In this document: piece after piece, positions 1 to 42,366 of the stretch
How the letters are laid out: each line of letters starts with the position of its first letter
Numbering within the stretch: position 1 is the first letter of the stretch
Virus record (IMG/VR): IMGVR_UViG_3300031746_000054
Span: 1-42,366 of that record
Length of the DNA stretch: 42,366 nucleotides
Strand: one strand, 5' to 3'
Source of the DNA: a virus
Notes under the pieces: generated by a model
What the model saw: the letters and a program-made list of their open reading frames with translations, nothing else
What the model was told of the DNA's origin: nothing
Database searches by the model: none
Translations under genes and position numbers: made by a program

Positions 1-378
1 CCACCAAGGTTGAATTATCTCATCGTATTTGCGTCCTATTATTTCAAGCGCATATTTGTGCGGGATGGGATTCTCAACGGCAATCCGTTCTATCGGTGCA
101 TTAACAAGACTTCTGAAAAAGTTAGCTGATTCTATCATCTGCTGCCATCTACCATCTCGTTCATGCAGCAAGTAGACTCCACTATTGCAGAGAAAAGTAC
201 AAGGCGGGTGCGCTATCATCAAGTCCCACCCATCCTCGAAAATCTTCAGTACATCGCCCTGAATGTGATTGCCCTCTCGCTCGCTCGGCAACAAGTCGCA
301 ACTCCAGGCATCATGCCCCTTCCTAGCAAAGGCATCTCGTACTATGCCTGAGAACTCACAAGCCACTAATACCTTCAT
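1..378 (-). CDS. Phage-type DNA cytosine methyltransferase, N-terminal part (runs off the window start)
   Basis: The reading frame starts at ATG 378 and is still open at base 1 after 126 codons. It shows a class I N-terminus (MKVLVACEFSG), the catalytic-type PPC at residues 58-60 in AHPPCTFL, and an ENP at 102-104. This matches the small phage C5-cytosine methylase family, whose usual role is to modify phage DNA against host restriction. The C-terminal part is at 42176-42366; the two join in frame if the terminal ccacc is shared, giving 187 residues. No restriction enzyme partner was seen, so a protective orphan enzyme is likely. The family call is strong; the target sequence is unknown. Confidence 0.85.
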   Translation of the reverse strand, partial: MKVLVACEFSGIVRDAFARKGHDAWSCDLLPSEREGNHIQGDVLKIFEDGWDLMIAHPPCTFLCNSGVYLLHERDGRWQQMIESANFFRSLVNAPIERIAVENPIPHKYALEIIGRKYDEIIQPWW

Positions 379-445
379 CCTGCTATCTCGCTCCTGTTAA
401 GGGCTTGAACCTCCATCAATACCTCTCCTCCAGTTCGCCGGATTC

Positions 446-823
446 CTATTGGGTTTCCTTTTCCGAATCCTCTCTCATCTTCTCGACCATCATCATTAGA
501 GCCTGCTCGACGTAATCGCTGGCCGTATCTCTATGGCAGCGGAGAATCTTTGCAATCTTATAATAGCTCTTGCACTCCCTGAAACGGAGCTGGCAAGCCC
601 TACGCTGCCTGAATGATAATCCCTTGCCTGTCTCGATAGAATAGAACAGGGCTTCCAGCATATTCGTAAACAGGATTGTAAGTTCATCTTCTCCACCTTG
701 GGTCATTTTGAAATATGGAGTTGGATTACCTGCGAGCCTCAGATAATTCTCGAAGTCTCCCCGGACTTGCTCGTTTGTTCTTGTTCGTAGATATTCTCGG
801 CTACTGATTTCCAGCAGCGCCAT
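446..823 (-). CDS. Sigma region 4-like HTH protein (125 aa)
   Basis: The start is ATG 823, preceded by GGGAG about 8 bases upstream, just after the stop of the DnaA-like gene. Residues about 70-118 read as a helix-turn-helix of the sigma region 4 kind (SYYKIAKILRCHRDTASDYV), where a chain recognises 'scan, then bind' spacing. Small proteins of this shape in phages (RinA/ArpU-like) often act as activators of late transcription; that role is inference here. The N-terminal 60 residues match nothing I recognise. It lies in the replication-end cluster, which suits an early-to-late switch. Confidence 0.6.
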   Translation of the reverse strand: MALLEISSREYLRTRTNEQVRGDFENYLRLAGNPTPYFKMTQGGEDELTILFTNMLEALFYSIETGKGLSFRQRRACQLRFRECKSYYKIAKILRCHRDTASDYVEQALMMMVEKMREDSEKETQ

Positions 824-1138
824 CTATACGGCTCCCTTACTATTGCCCCCTATGCCCAGCATCGGACATTCCCTGCAGGCCTCGGTCTTTAGCCAGCTCT
901 CATTCTTCCATGGGTGTTTGAACACACCATCGCCGACGCGAGCTGACTTCAAGCCTATGGCCTTGCCAATCTCCGTGATATTCATGTTCGTAGAGTTCTG
1001 CAGGACTCGGATGATGTCGCGCCGAGCTGCAAGAATCGGGTGGGACCTCTTGCTGTGGTCTGTGATGTCTGCCGATGGAACCCCTGTGACCCTGCTTACG
1101 AGTGCAATTACCAAGTTTATGTAGTCCTGATTGGTCAT
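824..1138 (-). CDS. DnaA domain IV-like DNA-binding protein (104 aa)
   Basis: Residues about 5-75 resemble the C-terminal double-stranded DNA-binding domain of DnaA: an N-terminal helix (YINLVIALVSRVTGVPSADI), a basic link (DHSKRSHPILAARRDIIRVL) and a recognition segment (ITEIGKAIGLKSARVGDGVF). The usual DHSTV signature is degenerate (KSARVGD), so it may bind a different site. A C-terminal tail carries CREC. There is no ATPase domain, so it cannot act as DnaA alone; it may bind the phage origin or compete for host DnaA boxes. The start ATG 1138 has GGAGG ten bases upstream and overlaps the initiator-like gene by four bases. Confidence 0.65.
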   Translation of the reverse strand: MTNQDYINLVIALVSRVTGVPSADITDHSKRSHPILAARRDIIRVLQNSTNMNITEIGKAIGLKSARVGDGVFKHPWKNESWLKTEACRECPMLGIGGNSKGAV

Positions 1139-1752
1139 GCTTTCGCCTCCTTCTTAAATAGATGTGGATATCGTTCCGGATGCGCCTTTTGATAAGGGGT
1201 CGGATTAACCTTCCGTTCCCCTTCCCCTTGTTTATCCTCTACCTCTTTTACAGAAACAGTAGCAGTATCAGTACAGTACAGTACAGTACAGTAACTAGAG
1301 CTTTTGAAAGCCTCTATAGAGCCTTTCAAAGCCTCTGGAAAGCCTTCCCCAAACCTTTCTTTTAACGGATAGCTTTGAATTTTGTCTTTTAGATAACATA
1401 ACGCTTCCAAGGCCAGCTCTTTGTCTTTCGGTGCGACGGCCATAATACTTTTAAGAGCGCCGTCCGCCCAATTTGGATTATTGCATTGGTGGATTACAAA
1501 GTTTTTTATCCACACAAAACCAGTTTGTGGATGCCAAGCAACCTTGTCTTTAACTGCCTCAAAATATGTGGATATCTCTGTTTCGTCCAGCCCTGTTTCA
1601 AAAGCTATCTTGCGCGGTGTCAGCTCATATATTCCCCCCGGCCGAACAGACTTATTGGTGAACAAGTAAATATAAAAGAGCTTAACCTTGCAGGGTAGTG
1701 TCTCTACAAAACTATCAGACCAGAAATCATCATCCAAATAACGCTTGGTCAC
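1135..1752 (-). CDS. Replication initiator / replisome-organizer-like protein (205 aa)
   Basis: The chosen start is GTG 1752, six bases after GGGAGG; an upstream GTG at 1794 lacks a ribosome site. Residues 1-100 follow the winged-helix pattern of phage replisome organizers: TKRYLDDDFWSDSFVETL, then KLFYIYLFTN, GGIYELTPRKIAFETGL and a GFVWIKNFVIHQ.NNP segment. The C-terminal half is low in complexity and contains a DNA repeat array (1263-1346), as seen in phage initiators that carry their own origin. Next to a DnaA domain IV-like gene and a RecT gene, a role in loading the host replisome is likely. No helicase-loader gene was recognised. Confidence 0.6.
   Translation of the reverse strand: MTKRYLDDDFWSDSFVETLPCKVKLFYIYLFTNKSVRPGGIYELTPRKIAFETGLDETEISTYFEAVKDKVAWHPQTGFVWIKNFVIHQCNNPNWADGALKSIMAVAPKDKELALEALCYLKDKIQSYPLKERFGEGFPEALKGSIEAFKSSSYCTVLYCTDTATVSVKEVEDKQGEGERKVNPTPYQKAHPERYPHLFKKEAKA
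1263..1346. repeat. Direct and inverted repeats inside the initiator gene; candidate replication origin
   Basis: The plus strand has five perfect tandem copies of cagta (1269-1293), with a sixth separated by one base at 1263-1267. About 15 bases on come three copies of the motif aaagcct (1307, 1328 and 1339). The first two frame an imperfect 22-base palindrome (1306-1327) whose core ctctatagag is a perfect inverted repeat. Iterons inside an initiator gene are a known arrangement for phage origins, as in lambda O. That this is the origin is inference. Confidence 0.45.
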
Positions 1753-1835
1753 TTTCGCCTCCCTGCCTATAGGAAGGGGGCGGTGGTAAACCACTGTCCC
1801 CTTCCTTCCTTTCCCGATAGATTTAGTGCCAGAGT

Positions 1836-2360
1836 TTAGGTTACGACCACTACGCTTGCATCTGGAGCTTCTTTGGTTCCCAAGAGCTTCGTGGCCTGTT
1901 CTTTGTCCTGTCCGTTATCTGGAGCCTCTGTCGGTTTGCCCTGCTCTGCCTCGTCGACCATCTCTAACTGAGTGGCCTCGGCCGTCAAGGTAAGAGTCCA
2001 GCTCCGAGCCGTCTTTTCCATGTTTTCGAGTGCGCTGGCCATGGCATCGTCGACCTCGACATTGATTGCCAGGGAAACTTTCAAGGCTCGGCTGGCTACA
2101 ATATAGTCGCGCGATGTCTTGAACTTCTTGATAGAGTTTATGGTCAGCGTTTGCCTTTGCAGAATGGGAATCTCCTCTTTGGCCGGAGTCACTACGTCGA
2201 CCTTCTCGGCTCGGTTCCATGTAGGCTCTACTGTGCTATCCTTGACCTCGGCGCAGAGATGTTCAGGACCTTCCTCTCCATTTCTCCACCGCTTCGACCT
2301 CTCCTCGATGCGTGAAGCAGTAGCTCCGCAGGTTAGACACTTGTACTTAGTACGTTTCAA
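1836..2360 (-). CDS. Unknown protein with N-terminal CxxC (174 aa)
   Basis: The start is TTG 2360, placed by AAAGGAGG five bases upstream. The first residues (KYKCLTCGATASR) carry a single CxxC of zinc-knuckle type followed by HLC. Residues about 65-135 look like a compact alpha/beta region (LTINSIKKFKTSRDYIVASR), and the last 40 residues are acidic and probably disordered. It sits between RecT and the replication genes, so a role in recombination or replication is possible. No family was recognised. Confidence 0.6.
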   Translation of the reverse strand: MKRTKYKCLTCGATASRIEERSKRWRNGEEGPEHLCAEVKDSTVEPTWNRAEKVDVVTPAKEEIPILQRQTLTINSIKKFKTSRDYIVASRALKVSLAINVEVDDAMASALENMEKTARSWTLTLTAEATQLEMVDEAEQGKPTEAPDNGQDKEQATKLLGTKEAPDASVVVVT

Positions 2361-2375
2361 GATTACCTCCTTTCT

Positions 2376-3557
2376 TTAGAATGGGATTTTGTCCTGCTGC
2401 CCGTCGTCTGGTTTGTGCCATGCCTTTAAGACCTTCTGCCATGCCGCGCTGCACTCCAGTTCTCCCTCCGGCCTCTCGTTCTCCAGAAGTAGCGATAGGT
2501 CTTGGACGCTTTTGCCGAAGAAGTAATTCGCGGCTCCCACAAGGTCGGCCTGATTCTTTGGTACGAAGGCTATAGGGTCGGTGCCTCGCTTCCTCGATGC
2601 TGCGGTTGTCTTGGGTTGTTTCGAGGCCGTGGGCTCAGTTGTGGTTGACTCGGCCAGCCGTGGAGCTGCCGACTCCTCGCTGGGATTAGTTATCTTGATC
2701 TCTGGCGTGAAGGTTTCGTCGATTGTCTCGAAGTCGGCTGGAAGCGCGCCAGGGCAAGCCTTGTCGAGTGCGCTACGCTCGGCTCGGATGAAGGCCATAT
2801 TAGCCTTGCTGTTCCCTTTGTCGCTGCCATAGGGATTCTGGCTCTTTAGCCAGTGGCCATAACCCGGATAGACGTTGCCCTCTTTGTCTTTGACCTTGAC
2901 GATAGCGCGGAGAAGCGCAGGGTCGACCTCTCCGAAGATTGCCTTCTGCTCATCGTCGGTCATAACGCGAGGTCCATCGACGTAGGACAGGGCTTTCTGC
3001 CGAGCTGCCAGAAGCCGAGTTGCCTTAATCCCCAGCACCGTCACCCAATCGTTGCCGAACTGAATGAGAAAAACGTGTTTCATAAGAGGATTGAGTTGTT
3101 TGCTGGCGCAGAGCAACGCGGCCTTTAGGATTTCATGCTCTGGCGCTTTCGGCCAGACTGTCCTGAGTATGTCCGTAGCGTTCGTCTTGGTGATTATCGC
3201 TACCTCTTGGTACTTTGCTATATCTGTATTTGCTGCCATAGCTTTCGCTATCCTCCTTCCTTTTCGTAATTCCTCGTAGATTAGAAACTCCTGAATCTCT
3301 TTGTCTATTGCCTCTGTGCTTTCCCCCCTTTCTACCATAGACTGACGAGTATTGTGGTATCTCTCTAGTGCCGGGTTCTGCTTGACGTAACCGACATGGC
3401 TTCGGTCTTTTGAGCAAGTGAGAATAATCTTGCTGCCATCATAGGGCATTACTAGCAGGGAGCCGCAGACGGAACATACGCTGTCTTGCGTCCGCTTCTC
3501 CATCCGGCGCAGCTCATCTTTTAGATTTAACCTTGCCTCAGTTTGTTGCTGGTTCAT
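2376..3557 (-). CDS. RecT/Bet-family single-strand annealing protein with N-terminal zinc ribbon (393 aa)
   Basis: The central part (about 130-275) has the RecT/Bet core: ALLCASKQLNPLMKHVFLIQ, a VLGIKATRLLAARQ helix, VYPGYGHWLKSQNPYG and ANMAFIRAERSALDKACPG. These proteins anneal complementary single strands in phage recombination. Two additions are visible. An N-terminal metal site has Cys28, Cys31, Cys48 and His54. The C-terminus ends QQDKIPF, like the acidic tip by which SSB recruits partners. No dedicated exonuclease is adjacent; the VRR-NUC protein at 41440-41784 could supply ends. The start ATG 3557 overlaps the upstream gene by 20 bases. Confidence 0.85.
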   Translation of the reverse strand: MNQQQTEARLNLKDELRRMEKRTQDSVCSVCGSLLVMPYDGSKIILTCSKDRSHVGYVKQNPALERYHNTRQSMVERGESTEAIDKEIQEFLIYEELRKGRRIAKAMAANTDIAKYQEVAIITKTNATDILRTVWPKAPEHEILKAALLCASKQLNPLMKHVFLIQFGNDWVTVLGIKATRLLAARQKALSYVDGPRVMTDDEQKAIFGEVDPALLRAIVKVKDKEGNVYPGYGHWLKSQNPYGSDKGNSKANMAFIRAERSALDKACPGALPADFETIDETFTPEIKITNPSEESAAPRLAESTTTEPTASKQPKTTAASRKRGTDPIAFVPKNQADLVGAANYFFGKSVQDLSLLLENERPEGELECSAAWQKVLKAWHKPDDGQQDKIPF

Positions 3558-3819
3558 GTTTCTTATCCTGCTCTAGGGCCTCGATGAATCGGCCGACCTT
3601 ATAGCCGACGTCAAAATACTTCGCGCAGAGTCTAGCGAGGTCTGCTCTGGCCATGGTCACTTGCAGGTCTGGATTCCGTTCGAGTATGGTCAGCCCTGTC
3701 TCGTTGAGGTTTATCAGCATCATCCCCTCATCCTCTTGTGGCTCGCTGGGATGCCAGCTCTTGCCGAGCAGAGATTTGGCCAAACCTTCAAAGAGTTCGG
3801 CATCATATCTATTAGACAT
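3538..3819 (-). CDS. Unknown small protein (93 aa)
   Basis: The chosen start is the second of two adjacent ATGs (3819/3822), after GGAAGG; it overlaps the end of the HTH gene by eight bases, a sign of translational coupling. The sequence begins MSNRYDAELFEGLAKSL and is mostly helical and acidic, ending EQDKKHEPATN. No motif was recognised. The gene is co-transcribed with RecT from the promoter at 4079-4107. Confidence 0.65.
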   Translation of the reverse strand: MSNRYDAELFEGLAKSLLGKSWHPSEPQEDEGMMLINLNETGLTILERNPDLQVTMARADLARLCAKYFDVGYKVGRFIEALEQDKKHEPATN

Positions 3820-4057
3820 CATTTCCTTCCTTCGTAAGTTCAATTCCCTTTTCATGTAGAAACTGCATGATAGCAACGCTCATCTCCGGAAACTTGGCCA
3901 TCATCTTGCTCAGAAAAGTTGTGGTCGGGGGATTTATTTCGAGCGTCTTAATCCGATGCCAAGTCGCAGGGTCTATCCCTAATTCAAGAGCGAATTGCCT
4001 GTCGTTGAGGCCATGCTTCTCTTGCAGCTCGAAGATTTTTTGAAGTAGTATGTCCAC
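3812..4057 (-). CDS. XRE-like helix-turn-helix protein (81 aa)
   Basis: Residues about 16-50 form a Cro/C1-type helix-turn-helix (LNDRQFALELGIDPATWHRI), followed by helices typical of small XRE repressors. It is the first gene after the promoter at 4079-4107, whose -10 lies only about 22 bases from the ATG. A regulator of its own early promoter is a reasonable guess. No divergent partner exists, so a classic lysogeny switch is not visible. The ribosome site is AGGAAGGAGG, ending nine bases before ATG 4057. Confidence 0.75.
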   Translation of the reverse strand: MDILLQKIFELQEKHGLNDRQFALELGIDPATWHRIKTLEINPPTTTFLSKMMAKFPEMSVAIMQFLHEKGIELTKEGNDV

Positions 4058-4078
4058 GCTCCTCCTTCCTGTGCGACA

Positions 4079-4107
4079 ACACTACCACTTTGTTTGCAGG
4101 TTGTCAA
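4079..4107 (-). promoter_or_regulatory. Sigma70-type promoter for the HTH-RecT-replication genes
   Basis: Read on the minus strand: TTGACA (4102-4107), a 17-base spacer, then TAGTGT (4079-4084). The downstream HTH gene starts at 4057. The -35 is a consensus match and the spacing is optimal; the -10 is weaker than at the other three promoters. It lies just beyond the end of the zinc-ribbon gene at 4113. Confidence 0.75.
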
Positions 4108-4112
4108 TAGTT

Positions 4113-4277
4113 TTATCCACGATTTTTGAGAGATTTTAGATTTTGCTCGCCCAGCTTCTTTCCCCCGAGCATATTCTTTATGGCGCACTCGTCGCACTTC
4201 TCGCGCCGGGACTGCTGGTTCGGTGGTTCAAACCACTTGCCGCAGTCGATACACTGGTGCTCGTGTTTCTTTTGCAT
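4113..4277 (-). CDS. Zinc-ribbon microprotein (54 aa)
   Basis: ATG 4277 follows AGAGGAGG by five bases and the frame ends with TAA at 4113. The protein begins MQKKHEHQCIDCGKWFE and has a second CDEC, so CxxC-x(15)-CxxC forms a likely zinc ribbon. The basic C-terminus (KKLGEQNLKSLKNRG) suggests nucleic-acid or protein binding. It is one of several CxxC microproteins in this genome. Function unknown. Confidence 0.7.
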   Translation of the reverse strand: MQKKHEHQCIDCGKWFEPPNQQSRREKCDECAIKNMLGGKKLGEQNLKSLKNRG

Positions 4278-4287
4278 TATGCCTCCT

Positions 4288-4632
4288 CTAATTTATTTGC
4301 CTGACCCTCACGATGTCGCTGCCAGACTTGAAGTAGACTCCGTAGAACCTTACGCCATTGTAGGTGAAGTGGACGCTCTGGCGCACGTCACCCCAATTAG
4401 ACCGCCATGTGCTGCCGAAGTGGGCATCGACCTTACAAGTTCCACCCCAATCGCCGACCTTCTTTTCTCCCTCGAAGGCATAGACGAGTCCACCGTATCG
4501 ACCGTTCTTATCTTGGCCGATGAATCCACCGCCGGACGTGAACTCCTGACCGTCGTGAACTATGGTTGCCTTTTCCGCGAATGTCATGGGGTCGTCGCCT
4601 CTGACCTTTTCCGCTTTCGTGCTGAATGTCAT
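4288..4632 (-). CDS. Unknown protein (114 aa)
   Basis: ATG 4632 follows AAAGGAGA and overlaps the stop of the upstream gene in an ATGA (4629-4632). The protein looks beta-rich, with many Gly and aromatic residues (TSGGGFIGQDKNGRYGG, VHFTYNGVRFYGVYF). It has no cysteine pair and no membrane segment. No family was recognised. Confidence 0.65.
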   Translation of the reverse strand: MTFSTKAEKVRGDDPMTFAEKATIVHDGQEFTSGGGFIGQDKNGRYGGLVYAFEGEKKVGDWGGTCKVDAHFGSTWRSNWGDVRQSVHFTYNGVRFYGVYFKSGSDIVRVRQIN

Positions 4633-4751
4633 TCTTTCTCCTTTCCTACTCGTTCAATATGGCCACAGCGACATTCCCATTGATAAACGTCGCCGTCTGC
4701 ATGAGGCGCGCCTATTGTCATGTATCTTCCGCATTTAGGACATCTTCTCAT
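4629..4751 (-). CDS. Zinc-ribbon microprotein (40 aa)
   Basis: The protein begins MRRCPKCGRYM and carries a second pair, CRC, 23 residues on (WECRCGHIE), giving a compact zinc ribbon. The start overlaps the stop of the preceding gene by four bases and its stop overlaps the next start by four, so translation is probably coupled throughout. Function unknown. Confidence 0.7.
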   Translation of the reverse strand: MRRCPKCGRYMTIGAPHADGDVYQWECRCGHIERVGKEKE

Positions 4752-4999
4752 GCCCTGACCTCCTTCTCTAATCTCAACACCATCTTTTCGATGTGAGCTG
4801 GAACGTTGCCGCGCTCATCCGTGGACTCCATCGCGCGTTTCTGCCAGTGTAGACATTCCTCTGTGGCCTTGTGAAACGCTGCGTGGCTCATAGCTGCCGC
4901 GCCCCAGCGCAAGTAATGGGTGAAGTAATCGCAGCGTTCCATCGCGCAATCATCCTTCCCGAACTGAATGAGAATCTTGCCTAGTTTGAGTCTGAACAT
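4748..4999 (-). CDS. Unknown small helical protein (83 aa)
   Basis: The chosen start is ATG 4999, seven bases after AAGGAGG; an upstream in-frame start at 5050 lacks a ribosome site. The sequence (MFRLKLGKILIQFGKDDC, then ERCDYFTHYLRWGAAAMSH) is helical with scattered Cys and His, and its C-terminus is charged. No family was recognised. It is part of the overlapping early cluster. Confidence 0.65.
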   Translation of the reverse strand: MFRLKLGKILIQFGKDDCAMERCDYFTHYLRWGAAAMSHAAFHKATEECLHWQKRAMESTDERGNVPAHIEKMVLRLEKEVRA

Positions 5000-5156
5000 C
5001 TTCGACCTCCTTCCCAACCGTGAAGATAACTGTATCAGCTTCCGCAACAATTCGAGCTTCCGTTATTGTGGCTCCTGCATCAAACTCTAGCAGCAAGTAT
5101 CCTTCGAGTAAGTCCAGCAATTCAACGCGAGAGATGGTGATTGTATTCTGTTTCAT
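4950..5156 (-). CDS. Unknown small protein (68 aa)
   Basis: ATG 5156 follows GAAGGAGG and overlaps the upstream stop as ATGA (5153-5156). The fold looks like a short beta-alpha-beta unit (NTITISRVELLDLLEGYLL, then EARIVAEADTVIFTV). The last 50 bases overlap the next gene's start region, a larger overlap than elsewhere in the cluster. Function unknown. Confidence 0.6.
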   Translation of the reverse strand: MKQNTITISRVELLDLLEGYLLLEFDAGATITEARIVAEADTVIFTVGKEVEDVQTQTRQDSHSVREG

Positions 5157-5413
5157 TCGACCTCCTTCAAGAATGATGTATCTGTGCTTCCCCATAGCGC
5201 CGGGGAGAACTGCCCTATGACCTTCGGCTTGTCGAGCCGTTCAAACATATCCTGCTCGATGTTATCGCTCCCGAATCCCATCTTGGCGCCTTTGTACTTT
5301 ATCTTGTCGCCGATGATGAGAGTCACACCAATATTGCCGCGCTGCACAGTCCGATACCAGAGCGTCGCCCCGGCCTTGACCACTTCGTAGGTCTTACCTA
5401 TTTCCAGTTTCAT
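5153..5413 (-). CDS. Unknown protein, possibly SH3-like (86 aa)
   Basis: ATG 5413 follows AAGGAGG. The sequence is mostly beta (LEIGKTYEVVKAGATLWY, GVTLIIGDKIKYKG), the pattern of a small barrel, followed by a helical tail that names a partner surface rather than an active site. No catalytic motif was seen and no family was recognised. Confidence 0.65.
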   Translation of the reverse strand: MKLEIGKTYEVVKAGATLWYRTVQRGNIGVTLIIGDKIKYKGAKMGFGSDNIEQDMFERLDKPKVIGQFSPALWGSTDTSFLKEVE

Positions 5414-5428
5414 CGCTGCCCTCCTTCT

Positions 5429-5734
5429 TTAGTATTCGTCTGGATAGAGTACCGTTGTGGCTGACCTGTCCGCTTCCGTGATAATCCATATCTTCGGAAG
5501 CCCCGGCTGCTCGTAGGCTGACATTAGACGGTCGCCGTCATTCAACGCGGCTTCGTTTGCTGCCTTATCTTCGGCGCACATGGTTCCCCAATCGCCGTGA
5601 AAGTGCCGCCGAATCGAGAGCAGAACGAACTTTGCGAACGCCACATCGTCTGCCACTTTGTCATTGACTCCGCGAGTCATTACCAGTGTTCCCGATGGGA
5701 ACTTGGGACCTGCTGCCTGTAAGACATTTGCCAT
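5429..5734 (-). CDS. Conserved plasmid/phage protein of unknown function (101 aa)
   Basis: The core HGDWGTMCAEDKAANEAAL followed by LPKIWIITEADRSATTVLYP matches a family I know from plasmids, integrative elements and prophages, often labelled only 'plasmid-related protein'. No function is established. ATG 5734 follows AAGGAG, which lies within the end of the 59-residue gene at 5737, so the two are adjacent without overlap. Confidence 0.75.
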   Translation of the reverse strand: MANVLQAAGPKFPSGTLVMTRGVNDKVADDVAFAKFVLLSIRRHFHGDWGTMCAEDKAANEAALNDGDRLMSAYEQPGLPKIWIITEADRSATTVLYPDEY

Positions 5735-5736
5735 GG

Positions 5737-5916
5737 TTAATTCTCCTTCTCATCTTTCAATGGATACTCGATGAAGTTGGCCAGGGCCAAGAAGTCCCTG
5801 CCAAACGCCTTTTGAATCATGGGGTCTTGGTCGATTAACAAGAAGGCATCCAAGAGCTGCTTCCTATAACCCGGCTCCAGCCTTTTGAAGTAATCGTTCC
5901 ACTCTTTGCCTTTCAT
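5737..5916 (-). CDS. Unknown small protein (59 aa)
   Basis: ATG 5916 follows AAGGAGG by six bases and is the first gene after the promoter at 5937-5965. It starts MKGKEWNDYFKRLEPGYRKQ and ends in a charged tail (LKDEKEN). It is a short helical protein without motifs; its first position after a strong early promoter suggests a host-takeover or regulatory peptide, which is inference. Confidence 0.65.
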   Translation of the reverse strand: MKGKEWNDYFKRLEPGYRKQLLDAFLLIDQDPMIQKAFGRDFLALANFIEYPLKDEKEN

Positions 5917-5936
5917 ATTCGCCTCCTTCCTATTTC

Positions 5937-5965
5937 ATTATGAGCCTTTTGAATCCCTTTGTCAA
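5937..5965 (-). promoter_or_regulatory. Sigma70-type early promoter
   Basis: Minus strand: TTGACA (5960-5965), a 17-base spacer beginning AAGGG, and CATAAT (5937-5942). The 59-residue gene begins at 5916. The -35 and the first five spacer bases are identical to those of the promoter at 6864-6892. Confidence 0.85.
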
Positions 5966-5980
5966 TGGGTGTCTCGTGGT

Positions 5981-6391
5981 CTACCCGAAGATAATATCAC
6001 CGAAACAGCAGAGCTGTAAGAACACATCGCCAGTGTCAGCGTCGTCGTTCTCCTCGATGAAGTCCGCGAAGTGCCTCGGGTATTTCTCGGCCATGAGCTG
6101 AAGCCCTTTAATGAGCGCGTCGCGGTCAATAACCTTATCGGGCATCTCGCCTTTCGCAGCTCCGAAGTCGCCCATGTCGGCGACCGTGATACTTCCCCCG
6201 GCTACGAAGGGCAGGTCAAGATGTGGGAACTCCAGGCCGAGGCTTTGCTTGGTTTGCCCTTCGGGATAGTTGAACGTCTTTATGACGTACCAGTAGTTCG
6301 ACCCTCCCTCGAAGGCGTTGCAGAGCAGGTCTTTTATCCGCTGCTCGTCGACCTCTGTGTTGTAGGTTATGGTTATTTTGATTGTTCCCAT
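5981..6391 (-). CDS. Conserved phage protein of unknown function (136 aa)
   Basis: The GGSNYWY motif near residue 30, the KYPRHFADFIEENDDADTGD stretch and the C-terminal QLCCFGDIIFG mark a widespread phage and prophage family whose function is not established to my knowledge. It is acidic and soluble. ATG 6391 is preceded by AAAGGGG. It is co-transcribed with the 40- and 76-residue genes from the promoter at 6864-6892. Confidence 0.8.
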   Translation of the reverse strand: MGTIKITITYNTEVDEQRIKDLLCNAFEGGSNYWYVIKTFNYPEGQTKQSLGLEFPHLDLPFVAGGSITVADMGDFGAAKGEMPDKVIDRDALIKGLQLMAEKYPRHFADFIEENDDADTGDVFLQLCCFGDIIFG

Positions 6392-6406
6392 GTTTCCCCT
6401 TTCCGT

Positions 6407-6637
6407 TTATTTGTTGTCGATATGAACTGGAACCCAATCCCATTGTCCTGTCCTGATGAACTGGTCCTCCATGCCTGCGTAGTGGCTCGGATGAAAGCCT
6501 GGCATCATCTCGCAGTAGTCAATCCACTGTCGCATCTCTACCGCCGTGAGGTTCTGGAAAGCCCATCCGATGTTTCGATAGCTCGCTTTGATAATCCGGT
6601 CGCCGAAGATTTCCATGTTCCTTTCAATGTCTGTCAT
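6407..6637 (-). CDS. Unknown small protein (76 aa)
   Basis: ATG 6637 follows AAGGAGG by six bases. The sequence is helical and rich in aromatic residues (ASYRNIGWAFQNLTAVEMRQ, then TGQWDWVPVHIDNK). No motif or family was recognised. Confidence 0.65.
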   Translation of the reverse strand: MTDIERNMEIFGDRIIKASYRNIGWAFQNLTAVEMRQWIDYCEMMPGFHPSHYAGMEDQFIRTGQWDWVPVHIDNK

Positions 6638-6681
6638 TTCGCCTCCTTCTTTTCTTTCCCCGGCGCTAGTGCGCTGGCTGG

Positions 6682-6697
6682 CAGCCCCGCAGGGCTG
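6682..6697. repeat. Intergenic hairpin
   Basis: A perfect six-base inverted repeat, cagccc/gggctg, with a cgca loop lies between the 40- and 76-residue genes. No T tract follows on the minus strand, so it is more likely an mRNA stability or pausing element than a terminator. Confidence 0.45.
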
Positions 6698-6709
6698 ATT
6701 GGCCAGAGT

Positions 6710-6832
6710 CTAGGCCGCCTCGTAACCCCAAACCACCGTTGACGCTATGCGAGAGATGTAATTCCAGCGCCACCAGATACAGTATGGGCTGAAGCGTCCA
6801 TTGTGCCAGAGGTTCCGTATCGTGTTCGTCAT
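6710..6832 (-). CDS. Unknown microprotein (40 aa)
   Basis: ATG 6832 follows GGAGGGA and is the first gene after the promoter at 6864-6892. It begins MTNTIRNLWHNGRFSPYC and is rich in Trp, Tyr and Asn. An in-frame upstream start lies inside the promoter, so the shorter form is chosen. Function unknown. Confidence 0.6.
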   Translation of the reverse strand: MTNTIRNLWHNGRFSPYCIWWRWNYISRIASTVVWGYEAA

Positions 6833-6863
6833 GTCCGTTCTCCCTCCTTCATTTCCTATAGGT

Positions 6864-6892
6864 AGTATGAGGCTAAATATACCCTTTGTCAA
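6864..6892 (-). promoter_or_regulatory. Sigma70-type early promoter
   Basis: Minus strand: TTGACA (6887-6892), a 17-base spacer beginning AAGGG, and CATACT (6864-6869). It lies downstream of the terminator at 7158 and opens the early region. Its context CTATTGACAAAGGG resembles the 5960 promoter. Confidence 0.85.
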
Positions 6893-7157
6893 TAGGTAGC
6901 GAGGGGTGTTTTAGTAATGGTTCGAGAGCAATCTGCTTCGATTTTAGGGGTTTTTACGGATGTGCTTCTAAGAGGAACCGCGAGGCTTTCGAGTGTGGGG
7001 CAGCTTGGGGATAGGGCAAGCCGACGATAAACGAGGCCGTAGGATTCGATTTGGGGGCTTTTAGCGACCCACCCTGTATGGTTGGATGGGGGGCTATAGG
7101 TGCGAGAGCGTAGCCCCTCCCACAAGGCCGTTGTATAGGCGCTGAGTGCCGTCGGAC
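6893..7157. other. Intergenic stretch between terminator and early promoter, no supported gene
   Basis: About 265 bases hold no reading frame with a credible start. It contains an inverted repeat (ggggcta 7090-7096, tagcccc 7111-7117). The 12-mer gcttcgatttta (6935-6946) recurs upstream of the ParB promoter at 40833-40844. A block near 7042-7074 (ggccgtagga and ttgggggctt..gcgac) shares pieces with the gap at 38292-38474. This could be a regulatory region or a small RNA; nothing more can be said from sequence. Confidence 0.4.
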
Positions 7158-7196
7158 AACAAAAATCTGCCCAGCGGTAAAATCCGCTGGGCAGAT
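7158..7196 (-). terminator. Rho-independent terminator ending the late transcript
   Basis: On the minus strand a perfect 13-base stem (7184-7196 with 7165-7177) with a six-base loop is followed directly by TTTTTGTT. It lies 18 bases after the stop of the last late gene (7215) and before the early promoter at 6892, so it separates late and early transcription units. Confidence 0.93.
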
Positions 7197-7214
7197 GCAT
7201 TTATCGAGTGTGGA

Positions 7215-7478
7215 CTATTTTCTGATTATCTTTTTAATGTATGCCCTGACCGTCGCATCCTTCCAGAACCGTTCCAAACCAAGAATGATAATCGTGGTTA
7301 TTAGCAAAAGCTCGACAATCAATATTGCTCGGTTGCTTTCATAGATTTGTACTTTGTGAAATATCCAGATTAGAACGAGATTTATATATACACAGATGGC
7401 CAAGCCTATCGCGCTGGCTCCGAAGATAATTTCTTTTACCTGTTCCCACTTGCTGACCTCGGCGTGGTACTCACTCAT
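7215..7478 (-). CDS. Two-helix membrane protein, holin-like (87 aa)
   Basis: ATG 7478 overlaps the phosphoesterase stop as ATGA. Two hydrophobic segments are clear: about 19-41 (ASAIGLAICVYINLVLIWIF) and about 52-68 (AILIVELLLITTIIILGL), followed by a basic end (RAYIKKIIRK). Position at the end of the late operon, size and topology fit a class II-type holin, but no lytic enzyme lies beside it. Call by shape and place only. Confidence 0.5.
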   Translation of the reverse strand: MSEYHAEVSKWEQVKEIIFGASAIGLAICVYINLVLIWIFHKVQIYESNRAILIVELLLITTIIILGLERFWKDATVRAYIKKIIRK

Positions 7479-8218
7479 GTCTTGTCTCCACATATCCAGC
7501 TAATCGACGGCTGGCCTCTGAGAATCTGAGCATAAGAGCCGTCGTTCAGGTCGCCGTCGTCAACCACTGAGCCGTAAAGTTCTGGCGATAAAATCATTCT
7601 GGCCGTGTGGGTGTGACCGATACAGAAGTTCATCTTACAGCATTGAGATTCTTTCAGGGCATTACCCCACACGATACCTGTCAGGTCGGTATAACATTCG
7701 CCTTCGGTCCCTGATGGTTTGGGGTTATGATATTTGCCGGGTCGCTTCCATCCACGCCACTCGCAGAACTTAAACCAGAGCTTGTAGTTTATCCGTAATG
7801 CAATCTTAGCAAACCAGAGATAGAACGGCCTGAGCCAGCTCCAGTCAACAGCCAATCTATCGCCATGCTCAAAGTGCCAGTTATCTATATCGACTGAATT
7901 CACAATGATAATATTCTTGTCTTTGCCAAAGACGCGCTTGACCAAATAATCAGGGTCATGGTTGCCGCAGACATAGATAAACTGATTACCACCGAGCGCG
8001 CGTCTGAAGTTGTCGATTGTCTCTGAGCCTTCGTACATATCCGAGCCGTAAATCACGAAGTCGAATAAGTCGCCGTTCCCTATCGCGGTTGCGTTCTCGC
8101 GCAAGGCCATACCAAGAAATCGTACTATGCCGGAGCCTAAACCATAGGGACTCTGATGCCAGTCTGAGGAAACGTCAATGAGGTCGGGATTTCGTGCTGA
8201 AAGTCTGACGAGTTTCAT
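7475..8218 (-). CDS. Calcineurin-like metallophosphoesterase (247 aa)
   Basis: The two-metal phosphoesterase motifs are present in order: SDWH (Asp19, His21), GNGDLFD (47-53), GNHD (85-88), EHGD (about 117-120) and GHTH (about 199-202). These enzymes hydrolyse phosphoester bonds; the group includes UDP-diacylglucosamine hydrolase-like and nuclease-like members. The middle segment (residues 125-185) is long and rich in Trp and Phe, which may seat a lipid or large substrate. The substrate cannot be named. It lies at the end of the tail/tip genes, next to a holin-like protein, so a role at the cell envelope is possible. Confidence 0.85.
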   Translation of the reverse strand: MKLVRLSARNPDLIDVSSDWHQSPYGLGSGIVRFLGMALRENATAIGNGDLFDFVIYGSDMYEGSETIDNFRRALGGNQFIYVCGNHDPDYLVKRVFGKDKNIIIVNSVDIDNWHFEHGDRLAVDWSWLRPFYLWFAKIALRINYKLWFKFCEWRGWKRPGKYHNPKPSGTEGECYTDLTGIVWGNALKESQCCKMNFCIGHTHTARMILSPELYGSVVDDGDLNDGSYAQILRGQPSISWICGDKT

Positions 8219-8228
8219 GGCTCCTCCT

Positions 8229-8636
8229 TTACTTCGGCAACTTCCCTTCTATCGTAGTAACTTTTGTCTTTAAGAGGTCAACCTCTGCTTTCAGTGTATC
8301 AATCAAAATTATCTTTGGGTCAGTAAGAGCAATCTTGGTAGTCATAACCTGCTCCAGCGTCGTAACACGATTGCCTATAAATGGCAACTGAGTTCTTGCA
8401 GGCAAATCAACGAGTGCATCAAGTTCTGCCTTGCTGATGAGCATAGCATTGGCCGTGAGCAAGAATGTATATGGCTGAGTAGCACTTTCAACGACCACGA
8501 CTGGTAGAGGGGTAGAACCTATTGCTCCGACCATTATAGGCGGTACGCCTATAATCAATTCGCCTATACCGAGTAAGTCGGCTCTATTCTGAATCTCTGC
8601 TGTCAAGTGTTCGCAAATTAAAACTTTTCTCATCAT
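8229..8636 (-). CDS. Unknown tail-tip region protein (135 aa)
   Basis: Two adjacent ATGs (8636, 8633) follow AGGAGGC; the upstream start at 8651 lacks a ribosome site. The C-terminal 40 residues (LKAEVDLLKTKVTTIEGKLP) form a short coiled coil, as in trimeric fibre parts. It follows a glycine-rich fibre gene with a nearby stop, so it is probably a tip or chaperone protein. No family was recognised. Confidence 0.6.
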   Translation of the reverse strand: MMRKVLICEHLTAEIQNRADLLGIGELIIGVPPIMVGAIGSTPLPVVVVESATQPYTFLLTANAMLISKAELDALVDLPARTQLPFIGNRVTTLEQVMTTKIALTDPKIILIDTLKAEVDLLKTKVTTIEGKLPK

Positions 8637-8641
8637 GCCTC

Positions 8642-9559
8642 CTATGGCCATGTAACTTTATTGATTGTTCCCGTTGTTCCTGCAGTTCCCGCTGTGCCGG
8701 GAGCATGAGGACTTCCACCGGCTCCGCCAGTTACGAGTTCGCTTCCCCAAGAAGCCGTTCTATATAAAAGTAGAATATGCCCACCACCACCACCCCCTCC
8801 CCCGCCGCAACCGCCAGTGGGAATATCCTCGCCTCCGCCACCTCCGCCAGATCCACCACAACAGGGCGTCGCCCAATCTGGATTAACCAACAATAATGCT
8901 AGAATGGGATTCGTACAGGCTAAAGTGGAGAGCGTAACCAACCCGCCAGCTCCGCCATTAAATCCGGTTGAGTTCCCTCCTGCGCCTCCTCCCTTCCCAA
9001 AACCAGTACCGGGAGATGCAGGCTGGGAACCAACCTCGTCACCCCCTCCTGAATCAGAACCGCCAGTGCCTCCTAGTCCACCATTTGCTCTAATAATACC
9101 GCTAGTATTCACAATATTAAAGGCTGAAATGAGTATTACGCCCGCTCCTCCTCCCCCAGAACCTCCCCCATAGGTCGGGCCATCACCACCTCCCCCCAAC
9201 CCTCCTATACCACCACCGCCTAAAGTCCCCGATGGTGCTCCTGCCCCCGGCAATAGCTTACCAGTACCCCCGGCACCGCCATTATTATCAATGATTCCGT
9301 TATTGGTAAGACTACCTTTGCATAAAATACGATATCCTTTGGTGTAAAGGGTTATCCCGCCATTGATTGTCAAGGAATTATATTGCATATCGCGGGTCAG
9401 GTTAGTGTTTATCGAAATGGTAATATCACCATCTGAGCCATCACCACACATAATTGTAAGAATGGCTGAGTCATATTGAGTTTCAAGATTGTTTAATCTT
9501 GCTGCGCTCATTCCCGGTGCTGCTGCCTCGACCCAAGTGCTGTTTTTAATGTAAGCCAT
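8642..9559 (-). CDS. Glycine-rich tail adhesin (305 aa)
   Basis: The N-terminal 90 residues (SAARLNNLETQYDSAI, then a beta region LTINGGITLYTKGYRILCKG) resemble a fibre attachment part. Residues about 92-300 hold runs of Gly separated by short linkers (GGGGIGGLGGGGDG, GGCGGGGGGGGGH), the composition of phage adhesin tips that fold as polyglycine II bundles, as in the T4-like S16 gp38. Four Cys lie in the Gly-rich part. Receptor binding is the probable role. The Gly-rich DNA is GC-rich and tandemly repetitive, a place where diversity can arise. Confidence 0.75.
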   Translation of the reverse strand: MAYIKNSTWVEAAAPGMSAARLNNLETQYDSAILTIMCGDGSDGDITISINTNLTRDMQYNSLTINGGITLYTKGYRILCKGSLTNNGIIDNNGGAGGTGKLLPGAGAPSGTLGGGGIGGLGGGGDGPTYGGGSGGGGAGVILISAFNIVNTSGIIRANGGLGGTGGSDSGGGDEVGSQPASPGTGFGKGGGAGGNSTGFNGGAGGLVTLSTLACTNPILALLLVNPDWATPCCGGSGGGGGGEDIPTGGCGGGGGGGGGHILLLYRTASWGSELVTGGAGGSPHAPGTAGTAGTTGTINKVTWP

Positions 9560-9595
9560 TTAGTTATCCTCGCTTTCTTGAAACCATGCAACTAA

Positions 9596-10060
9596 TCAGG
9601 CCTCGGTGATAGAATCTTGCCTCTCAACAGTAATCGACTCTAAGTTTGTTTTGTTTCGGCTATAAAGGATTCGTGCAATCATGATTCCAGTGTTAGCCGA
9701 AGCAGTAGCCGCAGCCCCCGCAAACCAACCCATCTCCCTGATATTGATAACCGCATCGTCGGGCGAGAGATAATGTATCGTCTTGATAACTCCTGTGCTC
9801 GGATAACTACGCGAGGTCGTTATCTTGCGGAACCCTTCGGCTACCAGAATGGTTTGCCCTATGGCTGGAGCTGTTGCATCTGTTCCCACGGCGAGATATT
9901 TAATCTGGCCATCGGTCACCACACCACCCAATACATCACGCATCATATTCTTGCCGACAGTCATTAGCAGGTTCTTGAACTCCGCGATATGGATGATTTT
10001 GCCGTTCAAATCGAAGCTGGTTATCCTGACATTGGTTGCCCATTGATAATCACTTTTCAT
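9596..10060 (-). CDS. Tail tip / fibre-like virion protein (154 aa)
   Basis: The segment NLLMTVGKNMMRDVLGG, then IKYLAVGTDATAPAIGQT and IREMGWFAG, is the pattern of a phage virion family that caps fibres or baseplates. The protein at 26685-27284 has a similar pattern (NILVDTGEMALLSAFFATG, IYLALDARAVPAEADT), so the genome carries two diverged relatives. ATG 10060 lies just after the hub gene. No catalytic motif was seen. Confidence 0.65.
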   Translation of the reverse strand: MKSDYQWATNVRITSFDLNGKIIHIAEFKNLLMTVGKNMMRDVLGGVVTDGQIKYLAVGTDATAPAIGQTILVAEGFRKITTSRSYPSTGVIKTIHYLSPDDAVINIREMGWFAGAAATASANTGIMIARILYSRNKTNLESITVERQDSITEA

Positions 10061-10070
10061 GCTTACCTCG

Positions 10071-11489
10071 TTAGCAAGGATATTTGGATGCGCTCGGATA
10101 GTTAGTTACCGATGGAATCTGACACGCAAAGGGCGACTGTGTTATCGCCTCCGCCCACTTCCAGTTGTCGGATTGTGTCTTTGAAATTACGAGAACCTGC
10201 TGCTTCCCTACCATAATCTGAGCTACTATATCTTCTTTTGCGTCAAGCCATGCGCTGAAGAAAGCAGTCCAATCCTTCTGTGCTGCCCCCTCAATGGCGT
10301 TCACCGTATAGATACATTGGTTCTTTGAGTGGATGGTAATGTCCATCGACTCAATAAGCAGGGGCGTAGAGTTAAGGCCATAAGCAGGATAGGTTACTGT
10401 TACCACCTGTCCCGGCGCAAGGCCATACTTCCAAACCGCAAAGGTGAACTGTCTGCCCATCACGGCATACTTAGTCAGTAGGGAAGTGCCTGCCGCCCAC
10501 GCTCCGTCCTTAGTGTTAAGGTTCGGTTCATCGTCAACCCATTCTACGATACCTGTACCGCCCTCAATGGCGAGCTGCGTTGCCTGTGCGGTTAAATCTT
10601 CGGACATGGCCAGAATATCGTACTCTCCATAATAGGTGAACTCCAGCGCGGCTCCACCTGCTGGTGCAACCTCGGCAGATATAATCGGGTCGCCCTTAGT
10701 CCAATAAAAAACTTTGCCTGTATCTATACCCTTGATTCCTACGGTCTTGACCACAGTATTGATTTTGCAGATGGGTACTTGGTTAAGTGCGAAGCTCATC
10801 GCCCATGCTTTAGTTACGCCATCACCTGTTCGGGTCTCGATCTGCTGCAGCGTAGTGTCTCGGCCAGCTCTGATATATTGCCTGTTTCGATAAGACGGAT
10901 TCCTCTTGCTCAGATGGCAACTGCCCTTGATAATATCGAGTGCGGAAACGGCAAATGGGGCTGGGGTCGTGGTGGGCGCGATGAACCAGATTGCCTTGTT
11001 TTTGTCAATGTACCAGATAAACCCCGACTTCTCGGCCAGCGCGTCAAATGCCTTGCTGACCTGCCCATAATTCACTCTTGTTTCCAGAATCGTTGACCCT
11101 GCCTGAATAGACCCGACAGTAATTCCTTCGGCGGTCAGGTATTTGGTAACGAGGTCTTGGAATATATAACCTGCAGTTTGGCTTAGATAAGATTCTGCTG
11201 CCAGTCTCTTATCGGCGAGATAATGCCAGTCTACACATTTAAGTCCATGCAAAAGACACGTTGATTTGGTGACTCGCGTTATGGGGTCGGGAGTATCAAT
11301 AAATCCGCCGAAGATGAGGTTGTCATTATCATAGATAGTAACCTTCTGCCCTTTCACATAGCTTTTTGTTCCCAGCAGGTCTACCACGCAGAACTCCGCG
11401 GTACTTCGCTGCCCGATAGCATCATGGACCTTGAAGGTTCCCTTCTGCATGGAGATAGAGACATCGGTTATCTTGGTTACTACGCTCAT
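10071..11489 (-). CDS. Baseplate/tail hub protein (472 aa)
   Basis: The gene follows the tape measure with a four-base overlap (11486-11489). The N-terminus (ITDVSISMQKGTFKVHDAIG, FCVVDLLGTKSYVKGQKV) and the segment VNYGQVSKAFDALAEKSGFIWYIDKNK are typical of hub proteins of the gp27/siphophage Tal-like kind, which close the tube and carry the tip. No lysozyme or peptidase domain is fused at the C-terminus. The order tape measure, then hub, then tip proteins supports the call. Confidence 0.75.
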   Translation of the reverse strand: MSVVTKITDVSISMQKGTFKVHDAIGQRSTAEFCVVDLLGTKSYVKGQKVTIYDNDNLIFGGFIDTPDPITRVTKSTCLLHGLKCVDWHYLADKRLAAESYLSQTAGYIFQDLVTKYLTAEGITVGSIQAGSTILETRVNYGQVSKAFDALAEKSGFIWYIDKNKAIWFIAPTTTPAPFAVSALDIIKGSCHLSKRNPSYRNRQYIRAGRDTTLQQIETRTGDGVTKAWAMSFALNQVPICKINTVVKTVGIKGIDTGKVFYWTKGDPIISAEVAPAGGAALEFTYYGEYDILAMSEDLTAQATQLAIEGGTGIVEWVDDEPNLNTKDGAWAAGTSLLTKYAVMGRQFTFAVWKYGLAPGQVVTVTYPAYGLNSTPLLIESMDITIHSKNQCIYTVNAIEGAAQKDWTAFFSAWLDAKEDIVAQIMVGKQQVLVISKTQSDNWKWAEAITQSPFACQIPSVTNYPSASKYPC

Positions 11490-14400
11490 GTTCTGATTCC
11501 CTGTCGTAAATAGATTGTGTCTACCATCGCTTGGCCGACCTTATGAATATCAGCTTCTTCTCGGACTACCATCTCGGCGACATTGACGTTAATTGATATG
11601 GTCTGCGCCGGAGCCGTTTGATTCATCGGAGTTATCAGAGCTGCAAGTTTATCCAGAGGAAAAACAACTTCGGGCATGGCCGGAGTTTGTCGCTCGGTCA
11701 GCAAAGAAGCCAATGAGCTGAAGGCCTCTCGGACTTCGCGCACTATCGGCACTTGCCCCTCTCTCAGTAATGCCGCCAGTTCAGCCAAAGGAAACGAGGA
11801 TTCGGAAACGCGCGGCTGCTTCTGCGTTGTTATCAAACCTGCCAGCTTGTCGAGAGCAACACGGAGTTCGCCCACTATTGGAGTTTGGGTATCACCTATC
11901 AAGGTTGCAAGTTTATCAATGGGGAAAGTAGTCTCTGTCGTTGCTGGGGGTCCGCTTTCTTTTATTGCGGTCGCCAGACCGTCGACCGGGAAACTCAAGT
12001 CGGGTGCCGCTGGCGGTTCCTGTTGCTTCAATAAAGTGGCTAACTCATCGAGTGTAGAGCGTATCTCGCGCGCAAGAGGAGCCTGCTCGTCTTTCAATAT
12101 AGCTGCCAACTCGCGTAAAGGAAAGGGCGGGGCTGGAGCTTGGGCAGTCTGCCCTCCTGACAAAACGCTCGCGAACTTATCTAGCACGCTGCGGACTTCT
12201 TGTAGAATGGGGTTCTGCGCATCGCTCAACTTCCTCGCCAGCTCGTCGATGGGAAACACGAAGTCTGGCAGCTTGGTCGATTGTTCATCCCTCAAGAGAG
12301 CAGCTAGTTTTTCGAATGGGAATACTATCTCTGGCAGCTTGGTACTGACCATACCCTTCAAAAGATTGCCCAACTTGTCAAGAGGCAAGACGGCTTCTGG
12401 TTCTTTCTCACCCACAAGCGCGAGCGTGGGCTTCAGAGCGATAGCACCATGCTGCATAGGGGTAACGTATGCTCCATAGCCGGGAACCTCAGTAGGAGAA
12501 GTTGGAGCTGGAACATTAGGAACATTTGCCGCCGCTGTCGCTGCCGCCTCTGCTGCTGCCTTTACTCTATTAAGTTCATCGGTTAACTCTCGCGCTGCCT
12601 GGCGGCAATAATATAATTTATTCTCTAAGCCCACAATTCCTTCAGCTTGCGTTTTTAGAATTTCGGCAACCTTATCATTCAAGATATCAAGTTGAGTCTG
12701 TGTGTCCTGTACTGCGTCAGCATAATCCTCTACAATCACCTTCTGGGCATTGAGTGCTGTGTTGGCTTCAATCAGTCCGCCCGGGCCATTTATAGCATTG
12801 TCTAACCCCGCACTTAACTCACCACCCGGAGCCAGGGATGCTCCAATCTTTTGAATCTCGTCCCAGACAGTACCAAAGATGGTCTCTCTATTAGCGCCCT
12901 GTATATCCTCCACACCCTCTTTTAATTTATATAATTGAGGCCCGAATTCCACATTCGCCTGTGCTTCAAGTATATCTTTTCGATTTTCAAGGGCAGCAAT
13001 CTGAGCATCAATATCCTCGGTGTTAAACCCCTGAAACTCTAGTTGTAGTTTTGTTACCTTTAATGGGTCAATTTTTTCTTGGATTGCTTGTATCTGGTCT
13101 TCGTATGCCTGCATCCCCTCCAGCCTAGGACTGGAGAGTTCGGCAAGCCTATCGTTGGCTGCAGATATAGCGTCTTCGAAATCACTTACTTTCTTCTCTG
13201 CATTACCATAGGCTGTTTGCAGTTTCTTTAGTTCGCCCTCTGCGTCTGCAAGGCTTTTCTTCTGAGTCTTCAGGGTGCTATTCAGGTCATCAATTTCGTC
13301 TTTATATCCTGCAGCGTTTCTCTCGGTATAGTCATATAAATCGCGTGCTTCTTCAAGTTCAGCGTTAAACCCTTCCTGTTTATCAGTAGCCGCTTCTATA
13401 TCCCTGGTTAATGCCTCTTGCTGTCTCTCATTTAGAGCCTGCGCCTCCGTGAGAGCCTTGGTCGCTGCTGCCGCTTCCTTCTCCGCATCAGTCAGTTCCC
13501 TGACAGGCGTAGGCGCTCCGGTGAGAATCCGCATAAGCCAGCTTACACCATCGCCAATAATCTTGAATGACTTCTGAAAGAAACTCGTTATCTTCTCCCA
13601 ATGGCGCCATAGAGCAATCCCAGCCGCAATAAGTAAACCGATGGCGGTAATTATTATGCCGATAGGGTTAGCATTCAGCGCAAGATTCAAAAGCCATTGA
13701 GCTGCTGTAAGTGCGGTCAGGACTCCACGCAGGGCAGTACCAGCAATCGTGAGTGCCCCGAGAGCGATTTTATGCAGGATGAGCTGAACTGTCGAACTCA
13801 TTACGATAGCCTTGAATCCTGTCCAGAGCTGAATCATCTTCGGCCATTGGCCTATCATTATCAGAGATGTGCCAATTACCAGGGCTAAAGCTCCAGTCAG
13901 AACAGCCAACGCGACCCCCATAACTTTTATGGGTCCGGGCATCTTGTTAAACCTCGATATAAGTGTACTGAGGGCGTTCGCAAGAAACTTGACCGCTGGT
14001 AAAAGCACATATCCGATAGATTCCATCAACGCATCTATGGAGTTCTTGATTTGAGCCATCGCCCCGGCTGTGCTCTTGCCATACTTCTCGGCGGTTCCAC
14101 CGACCCTTGCCTGTATTGCGGCAAGGGCTTCACTCGCGCTGGCTCCCTCTTTGAGCACAATTCCATAACGAGCCAGCATCGTAGTATTGCCTTGTGCTAC
14201 CTTACCTATCAGCATAGAGGCTGTGGAGAGATTGATTCCCTTTGCCGCGGCTAGGTCAAGCGCGAGGGGTAAGAGCTTTAAGGCTTTCTGGTAATCACCA
14301 GTGATATTAACGAGCTGGATTAACGATTCGCGTAACTCATCTTCATTGACGGCAGTAGCTTTCTCAGTTTCCGTAAGATATCTTTCAATGTCTCCTCTTA

Positions 14401-14686
14401 CATTATCATAAGCAACTCCTACATTACTTAATACTGATGAGAGCCTGATAAGCTGCGCTTCCTCATCGGCAGCTCCCTTAACGGCTGACCCCAAGAACGC
14501 GGTCATCGCCGCGCCAATTCCAGTTATGGCGACGCCTACCTTGGTCATCTCTGCCGAAGCAAGCGCAGTTTGCTTTGATTGCTCCTGCAGACCTTTGAGG
14601 TCGGCATTGAGCTTGGCCATATCAGAATCCCACGAGCCAAAATCAATGCCTAGCTTTAATAGAGCATCGCCAATACTGATAGGCAT
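11486..14686 (-). CDS. Tail tape measure protein (1066 aa)
   Basis: The length, a helical N-terminus (DALLKLGIDFGSWDSDMAKL), the hydrophobic segments at about 255-285 and 310-360, and a coiled-coil middle (about 400-560) are typical of tape measure proteins, which set tail length and pass into the host envelope. The region KYGKSTAGAMAQIKNSIDAL is a common tape-measure signature. At about 1066 residues and 0.15 nm per residue the tail would be near 160 nm. The C-terminal third is unusual in holding tandem repeats (11625-12405). It follows a LuxR-type gene and precedes the hub gene. Confidence 0.92.
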   Translation of the reverse strand: MPISIGDALLKLGIDFGSWDSDMAKLNADLKGLQEQSKQTALASAEMTKVGVAITGIGAAMTAFLGSAVKGAADEEAQLIRLSSVLSNVGVAYDNVRGDIERYLTETEKATAVNEDELRESLIQLVNITGDYQKALKLLPLALDLAAAKGINLSTASMLIGKVAQGNTTMLARYGIVLKEGASASEALAAIQARVGGTAEKYGKSTAGAMAQIKNSIDALMESIGYVLLPAVKFLANALSTLISRFNKMPGPIKVMGVALAVLTGALALVIGTSLIMIGQWPKMIQLWTGFKAIVMSSTVQLILHKIALGALTIAGTALRGVLTALTAAQWLLNLALNANPIGIIITAIGLLIAAGIALWRHWEKITSFFQKSFKIIGDGVSWLMRILTGAPTPVRELTDAEKEAAAATKALTEAQALNERQQEALTRDIEAATDKQEGFNAELEEARDLYDYTERNAAGYKDEIDDLNSTLKTQKKSLADAEGELKKLQTAYGNAEKKVSDFEDAISAANDRLAELSSPRLEGMQAYEDQIQAIQEKIDPLKVTKLQLEFQGFNTEDIDAQIAALENRKDILEAQANVEFGPQLYKLKEGVEDIQGANRETIFGTVWDEIQKIGASLAPGGELSAGLDNAINGPGGLIEANTALNAQKVIVEDYADAVQDTQTQLDILNDKVAEILKTQAEGIVGLENKLYYCRQAARELTDELNRVKAAAEAAATAAANVPNVPAPTSPTEVPGYGAYVTPMQHGAIALKPTLALVGEKEPEAVLPLDKLGNLLKGMVSTKLPEIVFPFEKLAALLRDEQSTKLPDFVFPIDELARKLSDAQNPILQEVRSVLDKFASVLSGGQTAQAPAPPFPLRELAAILKDEQAPLAREIRSTLDELATLLKQQEPPAAPDLSFPVDGLATAIKESGPPATTETTFPIDKLATLIGDTQTPIVGELRVALDKLAGLITTQKQPRVSESSFPLAELAALLREGQVPIVREVREAFSSLASLLTERQTPAMPEVVFPLDKLAALITPMNQTAPAQTISINVNVAEMVVREEADIHKVGQAMVDTIYLRQGIRT
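11625..12405 (-). repeat. Tandem protein repeats in the tape measure C-terminus
   Basis: Residues about 761-1020 hold at least eight copies of a 22-residue unit with core FPLDKLAALL, alternating with a related unit (PIVREVRE, then SLASLL). Pairs of the two types make a 43-44-residue super-unit. The pattern is of amphipathic helices joined by Pro-rich turns. Such repeats are not part of the usual tape measure core. Confidence 0.8.
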
Positions 14687-15186
14687 TATATTTTCCCCCG
14701 CTTTAATTGAGGCATTTTAACCTCATATTGACCATCCTGCATTTGCTGTATCATGGCAAATGCGTCCACAAGACCTAATTTGTGAGCTACCAATACTGCA
14801 ACTAAACGGCTACCGATTCCGACCTCTATTCCTAATTTACCGAATATACGGGAGCAATGATTCTTGGCAGTCTGCTCGGACATTCTCAACTCATAGCCTA
14901 TCTGTTTATTGGACAAACCTGCCGACATACATTTCACCACTTGAAGCTCACGTGGAGTCAAAGCAACTTCAAGCACATTGTTCTGAGTGTACTGCCGCAC
15001 CGCTAACAAATACATAGCCCTCTCTACTGTGCGTACTCCCATCGCCTTCACACCCTTGCCCACATACTCAGTAAATGTTTTCCGGGTGCAATCCATTTCT
15101 ACTGCTGCCTCAGCCCTTGTTTTACCCTCAGCCAATAGCGCCAGAGCATTTTTGAATCTAGGGTGCATTGACTTCTTGAGTAACAT
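14686..15186 (-). CDS. LuxR/GerE-type transcription regulator in the tail module (166 aa)
   Basis: Residues about 73-138 are a clear GerE/LuxR helix-turn-helix: ALTPRELQVVKCMSAGLSNK, then QIGYELRMSEQTAKNHCSRI and FGKLGIE. The first 65 residues (ALLAEGKTRAEAAVEMDCTR, KTFTEYVGKG) look like a second, degenerate copy of a similar fold. There is no receiver or ligand domain. ATG 15186 overlaps the preceding stop (TGATG), so it is translationally coupled to the tail chaperone. A regulator between chaperone and tape measure is unusual; it may adjust late transcription. Confidence 0.85.
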   Translation of the reverse strand: MLLKKSMHPRFKNALALLAEGKTRAEAAVEMDCTRKTFTEYVGKGVKAMGVRTVERAMYLLAVRQYTQNNVLEVALTPRELQVVKCMSAGLSNKQIGYELRMSEQTAKNHCSRIFGKLGIEVGIGSRLVAVLVAHKLGLVDAFAMIQQMQDGQYEVKMPQLKRGKI

Positions 15187-15446
15187 CACTGATGCTCCCA
15201 CTTTATGTTATCGCCCATCTGCCTGAATAGCTCCATATCCGAGACTGTTTGGTTCGGATTACCGCCGGACTTAGCCGCTTCTATAAGTTTATCTTTGCGG
15301 ATAACGAGCTTCGCAATCATTAAATCAAGCAGTTCGTCCGTCCAGTTTGCAACTATGTAGTCCGGCGGCAATCCCCATTCGGTCAGAAGGAACTCAAAAG
15401 CCTCGCCTATCGTGAGAGTTTTGTCAGGCTCTCGCTCAGGCTTTTT
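15186..15446 (-). CDS. Tail assembly chaperone, frameshift extension (GT-like 'T' part)
   Basis: This frame has no good start of its own. It is open in the -1 frame relative to the chaperone gene from about 15446, and reads KTLTIGEAFEFLLTEWGL and then PPDYIVANWTDELLDLMI, a pattern typical of the T part of phage tail chaperones. Expression is expected by -1 slippage from the gene at 15407-15808, giving a longer minor product. The stop overlaps the LuxR start. Confidence 0.75.
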   Translation of the reverse strand, partial: KKPEREPDKTLTIGEAFEFLLTEWGLPPDYIVANWTDELLDLMIAKLVIRKDKLIEAAKSGGNPNQTVSDMELFRQMGDNIKWEHQ

Positions 15447-15808
15447 GCGAAAGGGCTGAACGCGAAGGACACCACCTCTCCGAAGGCCTTACCCAATTCG
15501 GCGTCTGTCGCACTAGCCTCGATATGCTCACGGTCAAGTTCCTTGGCGTAACCGAAAAATAGGTCGGCTACATCATCAGGCATGACCGCGAGCATATCGT
15601 TTATGGCCTTCGTGAACTCATCTGGTGAATCGGTGGTGACTTTAGCTTGCTGGACATATCCCGGCATCCTTGACAGGAATTTGGCCAGCTTGCCTCGCCA
15701 CTTACGCGACTCGCCGATGGGCAGGGGGTTAATGTCCCACTCCTCACCGCCGAGGATTACCTTAATTGGCGCCCTGAGAAGTTTATCTTCCTCACTTCTC
15801 TCTACCAT
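15407..15808 (-). CDS. Tail assembly chaperone G-like protein (133 aa)
   Basis: The gene lies between the tail tube and tape measure genes, the fixed place of G in siphophages. The N-terminus (APIKVILGGEEWDINPLPIG) and the helical rest fit a G-type chaperone that binds the tape measure during assembly. The stop TAG at 15407 is bypassed by a probable -1 frameshift. ATG 15808 is chosen on position; GAAGGGGG lies just upstream. Confidence 0.75.
   Translation of the reverse strand: MVERSEEDKLLRAPIKVILGGEEWDINPLPIGESRKWRGKLAKFLSRMPGYVQQAKVTTDSPDEFTKAINDMLAVMPDDVADLFFGYAKELDREHIEASATDAELGKAFGEVVSFAFSPFAKSLSESLTKLSR
15419..15446 (-). promoter_or_regulatory. Candidate -1 ribosomal frameshift signals
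   Basis: Two A runs are read just before the G stop: AAAAA (15442-15446, in GCA AAA AGC) and AAAA (15419-15422, in ACA AAA CTC). At either, a Lys tRNA can slip back one base and still pair. Neither is a perfect X XXY YYZ heptamer. Slippage at the first gives KKPEREPDKTLTIGEAFEF with no stop. Confidence 0.6.
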
Positions 15809-15823
15809 ACGCCCCCTTCTCTA

Positions 15824-16312
15824 TTACGAAGTTGCATCGGTCAGGGTCATTACGTTTTGCCCGGTCTCTTTTAGGGCTGTGAAGGTAACAGGCACGACTG
15901 TCTTTTCATCGCGCTTGTAAGCCATACCCACCCGGCCAGAGGCGATGCACTTGTAGAACTCAATCGTCCTGTTGAATCCTGCTGGGTTCTTGCCCACCAC
16001 CTTGATACTCATTTCCTTCAGGACTCCGCCGCCAACGGATATGATTTGCCCGGCCAACACCGACCCGGCAAATGCCTTATCCATGTTGTATAGAGTGGAC
16101 TCTGCGAGATTGGCTGTGATTTCGATTGTCTCTTTGGTAATCATAGCCTTCAACGGATTGACTTCTTCCTCCACTTCAATAAAGGCGAAGGAAGGTTCGT
16201 AGCTGATTGTTACCCCATCCTCGGTGTAGCCTACATCGGTATATGTTCCACCAATAGGATAACGAATCGAGAGCGTGGCCACCCCTACCAGCACGTTTGC
16301 AACTGTTCCCAT
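15824..16312 (-). CDS. Major tail tube protein (162 aa)
   Basis: The beta-rich sequence with GVTISYEPSFAFIEVEEEVN near residue 33 and the SLAEST-like ITANLAESTLYNMDKAFAG segment fits phage tail tube proteins, which stack as hexameric rings around the tape measure. It stands immediately before the chaperone genes. A single tube gene with no sheath gene was found, so the virion should be a siphophage. Confidence 0.8.
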   Translation of the reverse strand: MGTVANVLVGVATLSIRYPIGGTYTDVGYTEDGVTISYEPSFAFIEVEEEVNPLKAMITKETIEITANLAESTLYNMDKAFAGSVLAGQIISVGGGVLKEMSIKVVGKNPAGFNRTIEFYKCIASGRVGMAYKRDEKTVVPVTFTALKETGQNVMTLTDATS

Positions 16313-16343
16313 ATTTCATCCCTCCAATATTATTTGCCTATGC

Positions 16344-16694
16344 CTATGGTACTTGTACGGCTAGAAGGTGGTCTAGCACCTGCCCAACCGTGGGCTTGAA
16401 CTTGACACGACCACTCGCATCATTCCACTCCCCCGGACTAAACGGACCTATCATGGCGGTCGCGGTCGCGGCCACTACTACTGCCAGAGTCTCGGTTCGC
16501 CCATGCGAACAAGTGACCGCCGTGAAGGTATAGGTATCACCTGTCGCCGAGTCGATGGCCAAGAAGGTCTTGCCATCATTGGCAAAGTAGAAGTAGTCTG
16601 CGCCTGCAGCGTTTCCATGCAATACGTTTGCATGATTATCTACCCTGATTCCAGCCTTGAGCATCGGGGTCACTGTCATTACTTGGTCTGCCAT
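16344..16694 (-). CDS. Virion-associated protein, unknown (116 aa)
   Basis: This beta-rich protein (ADYFYFANDGKTFLAIDSAT, GDTYTFTAVTCSHGRTETL) lies between tail terminator and tail tube genes. ATG 16694 follows AAGGAGG. Proteins of this kind in this place are often virion decoration or adaptor parts. No motif was recognised. Confidence 0.6.
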   Translation of the reverse strand: MADQVMTVTPMLKAGIRVDNHANVLHGNAAGADYFYFANDGKTFLAIDSATGDTYTFTAVTCSHGRTETLAVVVAATATAMIGPFSPGEWNDASGRVKFKPTVGQVLDHLLAVQVP

Positions 16695-16789
16695 ATTTGA
16701 TTCCTCCTTTGATATTTTCTGCTAACTTGAAAGCCCATCGGCTTAGTACGGATATTAAGTTCTCTGCTTTTATGTCATATTCTCCCCTC

Positions 16790-17209
16790 CTATGCAGCTC
16801 GTATTTTCAAGCTAAAAAAAGTTATGACTCTGAAATAGGTCGGAATGTCCGTGTCCTGCAAGTCCTGACCCGTGATTTCTTCCAATGCACTCTTAATATA
16901 GAATGTGTCAGCTCCAATCACCACGGCCTGATTCTCTACGCCATGCAGAACGTCGTACAAAGCCCGGTAGATGGTTCTGGCTCCCAGCGGAGAGGTTGCC
17001 CAGCAGTCGAACTGAACACTCGGATTCACAAGCTCCTTGACGTACTTCTCCGGAGTACCCCCGCGCGTGAAGTAGCTCACGGCTGGTAAACTATGCCCCT
17101 CTGGTAGCCGAGGGCAGTAGATTCGAGGCGTAGCCCCTCCTATAAGCCCTGTGAGTGTAGCCTGAGTTACAAGATAAGCTCTAATTATTGAATTGGTATC
17201 TGCGTTCAT
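16790..17209 (-). CDS. Tail terminator / tail completion protein (139 aa)
   Basis: The N-terminal helix (SIIRAYLVTQATLTGLIG), the PRIYCPRLPEGHSLPAVSY turn and VQFDCWATSPLGARTIYRAL follow the pattern of DUF3168-type tail completion proteins (gpU/gp17-like), which cap the tail tube before head joining. The start overlaps the neck gene by four bases. Gene order supports the call. Confidence 0.75.
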   Translation of the reverse strand: MNADTNSIIRAYLVTQATLTGLIGGATPRIYCPRLPEGHSLPAVSYFTRGGTPEKYVKELVNPSVQFDCWATSPLGARTIYRALYDVLHGVENQAVVIGADTFYIKSALEEITGQDLQDTDIPTYFRVITFFSLKIRAA

Positions 17210-17547
17210 TTAGCTTCTCCCAAATATCGGGCTATCAACTCGGCCATTATCTCCGGCGTGAAATTAAGCCCTAGTGCCACAGAAAAGTATGGGCGAGCGT
17301 GCATAAATACTGTGCCAGTTTCCAGAAAGCCGCCGTACCCTGATGTCGAGTAAATCAATGACGACAAGCCAAAGTATTCGGAAGTAATCGACCTTGCATT
17401 ATTCCCGGTCAGCCATGGCGAGAACTTTACGGCATCATTCTGGACATTGATAGTTACTTCCTTCATCGCCAGCTCTGCTGCTTCCTTGACGGCTTTATTG
17501 ACTGGCTCCAGTTTTATGTTTGTCTTGAGCTCAAACCGAACGTCCAT
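17206..17547 (-). CDS. HK97 gp10-like neck protein (113 aa)
   Basis: ATG 17547 overlaps the preceding stop (TAATG). The helical N-terminus (KAVKEAAELAMKEVTINVQN) followed by APVKTG-like FSPWLTGNNARSIT and YGGFLETGTVFMHARPYF is the pattern of HK97 gp10 family tail-completion proteins. It lies between the stopper and terminator genes, as expected. Confidence 0.82.
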   Translation of the reverse strand: MDVRFELKTNIKLEPVNKAVKEAAELAMKEVTINVQNDAVKFSPWLTGNNARSITSEYFGLSSLIYSTSGYGGFLETGTVFMHARPYFSVALGLNFTPEIMAELIARYLGEAK

Positions 17548-17873
17548 TACCGTACAAGCCTCAGATAACATTCCTTGTGGTGGTTCTCGACGGTTCCTGC
17601 CTTAATGGGAATCACAGATAGAACTTCGTAGGTTACGCTATCTACTATCACTTGGTCGCGCTCGGATATGTCCACATCGCCGATGAATAATTTGGTATCA
17701 GAGATAACCACTTCCGCACCTATCTTGAACTCTCGCGCTTGCGCCCCTGAGAGCCTGCAGAGCTGGCCCGTCAGGTGGTCGTGGTATGTCTTTACTGGCT
17801 GGCCGTAGGCATCGGCCGTAGCCGCAGCGTATTGCCTTACAGTACAGCTAGAAACCAGCAGGTCGTTAAACAT
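17547..17873 (-). CDS. Head-tail stopper / joining protein (108 aa)
   Basis: The beta-barrel pattern (VSSCTVRQYAAATADAYGQP, RLSGAQAREFKIGAEVVISD, VTYEVLSVIPIKAG) fits SPP1 gp16/HK97-type stopper proteins that close the connector. ATG 17873 lies within the end of the HNH gene, eight bases before its stop, showing that the HNH gene was inserted at the very start of this gene. Confidence 0.75.
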   Translation of the reverse strand: MFNDLLVSSCTVRQYAAATADAYGQPVKTYHDHLTGQLCRLSGAQAREFKIGAEVVISDTKLFIGDVDISERDQVIVDSVTYEVLSVIPIKAGTVENHHKECYLRLVR

Positions 17874-18444
17874 GGGGATTCTCCATGAGTTTAAGATTTA
17901 GGTTGCGAATCTGTTCAAGCAATAACTTGTTCTGTATGCGCAATAGCCTTATATCTTTGCGCATCTCACAGTTTTGACAAAAACAAGTTTTCAAATTATG
18001 GTTAGCCTGCGATACTAATTGTAAGTTCTCTATTCGATTATCGGCTTTATCGCCGTTAATATGATGAACATGTTCGGTTGGTGCTAGACATCTTCCCAAA
18101 TGTTTAGCCATAACCAGACGATGCTCTTGGATTAAATTGCTTCTACTAGCCATGGGATAGTATGGACTTTCCCTATAAAGATGAACCCAAACGTAACCAT
18201 ATTTATCAGTAAAGGTGTGGTCAACGCTATGTCGAGTGGCAAAACTTTGCTTTAATCTAGTTGCTTCACTCGGAACTATACCTTTACGAGTACAACGAAA
18301 ACATCGCTTTATGCGAGGTCGGCCCCCAACGATAGAAACCCATCGTTCCTTACCGCAGATTTCGCAAGGGAGCCAGATAAACTTTCTGTATTTTTCTCGT
18401 TGCCCTATTTCTAGGCCTTTCTTAATTTCGCCTATGGTAAACAT
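17866..18444 (-). CDS. HNH homing endonuclease (192 aa)
   Basis: The HNH_3-type motif is at about residues 123-145 (EHVHHINGDKADNRIENLQL, VSQANHN). An N-terminal treble-clef-like part has LPCEICGKERW and CFRCTRKG. A C-terminal coiled coil (RLLRIQNKLLLEQIRNLN) follows. Free-standing HNH genes of this kind cut cognate DNA and spread between phages. It separates two adjacent neck genes and overlaps the next start. ATG 18444 is preferred over the start at 18486, which would overlap the upstream gene. Confidence 0.88.
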   Translation of the reverse strand: MFTIGEIKKGLEIGQREKYRKFIWLPCEICGKERWVSIVGGRPRIKRCFRCTRKGIVPSEATRLKQSFATRHSVDHTFTDKYGYVWVHLYRESPYYPMASRSNLIQEHRLVMAKHLGRCLAPTEHVHHINGDKADNRIENLQLVSQANHNLKTCFCQNCEMRKDIRLLRIQNKLLLEQIRNLNLKLMENPHV

Positions 18445-18457
18445 CGAATCTGTTACC

Positions 18458-18823
18458 TCACACCGAGTATTGGCTGTCCGTATCACCTATAAGGTCGAGC
18501 GTTGCCCAGCCCAGAGCCGGAGTGACATTAGCCGCTGCAGCCGCATCTGCAAGGCTCTGGCGATAACTCTGCCTATATTGTTCCGCGAGAGCTTGCTTAT
18601 TCGAGACTGATTTCTTGGTATAGGCATAGTCTCCCACCTTCTCGGACTCCAAGCCTTCGGAAAGATTTGCTGCCCACGATTCCAATGCTCGAGCTGCGGC
18701 AAGCAGAACAATATCACCTTCCATCGTCAAGAAAGCCTGTATCTGGCCGTCGGAGAAGTGCCGAGCCTCCTCTGTATTATCGCTTACCAGAAGTCGTACC
18801 AAGTCGATATTAGATATTGTCAT
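18458..18823 (-). CDS. Head-tail adaptor protein (121 aa)
   Basis: The pattern LVRLLVSDNTEEARHFSDGQ, then IQAFLTMEGDIVLLAAARAL and ESWA fits the adaptor family (HK97 gp6/SPP1 gp15) that docks below the portal. It opens the neck module. The start overlaps the BppU-like gene's stop by four bases. Confidence 0.8.
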   Translation of the reverse strand: MTISNIDLVRLLVSDNTEEARHFSDGQIQAFLTMEGDIVLLAAARALESWAANLSEGLESEKVGDYAYTKKSVSNKQALAEQYRQSYRQSLADAAAAANVTPALGWATLDLIGDTDSQYSV

Positions 18824-19143
18824 GCGCTTTCCTCCACAACGACTCGTACAGTTTTCGAGCCTTCTTTGCTGATTAGGGCATCATAGATTCTGATCTTTCC
18901 CAAGTAAGTTCCAGCCACATTGAAATCTCCAGCAACTATATCAACGTCTACTTCTCCGGCAATACCAGAAACAAGGTCCACACCAACATTCCACAGAATA
19001 GTACCGGGAGCATACTCACTCCAAACCACGAAGTTGAAAGTTAGACCTGCGGCAGAGAGGTCAATAACCACATCATCATCGTTAGTCACAATTACCCTGC
19101 GCTTGTAACCGAAGTCACCCTTATTAAATCTTAGTTCCTGCAT
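18820..19143 (-). CDS. BppU N-terminal-like protein (107 aa)
   Basis: The sequence RRVIVTNDDDVVIDLSAAGL, TFNFVVWSEYAPGTILWNV and DIVAGDFNVAGTYLGKIRIY matches the beta-sandwich of the BppU N-terminal domain of lactococcal phage baseplates. ATG 19143 follows AGGAGG. It stands alone without a fibre domain, directly after the giant repeat protein, so it may attach that protein to the virion; this is inference. Confidence 0.7.
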   Translation of the reverse strand: MQELRFNKGDFGYKRRVIVTNDDDVVIDLSAAGLTFNFVVWSEYAPGTILWNVGVDLVSGIAGEVDVDIVAGDFNVAGTYLGKIRIYDALISKEGSKTVRVVVEESA

Positions 19144-19151
19144 ACAGCCTC

Positions 19152-22100
19152 CTAGATGCGATTAGCTCGCCGCACCTGAATATCGTGTTCCTTCTTCCAT
19201 GTCGCAATCGTATGTTCTTTAAGCAGAGTCTCTATCATCTTGCTCCACCAGCGAACCGTCCTGCGGAACTGTCCAAGCTCACCTGTAATTCCTACCATGG
19301 CTTTTATAATCTGGAGTCGGCCAATGTCTGCCATCATGGTTTGATTGAAGGCGACCTGTCCAATCTGAACCAAAACAACCTGCCCCTTATGTTCTCCAAT
19401 TACGTACTCGAAGGCCATACCATTCTCGGCCAGAATAACCTGAACCAGAGGGTCTTGAATCTTGATGAGTGTACCATCGAGTGTGTGCAATCCGAACAGA
19501 ATTTGGAGCTTGGCAAGGTCATTCAATGTTGCTATATCAGTTATTCCCTGCGCTAGGAGAATAATCTGACCTAACGCCTCGATAGGTGTAGCTGGAATAT
19601 AGACTATCGTAATGGTCTGGTCTACGATGATTAAGATAAGGGCGCCTGTCTCCGAGCGCGTGGCAAGGTCAGTATTGCCTTGAACTATAATGAGAATCTG
19701 GCCAGTAGCACCCAAGAAAGTAGCTAAATCTGTCTCTCCCTGCGCTGCCAGAATCTCCTGAAGTTTAGCCGTATCGTTGAACACGGCATAGGGCGTCAGG
19801 ATGCCGTTCTCGCCCAACACTACTTGAAGATGCGGGGCTTCGAGCCAAGTCGCATTGTCGCTCTCGGCATGGTCAACGACTATAGTTTGGAGTTTACTCA
19901 ATTCGGCAGCAGCCCGCGCATCGGTTTCTCCATGTGTGACCAGAATCTCTTGAACTTTACTAAGGTCATTGGCTGTTAAGATTCCCGAAACTCCATGAGC
20001 CACAGAGACTATAATGAGGGCTATTTCCTCGCCACCTGCCATGAACACATCGTAGACTAGCTGGATAACGTCAATGATTTGCAGCCTCCCTGTTTCGAGG
20101 AAGATTGCAAGGTCTGAAACTCCGAGAGCAGCAAGGAGTGTGACTACTGCCCCCAGTTCTGCCAAGATACGAGTCTCTGTCTCTCCATCTACTGCCAAGA
20201 TAATTTGCAGTTGACCTGTCTCGCTGCGGGATATACCAGAGGCTATCCCCTGTCCGGCAAGAATGACCTGTAATCGTTCCGTATCAAGCCAAATAGTATT
20301 GTCAACTTCCGCTTGAGTAGTGAGGATTATTTGGAGCTTGCCCAACTCTACCATAGGTTGCAGGTCGGATTCTCCCTGAGCTACTAAGACGTCCTGAACC
20401 TTATCACGCTCATTCGCCGTTTGCATATCTAGGATTCCCTGCGATACACTAATAATGATGAGCGCGACTTCTTCCCCGCCTGCCATGAACAGGTCGGCGG
20501 TTCCCTGTTCAGCCAAGATTAGTTGCAACTTTTGGGTGTCGAGTCTTATCGCTGTATCAATCTGTCCGTCTTGTGTGAGAATAAGAATTGAGGAGATAGC
20601 TTCGAGATAATTAATCTGATATGTGATGTCATTAGCTGCGAGAATGACCTGCAGCAATTCGGTATCAATGCGGAGCATACCTGCCACGATGTCGTGCGCT
20701 GCGGTTATGGTTATGGGCTTCCCGGTATCGAGGAATGTCACTAGGTCAGAGTTTATCTGCTCGACCATTATCTCAAGAGCTTTGTCTAACTCCGACCTGA
20801 CAGCAATCTCCGAAACTCCGTGAGTTGCATAGATTATTTGCAGTTTATCGAGTTCGTTTCGAGTTATGAGAGTGGTTAGTCCCTGCGCGGCAAGAATGAT
20901 AATATCTTTGCCAATATCAGTCATGGATTGGAGGTCGGCCTCGGATTGCACCGCGAGAATTATCTGGAGCTTGCCTGTCTCCATCTTGTAGGCTTCGTCG
21001 ACTGACAAACCTTGCGTGACGAGAATGGTCTGGATGCGTCCTAAGTATTCCCCCTCGTCATAACTGTAGAGCTGGTCCATCATAATAACGATGTCACTCG
21101 TTCCAGCTTGCACGAGAACTACTTGCTCCTTGCCTCTCTCGTCCGCGGCAGGAATCCAGATTATCAGATGGTCCCATTCTCCAGTTTCAACAAGAACCAC
21201 TTGGAGCATTTCAAGGTGATAGAACTGGCCGATATTTCGCTGGCTGACATTTACCACGATAATTTGTTCGTGATTGTCCAGATATGTAACGACTGTGCTA
21301 ACACCCTGCTCGACGATAATAATATCAAGCAGTTCGAGGTCATAGTAAGCACGCCAGTCTCCCTCACCGCTTATCGCAAGAACGACCTGCTCCAGAGAAG
21401 TCTCAGCAAAGAGATAGCCGCCTACTGGCAAGCCCATCTCGACGAGAATTATCTGCCCGGTAGGTTCGGGCATTATGTGAGAAATCTCTATCGCCTGAGA
21501 AGCCCTAATATAAATGAGCTTTATCAGCAAGTCGAACATTTCCTGAGTATCGATATTGCCCTGTTCGACTGTAATGATTTGAGTATTGGCTGTATCGTAG
21601 AAATCAACGCGACTGGTAACACCTTGGGTGACTATGATTAGCTGCGTAAGTCCTAACTCCACTCGACTCAGCCCATCGAGTTCTCCCTGACTGACTATCA
21701 GGATTTGGGGCTTTGCCGTATCAAGAAATATCGCAAGGTCAGCTTCGTCTTGTCCTACTAGAATCGTTTGTGGTTTTGCGGTGTCGAGGAATGTGCCGAT
21801 AACAGAACTTCCCTGCGCTACAATAACGTCAATGATTTTGCCTGTTTCAAGTCTAGTGATTAAACCAGTTTCCCCCTGGGCTGCGAGAATTAACTGCAGG
21901 AGCGCGAGGTCGCCTCGCGTAAGCTGCGCACTAATGCCTTGCTCACAAGATATAACCTGTAAATTGGCTGTCTCTATTAGGATGATAAGAACTGTGGGCA
22001 GGTCGTGGTCTACCAACACTACCTGTGTCTTTTCAGTTTCGAGTCGAGTCATCAGAAGGATAATCGCTTGTTCGGCTACTAATACCTGTATCTTGGCAGT

Positions 22101-22340
22101 TTCCGAGACTATGCGTTGTTCAGTAATGCCTTGCGCGGCTATTACTATTTGGGTCTTAGCGGTCTCCGAACGTGTAACTTGTTCGGTCTCGCCTTGAGCC
22201 GTGACGATAGTAACTTCAAGGCCAGTCTCGACATAGACTACAAGCGGAACCGCATAGCCACGTTCTGTGAGATGCCCAATTACAGCAAAACCGAACTCAT
22301 CTATATCGGTTATTATGGCATATCCAAACTCGTCGAGCAT
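19152..22340 (-). CDS. Giant 21-residue-repeat protein (1062 aa)
   Basis: The N-terminus has three 11-residue copies (LDEFGYAIITD, IDEFGFAVIGH, LTERGYAVPLV). Residues about 38-1005 are about 45 tandem units of 21 residues with consensus ETxKLQxILAxQGETDLxTR. A few units have inserts, for example FMAGGEE twice. The basic end (RRTVRWWSKMIETLLKEH) is not repetitive. Alternating hydrophobic residues in LQxILA suggest a beta-solenoid or stacked fibre, but the period is not that of a family I know. No signal peptide or membrane segment is present. Its place after two secreted proteins and before a BppU-like gene suggests a long fibre or surface protein. Confidence 0.9.
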   Translation of the reverse strand: MLDEFGYAIITDIDEFGFAVIGHLTERGYAVPLVVYVETGLEVTIVTAQGETEQVTRSETAKTQIVIAAQGITEQRIVSETAKIQVLVAEQAIILLMTRLETEKTQVVLVDHDLPTVLIILIETANLQVISCEQGISAQLTRGDLALLQLILAAQGETGLITRLETGKIIDVIVAQGSSVIGTFLDTAKPQTILVGQDEADLAIFLDTAKPQILIVSQGELDGLSRVELGLTQLIIVTQGVTSRVDFYDTANTQIITVEQGNIDTQEMFDLLIKLIYIRASQAIEISHIMPEPTGQIILVEMGLPVGGYLFAETSLEQVVLAISGEGDWRAYYDLELLDIIIVEQGVSTVVTYLDNHEQIIVVNVSQRNIGQFYHLEMLQVVLVETGEWDHLIIWIPAADERGKEQVVLVQAGTSDIVIMMDQLYSYDEGEYLGRIQTILVTQGLSVDEAYKMETGKLQIILAVQSEADLQSMTDIGKDIIILAAQGLTTLITRNELDKLQIIYATHGVSEIAVRSELDKALEIMVEQINSDLVTFLDTGKPITITAAHDIVAGMLRIDTELLQVILAANDITYQINYLEAISSILILTQDGQIDTAIRLDTQKLQLILAEQGTADLFMAGGEEVALIIISVSQGILDMQTANERDKVQDVLVAQGESDLQPMVELGKLQIILTTQAEVDNTIWLDTERLQVILAGQGIASGISRSETGQLQIILAVDGETETRILAELGAVVTLLAALGVSDLAIFLETGRLQIIDVIQLVYDVFMAGGEEIALIIVSVAHGVSGILTANDLSKVQEILVTHGETDARAAAELSKLQTIVVDHAESDNATWLEAPHLQVVLGENGILTPYAVFNDTAKLQEILAAQGETDLATFLGATGQILIIVQGNTDLATRSETGALILIIVDQTITIVYIPATPIEALGQIILLAQGITDIATLNDLAKLQILFGLHTLDGTLIKIQDPLVQVILAENGMAFEYVIGEHKGQVVLVQIGQVAFNQTMMADIGRLQIIKAMVGITGELGQFRRTVRWWSKMIETLLKEHTIATWKKEHDIQVRRANRI
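19325..22229 (-). repeat. About 45 tandem 63-bp coding repeats with a 444-bp higher-order repeat
   Basis: The repeats are diverged in DNA but keep the 63-base phase for most of the array. A higher-order copy is seen: the segment starting FMAGGEEVAL and the segment starting FMAGGEEIAL are 148 residues (444 bases) apart, and their following units match in order (QTANERDKVQ/LTANDLSKVQ, then NTIWLDTERL/NATWLEAPHL). The array grew by unit and block duplication. Confidence 0.85.
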
Positions 22341-22341
22341 C

Positions 22342-25335
22342 TTAGTAAATCATTCCCCCGCCTGATACAGACACATTGCGTCTATGGACTCCCAGAACAG
22401 TGAAGGTTATCGTCACAGTCTCGCTATCCCCCGCAGGGTCAGTTTCGAAGGTAAGCGTGGCTGTGTAAATGCTCGCAGTAAGAGAATTGCCTGTTTCCAG
22501 TTTCAACTCCCATAATACTTCCTCATCGGCAGCAACAGTCGTAGAGAAATCCTGGGCTGCATTAGTCAGGATAAGACCCTCACCTGAACCTTGCCCTGCA
22601 TAGAATAGGGTTACTCGTACTTCCTTGGCTGCTGGGGAGGTTGAGACGATGTTGATGCTCGTACCATCGGAGAAGTCCGTAATCTTGGCTGTAATGGCAT
22701 CTAGGGTAAAACTAGAGTGGCTGGTCGTATTCCCTATACATTCTCCAGCATCTATAGTCGCTCCTGGGTCTGCTACGTTGCCCCATACGGTAGTGTTTGG
22801 CTGCACGACACCGTAGTTGTGGGAACTGGGAGTGTTGGAGATGTCTACAAGAAGATTAAGCTGTACCTCATTGCCATAAACCCAAATTCCTGTTGAATCA
22901 CACCCCCCTGCTCTAAAATAAATAGTATGAAATGTGAAATTACCACTATAATTGAAAGTCTGACCTTGACCATAGCTAACAACCCCACTCCCCCAATTAC
23001 CAGCATAAGTCGTGCTGGCATGATTGGTATTTCCAGGGTCTCCACGACTCAAAGAGTCCCACACAAACGCAACTTCAGTAAAATTACCTTGAGGAATACC
23101 GATAGCATAAGGATAAGACCTAATAGTGGAAATATATGAAGTATAGCTAGTCCATGAAGTTATCAGGTTATAAATCAACTTCAAGTTAGAATTATAATTC
23201 ACGACTGGTCGAGGTTCATCATAAAGTGCAGGTGAGTTAGTAGTGATATCAGTAACCTTAGCCCAGGTTGTGCCTCCGTCTGTAGTGTGCCACTCCTGGA
23301 TGTTAGATACAGTCCCACTCTTAACTCCAATATAAACATGAGTAGTATCATAGGGGTCAATAAATACCCCCGAGTTATATGCTATGAGGTTTCCATAGGT
23401 AACAGTGTTGACTCCTGTAGTGTGAACCGACCAGCCAGAATCATAACGCGCCCACTTTGCTAGACCAGTTGTAGCATCAACGTACTCGACAAGAGATATT
23501 ACGGGACTACCAGCACCATCTAACTGTATATCATCTACCCATGTACCTGTATGGGTATAAACCACTTCTGCCTCTCCCACCTCCACAGGAAGTGTAATTG
23601 GTGTCGAACTTCCTTGCGTTCTCCACGTAGCAAGATTATCTGCGGAATACACATAGTAAGCATTGGAGTAATAAGGAGTGACGCCTAAAGGGGCGATATG
23701 CCAAGCGATGTGAGTTGTATTCCCATTAGATTTAACACTAGGATAACACCAATAATTAGTTCCGAAGTTCACTACTGTAACAAGACTTCCCCAATTCTCC
23801 CCTCCATCACTTGTAAGCCTATATCCTATGGTCTGAATGTCAGAACCCGCATAATGTTGCTCAAATAACGCTTCTTTACCATCTCCTATATGAATCATCT
23901 GCCGATACGTTCCAGTAACCGTATCTAAGGTTTGCGTACTCGACCATGCAGATATATCTTCTATCGCAGAACTTCTCCGAACATACAAATAATTCTTATC
24001 ATCTCCCCACGATACCAAAATATACCCTGCATAGGTTCCTGAAGGAATAACATGAATGTCTGGGCTATTGTGAGCGTTTGCATCGGTATTGTTACCTATA
24101 TAGACAGGTGTGCCAAGTAATCCTGAATCATGGTCGTAAAAGTTCACACACACAGTACCGTTGCCGATAGACGTATCAGTCCAAGCAAAGTAAGTCCTAT
24201 CGTTTGTGCCAGCATATCTTTCCGCAGGAAAGCGCGCCTTAAGCAGACTTGCCCCATTGTGGATGGTAGCCCCTAAATCAACAATATTACCATTTAGTGT
24301 CGCAGAATAACTGGTAATGCTTGTTGCCGATAGTGTTGTTACCAGGGACGGAGATATTGGTAATACGAAGGTAACTTCATCACCGTATGAATACCCATCA
24401 GCATTGGTCCCGCCTGCTCTGACATAGTAAGTTAATCCTGTTGTGAGATTACCTATGACAGGAGTATAACTAAATGTAGCTCCAACCCCATAATTACTTG
24501 TATTACCTATGTAGTAATTCGCATATCCAGCACTGGCAGGGGCTAAATGTGCAGGAGAAGAACGACTTACAATATCCCACAGGAAGGCGGGGTTGGTTAT
24601 ATTCCCAGTACCGATACCAGTTACATTACCATTAAAAGTAGCTGACGTCGAACTTATTGAAGATACGGCAAGGGTAGAGACCGTTGGATAATAACTATAA
24701 GTAACTGCCAACTTCGGCATATATGCTTCATACCCTGTAGCTTCCGAGCTATAGAAATACGGCTCAGAAGTTCCTCCTGTCTCCGTAGTATAACTCAGTC
24801 TAACGCTAAGAACATCGCTGCGATTTGCAATAGCATCTTGCACCAAAGCTAAAACATTAAAAGTTACCCATCCTGTACTAGCATGGATTGTATTCCCCGT
24901 AGCCTGGTCTGTATCTGTAACAGTAGGGGCTGTATTCCAAGTAACTGTTGACTCTGCCCATGCCGAAGTTGTTCTCTTGCACTTAATTTCCTTAGCGGCA
25001 TCAGCGGCTCCTTCATATTGGTAGAGATAAACACTCATTGTGGCGGCAGTAACCGTTGCTTCATCTGGAATCGTTGAGGTAGAGAATTTCAAGAGGTCAC
25101 GGAAGACAAAACCAGCACCATCATAAAGCAACATATACACACCCGAACCATAGTTGGTAGTAGGTGCATACTGGAAAACCATTGCATCATCTGTGGAGGG
25201 CTGTATCGTTGTATCTGTTGCCTCTGCCACCTCTGCCCCAAACTGCCACTGCACAGGCAGCACAGAGGCTAGGACTGCCAAGACCATACAGAGGGTAAAT
25301 AGTGCGTACCAGTTCTTTTTTAATTTATTCATCAT
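22342..25335 (-). CDS. Secreted multidomain protein: DNRLRE-like, FN3-like, Asp-box segments (997 aa)
   Basis: The N-terminus has a Sec signal (NWYALFTLCMVLAVLASVLP, cleavage near AEVAEA). Residues about 42-210 match the DNRLRE/CBM96 pattern (TIQPSTDDAMVFQYAPTTNY, FRDLLKFSTSTIPDEATVT). Fibronectin-like segments with an AFLWD or AFVWD start appear near 240-325 and 750-830. Between them lies a sialidase-like propeller part with Asp-boxes (TSDGGENWGS, TTDGGTTWAK). The last 150 residues are another beta sandwich. A phage protein with a signal peptide of this size is rare; surface modification or adhesion is possible. No catalytic residues could be assigned. Confidence 0.8.
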   Translation of the reverse strand: MMNKLKKNWYALFTLCMVLAVLASVLPVQWQFGAEVAEATDTTIQPSTDDAMVFQYAPTTNYGSGVYMLLYDGAGFVFRDLLKFSTSTIPDEATVTAATMSVYLYQYEGAADAAKEIKCKRTTSAWAESTVTWNTAPTVTDTDQATGNTIHASTGWVTFNVLALVQDAIANRSDVLSVRLSYTTETGGTSEPYFYSSEATGYEAYMPKLAVTYSYYPTVSTLAVSSISSTSATFNGNVTGIGTGNITNPAFLWDIVSRSSPAHLAPASAGYANYYIGNTSNYGVGATFSYTPVIGNLTTGLTYYVRAGGTNADGYSYGDEVTFVLPISPSLVTTLSATSITSYSATLNGNIVDLGATIHNGASLLKARFPAERYAGTNDRTYFAWTDTSIGNGTVCVNFYDHDSGLLGTPVYIGNNTDANAHNSPDIHVIPSGTYAGYILVSWGDDKNYLYVRRSSAIEDISAWSSTQTLDTVTGTYRQMIHIGDGKEALFEQHYAGSDIQTIGYRLTSDGGENWGSLVTVVNFGTNYWCYPSVKSNGNTTHIAWHIAPLGVTPYYSNAYYVYSADNLATWRTQGSSTPITLPVEVGEAEVVYTHTGTWVDDIQLDGAGSPVISLVEYVDATTGLAKWARYDSGWSVHTTGVNTVTYGNLIAYNSGVFIDPYDTTHVYIGVKSGTVSNIQEWHTTDGGTTWAKVTDITTNSPALYDEPRPVVNYNSNLKLIYNLITSWTSYTSYISTIRSYPYAIGIPQGNFTEVAFVWDSLSRGDPGNTNHASTTYAGNWGSGVVSYGQGQTFNYSGNFTFHTIYFRAGGCDSTGIWVYGNEVQLNLLVDISNTPSSHNYGVVQPNTTVWGNVADPGATIDAGECIGNTTSHSSFTLDAITAKITDFSDGTSINIVSTSPAAKEVRVTLFYAGQGSGEGLILTNAAQDFSTTVAADEEVLWELKLETGNSLTASIYTATLTFETDPAGDSETVTITFTVLGVHRRNVSVSGGGMIY

Positions 25336-25961
25336 CCTGCCCTCGGATACCTGAACTGAAGTAGGTTAAAATACACCGTTGTATTGATTGTGCTATCAGA
25401 CTCGTCAATCAGGAATCTCAGCACCAGTGCCTCGCCCCTTTGCGGTGAGTTAGCTGGAACAAGAGAGTTGGCGAACGTAACTATATTCATCTTGTTTGCG
25501 CCATTGGAAGTGTCCGCTTGAACTACCGCAGAGCTATAAGCAACACTCACTAAATCACCATCTCCTACCGCTTTAGCCTGTACCTCAATCTCGATAGTGC
25601 CTAAGTCTGTATCATCAGTTATCCAGCAGAACCGAAGGTCGCTGAGTGCGCCGCCATTAGCATAGTCGGCTGGTAGCCATGCACTCCACTCGAAGGATTC
25701 GTCTACATCATCAGACAAATCAAACGAACCCATCCACAGCGTAGTAGCTGCCGTTCCCGCAAACTCTACAGCAGCACCGTCCGAGCCTCCCGCAGTCTCA
25801 GAGGGAGCTATACCACCGCCAGATACTCCGAAATATCCCCATTGGGCAGCTTGAGGTTGGGGCTGATTGACGATAGCGCTAACGATAGGACTGATAGCAA
25901 AGATAAGCAAGCACAGAAGCACACACAGAAATACTATAAGCAGCTTCGATAGCTTATCCAT
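25332..25961 (-). CDS. Secreted or membrane-anchored beta protein (209 aa)
   Basis: ATG 25961 follows GGAGG by five bases; earlier starts overlap the holin-like gene and lack a ribosome site. Residues 4-32 are a signal peptide or anchor (LSKLLIVFLCVLLCLLIFAI). The rest is a beta-rich soluble domain (SFDLSDDVDESFEWSAWLPA, then EALVLRFLIDESDSTINTTV) of the kind seen in phage head-fibre or carbohydrate-binding sandwiches. The gene is coupled by overlap with the 997-residue gene. Function unknown. Confidence 0.7.
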   Translation of the reverse strand: MDKLSKLLIVFLCVLLCLLIFAISPIVSAIVNQPQPQAAQWGYFGVSGGGIAPSETAGGSDGAAVEFAGTAATTLWMGSFDLSDDVDESFEWSAWLPADYANGGALSDLRFCWITDDTDLGTIEIEVQAKAVGDGDLVSVAYSSAVVQADTSNGANKMNIVTFANSLVPANSPQRGEALVLRFLIDESDSTINTTVYFNLLQFRYPRAG

Positions 25962-25962
25962 A

Positions 25963-26205
25963 TTAACCTCCATTCTGCTTTCGCGCTGCCCTCTCGCCGA
26001 ACCAGAACGCCACAAGAGTATTGCCAATGGCAATACCAGCTATTGCAGCCTCATTGTCGTGCATCCAGAGAGCACCATAGCAAATTATGGTAAACATTAC
26101 TCCACCGCCTACTACGGTCAGAAATACCCTGACTGCGCTCTTGGTTCGGATGAGTTCTTCCTTCATGTGGTGTTCTAAGCCGTTGCCCCCATTCGGTGTA
26201 GTCAT
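25963..26205 (-). CDS. Two-helix membrane protein, holin-like (80 aa)
   Basis: ATG 26205 follows AGGAGG. Residues about 26-47 (VFLTVVGGGVMFTIICYGAL) and 53-70 (AAIAGIAIGNTLVAFWFG) are membrane segments, with a short basic end (ERAARKQNGG). Size, topology and charge suit a small holin. The neighbours are secreted proteins rather than a lysin, so it could also help export or anchor them. Confidence 0.55.
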   Translation of the reverse strand: MTTPNGGNGLEHHMKEELIRTKSAVRVFLTVVGGGVMFTIICYGALWMHDNEAAIAGIAIGNTLVAFWFGERAARKQNGG

Positions 26206-26215
26206 GGCAGGCCTC

Positions 26216-26545
26216 CTATGCTTCTTTAGTTATTACGCCATCCCAAAAGCCATATCCTGTAGTGCCGCTTACATTCTTGACTTTCAGATAATCGTTATAG
26301 GTAACGTGAAATACGACGGATAGCATACCGTTAGATAAACCGAGTGCAGCCATAGTATTGTAATCTGCAATCAGCATATCACTCGTACCATCACAGCGGT
26401 ATATTTCTACTTTGGTTGGGTCTGTACCGGGGAAAGCCCAGCCGATATTATGGACTGAGGCTTCCTGTCCGTTCGTTGGCCTTATGGTCATAAGTGCATC
26501 ATCGGCAACCGATACCTTATCTGTAAATATATCTCCTCTGGCCAT
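26216..26545 (-). CDS. Virion-like protein of unknown function (109 aa)
   Basis: The sequence (DKVSVADDALMTIRPTNGQE, VHNIGWAFPGTDPTKVEIYR, YNDYLKVKNVSGTTGYGFW) is a small beta sandwich of the kind found as phage decoration or fibre parts. ATG 26545 follows GGAGG; a stable hairpin (26560-26585) lies just before the ribosome site. Confidence 0.65.
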   Translation of the reverse strand: MARGDIFTDKVSVADDALMTIRPTNGQEASVHNIGWAFPGTDPTKVEIYRCDGTSDMLIADYNTMAALGLSNGMLSVVFHVTYNDYLKVKNVSGTTGYGFWDGVITKEA

Positions 26546-26559
26546 AACTGCCTCCTGCT

Positions 26560-26585
26560 TGAGAGGGGGATTGCTCCCCCTCTCA
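26560..26585. repeat. Perfect hairpin before the 26545 start
   Basis: An 11-base perfect inverted repeat (26560-26570 with 26575-26585) with a ttgc loop. On the minus strand it lies just upstream of the ribosome site of the 26216-26545 gene and has no T tract, so an mRNA-protecting or processing role is more likely than termination. Confidence 0.6.
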
Positions 26586-26632
26586 CCACGCTATACTTTA
26601 GGTTACTCGGATTCGAATTACTCTGACAAGCC

Positions 26633-26660
26633 GAGAGGGAAGGCTCACACCTTCCCTCTC
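26633..26660. repeat. Perfect hairpin after the 26685 gene
   Basis: An 11-base perfect inverted repeat (26633-26643 with 26650-26660) with a six-base loop, 25 bases after the stop of the 26685-27284 gene. Its stem (gagaggga..) is similar to that of the hairpin at 26560. No T tract follows, so it may stabilise the 3' end of the capsid mRNA. Confidence 0.6.
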
Positions 26661-26684
26661 TCTAAAGGTTGGGGATTAGTTCAA

Positions 26685-27284
26685 TCATTCAGAAAGGCCA
26701 ATGTACATACTTGCTTGAAGTTTATCTCCTGTCAGCAGAGTCCTGCTCGCGCTCAGAGCCTTTGTGCAAATCAGATGGTCGTCATCACCATCTACTACAG
26801 CGGTAGCATCGGTGACGAGGTTAAGGTTGAGAACTGCCGTGAAGTTCTCACCTGCCGTCCACTCCACCGTCTTTGAATCAGCTCTGTAGTACGCGGCTGG
26901 CTGGTTGATATAGAAGTCTTGACCACTCAGACCAGTACCAGCCGTTGACAAAGCGATACGAGCACCACCCGAAAGAGCCTTAACCTCGCCCGATAGAGTA
27001 GCCAAGGTATCGGCCTCTGCCGGGACTGCACGCGCATCAAGCGCAAGATAGATGTTTGCTGGAGGTGCGCCATAATTGCTCATACCTGTCGCGAAGAAGG
27101 CAGATAAGAGGGCCATTTCTCCAGTGTCTACGAGGATATTGCCTTCGGGATGAGGCTCAATCCACAGATCCTCGTAACCTCCGACCTCGCACATACCCTC
27201 TGGCGAGATTCTACACATCGGCCGCAGATGTCGGACGTCGTAAAAGGGCTCCCACTTTAACATTGTCGCAAGTTTTTCTTTCAT
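26685..27284 (-). CDS. Virion structural protein (199 aa)
   Basis: After a 40-residue N-terminal part (MLKWEPFYDVRHLRPMCRIS) the sequence NILVDTGEMALLSAFFATGM, then IYLALDARAVPAEADTLATL and SGEVKAL follows the same pattern as the tip protein at 9596-10060. The C-terminal half is beta-rich. It probably forms a capsid-attached or fibre-like structure. It is flanked on its 3' side by the stable hairpin at 26633-26660. Confidence 0.65.
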   Translation of the reverse strand: MKEKLATMLKWEPFYDVRHLRPMCRISPEGMCEVGGYEDLWIEPHPEGNILVDTGEMALLSAFFATGMSNYGAPPANIYLALDARAVPAEADTLATLSGEVKALSGGARIALSTAGTGLSGQDFYINQPAAYYRADSKTVEWTAGENFTAVLNLNLVTDATAVVDGDDDHLICTKALSASRTLLTGDKLQASMYIGLSE

Positions 27285-27320
27285 TTATGTTTTGTCCTCC
27301 GTTGTGATTATTATTGGCTC

Positions 27321-27545
27321 CTAAGTCTTTTCGACGTAGACTTTGCCGAGTGCCTTTGACAGAGCTTCCCTCTGGTCGGGTGATAGTGTGGCGATCAGCT
27401 TGTCGGCTCCTGCCTCTGCTATCCTCTTGGAACGCTCCACCTGAATCTCACGCTGCTTCTGTTTGAGTTTAAGCTGCGCGTCCATGCAAGCCGCCAACTC
27501 GGCATCCAATTCGGTTAGGGTCATTTCCCCGAAAGTCTTGGGCAT
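27321..27545 (-). CDS. Small coiled-coil protein (74 aa)
   Basis: ATG 27545 follows GGAGG by eight bases, preferred to ATG 27560. The protein is helical and charged (MTLTELDAELAACMDAQLKL, KQKQREIQVERSKRIAEAGA). It sits between virion genes. Function unknown; a head or assembly accessory is possible. Confidence 0.6.
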   Translation of the reverse strand: MPKTFGEMTLTELDAELAACMDAQLKLKQKQREIQVERSKRIAEAGADKLIATLSPDQREALSKALGKVYVEKT

Positions 27546-27575
27546 TGTTTTTACCTCCATTTGATTTTTAGGATT

Positions 27576-27627
27576 GGCTGGGATAGGTTGTGGGGAAGGA
27601 GGAAGCCACAGTTTCTCTACCCCAGCC
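27576..27627. repeat. Nested inverted repeat between virion genes
   Basis: The seven-base arms ggctggg (27576-27582) and cccagcc (27621-27627) enclose a second short pair (tgtgg/ccaca), forming a long hairpin between the 74- and 102-residue genes. It is the third stable element in the 26.5-27.7 kb stretch. Confidence 0.45.
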
Positions 27628-27632
27628 TGATT

Positions 27633-27941
27633 TCATTTCCAGCTCACCGTTATATCTCCTAGAGTTGTCGCTGCATCAAACGCAATATATAACCCATTTA
27701 AGAACTCGGCATCATAAATCAGGGTTGCCGGGACTACAAACAACGCTGAGTCCATCGCTATAATAGCGATGATATCAGCCGTCACTCCTGCTGCCGAGTC
27801 ATAAACGGTTACAACTCCTCCCGCGTGTGGGTCTGGTCGGTTTATGGTTATAGAATGGAGTATCCCTCTTGACGTTGATACCTGGGCTGTCGTGATAAGA
27901 TGCGTCCATCTAAAGCCATATTCTATGATTGGATTTGCCAT
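27633..27941 (-). CDS. Virion-like protein after major capsid (102 aa)
   Basis: This beta-rich protein (RGILHSITINRPDPHAGGVV, TVYDSAAGVTADIIAIIAMD, EFLNGLYIAFDAATTLGDIT) has the pattern seen in many phages directly after the major capsid gene, where small proteins decorate the shell. ATG 27941 follows AGGAGG. No formal family assigned. Confidence 0.65.
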   Translation of the reverse strand: MANPIIEYGFRWTHLITTAQVSTSRGILHSITINRPDPHAGGVVTVYDSAAGVTADIIAIIAMDSALFVVPATLIYDAEFLNGLYIAFDAATTLGDITVSWK

Positions 27942-27969
27942 ACCTACCTCCTGACTACAACCTTAATGG

Positions 27970-29115
27970 TTAGACATGGCCTCCCATATAGCAGGCTCTC
28001 CAGTCGAGCTTGCAGGCTCCGGCCACAACCCGAACTCGGTAGAACACATTGTCAGTGGCAAAGTCGCCAGAGAAGGGGCTAATCGCTCCGCCGCCAACAG
28101 TCGCCTTGTCCGACATCTTCATACAGATTTCGGGGTTCTCGTGTCCTGCCAGATGTGCAAACTCCAGGGCTGCTATGTCGCCAGGGTCAGAGAACAGGTA
28201 CCAACCTCGCTGTCCGTTGGTCGCGTCGAAGATGGGCAGATAGGGGTCAACGATGAGTTGCAATCCCCACTGTGCTATGACGTTGTTCGTCGGATATGGC
28301 ACAGAGCCGATAGTTCCGTCGATGTCAATGCTTTCTGCCAGCCACATCTTGTTTGCAGAGGTTAGAATCTGTCTTGCCGTGAACTCCAAGCCGGGAGGAA
28401 CCACAAGGAACTTTGGCCGATTGTAAATCGGCTCTCCGCCTACATCGGTCAAGCCCTGCATGAACTGAACGCCTGCCTCCAGCGATATGATGCTCAGGGC
28501 AGTTACCACGCAGTTCAGCGCGCCTGCTGTAGTGTGGTCGAACAGGTTGCCTGCTGCGTGAGTTCCGACGTCATTGCAGTACAAGCCTGTTATGATTCGG
28601 TGCTCGGTTCTCGCAGCGGCCTTGGCAAATCTCTCCGGTGTGTCCTTCAAGGCGTTCAGGTCGTCATTGATAAGGGCCTCCCAGCTAATGTCGAACTGGC
28701 GCCCGTATTTGTAGACCTGAAGGTTATATCGTGCCTCGTCCCGGTCGGAAGCAGGATATTCGCCTTTCTCCGGCACTTGCTCAAGGTGCTGGTCGCCTCC
28801 GCTTATGGCAAACCTGCGGTTCACTCGGAAGTCCCTCACCGTGGACATCTTCGTAAACGCCTTCCACACGGGGTCGGTCGCCTTATATGAGGCGAGAAGT
28901 TGTCTGTCCAGCACATCGCCGAACAGATAAGGGAAGTCAGAGGTTGTCAGCGCCTCGCGCATAAGGAACTCGTGCTTGTGGCGCGGTAGACCCAGCTTAT
29001 TCGAGAGCAGGTTTATGGTTTCGGCTAACCTCTTATCCCAATCCTCGGGTCTTTTGGTCTCGTGGAGTGACTGATAACCAGACCAGTCCTCCATGACTTT
29101 CATCAATTCTGGCAT
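27970..29115 (-). CDS. Major capsid protein, Mu gpT-like (381 aa)
   Basis: The segment FPYLFGDVLDRQLLASYKAT, then DPVWKAFTKMSTVRDFRVNR, and YGRQFDISWEALINDDLNAL match Mu gpT-type major head subunits with the HK97 fold. PKFLVVPPGLEFTARQILTS and QLIVDPYLP are further family marks. It follows protease-scaffold and decoration genes in the canonical order. ATG 29115 follows TAGGAGG. Confidence 0.9.
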   Translation of the reverse strand: MPELMKVMEDWSGYQSLHETKRPEDWDKRLAETINLLSNKLGLPRHKHEFLMREALTTSDFPYLFGDVLDRQLLASYKATDPVWKAFTKMSTVRDFRVNRRFAISGGDQHLEQVPEKGEYPASDRDEARYNLQVYKYGRQFDISWEALINDDLNALKDTPERFAKAAARTEHRIITGLYCNDVGTHAAGNLFDHTTAGALNCVVTALSIISLEAGVQFMQGLTDVGGEPIYNRPKFLVVPPGLEFTARQILTSANKMWLAESIDIDGTIGSVPYPTNNVIAQWGLQLIVDPYLPIFDATNGQRGWYLFSDPGDIAALEFAHLAGHENPEICMKMSDKATVGGGAISPFSGDFATDNVFYRVRVVAGACKLDWRACYMGGHV

Positions 29116-29153
29116 TTAATTTCCTCCTAGTTTTTTAATGACTCGGTTTCGGG

Positions 29154-29969
29154 TTAGGCAAGCGGTATGTAGTAGATGGACACGAAGCACTTGCCAGCCG
29201 TTACGCTTGTCCAGTCTGCGGTGCCTGTTATCGTAACCCGAACAGTTTGAGCTGCAGCGAATCCATCCATCGCATCGGTCGCAGCGTTCATGGCTACACG
29301 CGCTATGGCATACACGGATTGGTCGGTGGGCAACGAGAACCTGTCTGTATCGCCACTGACGCCAACCTGAATAATCCCGGTGGTATCACCAGCAAACGCC
29401 TCGGTCACATTGACGGAAGTACCAAGAACCAGCGCCCTTGCAGGCAGTTGGCCAGTAGTAAAGTCTATGTAACCACTTGTGCCTGTGCCGTCTGTGAAAG
29501 CTGCATGGTCGAGTTCCTGAGATGTCAGGACGGCAATCTGTCCTAGACTGTCAGGGGCTTGATGGACTTTCACAGCTACTATGCCAGTGGTTCCGGCCGT
29601 TAGCGTCGAGAGCGCAATACCGAATGGTATGTTCGTTGCTGGGGTCGATATTTTGCTCAGAATACCATCGCTGAAGTTTATGTAGATACGGTCGCCTCTT
29701 GCTACCGGAGAGTTCCCGGCCGCATCTGAGGCCACGACGGACAGCGCCCATATCCCTTCGGTATCGATGGCGATTATGTCTGTCGCTGCTATTGCGCTGG
29801 TGAAGGCAACCCCAACGAGTTTGCCCAAAACAACAGGGTCGCCATGGTCTACGAATCCGTCACCATGAACAGGGTGAACTATCGTAGATTCCAAAACATC
29901 AACGTGTCGGCCTTCATAGGTGCTGGAAATCTCATCTCCAGCGGAATAACCAGTCATGTCATAAGGCAT
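29154..29969 (-). CDS. Head decoration protein, DUF2190-like, with C-terminal extension (271 aa)
   Basis: Residues about 38-140 match the DUF2190 pattern (DPVVLGKLVGVAFTSAIAAT, IAIDTEGIWALSVVASD, GDRIYIN, GIALSTLTAGTTGIVAVKVH). The added domain at about 145-271 (DSLGQIAVLTSQELDHAAFT, then VNVTEAFAGDTTGIIQVGVS) is a separate beta domain not present in the basic family. DUF2190 proteins trimerise on the capsid surface; the extension would project outward. It lies between protease and capsid genes. Confidence 0.78.
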   Translation of the reverse strand: MPYDMTGYSAGDEISSTYEGRHVDVLESTIVHPVHGDGFVDHGDPVVLGKLVGVAFTSAIAATDIIAIDTEGIWALSVVASDAAGNSPVARGDRIYINFSDGILSKISTPATNIPFGIALSTLTAGTTGIVAVKVHQAPDSLGQIAVLTSQELDHAAFTDGTGTSGYIDFTTGQLPARALVLGTSVNVTEAFAGDTTGIIQVGVSGDTDRFSLPTDQSVYAIARVAMNAATDAMDGFAAAQTVRVTITGTADWTSVTAGKCFVSIYYIPLA

Positions 29970-30002
29970 TCTTGTTTCCTCCTGTTTATTTAATGGTTCG
30001 GT

Positions 30003-31658
30003 TTACCGCCCTCTGGCGGCTATCTCGGCCTGTTCTTTGCTCAGACCCAAAGCCACGAAGCTCTCAACGAGTATTTCGTGGGCTTTCTTCGGGTCAGCGG
30101 GCGTATCACCCATACCCTTGACCTTGCCAGCCTCACGGATGGTTGCGATATAATCAGTCTCGGTCTTGATTGCTTCGGCTACACCTTCATCGCTGGCAGC
30201 TCCAGAGAACTTCGCCACGAGCCGCTTCTTCGCGGCATCGGGAAGGTCTGTCTTGCCCACAGCCTCGGTAATCTTGGCTTGGGCAGCAGCTACCACCTTT
30301 TCTTGCTCCGCCTTTTCAATCTGGCCTTTCAGAGCATCGCGTTCTTTGGTCAGGGCTTCCTCGCGGGCTTTGGATTCAGCTAATTCCTGTTCTAAAGCCA
30401 TCTTTGCTCGGACCTCCTTTTGTGTTTCTGCTTTGATACCTGATTCCAGTATCTTAATAAGGTCGGGTCGCCTGTCCTTCAATGTCTCCAATGAAACTAT
30501 GTCGACATCGAGCGAAGCATCCGTTCCCGATTCGTAGAATGTGACTCCGCCACCTGCGCCAGCTTCCGTCACATAATCCACGCTCCGAGCTCTAACGAGC
30601 CTTTCGATTAGCACAGTCTTATGGCCTTGTATCTCTGCCTTCGAAGCTGTCCCGACTGCATTGATAGAAACTCCCATTTCTGAGAGCATATTCGTATCAC
30701 GCAGGGCAGACATCTTCTCGCGCATCCAAGGCTCGATGATTGTGCTGTCTCCAACGACTGCACCGCTTTCGCCAACTCTGACATTGGACAGAGTAGCAAC
30801 CCAATCCTTTATCGACCTCTCAGGACGTTCCTTTTCTTCTTTCTCGGTTGGATGGTCAGCGTACATCTTGACGCCTTCGAAAACCTTATAGTCTCGGGCC
30901 AGCATCTCGGCCGGATAGAACCGTTCCTTCGTAGCATTAAATCCCGGCTTGATTATCACGACCTGCGCCTTGCCCTTGGCATCTATCGCTGCCTCGGCCA
31001 GAGGGGTATATTCAGAAATAAGAGTTCTCACTTCGTTCTCCTTTACCCATTTGGGAATATCTTCATCGGCGACGCCGAGCCTTGCATAGTCGGCTCGTAT
31101 CTTGCGCTTGACTTCGGCCAAAGCCTCGAAAGGTATCTGTGCCTTCTGCCCTGCAAGTCCACCCGGCGACAACATAGCCGCAGCTCGGTTCAACTGTGTC
31201 TTGGTAACTTGCTGCTGCGGCCCCTCCCACAAGCGGAGTTTCCAACTGGTCGGGTTGTTTACATCGGGTGTATAGGCATAAGCGAGAGCAGGATATTTCT
31301 CGCCTTCTTCAAGTTTTGAGACGGTTTGCTCCCGAAGAAGCAACAACATCGCCTTCGTTTCTTCTAAAGTGGTGTCAATCCTGCTCTCGTCTGCGCCATC
31401 GAGCACATCTTTGCAGCATTCCATGAGCTTCTTGACCTGCGGCTCCAGCGACTTAGCGTTGCGCTGCCCGAACTCAAATACAAGGTCAGAATATTCGCGC
31501 TGCAGAGCTTCCTTCTGGTGTTTGAAATAGTTTATCTGCCCCTCTCGCTTCTTGGCCTCCTCCTCGGAATTGAACTCTCCCAGCTTCTTAGTGCCATCCG
31601 CGCTGTAGAGAATCCACTTGTCGCCCTCATGCTTAATGACTTCCTTAACCTCTGACAT
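30003..31658 (-). CDS. Capsid maturation protease fused to scaffold (551 aa)
   Basis: Three parts are seen. Residues 8-48 form a small beta motif (DKWILYSADGTKKLGEFNSE). Residues about 225-370 are the protease: VVIIKPGFNATKERFYPAEM, His269 in YADHPT and Ser331 in EMGVSINAVG. Residues about 400-475 are an acidic/basic coiled coil (ELAESKAREEALTKERDALK) that works as internal scaffold and is cut out on maturation. The order, followed by decoration and major capsid genes, is the usual one. ATG 31658 follows AAGGAGG. Confidence 0.88.
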   Translation of the reverse strand: MSEVKEVIKHEGDKWILYSADGTKKLGEFNSEEEAKKREGQINYFKHQKEALQREYSDLVFEFGQRNAKSLEPQVKKLMECCKDVLDGADESRIDTTLEETKAMLLLLREQTVSKLEEGEKYPALAYAYTPDVNNPTSWKLRLWEGPQQQVTKTQLNRAAAMLSPGGLAGQKAQIPFEALAEVKRKIRADYARLGVADEDIPKWVKENEVRTLISEYTPLAEAAIDAKGKAQVVIIKPGFNATKERFYPAEMLARDYKVFEGVKMYADHPTEKEEKERPERSIKDWVATLSNVRVGESGAVVGDSTIIEPWMREKMSALRDTNMLSEMGVSINAVGTASKAEIQGHKTVLIERLVRARSVDYVTEAGAGGGVTFYESGTDASLDVDIVSLETLKDRRPDLIKILESGIKAETQKEVRAKMALEQELAESKAREEALTKERDALKGQIEKAEQEKVVAAAQAKITEAVGKTDLPDAAKKRLVAKFSGAASDEGVAEAIKTETDYIATIREAGKVKGMGDTPADPKKAHEILVESFVALGLSKEQAEIAARGR

Positions 31659-31675
31659 ATATCTGACCTCCTTTG

Positions 31676-32032
31676 TTATCGTTTACCGCCCTCGTATGGT
31701 TGGGCAAGCCCAACGGCTATCAATTCGCCGTTTAATATCTTCTCGGTATCGCCCTCTAAATAGACTACTACTGCAAGATACCTACCGAACTTCTCTTTTC
31801 TATCCTTGATGGTTTTGATTATTATATCTTTGTCCATTACACGTTCTGCGGTAAACTTCTTTGCTTCCAGAGCCTTTGCTCTTAACTCAGGGTCTTTGGA
31901 ATGGGTTTCAGCCGTATCTACTCCTGCCAACCTAACACGGATGCGAAGATGAATATCGAAGCCCAAATCAATCTCGGCATCAATGGTGTCGCCATCAATG
32001 ACATCGATTACCTTTGCCTTATATTCGTACAT
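31676..32032 (-). CDS. Staphylococcal nuclease-like protein (118 aa)
   Basis: The SNase fold motifs are complete: VIDGDTIDAEI near residue 10, RVRLAGVDTAE (Arg34, Asp39, Glu42) and KFGRYLA (Arg84). These align with Arg35, Asp40, Glu43 and Arg87 of the S. aureus enzyme, so it should be an active calcium-dependent DNA/RNA nuclease. There is no signal peptide, so it acts in the cytoplasm or is packed in the virion. Its site within head genes is unusual. The ribosome site is weak. Confidence 0.88.
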   Translation of the reverse strand: MYEYKAKVIDVIDGDTIDAEIDLGFDIHLRIRVRLAGVDTAETHSKDPELRAKALEAKKFTAERVMDKDIIIKTIKDRKEKFGRYLAVVVYLEGDTEKILNGELIAVGLAQPYEGGKR

Positions 32033-32035
32033 TTT

Positions 32036-32353
32036 CTATCCATGTTCCTTCATTCCGTTTACTTTAGCTTCCAACCACGCTATCTTCTGACCATAGGTAA
32101 GAGCTATAGCTGTCATTTTCTCGGTCAATAGAACAAGAGCCGTATCAGTAGCCTTGGCGTTTATTTTCATCTCCGACCTGATAGATGCGACATCTTGGCA
32201 GCACTCAGTATACTTTTCTCTGAGGTCTATCGAGGCATCATCTTTGGTCTGTTCCTTCTTCCCTGTCCCCCTAATGGCATAGACAACAAGACCAATAAAG
32301 ATAAGTACCTCGGTGACCCCTACAATTATCGTGACTACTTCTCCTGTCGACAT
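32036..32353 (-). CDS. Membrane-anchored coiled-coil protein (105 aa)
   Basis: Residues about 6-27 are a membrane segment (VVTIIVGVTEVLIFIGLVVY), followed by a charged coil (ASIDLREKYTECCQDVASIR to the C-terminus). ATG 32353 follows TAGGAGC. It could be a spanin-like or superinfection-exclusion protein, or a small holin; nothing decides among these. It sits between the partner gene of the MuF protein and the SNase gene. Confidence 0.6.
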   Translation of the reverse strand: MSTGEVVTIIVGVTEVLIFIGLVVYAIRGTGKKEQTKDDASIDLREKYTECCQDVASIRSEMKINAKATDTALVLLTEKMTAIALTYGQKIAWLEAKVNGMKEHG

Positions 32354-32380
32354 TTTGCTCCTATCTGCGCTAATTGCGCT

Positions 32381-32665
32381 CTATCCCTCCTCGTTCACCC
32401 CATCTCCAATGATAATAATTTCGTCGCACTTCGACGCATTGGCCTTTAATCCTGCAAGTGTAGAGGCGAGTGTGGCCTTCTTCGGTTCGGGGATTTCTTT
32501 TATAGCCTTCAACGCCTCTGGAGTAACTGCAACCCACAGCTCTCGGCCTAGCTTCTTCACGACCGGGTCCTTCTGTTGACGCAAGAAGTCGAGCAGTTCA
32601 TTAAGCCCTTTGCCTGTAGCAAGGTCGGCAACATAACCGTTCGCGTCGTATAGTTGATAGCTCAT
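32381..32665 (-). CDS. Small protein coupled to the MuF-nuclease gene; possible immunity partner (94 aa)
   Basis: ATG 32665 overlaps the stop of the MuF gene as ATGA (32662-32665). The pattern YQLYDANGYVADLATGKGLN, ELLDFLRQQKD and a C-terminal DEIIIIGDGV looks like a compact alpha/beta protein that I believe recurs beside phage capsid genes of this type. If the capsid's C-terminal domain is a nuclease toxin, a small overlapping protein is the natural place for an inhibitor; that is inference. Confidence 0.65.
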   Translation of the reverse strand: MSYQLYDANGYVADLATGKGLNELLDFLRQQKDPVVKKLGRELWVAVTPEALKAIKEIPEPKKATLASTLAGLKANASKCDEIIIIGDGVNEEG

Positions 32666-33771
32666 TTAATCAGCTCCCCTAACTGGTCTATCGTGACTTC
32701 CTGCATTGAGCTTAAACGGAAACTGCCGACGCCCTCTTTGTAGTAGACCTTGCCCACGCGGTCGTCGAAAACAACTGTGTGGGTTCTCAGGCCTGCAGCT
32801 CCGGCAAAGGCCATCTTCTTTTCGAGCGACGGCGGGTGCATGGTTATCTTGTCATTCTTGCCGCGCACAATCGTCTTGACCTCGACCGCGTTTTCGCCTG
32901 CTATCACATCGAAGGGGTCATTGTCGCCGGATTGTTTGCCCTTAGTTGCCGCGGCTACTTTGGGCTCGTTATCTTCAGCCTGCCTCTGGACTGCCTGCGT
33001 AGAGGTCACATGGCTGGCCTTTGCCCTGTCTGCCCTAGTCGATAGTTTGCTCCCTGCCTTCTCTCTGTCCTCCTCTCCTCCACCCTCGCCAGTGGAGCCA
33101 CCCAGCTCCCCCGGCCTACCTGCGTGTCCGAAGAAGCCTGACCCGGCGCCTCCTTCCTTCAGGGATTCTTTTGTCTTGCCCAGTAGCGCAGGAGCGAGCG
33201 CGCATCTGCAATTTGGATGAGCAGGAGGTCGGACATGGCCAGATGAGTAAACGTGGTCTAGTGGCACAACGCCTTCTTCTTCATTCCCAGCGCATATATC
33301 GCAGGGGTCGAACGTCACCCATTCTTTGGCATCGTACCCAAGCTCGTCTGCCCTGTCCATGAAGGCCTGCTCCAGCGCGTCGCAAGTTTCAGTTCGAGCT
33401 ATAACTTCTGCCCTGCCCTTGTAAGCGTACATCTCCTCGAATTGAGAGCGTAAGTCGCGCGCTATGCCGGGGATGCCGCGCTTATTCTCGATGCCGTCGG
33501 CAATAACCTGTGCCAACCGCTTCTTTGTTTCGTTATCGAGATTGACAACGAGAGTGGCGCAATGCTTCGTCGCATACTCAATAGCCTGCTGCGTGGGTGG
33601 TCCTTCGAAAAATATCGGCTTCCCTCCTTTGGTCGTGCCGTATTGAACCATCTCCGCCGAGCCAGATATATAGACCTTGACCAGATGATTGAACATCTTC
33701 TGTCTGAGCTCTCTATTGAACACAGTTATCACTGGTTCAATTATCCAGCCTATGTCATTGGGCAGAGGCAT
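32662..33771 (-). CDS. MuF-type head morphogenesis protein with C-terminal PD-(D/E)XK-like nuclease domain (369 aa)
   Basis: Residues about 20-195 are the SPP1 gp7/Mu gpF domain: RGIPGIARDLRSQFEEMYAY, ARTETCDALEQAF, a CDIC at 157-160 and HPNCRC at 185-190. A Gly-rich linker follows with the motif FGHAGRPGELGGS. Residues about 255-369 form a second domain with DPFDVI and AVEVKT (Asp288, Glu297, Lys299), the D...ExK pattern of restriction-like nucleases, then GKNDKITMHPPSLEKK. MuF fusions to toxins are a described class of phage polymorphic toxins. The linker and the fused domain may be delivered with the DNA. Confidence 0.85.
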   Translation of the reverse strand: MPLPNDIGWIIEPVITVFNRELRQKMFNHLVKVYISGSAEMVQYGTTKGGKPIFFEGPPTQQAIEYATKHCATLVVNLDNETKKRLAQVIADGIENKRGIPGIARDLRSQFEEMYAYKGRAEVIARTETCDALEQAFMDRADELGYDAKEWVTFDPCDICAGNEEEGVVPLDHVYSSGHVRPPAHPNCRCALAPALLGKTKESLKEGGAGSGFFGHAGRPGELGGSTGEGGGEEDREKAGSKLSTRADRAKASHVTSTQAVQRQAEDNEPKVAAATKGKQSGDNDPFDVIAGENAVEVKTIVRGKNDKITMHPPSLEKKMAFAGAAGLRTHTVVFDDRVGKVYYKEGVGSFRLSSMQEVTIDQLGELIK

Positions 33772-33986
33772 TAAATCGGGTATCCTTCCTGCGGAACATA
33801 TTTATAATACAAATCCTGTAGGCGATGAAACGGAAAGGCTTGCTCTATCGCCTTGAAGTAATCGCGCAGGTCACTTTCGAGAGCTTTTGCGAGTACGTCG
33901 TTTTTTCTTGCGCTTGGGTTTGCCGGAATCGATTGCTCCAGTAGCTCCTGCAATTCGTCTAGCGCCATGATTATTTTTTGCATCAT
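33771..33986 (-). CDS. Small helical protein (71 aa)
   Basis: ATG 33986 follows GAAGGACA; its end overlaps the MuF start. The protein is helical and acidic (IIMALDELQELLEQSIPANP, SDLRDYFKAIEQAFPFHRLQ). It overlaps the zinc-knuckle gene by 116 bases, a long overlap, but both have ribosome sites. Function unknown. Confidence 0.55.
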   Translation of the reverse strand: MMQKIIMALDELQELLEQSIPANPSARKNDVLAKALESDLRDYFKAIEQAFPFHRLQDLYYKYVPQEGYPI

Positions 33987-34116
33987 TGTCCTTCTTCACT
34001 GGAACTCTGCATCCGCATCTTAATCGTACCAACCCTGCTTCTCGCTCGACGTAGCCCTTGCCACCACAGTTAGTACAGACATCACTGTTTCCCGTCACTG
34101 TTTCCGTTTCCGCCAC
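33871..34116 (-). CDS. Zinc-knuckle, basic-tailed small protein (81 aa)
   Basis: GTG 34116 is placed by AAGGAGG six bases upstream. The core VCTNCGGKGYVEREAGLVRL then CGC resembles one DnaJ-type zinc knuckle. The C-terminus is very basic (KPKRKKKRRTRKSSRK), as in nucleic-acid-binding proteins. It overlaps the portal end by 35 bases and the next gene by 116 bases. Function unknown. Confidence 0.5.
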   Translation of the reverse strand: MAETETVTGNSDVCTNCGGKGYVEREAGLVRLRCGCRVPVKKDNDAKNNHGARRIAGATGAIDSGKPKRKKKRRTRKSSRK

Positions 34117-35572
34117 GACTGACCTCCTTCAGATATTTATTGTATTGCCGTATAGCCTGAACCAGATTAGCTTCGGGATTCGCGATAGCCAGGGCTGGGT
34201 TAGGAACCGCGCCTGCTACTGGCGGAGGCTGGTTGCCGAACTGCTCTTTCTTGAACGCTTTCTTTTCCGCGCTTATCTTCTCCAGTTCGTCGAGGACTTC
34301 GGCCGTGTCATTGATTCCGAGAGTCATAAGTGCCTGCTGCTGCACATCGCGCGCGTCCGCGAAGTCAGGGAACGATGAGATGATTTGAGCCATGGCTGAA
34401 GCTGCCGCGGCTACATCTTCAGGGGCAATAGCCGGGAAGTCGCGGTCTACATACCAGTTCTTTTCGTCAATTCCGAGATGTGTAAATATTATCTCGTCCA
34501 TATCCTGATAAGCGTTTGCCCAAATCTTTTGATAGGATTGGAACATCTTCATCATGGGCAGCTCGACGGTCTTTGCGGTCGCGAGGTTGCCAATAGAGAT
34601 GTCGCCAAAATACTGCTCTGGAATACCGACCGCAGCGGCGACCTGCAGTTTGAGCATCCGCCCGTCATCATAGGCATTTCGAGCGTTGGAGTCTGTGCGG
34701 ATGGGCTGGGTATCAATGGCCATGTTCTCGATGAGGTTCGACCCAGCAGGAACCTCTTTGCCTTCTATAACTCCTTGTATCGCACTTACGGAGGCGGCGT
34801 TCCCCTGCAACTTATGTCGCCAAGCAAACTTAGCCAGAGCCAGCATGATTGCCACACGGCTCGCAAGGAACCGCCTGTACTGCTTAATCCAGTCGAGAGC
34901 TGGGGTTAGTAGGGGAGTGCCGCGCAGCCCAATCGTGTTATATGCCAGATGGTAGACTATCGCGCTACCCTCCTCGGCCTTGCGCTCGGTCCCTAAACTG
35001 TCGGGACATGGTGTGTTCTCGATATTCAGATGGCTTCGATAATATGCTTCGGTCTGAGCCTTGCCTGCGGAGTTATACCAAGAGCGTTTGTAGAATCGCA
35101 CATCTTCTTTATCTTCGGGGTTCGCGACCAGCTCGATGATTTCGAGGGGGTCGATTCTGCGGATGGTAATATCTTCGGGACCTGCGCCTAAGAACAGGGC
35201 AAAGAATACCTCGCCGTCGACGAGGAGCTTGTCTGAGGACTTGCGCTGTCCGCGAGCTGACAGGATATTCTGGTTCTGCTTTGCGAGCCAGTAAGTATCG
35301 AGGGCTTCCTGCGTCTTTTCCTCTGCGGAGTTCGACATACCGCTGCCGAAAGTGTAATCAGTCCAGAGCCGAATCGCCTGCTTTCCCAAGGGGTCTTTGT
35401 AATAATAGATTCGAGAGCGTTTTACGGTGAGGATTCGCTCGTCGGCCGATATGACATCTCCAGATTGACTCGACAGGTTTATCCAGCCCTTATCTTCAAT
35501 CTTCAGCTCATCTTCAACAATGGCGGTTGCCTCTTTGATTAAGATGTCGAGGTCAAAGTTATTTTCGGTCAT
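34082..35572 (-). CDS. Portal protein (496 aa)
   Basis: The sequence DPLGKQAIRLWTDYTFGSGM, then RGTPLLTPALDWIKQYRRFL and the clip/stem-like AWRHKLQGNAASVSAIQG, QYFGDISIGNLATAKTVELP are typical of SPP1/HK97-type portal proteins, the dodecameric ring through which DNA passes. Length is usual. The gene follows terminase, as expected. The C-terminal 60 residues (NQPPPVAGAVPNPALAIANP) are Pro-rich and probably disordered. ATG 35572 was used. Confidence 0.92.
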   Translation of the reverse strand: MTENNFDLDILIKEATAIVEDELKIEDKGWINLSSQSGDVISADERILTVKRSRIYYYKDPLGKQAIRLWTDYTFGSGMSNSAEEKTQEALDTYWLAKQNQNILSARGQRKSSDKLLVDGEVFFALFLGAGPEDITIRRIDPLEIIELVANPEDKEDVRFYKRSWYNSAGKAQTEAYYRSHLNIENTPCPDSLGTERKAEEGSAIVYHLAYNTIGLRGTPLLTPALDWIKQYRRFLASRVAIMLALAKFAWRHKLQGNAASVSAIQGVIEGKEVPAGSNLIENMAIDTQPIRTDSNARNAYDDGRMLKLQVAAAVGIPEQYFGDISIGNLATAKTVELPMMKMFQSYQKIWANAYQDMDEIIFTHLGIDEKNWYVDRDFPAIAPEDVAAAASAMAQIISSFPDFADARDVQQQALMTLGINDTAEVLDELEKISAEKKAFKKEQFGNQPPPVAGAVPNPALAIANPEANLVQAIRQYNKYLKEVSRGGNGNSDGKQ

Positions 35573-35583
35573 TTATGTACTCC

Positions 35584-35784
35584 TCATGCCGGGGCTACAC
35601 CTGCCATAAGTACCGCTCGGTTATCGAGCTGCTGCTGTAATCTTTTCTGCTGTACTTTCGCTGCCTTGCAGAAGCGTTCGTCTTTGTGCTGATAGATGTC
35701 CTTCTCGACCTTGACCAGTGTACCGCCTCCACAAAGGCATACTCGACAGTGAATAGACCTAACCCTGAACCATTGTGAACTCAT
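35584..35784 (-). CDS. Small Cys-rich protein (66 aa)
   Basis: The N-terminus has CRVCLCGGG followed by a helical basic stretch (KAAKVQQKRLQQQLDNRAVL). A third Cys lies at FCKAA. The start overlaps the stop region of the zinc-ribbon gene upstream. It is one of three Cys-rich microproteins around terminase and portal. Function unknown. Confidence 0.5.
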   Translation of the reverse strand: MSSQWFRVRSIHCRVCLCGGGTLVKVEKDIYQHKDERFCKAAKVQQKRLQQQLDNRAVLMAGVAPA

Positions 35785-35953
35785 GCGTCACCTCTCTGAG
35801 ATAGCTGGGCTTCCATGTAATGATTGGAGGATAGTAATAAGTGCCCGCGCCACAAGTGTTGCAGACTACTCTGGTATAGGCAAAAGCATTGGTCGTTAAG
35901 CTGGGCTCGTAATGTAATGAGAGATTCAGGCTGCCGCAGACTTCGCACCTCAT
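35759..35953 (-). CDS. Zinc-ribbon microprotein (64 aa)
   Basis: The paired motifs MRCEVCGSLNL and VVCNTCGAGTYY form a four-Cys zinc ribbon. ATG 35953 overlaps the terminase stop as ATGA (35950-35953), so it is translationally coupled to terminase. An accessory role in packaging is possible but not shown. Confidence 0.65.
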   Translation of the reverse strand: MRCEVCGSLNLSLHYEPSLTTNAFAYTRVVCNTCGAGTYYYPPIITWKPSYLREVTHEFTMVQG

Positions 35954-37266
35954 AAGTCCTCCATCCGCACAAGTTTCATAGCATCGAATATCTCTATCCT
36001 CTCGGCCTCTACGTTGCCAGTGAGGCCTTCAAATGCCCCGGCCGCTGCGTCAACCTGGTCGTCGTGTCCGCCGGAGGGGAATGCCTCGGACTCGTCGATA
36101 AAATCGTTTATCCATAAGCCACGCACAAGTTTAAGATTACCTGCTTCTGCCTGTGCGCTGAGAGGATTGGCGCGGACCTCTTTGCTGCCAGTGTTGCGGA
36201 CTCCATGGAAGTCGTACCCTGCCAGCACTCGCATATAGTAGGCGATGGTGTTGACTCCACTCGCGCCTGGTTCCTGCTCCATGTAAATCGGGACTCCCCT
36301 GCCGTCTACCTGCGCGCAAGCCCTTATCAATTCCTCAACGCCTGCTGGGGTCTTGCGTACTCGCCTTATGTCCTGAACGTAATAGACGCCCTGCGGACTC
36401 TGTGCCATTAAGCAGCCCACTGTCCAGTCGGGGTCGGTTCCCTTCTTTGGCTCGGTCGCTGCCAAATCCCAATATCTTGCCCACCTGCATTTCGATAGCG
36501 TTTGCATGGGGATATGGTCGAGAACTTCGAGCCATTCCCTGCGGAACTTGCCGCCTGCTTTTCTTGCGCTCCAGTCGCCGCGCAGAAGTTGTTCTCTGGT
36601 AACATTGTCCAGCATCATAAGTGACAGAACATACGATTCGCGGTCAAGGTAGGGATTATCTTCGAGCTTGGCTGGGATGAACGGCCTGTTCTGTTCCCTG
36701 CCCTCAACGATGAACCTCTGTTTCACCCATTCATGGCCGAGGTCGCCGGGGTTAGAGGCGGAGCGCATCCGCAGGGGAATGTCCACCCCCTCCAGCCTGC
36801 GCAAGCGCGAGAACATATACCGATAGTTGCTCGACGTGAACTGTGTCAGCTCATCGAACCCGATATATTGAAAGTGCGTCGATTGATAACGATATTTGTC
36901 GCGCTCATTCTCCAGATAGCCGAAGGTCAGGGTGGACCCGGAGGGGAACTTCCACGTCTTATCTTTGTCTGCCCACTGTGCGCCTGTGCCTGAGAGCCAT
37001 TCAAACGCTCTGGACATTAGCGCGCCGGGTAGTGCTAAATCGGCATAGGATTGCCGTAGGAGCAGCGCAGAGTATCCGCCCCTATCAACGTATTGGAGCG
37101 CAGCCATGAGTAGGCAGTCGGACTTCCCACCGCCAGCAGCTCCACCATAGAAGGCCTCCAAGCAGTTAAGCATTAAAAAAGCCAACTGCTTCGGCGTTGG
37201 CTGGTGTGGGATGAACTCGCTCCACGCTATCTCGCGTTTAGACGATGTGCTGGAGTGCGCCTGCAT
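35950..37266 (-). CDS. terL: Terminase large subunit
   Basis: ATPase motifs: Walker A GGAAGGGKS (41-49 from the chosen ATG) and Walker B FQYIGFDE (Asp138, Glu139). The nuclease domain carries WARYWDLAATEPK, an acidic MEQEPGASG and the final HDDQVDAAAGAF. This is the Terminase_6N/6C type used by headful-packaging phages, which fits the circular map. ATG 37266 (438 aa) was chosen; a TTG at 37308 in the same frame would add 14 residues, and no ribosome site decides. The start lies within the end of the small subunit gene. Confidence 0.93.
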   Translation of the reverse strand: MQAHSSTSSKREIAWSEFIPHQPTPKQLAFLMLNCLEAFYGGAAGGGKSDCLLMAALQYVDRGGYSALLLRQSYADLALPGALMSRAFEWLSGTGAQWADKDKTWKFPSGSTLTFGYLENERDKYRYQSTHFQYIGFDELTQFTSSNYRYMFSRLRRLEGVDIPLRMRSASNPGDLGHEWVKQRFIVEGREQNRPFIPAKLEDNPYLDRESYVLSLMMLDNVTREQLLRGDWSARKAGGKFRREWLEVLDHIPMQTLSKCRWARYWDLAATEPKKGTDPDWTVGCLMAQSPQGVYYVQDIRRVRKTPAGVEELIRACAQVDGRGVPIYMEQEPGASGVNTIAYYMRVLAGYDFHGVRNTGSKEVRANPLSAQAEAGNLKLVRGLWINDFIDESEAFPSGGHDDQVDAAAGAFEGLTGNVEAERIEIFDAMKLVRMEDL

Positions 37267-37699
37267 CTTTGAGGATGCCGACTGCTTCTCTAACGATTGA
37301 ATCGTCAATGACCAGCTTTACCTCCCCACGAATTGGCAAGTCTTTATCTCCCCCGACGTGTTCCATCCTGCGACGGTCTGACCATCTCTCCGGCATCCGG
37401 TTGTAAAGCCATACCTGACACGCTACGACGTTTCCCAAAGATGCCGCGAGGAAAAGTGCGTTCTCGACCTTCTGATTGGCTTCGAGTTCGGCCTGCGAGA
37501 TAGCGCGCTTAAACTCAGGATCGCGGCGCATGAGCTTTTCCATCCACTCAGGAGTACAGCCTACAGAGCGAGCTGCTGCCATCCTGCCTAGCCCATTCCT
37601 CAGCGACTCGAAGTAAGCCTCTTTTTTTATATCATCAAACTTATATGGTGGTCGAGCTTTCTTCTTGCCGTTGCCGTTTTTAGAATTGCCGTTTTTCAA
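37238..37699 (-). CDS. terS: Terminase small subunit (153 aa)
   Basis: Residues about 22-75 are a helix-turn-helix of the small-terminase kind (AYFESLRNGLGRMAAARSVG, CTPEWMEKLMRRDPEFKRAI), followed by an oligomerisation helix. TTG 37699 is the start, after GGGGGG. The N-terminus is a Lys/Asn/Gly tail. The gene overlaps the large subunit's start, as usual. It recognises the packaging site. Confidence 0.8.
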   Translation of the reverse strand: MKNGNSKNGNGKKKARPPYKFDDIKKEAYFESLRNGLGRMAAARSVGCTPEWMEKLMRRDPEFKRAISQAELEANQKVENALFLAASLGNVVACQVWLYNRMPERWSDRRRMEHVGGDKDLPIRGEVKLVIDDSIVREAVGILKDAGALQHIV

Positions 37700-38291
37700 T
37701 GACTGCCCCCCAATATAACATTCCCCCGCCGCGGAGGTAGAACTTTATTTCTCGTATTGCCCAGGGTTTAATGAAGGATTCAAACCAGGGCTTGACTGTC
37801 CGTATCCAGTAGAAATTGTAAACTGGCCGTCTTTCCTTGACACTCGGAAGCTCGGCCTTCTTTCCTTCTGGTTCGCGATAGGAACCAGCTCGGATGATTG
37901 CTTGCCGCTGGCCGTCTGTGAAGAAAAGGATTAACCTGTTTGTCTTTCTTGCTTCTGCCCAAAATGCTCGGAACGAATCGTAGGGGTAAGAATAAGCATC
38001 GAAGTCTGCGACCGAGAAAAGTGGGCTGGCGCGGTCTGACTCAAAAATCCAGTGGTCGCAATCGGCCATGGTGATAATAGCATCGGGCAATCGGGCTTGT
38101 GCTGTGCGGACTCTATCGCCGTTTAGGTCAGCGCCGTAAATCTTGCGACCTTGATACAGCTCGACGGCCAAATCGCCGTCGCCGATAAACGGAACATAGA
38201 GGGCGCCGGACTTGTCGGACTGCGGCAGCAAGGCTTGGCGCAGCATAACTTTTCTGAAGAAATCGACGTGCTGCTTTTGAGCAACTGCCAC
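37680..38291 (-). CDS. SAM-dependent methyltransferase-like protein (203 aa)
   Basis: GTG 38291 is the start, nine bases after AGGAGGAG. The Rossmann motifs are seen: motif I-like ALYVPFIGDGDLAVELYQ, then KIYGADLNGDRV (acidic loop) and TMADCDHW; a SVADFDAYSYPYDSF stretch takes the place of the usual DPPY loop. Family members are DNA- or small-molecule-modifying methylases. It stands just before small terminase, where modified bases on packaged DNA would matter, but the substrate is unknown. Confidence 0.7.
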   Translation of the reverse strand: MAVAQKQHVDFFRKVMLRQALLPQSDKSGALYVPFIGDGDLAVELYQGRKIYGADLNGDRVRTAQARLPDAIITMADCDHWIFESDRASPLFSVADFDAYSYPYDSFRAFWAEARKTNRLILFFTDGQRQAIIRAGSYREPEGKKAELPSVKERRPVYNFYWIRTVKPWFESFIKPWAIREIKFYLRGGGMLYWGAVIEKRQF

Positions 38292-38474
38292 TTTCTGAAT
38301 CTCCTCCTGATGCCCTTAGAATCGAGCTTGGGGGCTTCGGCGACTTTTAACCCCGAAAAGCGCGAGATAGCAACAAGCTGCGCGAGAGCGCGCAGCTTGC
38401 TATATTCTCCGATGAGAAGGCCGTAGGACTGGCAAGGGATGGCCTCAAGCACTACGGCCTGTGTGTTAGTATGG
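38292..38474. other. Gap with a strong hairpin before the methyltransferase gene
   Basis: About 180 bases without a credible gene. It holds a perfect 11-base inverted repeat (38374-38384 with 38389-38399, loop agag) and a near-perfect 13-base palindrome at 38469-38481 crossing the stop of the radical SAM gene. Blocks near 38329 and 38419 resemble parts of 7042-7074. No T tract follows the hairpin, so it is unlikely to be a simple terminator. Confidence 0.4.
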
Positions 38475-39245
38475 TCACCATATACCTTGAGTTGGGGTAT
38501 AGAGATAATGTCGCAGGTCGGCTTTTATGTAATACTTCTTGCCGAGCTTTTCGAGCAGGTCTTTGGTATCATGCGCGAACTTCCACCAGTCGATTTCTTT
38601 CACCCGGTCTTTGTCCTGCTGGGACAGGGGCAGGGGGTTGACATGGTTGAACTTGCCGACCTTGAACTCATCGACAAACGGAGCCGCGAGCTGGATTAGG
38701 TCGAGGGTCTGCTGGGGGTCAATGACTGGCTCCAGACTTACCCACGTGGGAATACCCAACTCGTGGGCTTCGCGGATAGCTTCCATGCGGTTTATGGGGT
38801 CGGCGGCATTTGGTTCCCAATGGAGTGAATCTTGCCTGTCAGCGAAAGTGAGCGTAGTGCCGAAGAAGTCTTTGTCAGATAGGAACCCGAAATCGCCTGC
38901 GGCTAGTGTCCCTGCTTTAGTGAGAATATTGACGCGGTAGCCGTACTTGTGGAGTATGACTATGGCATCTCTGGTCAACATATCGTAGGCATTTATGGGC
39001 TGGTAGGGGTCGCAGGTGAAACAAAGCAGGACAGGACCCGAACCGTTTGATTTGGCGGCTTCTTTCTCTATACGGCTGAGAATGTCAGGCCGAGCTTTCG
39101 CCCGAGCAAATTCATCTCTGGTTTTTTTGAGTACATCGGGAGCGTAGCAATAGAGGCAACCGTGGCCACAGCCTTCATAGAGATTGCAGGCCAATGGTGC
39201 GTATTCGAGGGCTTTGCCTTTGGGTTCATAGATTACATTTGACAT
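38475..39245 (-). CDS. Radical SAM protein, SplB (COG1533)-like (256 aa)
   Basis: The iron-sulfur motif CGHGCLYC has Cys26, Cys30 and Cys33 (C-x3-C-x2-C) from the chosen ATG 39245, in the pattern YAPLACNLYEGCGHGCLYCY. FTCDPYQPIN and TRDAIVILHKYGYRVNILTK are typical of the SplB-like radical SAM group, which includes spore photoproduct lyase and unknown nucleic-acid enzymes. It starts inside the end of the ParB-domain gene (13-base overlap), so the two are coupled. No spore-former need is implied; DNA modification or repair is the more likely use. Confidence 0.85.
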   Translation of the reverse strand: MSNVIYEPKGKALEYAPLACNLYEGCGHGCLYCYAPDVLKKTRDEFARAKARPDILSRIEKEAAKSNGSGPVLLCFTCDPYQPINAYDMLTRDAIVILHKYGYRVNILTKAGTLAAGDFGFLSDKDFFGTTLTFADRQDSLHWEPNAADPINRMEAIREAHELGIPTWVSLEPVIDPQQTLDLIQLAAPFVDEFKVGKFNHVNPLPLSQQDKDRVKEIDWWKFAHDTKDLLEKLGKKYYIKADLRHYLYTPTQGIW

Positions 39246-40747
39246 TGAACACCTGCCCTTGAAGGCTTGAAGTGGACTGGAGGACCCACGAGGACACAAT
39301 CCCTCTTGCCGTACTTTACTTTCATTCCGTTGTAGAATCCTTTCGGGTCATTCCTGCGCTCCTCATCGGTCTTGTCTTTCCCGGCGTAAGTGGTGGTAGT
39401 GTGGGGGTAATCGTGTAGCGGCACTACCTGATAGGCGTCGGCCTGACCGTTTATACCGTGACTGCCAGTGTTGATAAAGTCTTTCTCGAACCATTTGAAG
39501 GGCTTCCTGATGGTCGAACCGCGATGGTCGCCGATTCTATCTGCCGAGTAGCTTTCGCGAATCTGTGCGTAGGTCGCGGTATCGACCTCTATTTTGCCGT
39601 CCGGTGTTGATACTGCCAGCTCTGGATATTCCGCCCTGACCTTTTGCGGAACATCTGCACCCGATTTGATTGCATCCCTGACCCATCTCTTATGAGTAGA
39701 CCGAGCCTCTTTTGTAATTAACTCGTCTGGAGTTATGGCCTTTATGTCGGCAAGGGCTTCCGGGTCTGACTCGTCGCCTGTACCAGCTTTTATCGAGGCT
39801 TCGAGGCTTTCTATCATGCCTGCCTTGTCAGCCTCGGCACATTCGCGAAGTGTCATTTCATAGCGAGCCTTTTCGACTGGCTGGGCTGTTTCTTGAACCA
39901 AGGCTCCTACCTTGTGCTCGGTCAGCTTCCTCTTGATTGACTGGAGTTGCTTTATGAGGTAGTCGACCTTTTCGATGGTTGCGTTCTGGCAGTCCTCAGT
40001 TGCCCGGCCGAGAACGCCTGCCTCTTTATCTTCGAGGCTGGTAAGCTCATTGATTGCCTGTATTGCCCTTTCGAGCATTGTCTTGGCAAGTCCGCGAGCT
40101 TTGAGTTCCTGTCCAGTGAGGACTAGAACTTCGGGGAACATATCAACTTTGGATTCCTCACCAACCAGCTTCGAGCAGAACATCTGAGTTTCGGCTATTG
40201 ATAATCCCTGCTCATTCATGGTTCGGACGGCGCGTAGCTGATTGTTCGGGTTCAGTTGCGCCATGCTGATTGCGGCTACCATGCTCAGAGTGCCTGTCTC
40301 GACAAGGTTCTGAATCTCAGGCCGAGTCTTGGTCAGGTTCAACTGCCAAGAGATAATGTTTTTTGGCTTTCCGAGAATGTCCGCGAGCTGTTCGACGGTT
40401 CCGCCTTTGTCGATGAAGTCTTTGTAGGCGTTGGCCTGCTCCATCGGATTCAGGTCTTTGCGGACTATGTTCTCGATTAGCTGGAGTGCCTTTGCCTTGG
40501 TATCATCGACGTCGAATACCATGGCATCTATGGTCTTTTCGCCATTTATTTTGTGGGCTCTCCACCTGCGCTCACCGGCGATGAGAAGATAACCGCTTCC
40601 GTTCTTGCGGACTGCCACTGGCTGTAAGAGGCCATTGGCCTTGATTGAGTTTGCCAGCTCTTGCAGTTCGTCGTCGTTGAACTCTTTGCGTGGCTGGCTG
40701 GGGTCTGGTCGAATCTTATCGACCGCGAGACTTTTGACTGTTGCCAT
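39233..40747 (-). CDS. ParB-domain protein with long C-terminal extension (504 aa)
   Basis: Residues about 5-100 are the ParB/Srx N-terminal domain (DPSQPRKEFND, then AGERRWRAHK with the GERRWRA motif at 58-64). The next 100 residues are the helix-turn-helix middle (GTVEQLADILGKPKNIISWQ). Residues about 230-504 are unlike plasmid ParB: helical, then a basic stretch and a C-terminal end reading YGKRDCVLVGPPVHF. No ParA gene or parS repeats were found. It is the first gene from the strong promoter at 40795-40823. It could be a CTPase-type regulator, nuclease-like protein or partner of the radical SAM enzyme. Confidence 0.85.
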   Translation of the reverse strand: MATVKSLAVDKIRPDPSQPRKEFNDDELQELANSIKANGLLQPVAVRKNGSGYLLIAGERRWRAHKINGEKTIDAMVFDVDDTKAKALQLIENIVRKDLNPMEQANAYKDFIDKGGTVEQLADILGKPKNIISWQLNLTKTRPEIQNLVETGTLSMVAAISMAQLNPNNQLRAVRTMNEQGLSIAETQMFCSKLVGEESKVDMFPEVLVLTGQELKARGLAKTMLERAIQAINELTSLEDKEAGVLGRATEDCQNATIEKVDYLIKQLQSIKRKLTEHKVGALVQETAQPVEKARYEMTLRECAEADKAGMIESLEASIKAGTGDESDPEALADIKAITPDELITKEARSTHKRWVRDAIKSGADVPQKVRAEYPELAVSTPDGKIEVDTATYAQIRESYSADRIGDHRGSTIRKPFKWFEKDFINTGSHGINGQADAYQVVPLHDYPHTTTTYAGKDKTDEERRNDPKGFYNGMKVKYGKRDCVLVGPPVHFKPSRAGVQCQM

Positions 40748-40794
40748 GCTTTTACTCCTTCCTTCCGTTTACGTTCGGTCTAGCTTCCTATTTA

Positions 40795-40823
40795 AGTATA
40801 GCCGATACGCACACGATTGTCAA
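40795..40823 (-). promoter_or_regulatory. Strong sigma70-type promoter upstream of the ParB-domain gene
   Basis: Minus strand: TTGACA (40818-40823), 17-base spacer, TATACT (40795-40800). The gene starts at 40747 after AAGGAAGGAGT. It is the only strong promoter found upstream of the ParB, packaging and head genes, so it may drive much of that unit. The 12-mer gcttcgatttta just upstream (40833-40844) also occurs upstream of the 6864 promoter. Confidence 0.9.
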
Positions 40824-40841
40824 GAGTAAATAGCTTCGATT

Positions 40842-41084
40842 TTACGTTGTCCGCGAGTGCGGAGATAGCCATTTTTTGCAGGTTTTAGGGTGTGAATGTT
40901 TGCTGACCTTGAATCCGGCGTAAACCAGGCAGTCGAACATCTGGATAACGGTATATCGCCTCGGCTGGCGCGGTTTCGGGTCACTGGCAGACATAGGGTT
41001 CCCGGCTTTCATGTCGAGCTGGATTACAAGTTGCTCCTCTGCTCGCCGAGCCTTTTCGACAATAGCGCCTGCTTTGCTGTTCAT
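40842..41084 (-). CDS. Small basic protein of unknown function (80 aa)
   Basis: ATG 41084 lies 12 bases after the tRNA end. The sequence (SKAGAIVEKARRAEEQLVIQ, YTVIQMFDCLVYAGFKVSKH) has normal codon use, and it ends before the ParB promoter. No ribosome site is visible, so a false call is possible. A longer frame starting with GTG inside the tRNA (41162) is rejected. Confidence 0.4.
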   Translation of the reverse strand: MNSKAGAIVEKARRAEEQLVIQLDMKAGNPMSASDPKPRQPRRYTVIQMFDCLVYAGFKVSKHSHPKTCKKWLSPHSRTT

Positions 41085-41096
41085 GGTTTTAATAAT

Positions 41097-41168
41097 AGCG
41101 GCGGACAGACTCGAACTGCCGACCTCAAGGTTATGGACCTTGCGAGCTTGCCTCTGCTCCACGCCGCA
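41097..41168 (-). tRNA. tRNA-Met(CAU), initiator-type
   Basis: The minus strand folds as a full cloverleaf. The acceptor stem is G2-G7 paired with C66-C71, with T1 and T72 unpaired. Then come T8, the D stem GAGC/GCTC, anticodon stem CAAGG/CCTTG with CAT in the loop, a five-base variable loop, T stem GGCAG/CTGTC and loop TTCGAGT. Base 73 is A and CCA is not encoded. The missing 1-72 pair and the A11-T24 pair are hallmarks of bacterial initiator tRNA. The third hallmark, three G-C pairs under the anticodon, is only two here. Base 33 is C instead of the near-universal T. It starts 72 bases before an unknown gene. Confidence 0.85.
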
Positions 41169-41185
41169 TCGCCGCTGAAATGACT

Positions 41186-41228
41186 AGAGGCCGTCCTCGC
41201 CTTTCGGTCGACTAGCCAGACGGCCTCT
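41186..41228. repeat. Perfect 10-base inverted repeat upstream of the tRNA
   Basis: Arms agaggccgtc (41186-41195) and gacggcctct (41219-41228) enclose 23 bases. It sits 17 bases before the tRNA 5' end on the minus strand, with no T tract. It could be a tRNA 5' leader structure or a regulatory site. Confidence 0.5.
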
Positions 41229-41439
41229 CTACTCTTAATAGATAATCCTAACGATTATATTATAAGTTATATGTCAAGTAGGCTTTATTTGGCTGACCTG
41301 AAGCTAACGTCCAGACGATGCGGTTTGAGTCTAAAAACCAGCATAGGCAGCATATTATCGCACAGAGCACGACTTCGGGAGTTTTCGCTATGGGGGAAGC
41401 TATACCCAAGCATCGCGGGCAGATGCTCGCCGCGTTCAC
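41229..41439. other. Intergenic stretch upstream of the tRNA
   Basis: About 210 bases without a credible gene. An AT-rich part near 41250-41277 has a TTGACA (41272-41277, minus strand) and two TATAAT hexamers, but their spacing (7 and 12 bases) is wrong for a normal promoter. It may still hold the tRNA promoter. Confidence 0.3.
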
Positions 41440-41784
41440 CTAGTTATTACTCCATGACAGCACGAACTTGACGTCCTCCCAATCCGACGGCCTGAAGATG
41501 TAGGCGTCTTGCCCTGCCGCTTTAAGAGTGAGAATCCAATCCTCCTGCTCTGGTGTGGGCTTATCATTCTCGCGCTTAATCTCGATGTAGACAACGCGCT
41601 TCTTTTCGGGGTTGACCAGCACGAGGTCGGGGAAGCCTTTCTCTGAACGCCTGCTATCGTGGGTGTGATATATCTTCTTGTAGCCGAGGGTGGTTGCGAG
41701 TTGCACCACCTGATTCATAAAATCGTCGTGGGTCTGTGTGGCGCGGTATTCCTCGACGTTCATGGTTTGCCTTTGAGATTTCAT
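41440..41784 (-). CDS. VRR-NUC nuclease (114 aa)
   Basis: The sequence KGFPDLVLVNPEKKRVVYIE and IKRENDKPTPEQEDWILTLK, then AAGQDAYIFRPSDWEDV, is a complete VRR-NUC domain: the metal-binding D and E-x-K with the Q-x-x-W helix. Stand-alone phage forms are Holliday-junction or flap-cutting nucleases. ATG 41784 overlaps the previous stop as ATGA; an internal ATG at 41763 after AAAGG is an alternative. It could provide ends for the RecT-like annealing protein. Confidence 0.9.
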   Translation of the reverse strand: MKSQRQTMNVEEYRATQTHDDFMNQVVQLATTLGYKKIYHTHDSRRSEKGFPDLVLVNPEKKRVVYIEIKRENDKPTPEQEDWILTLKAAGQDAYIFRPSDWEDVKFVLSWSNN

Positions 41785-42125
41785 AGCAGTTTACTCAACT
41801 CGTCTATAAGATTCTGGAGCTGCGAGATGGGAACAAAGAAGTCTATCCGATTCTTCTTGACGTTGCTTTCAAAGACTGGCTCCAGTTCGAAGTTCCCCCG
41901 GATGCCGAAGTGAATCTCTTTGCCCTCCATGAACTTGTACTCCGGCCTTGGGTCCTCGACGTCAACAAAGAGCTGTGGGTCGCCGCCCTTATACCTGAAA
42001 CACTGGAGCATGGCGTTCTTGATTGGCACAAAGACCTTGACTTTGTTCAGAGGCACAGTCGTTATACTCTTACCGAATGGGACCTTGGTTGCCCCGGCCT
42101 CCCGGCCGTTAGGATAATAGTTCAT
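41781..42125 (-). CDS. Unknown protein (114 aa)
   Basis: ATG 42125 follows GGAGGAGGG. The sequence (VKVFVPIKNAMLQCFRYKGG, DPQLFVDVEDPRPEYKFMEG, ELEPVFESNVKKNRIDFFVP) is beta-rich with a helical end. It is coupled by overlap to the VRR-NUC gene and follows the cytosine methyltransferase, so a role in nucleic-acid metabolism is possible. No family was recognised. Confidence 0.65.
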   Translation of the reverse strand: MNYYPNGREAGATKVPFGKSITTVPLNKVKVFVPIKNAMLQCFRYKGGDPQLFVDVEDPRPEYKFMEGKEIHFGIRGNFELEPVFESNVKKNRIDFFVPISQLQNLIDELSKLL

Positions 42126-42175
42126 TCTTACCCTCCTCCTGTGCGCTTCATAGGCTCATCACGGACTGGGACATA

Positions 42176-42366
42176 CTAACCCCATTGTTCTGGCATCGCC
42201 TCAGCTATTCCCTGATAGGTGCGACTTCGATTCTTCCAGCGTTCAGGTGATGGTGATTCCATGTGTGAGCGTCCATATCTGCCGGTATGCACCACTGTTG
42301 CCATCAAAGGGGGTAGATTCTTGAGCCATAAACAGATCGCCTTTGTGTCGCCCACTCCAAACCACC
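42176..42366 (-). CDS. Phage-type DNA cytosine methyltransferase, C-terminal part (runs off the window end)
   Basis: From the window end the third frame reads WFGVGDTKAICLWLKNLPPL, then GRYGRSHMESPSPERWKNRS and YQGIAEAMPEQWG, ending with TAG at 42176. This is the C-terminus of the same family as 1-378. With the shared five bases the join reads IQPWWFGVGDTK without shift; without the overlap it shifts frame. Confidence 0.85.
   Translation of the reverse strand, partial: WFGVGDTKAICLWLKNLPPLMATVVHTGRYGRSHMESPSPERWKNRSRTYQGIAEAMPEQWG

Follow-up and report, generated by a model that had tools for sequence, protein, structure and literature searches.

A diverged array of 21-residue repeats in a variable accessory slot of an uncultured phage, a putative virion adhesin stalk

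The window analyzed here, i.e., the whole 42,366-nucleotide stretch of IMG/VR record IMGVR_UViG_3300031746_000054, encodes a repeat protein, P0001, near the end of an accessory slot bounded by the major capsid and head-completion genes (Table 1), which confirms the accessory-block placement given by an initial annotation. Like the other late genes, which are all co-directional, P0001 is read from the minus strand. Its gene is followed by the head-completion gene closing the slot, with the 107-residue protein gene intervening, as is also the case in the related loci L086, L095, L147 and L150. On the other side, the stop codon of the 997-residue protein gene lies one base before the ATG of P0001, and this spacing is identical in a sister phage. 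Conservation of the TAA-N-ATG junction, together with a TGA that closes the P0001 frame a short way ahead of its ATG, makes coupled re-initiation a better fit than a frameshift, and the two genes are probably translationally coupled; a frameshift fusion of P0001 with the upstream gene was rejected. The 997-residue protein is likely the ectodomain partner of P0001.

Table 1. Features of the slot and of the repeat protein P0001 (window positions).
Feature	Position	Strand	Basis
Accessory slot between capsid and adaptor genes	18824..27969	minus	gene order in relatives
Major capsid protein, other slot border	27970..29115	minus	gene order in relatives
997-residue protein with leader-like N-terminus, CBM96/DNRLRE domain and BNR_4	22342..25335	minus	domain matches
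Repeat protein P0001, 1062 residues	19152..22340	minus	ORF read; orthologue L087:3832-7017
N-terminal segment of three 11-residue motifs (residues 1-33)	22242..22340	minus	sequence
Repeat array, 21 residues per unit (residues 42-1020; net charge -84)	19281..22217	minus	cyclic profile
Basic C-terminal tail (residues 1021-1062)	19155..19280	minus	sister comparison
107-residue protein between P0001 and the adaptor gene	18820..19143	minus	sub-threshold BppU_N match
Conserved head-completion/adaptor-type gene closing the slot	18458..18823	minus	role assigned from position

The initial annotation had placed P0001 between secreted proteins and a BppU-like protein. A protein with a secretion leader does adjoin it: the adjacent late-block proteins at 25332-26033 and 22342-25335 both have signal-peptide-like N-termini, conserved in the sister phage (L002), and P0001 itself has no leader at its N-terminus. 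However, the BppU-like label of the 107-residue protein is weak, since PF10651 matched it with E 0.036 and 14.2 bits, below the cut-off of 23.1, and did not match its relatives.

Several other genes of the window were noted. A slot protein at 26685-27284 shows a sub-threshold match to the Pfam Gp80 fibre protein (E 0.0013). An HNH endonuclease gene (17866-18486) separates the adaptor gene from the head-completion genes; in the sister phage, HNH genes are found at two other sites (L002:12145-12684 and L087:8602-9192), and this difference in position suggests that they are mobile homing genes. In the tail block, a protein read from its sequence as a LuxR-type helix-turn-helix protein (14686-15201) directly precedes the gene of a tape measure protein (11486-14686) with C-terminal FPLDKLAALL repeats of roughly 22 residues, also present at L087:11264-14464. 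Upstream of the terminase region, a radical SAM protein (38475-39299) overlaps the gene of a ParB-like protein (39233-40747).

The repeat architecture of P0001 is confirmed at the protein level. The array comprises 46-47 units of 21 residues with the consensus LQIILVAQGETDLATRLETGK (L-Q-I-I-L-V-A-Q-G-E-T-D-L-A-T-R-L-E-T-G-K), in agreement with the estimate of about 45 tandem repeats made earlier for this 1062-residue protein. According to a cyclic profile, 47 units, the first and last being partial, extend over residues 32-1020 with a score of 1128, compared with 7-10 for shuffles; self-similarity at an offset of 21 residues was 0.128, the shuffle maximum being -0.48. The exact 21-residue phase described in the initial annotation is thus upheld as a strong periodicity but not as a fully exact one, as about 15 units contain small insertions or one-residue deletions and residues 379-435 are irregular. 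Two further claims were reproduced: the 11-residue motif at the N-terminus is present in three copies (DEFGYAIITDI, DEFGFAVIGHL and TERGYAVPLVV), and the 444-base higher-order duplication is seen both as DNA families spaced by 444 and, at the residue level, as an offset peak at 148, though diverged. Mean identity between units is 26%, and Tandem Repeats Finder, applied at the DNA level, reported nothing within the gene. Hence, the repeat is old and maintained by selection at the protein level, and a DNA-level tandem expansion as the origin of the array was rejected.

Within everything searched, the unit occurs otherwise in one sister phage only. Neither Pfam, PHROGs, NCBIfam nor the PDB sequences contained a family matching the unit, and the unit-profile search suggested earlier recovered no characterized family; the earlier statement that the unit belongs to no known family therefore stands. 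The PHROG search of P0001 gave no match at E up to 0.1. Neither the full-length protein nor unit consensuses or profiles retrieved a homologue from viral contigs, 50,697 phage records, PDB sequences or 393 Dehalococcoidia genomes, the genomes being searched without a positive control. A Pfam match to UPF0180 (E 0.0012, below the cut-off) was judged to be due to chance. Among repeat profiles, that of the EAFG repeats found in minor tail proteins came closest, without reaching significance (hhalign probability 3.7%, E 0.012). The unit is thus new to every library searched, while phage adhesins with long stalks of repeats are a known kind.

The single orthologue of P0001 among relatives comes from IMGVR_UViG_3300035701_000058, a phage with a capsid protein 94% identical to that of the window phage; the gene was missed by pattern scans and detected only through a search of whole viral records. 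This orthologue (1061 residues) is 65% identical to P0001 and also contains 47 units. Comparison of the two genes gave an NG86 dN of 0.26 and dS of 1.18 overall, i.e., a dN/dS of about 0.22. Because of this orthologue and this ratio, the P0001 frame is real and under purifying selection, and a chance or unexpressed frame, an eventuality raised by the initial annotation, was rejected. The equal number of units in both phages, the comparison of repeat number proposed at that time, indicates that the length of the array is stable. Identity between the two proteins is uneven along the chain: 76% over residues 1-41, 44% over residues 42-435, 79-84% over residues 627-1020 and 93% over the last 42 residues, the C-terminal tail being the most conserved part.

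Conservation within the unit follows a clear rhythm. Positions 1, 3, 5, 7, 11, 13, 15 and 17 have a mean information content of 1.82 bits and those between them 0.78 (p 0.001), while substitutions relative to the orthologue alternate in the opposite sense, 0.18 at the conserved positions versus 0.31 between them (p 0.005); the odd/even split was chosen after the P0001 profile had been viewed, and the substitution test is only partly independent. A hydrophobic residue occupies position 3 in 100% and position 5 in 89% of the units. In the structure prediction also envisaged earlier, AlphaFold2 models of six units place strands at the alternating positions in nearly every unit, but confidence was low, with pLDDT 54 from 5 aligned rows, pLDDT 61 from 10 rows, and pTM 0.51. 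Moreover, AlphaFold2 over-predicts beta-solenoids for perfect repeats (PMC11795689). The P0001 model is accordingly used as a hint only, though its units are diverged and not perfect. Given the alternating conservation, the alternating orthologue substitutions and the predicted strands, a two-strand beta-arch unit is well supported by the sequence; a solenoid or rod of stacked units is an inference.

It is quite unlikely that the array is instead a low-complexity linker, flexible or helical, whose alternation arises from coding or composition bias. The low-confidence models and the repeat bias of AlphaFold2 would be consistent with such a linker, but the aliphatic positions 3 and 5, the alternating substitutions and purifying selection argue against it. 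Even less credible is a self-assembling curli-like amyloid, in which units of different chains would stack into extracellular fibrils. The alternating inward residues ending in a Gln and a Gly turn (Q1-I3-V5-Q7-G8) recall the curlin core, and the unit length of 21 falls within the 23 plus or minus 5 of curlin (PMC10192328). FapC and CsgA did appear among the Foldseek matches of the AlphaFold2 model, but at E 1.1 and 6.0, and no match to the PDB or to viral models was significant. Besides, no Pfam curlin match was obtained at E up to 1, the turn spacing differs, neither a leader nor secretion genes are present, and one long chain already holds 47 coils.

Relatives were then compared through their slots. 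They were gathered by capsid protein and include two Dehalococcoidia genome assemblies, so that the host of the window phage probably belongs to Dehalococcoidia. The slot is variable and dispensable in these phages: its smallest size is 57 bp and its largest about 8 kb, with L041 (84 bp) and L046 (about 8 kb) as examples. Of the non-redundant regions that precede the adaptor gene, 71 in all, 20 have a repeat of 18-22 residues at the slot end (z of at least 4.5, all others being at most 3.6). By consensus, these repeats form about ten groups without confident profile links, some pairs such as L129/L071 being ambiguous, and the P0001 unit aligns with these slot repeats at an hhalign probability below 1%. 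P0001 has the largest number of units among them. Most of these proteins carry a domain ahead of the array and an Arg-rich C-terminal tail with a five-residue rhythm behind it; Laminin_G_3, DUF2341 and He_PIG, which are binding-type domains, were found before or inside several arrays. A tail profile built by leaving one family out recovered 10 of the 11 held-out groups at E <1e-3, values that may be optimistic since the tail is rich in Arg. In the same slot, a 913-residue collagen-like GPSGPSGPT protein (L035:3138-5879) occurs shortly after the capsid gene. The recurrence of unrelated repeats of about 20 residues in this slot, like the equal-count orthologue and the minus strand, was absent from the initial annotation.

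The held-out tail profile did not match P0001 or its orthologue in L087, and the tail is also missing in L086 and L147. Precisely at the loci devoid of this tail (the window, L087, L086/L095 and L147/L150), and at no other fetched locus, the 107-residue protein gene was found; this exclusivity rests on three independent lineages, L095 and L150 being near-copies. The simplest reading would be that the 107-residue protein and the fused Arg-rich tail are alternative base modules. Stand-alone frames of 56-68 residues ending in the Arg-rich pentad tail were also observed at the slot end of two loci (L035:10560-10730 and L134:4530-4736), where other loci fuse the tail to the repeat array. The ectodomain is not part of the P0001 chain, a separate gene being located one base upstream. 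Repeats of similar period elsewhere in these phages match annotated tail proteins: in L157 they match PHROG 13352 (minor tail protein, E 3.5e-62) as well as minor tail proteins of mycobacteriophages, and in L129 a tail protein of a Methylophilales phage.

The place of the gene, the variability of the slot, the carbohydrate-binding partners and the annotation of similar-period repeats elsewhere as tail proteins lead us to consider it moderately likely that P0001 is the stalk, or fibre shaft, of a putative virion-attached adhesin. Each unit would contribute a pair of short beta strands, at positions 1-7 and 11-17, with tight turns linking them, and the stacked units would make a continuous beta-arch rod of about 22 nm if the rise per coil is 0.48 nm. 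The rod would be anchored to the particle by the basic C-terminal tail, possibly together with the separate 107-residue protein, and the CBM96/BNR protein from the coupled upstream gene would supply, or bind beside, a carbohydrate-binding head; the location on the virion, the rod fold, both anchor roles and the carbohydrate target are putative. Several observations count against a stalk. P0001 lacks a fused ectodomain and a pentad tail, the defining ends of its positional equivalents, and its low-confidence fold (pLDDT 61, pTM 0.51) matched no solved or viral fold. In addition, leader-like N-termini are seen on the 997-residue partner and on the product of the preceding gene, and secretion leaders are unusual for virion proteins.

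These leaders leave room for a role at the cell surface, which we regard as unlikely. Under this alternative, the products of 25332-26033, 22342-25335 and 19152-22340 would be exported and displayed on the infected or lysogenic host, for adhesion or superinfection exclusion, with P0001 as a surface scaffold. The maintenance of both leaders in the sister phage would fit such a cargo, as would the CBM96/BNR domains, typical of surface proteins; nevertheless, P0001 has no leader, the slot lies inside the virion gene block, and slot-terminal equivalents with visible starts (e.g., L026, L044 and L056) show no obvious leader by eye. Another improbable alternative, to which we give similar weight, is that the array forms a capsid-bound spike like gp8.5 of phi29, used for weak binding in the environment and not as a receptor-binding tail fibre. 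The slot is dispensable in relatives and follows the capsid gene, and the arrangement in phi29 is alike, gp8.5 being encoded alongside the capsid protein. Yet the annotated repeats of similar period belong to tail proteins, and the stem of gp8.5 is built of helices and not of beta strands. Except for its location, such a head fibre is compatible with the stalk.

With respect to the slot as a whole, we tentatively suggest, at somewhat less than even confidence, that it has repeatedly been filled by stalks made of about ten unrelated beta-arch repeats of 18-22 residues with shared or exchangeable anchors, the coil length being conserved and not the sequence, and that P0001 represents one of these solutions, using an anchor type of its own. 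The presence of many unrelated sequences at one unit length in one slot is more surprising than the novelty of the unit. It provides a testable rule, i.e., a coil of about 20 residues, many sequences and interchangeable anchors, and a recognizable candidate adhesin locus for uncultured Dehalococcoidia phages. Functionally equivalent phage stalks can escape sequence searches, and gene position combined with periodicity finds them. If the rod fold is true, these proteins would offer beta-arch repeats that have diverged naturally and so avoid the artefact of structure prediction on perfect repeats, as well as a source of long single-chain stalks.

Among known systems, P0001 is likened by putative role to gp8.5 of phi29, an accessory fibre that this tailed phage displays on its capsid; gp8.5 is a head fibre of 280 residues per chain, with a helix-turn-helix supercoil as its stem (PMC6542822). 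The curlin repeats of CsgA share with P0001 two strands, a similar length, alternating conserved residues and a Gln and a Gly near the turn. However, P0001 has Q1-I3-V5-Q7 then G8 with a 3-residue turn, whereas curlin has a 4-residue X-G-X-X turn (PMC10192328), and P0001 differs from CsgA by its phage context and by lacking a secretion signal and a Pfam curlin match. The EAFG-repeat minor tail proteins (PHROG 13352; mycobacteriophages, L157 and L116) have a unit of about 20 residues that aligns with that of P0001 in one consistent register, but they are encoded in the tail-tip region and P0001 in the slot. Finally, the slot-terminal repeat proteins (L085, L118, L129, L148, L124 and L086) have units of mostly 18-20 residues compared with 21, unrelated to that of P0001 by detectable sequence, and they usually carry binding-type domains, whereas P0001 has neither a fused ectodomain nor a pentad tail; they are nonetheless alike in gene position, in a repeat of 18-22 residues and in a basic C-terminus.
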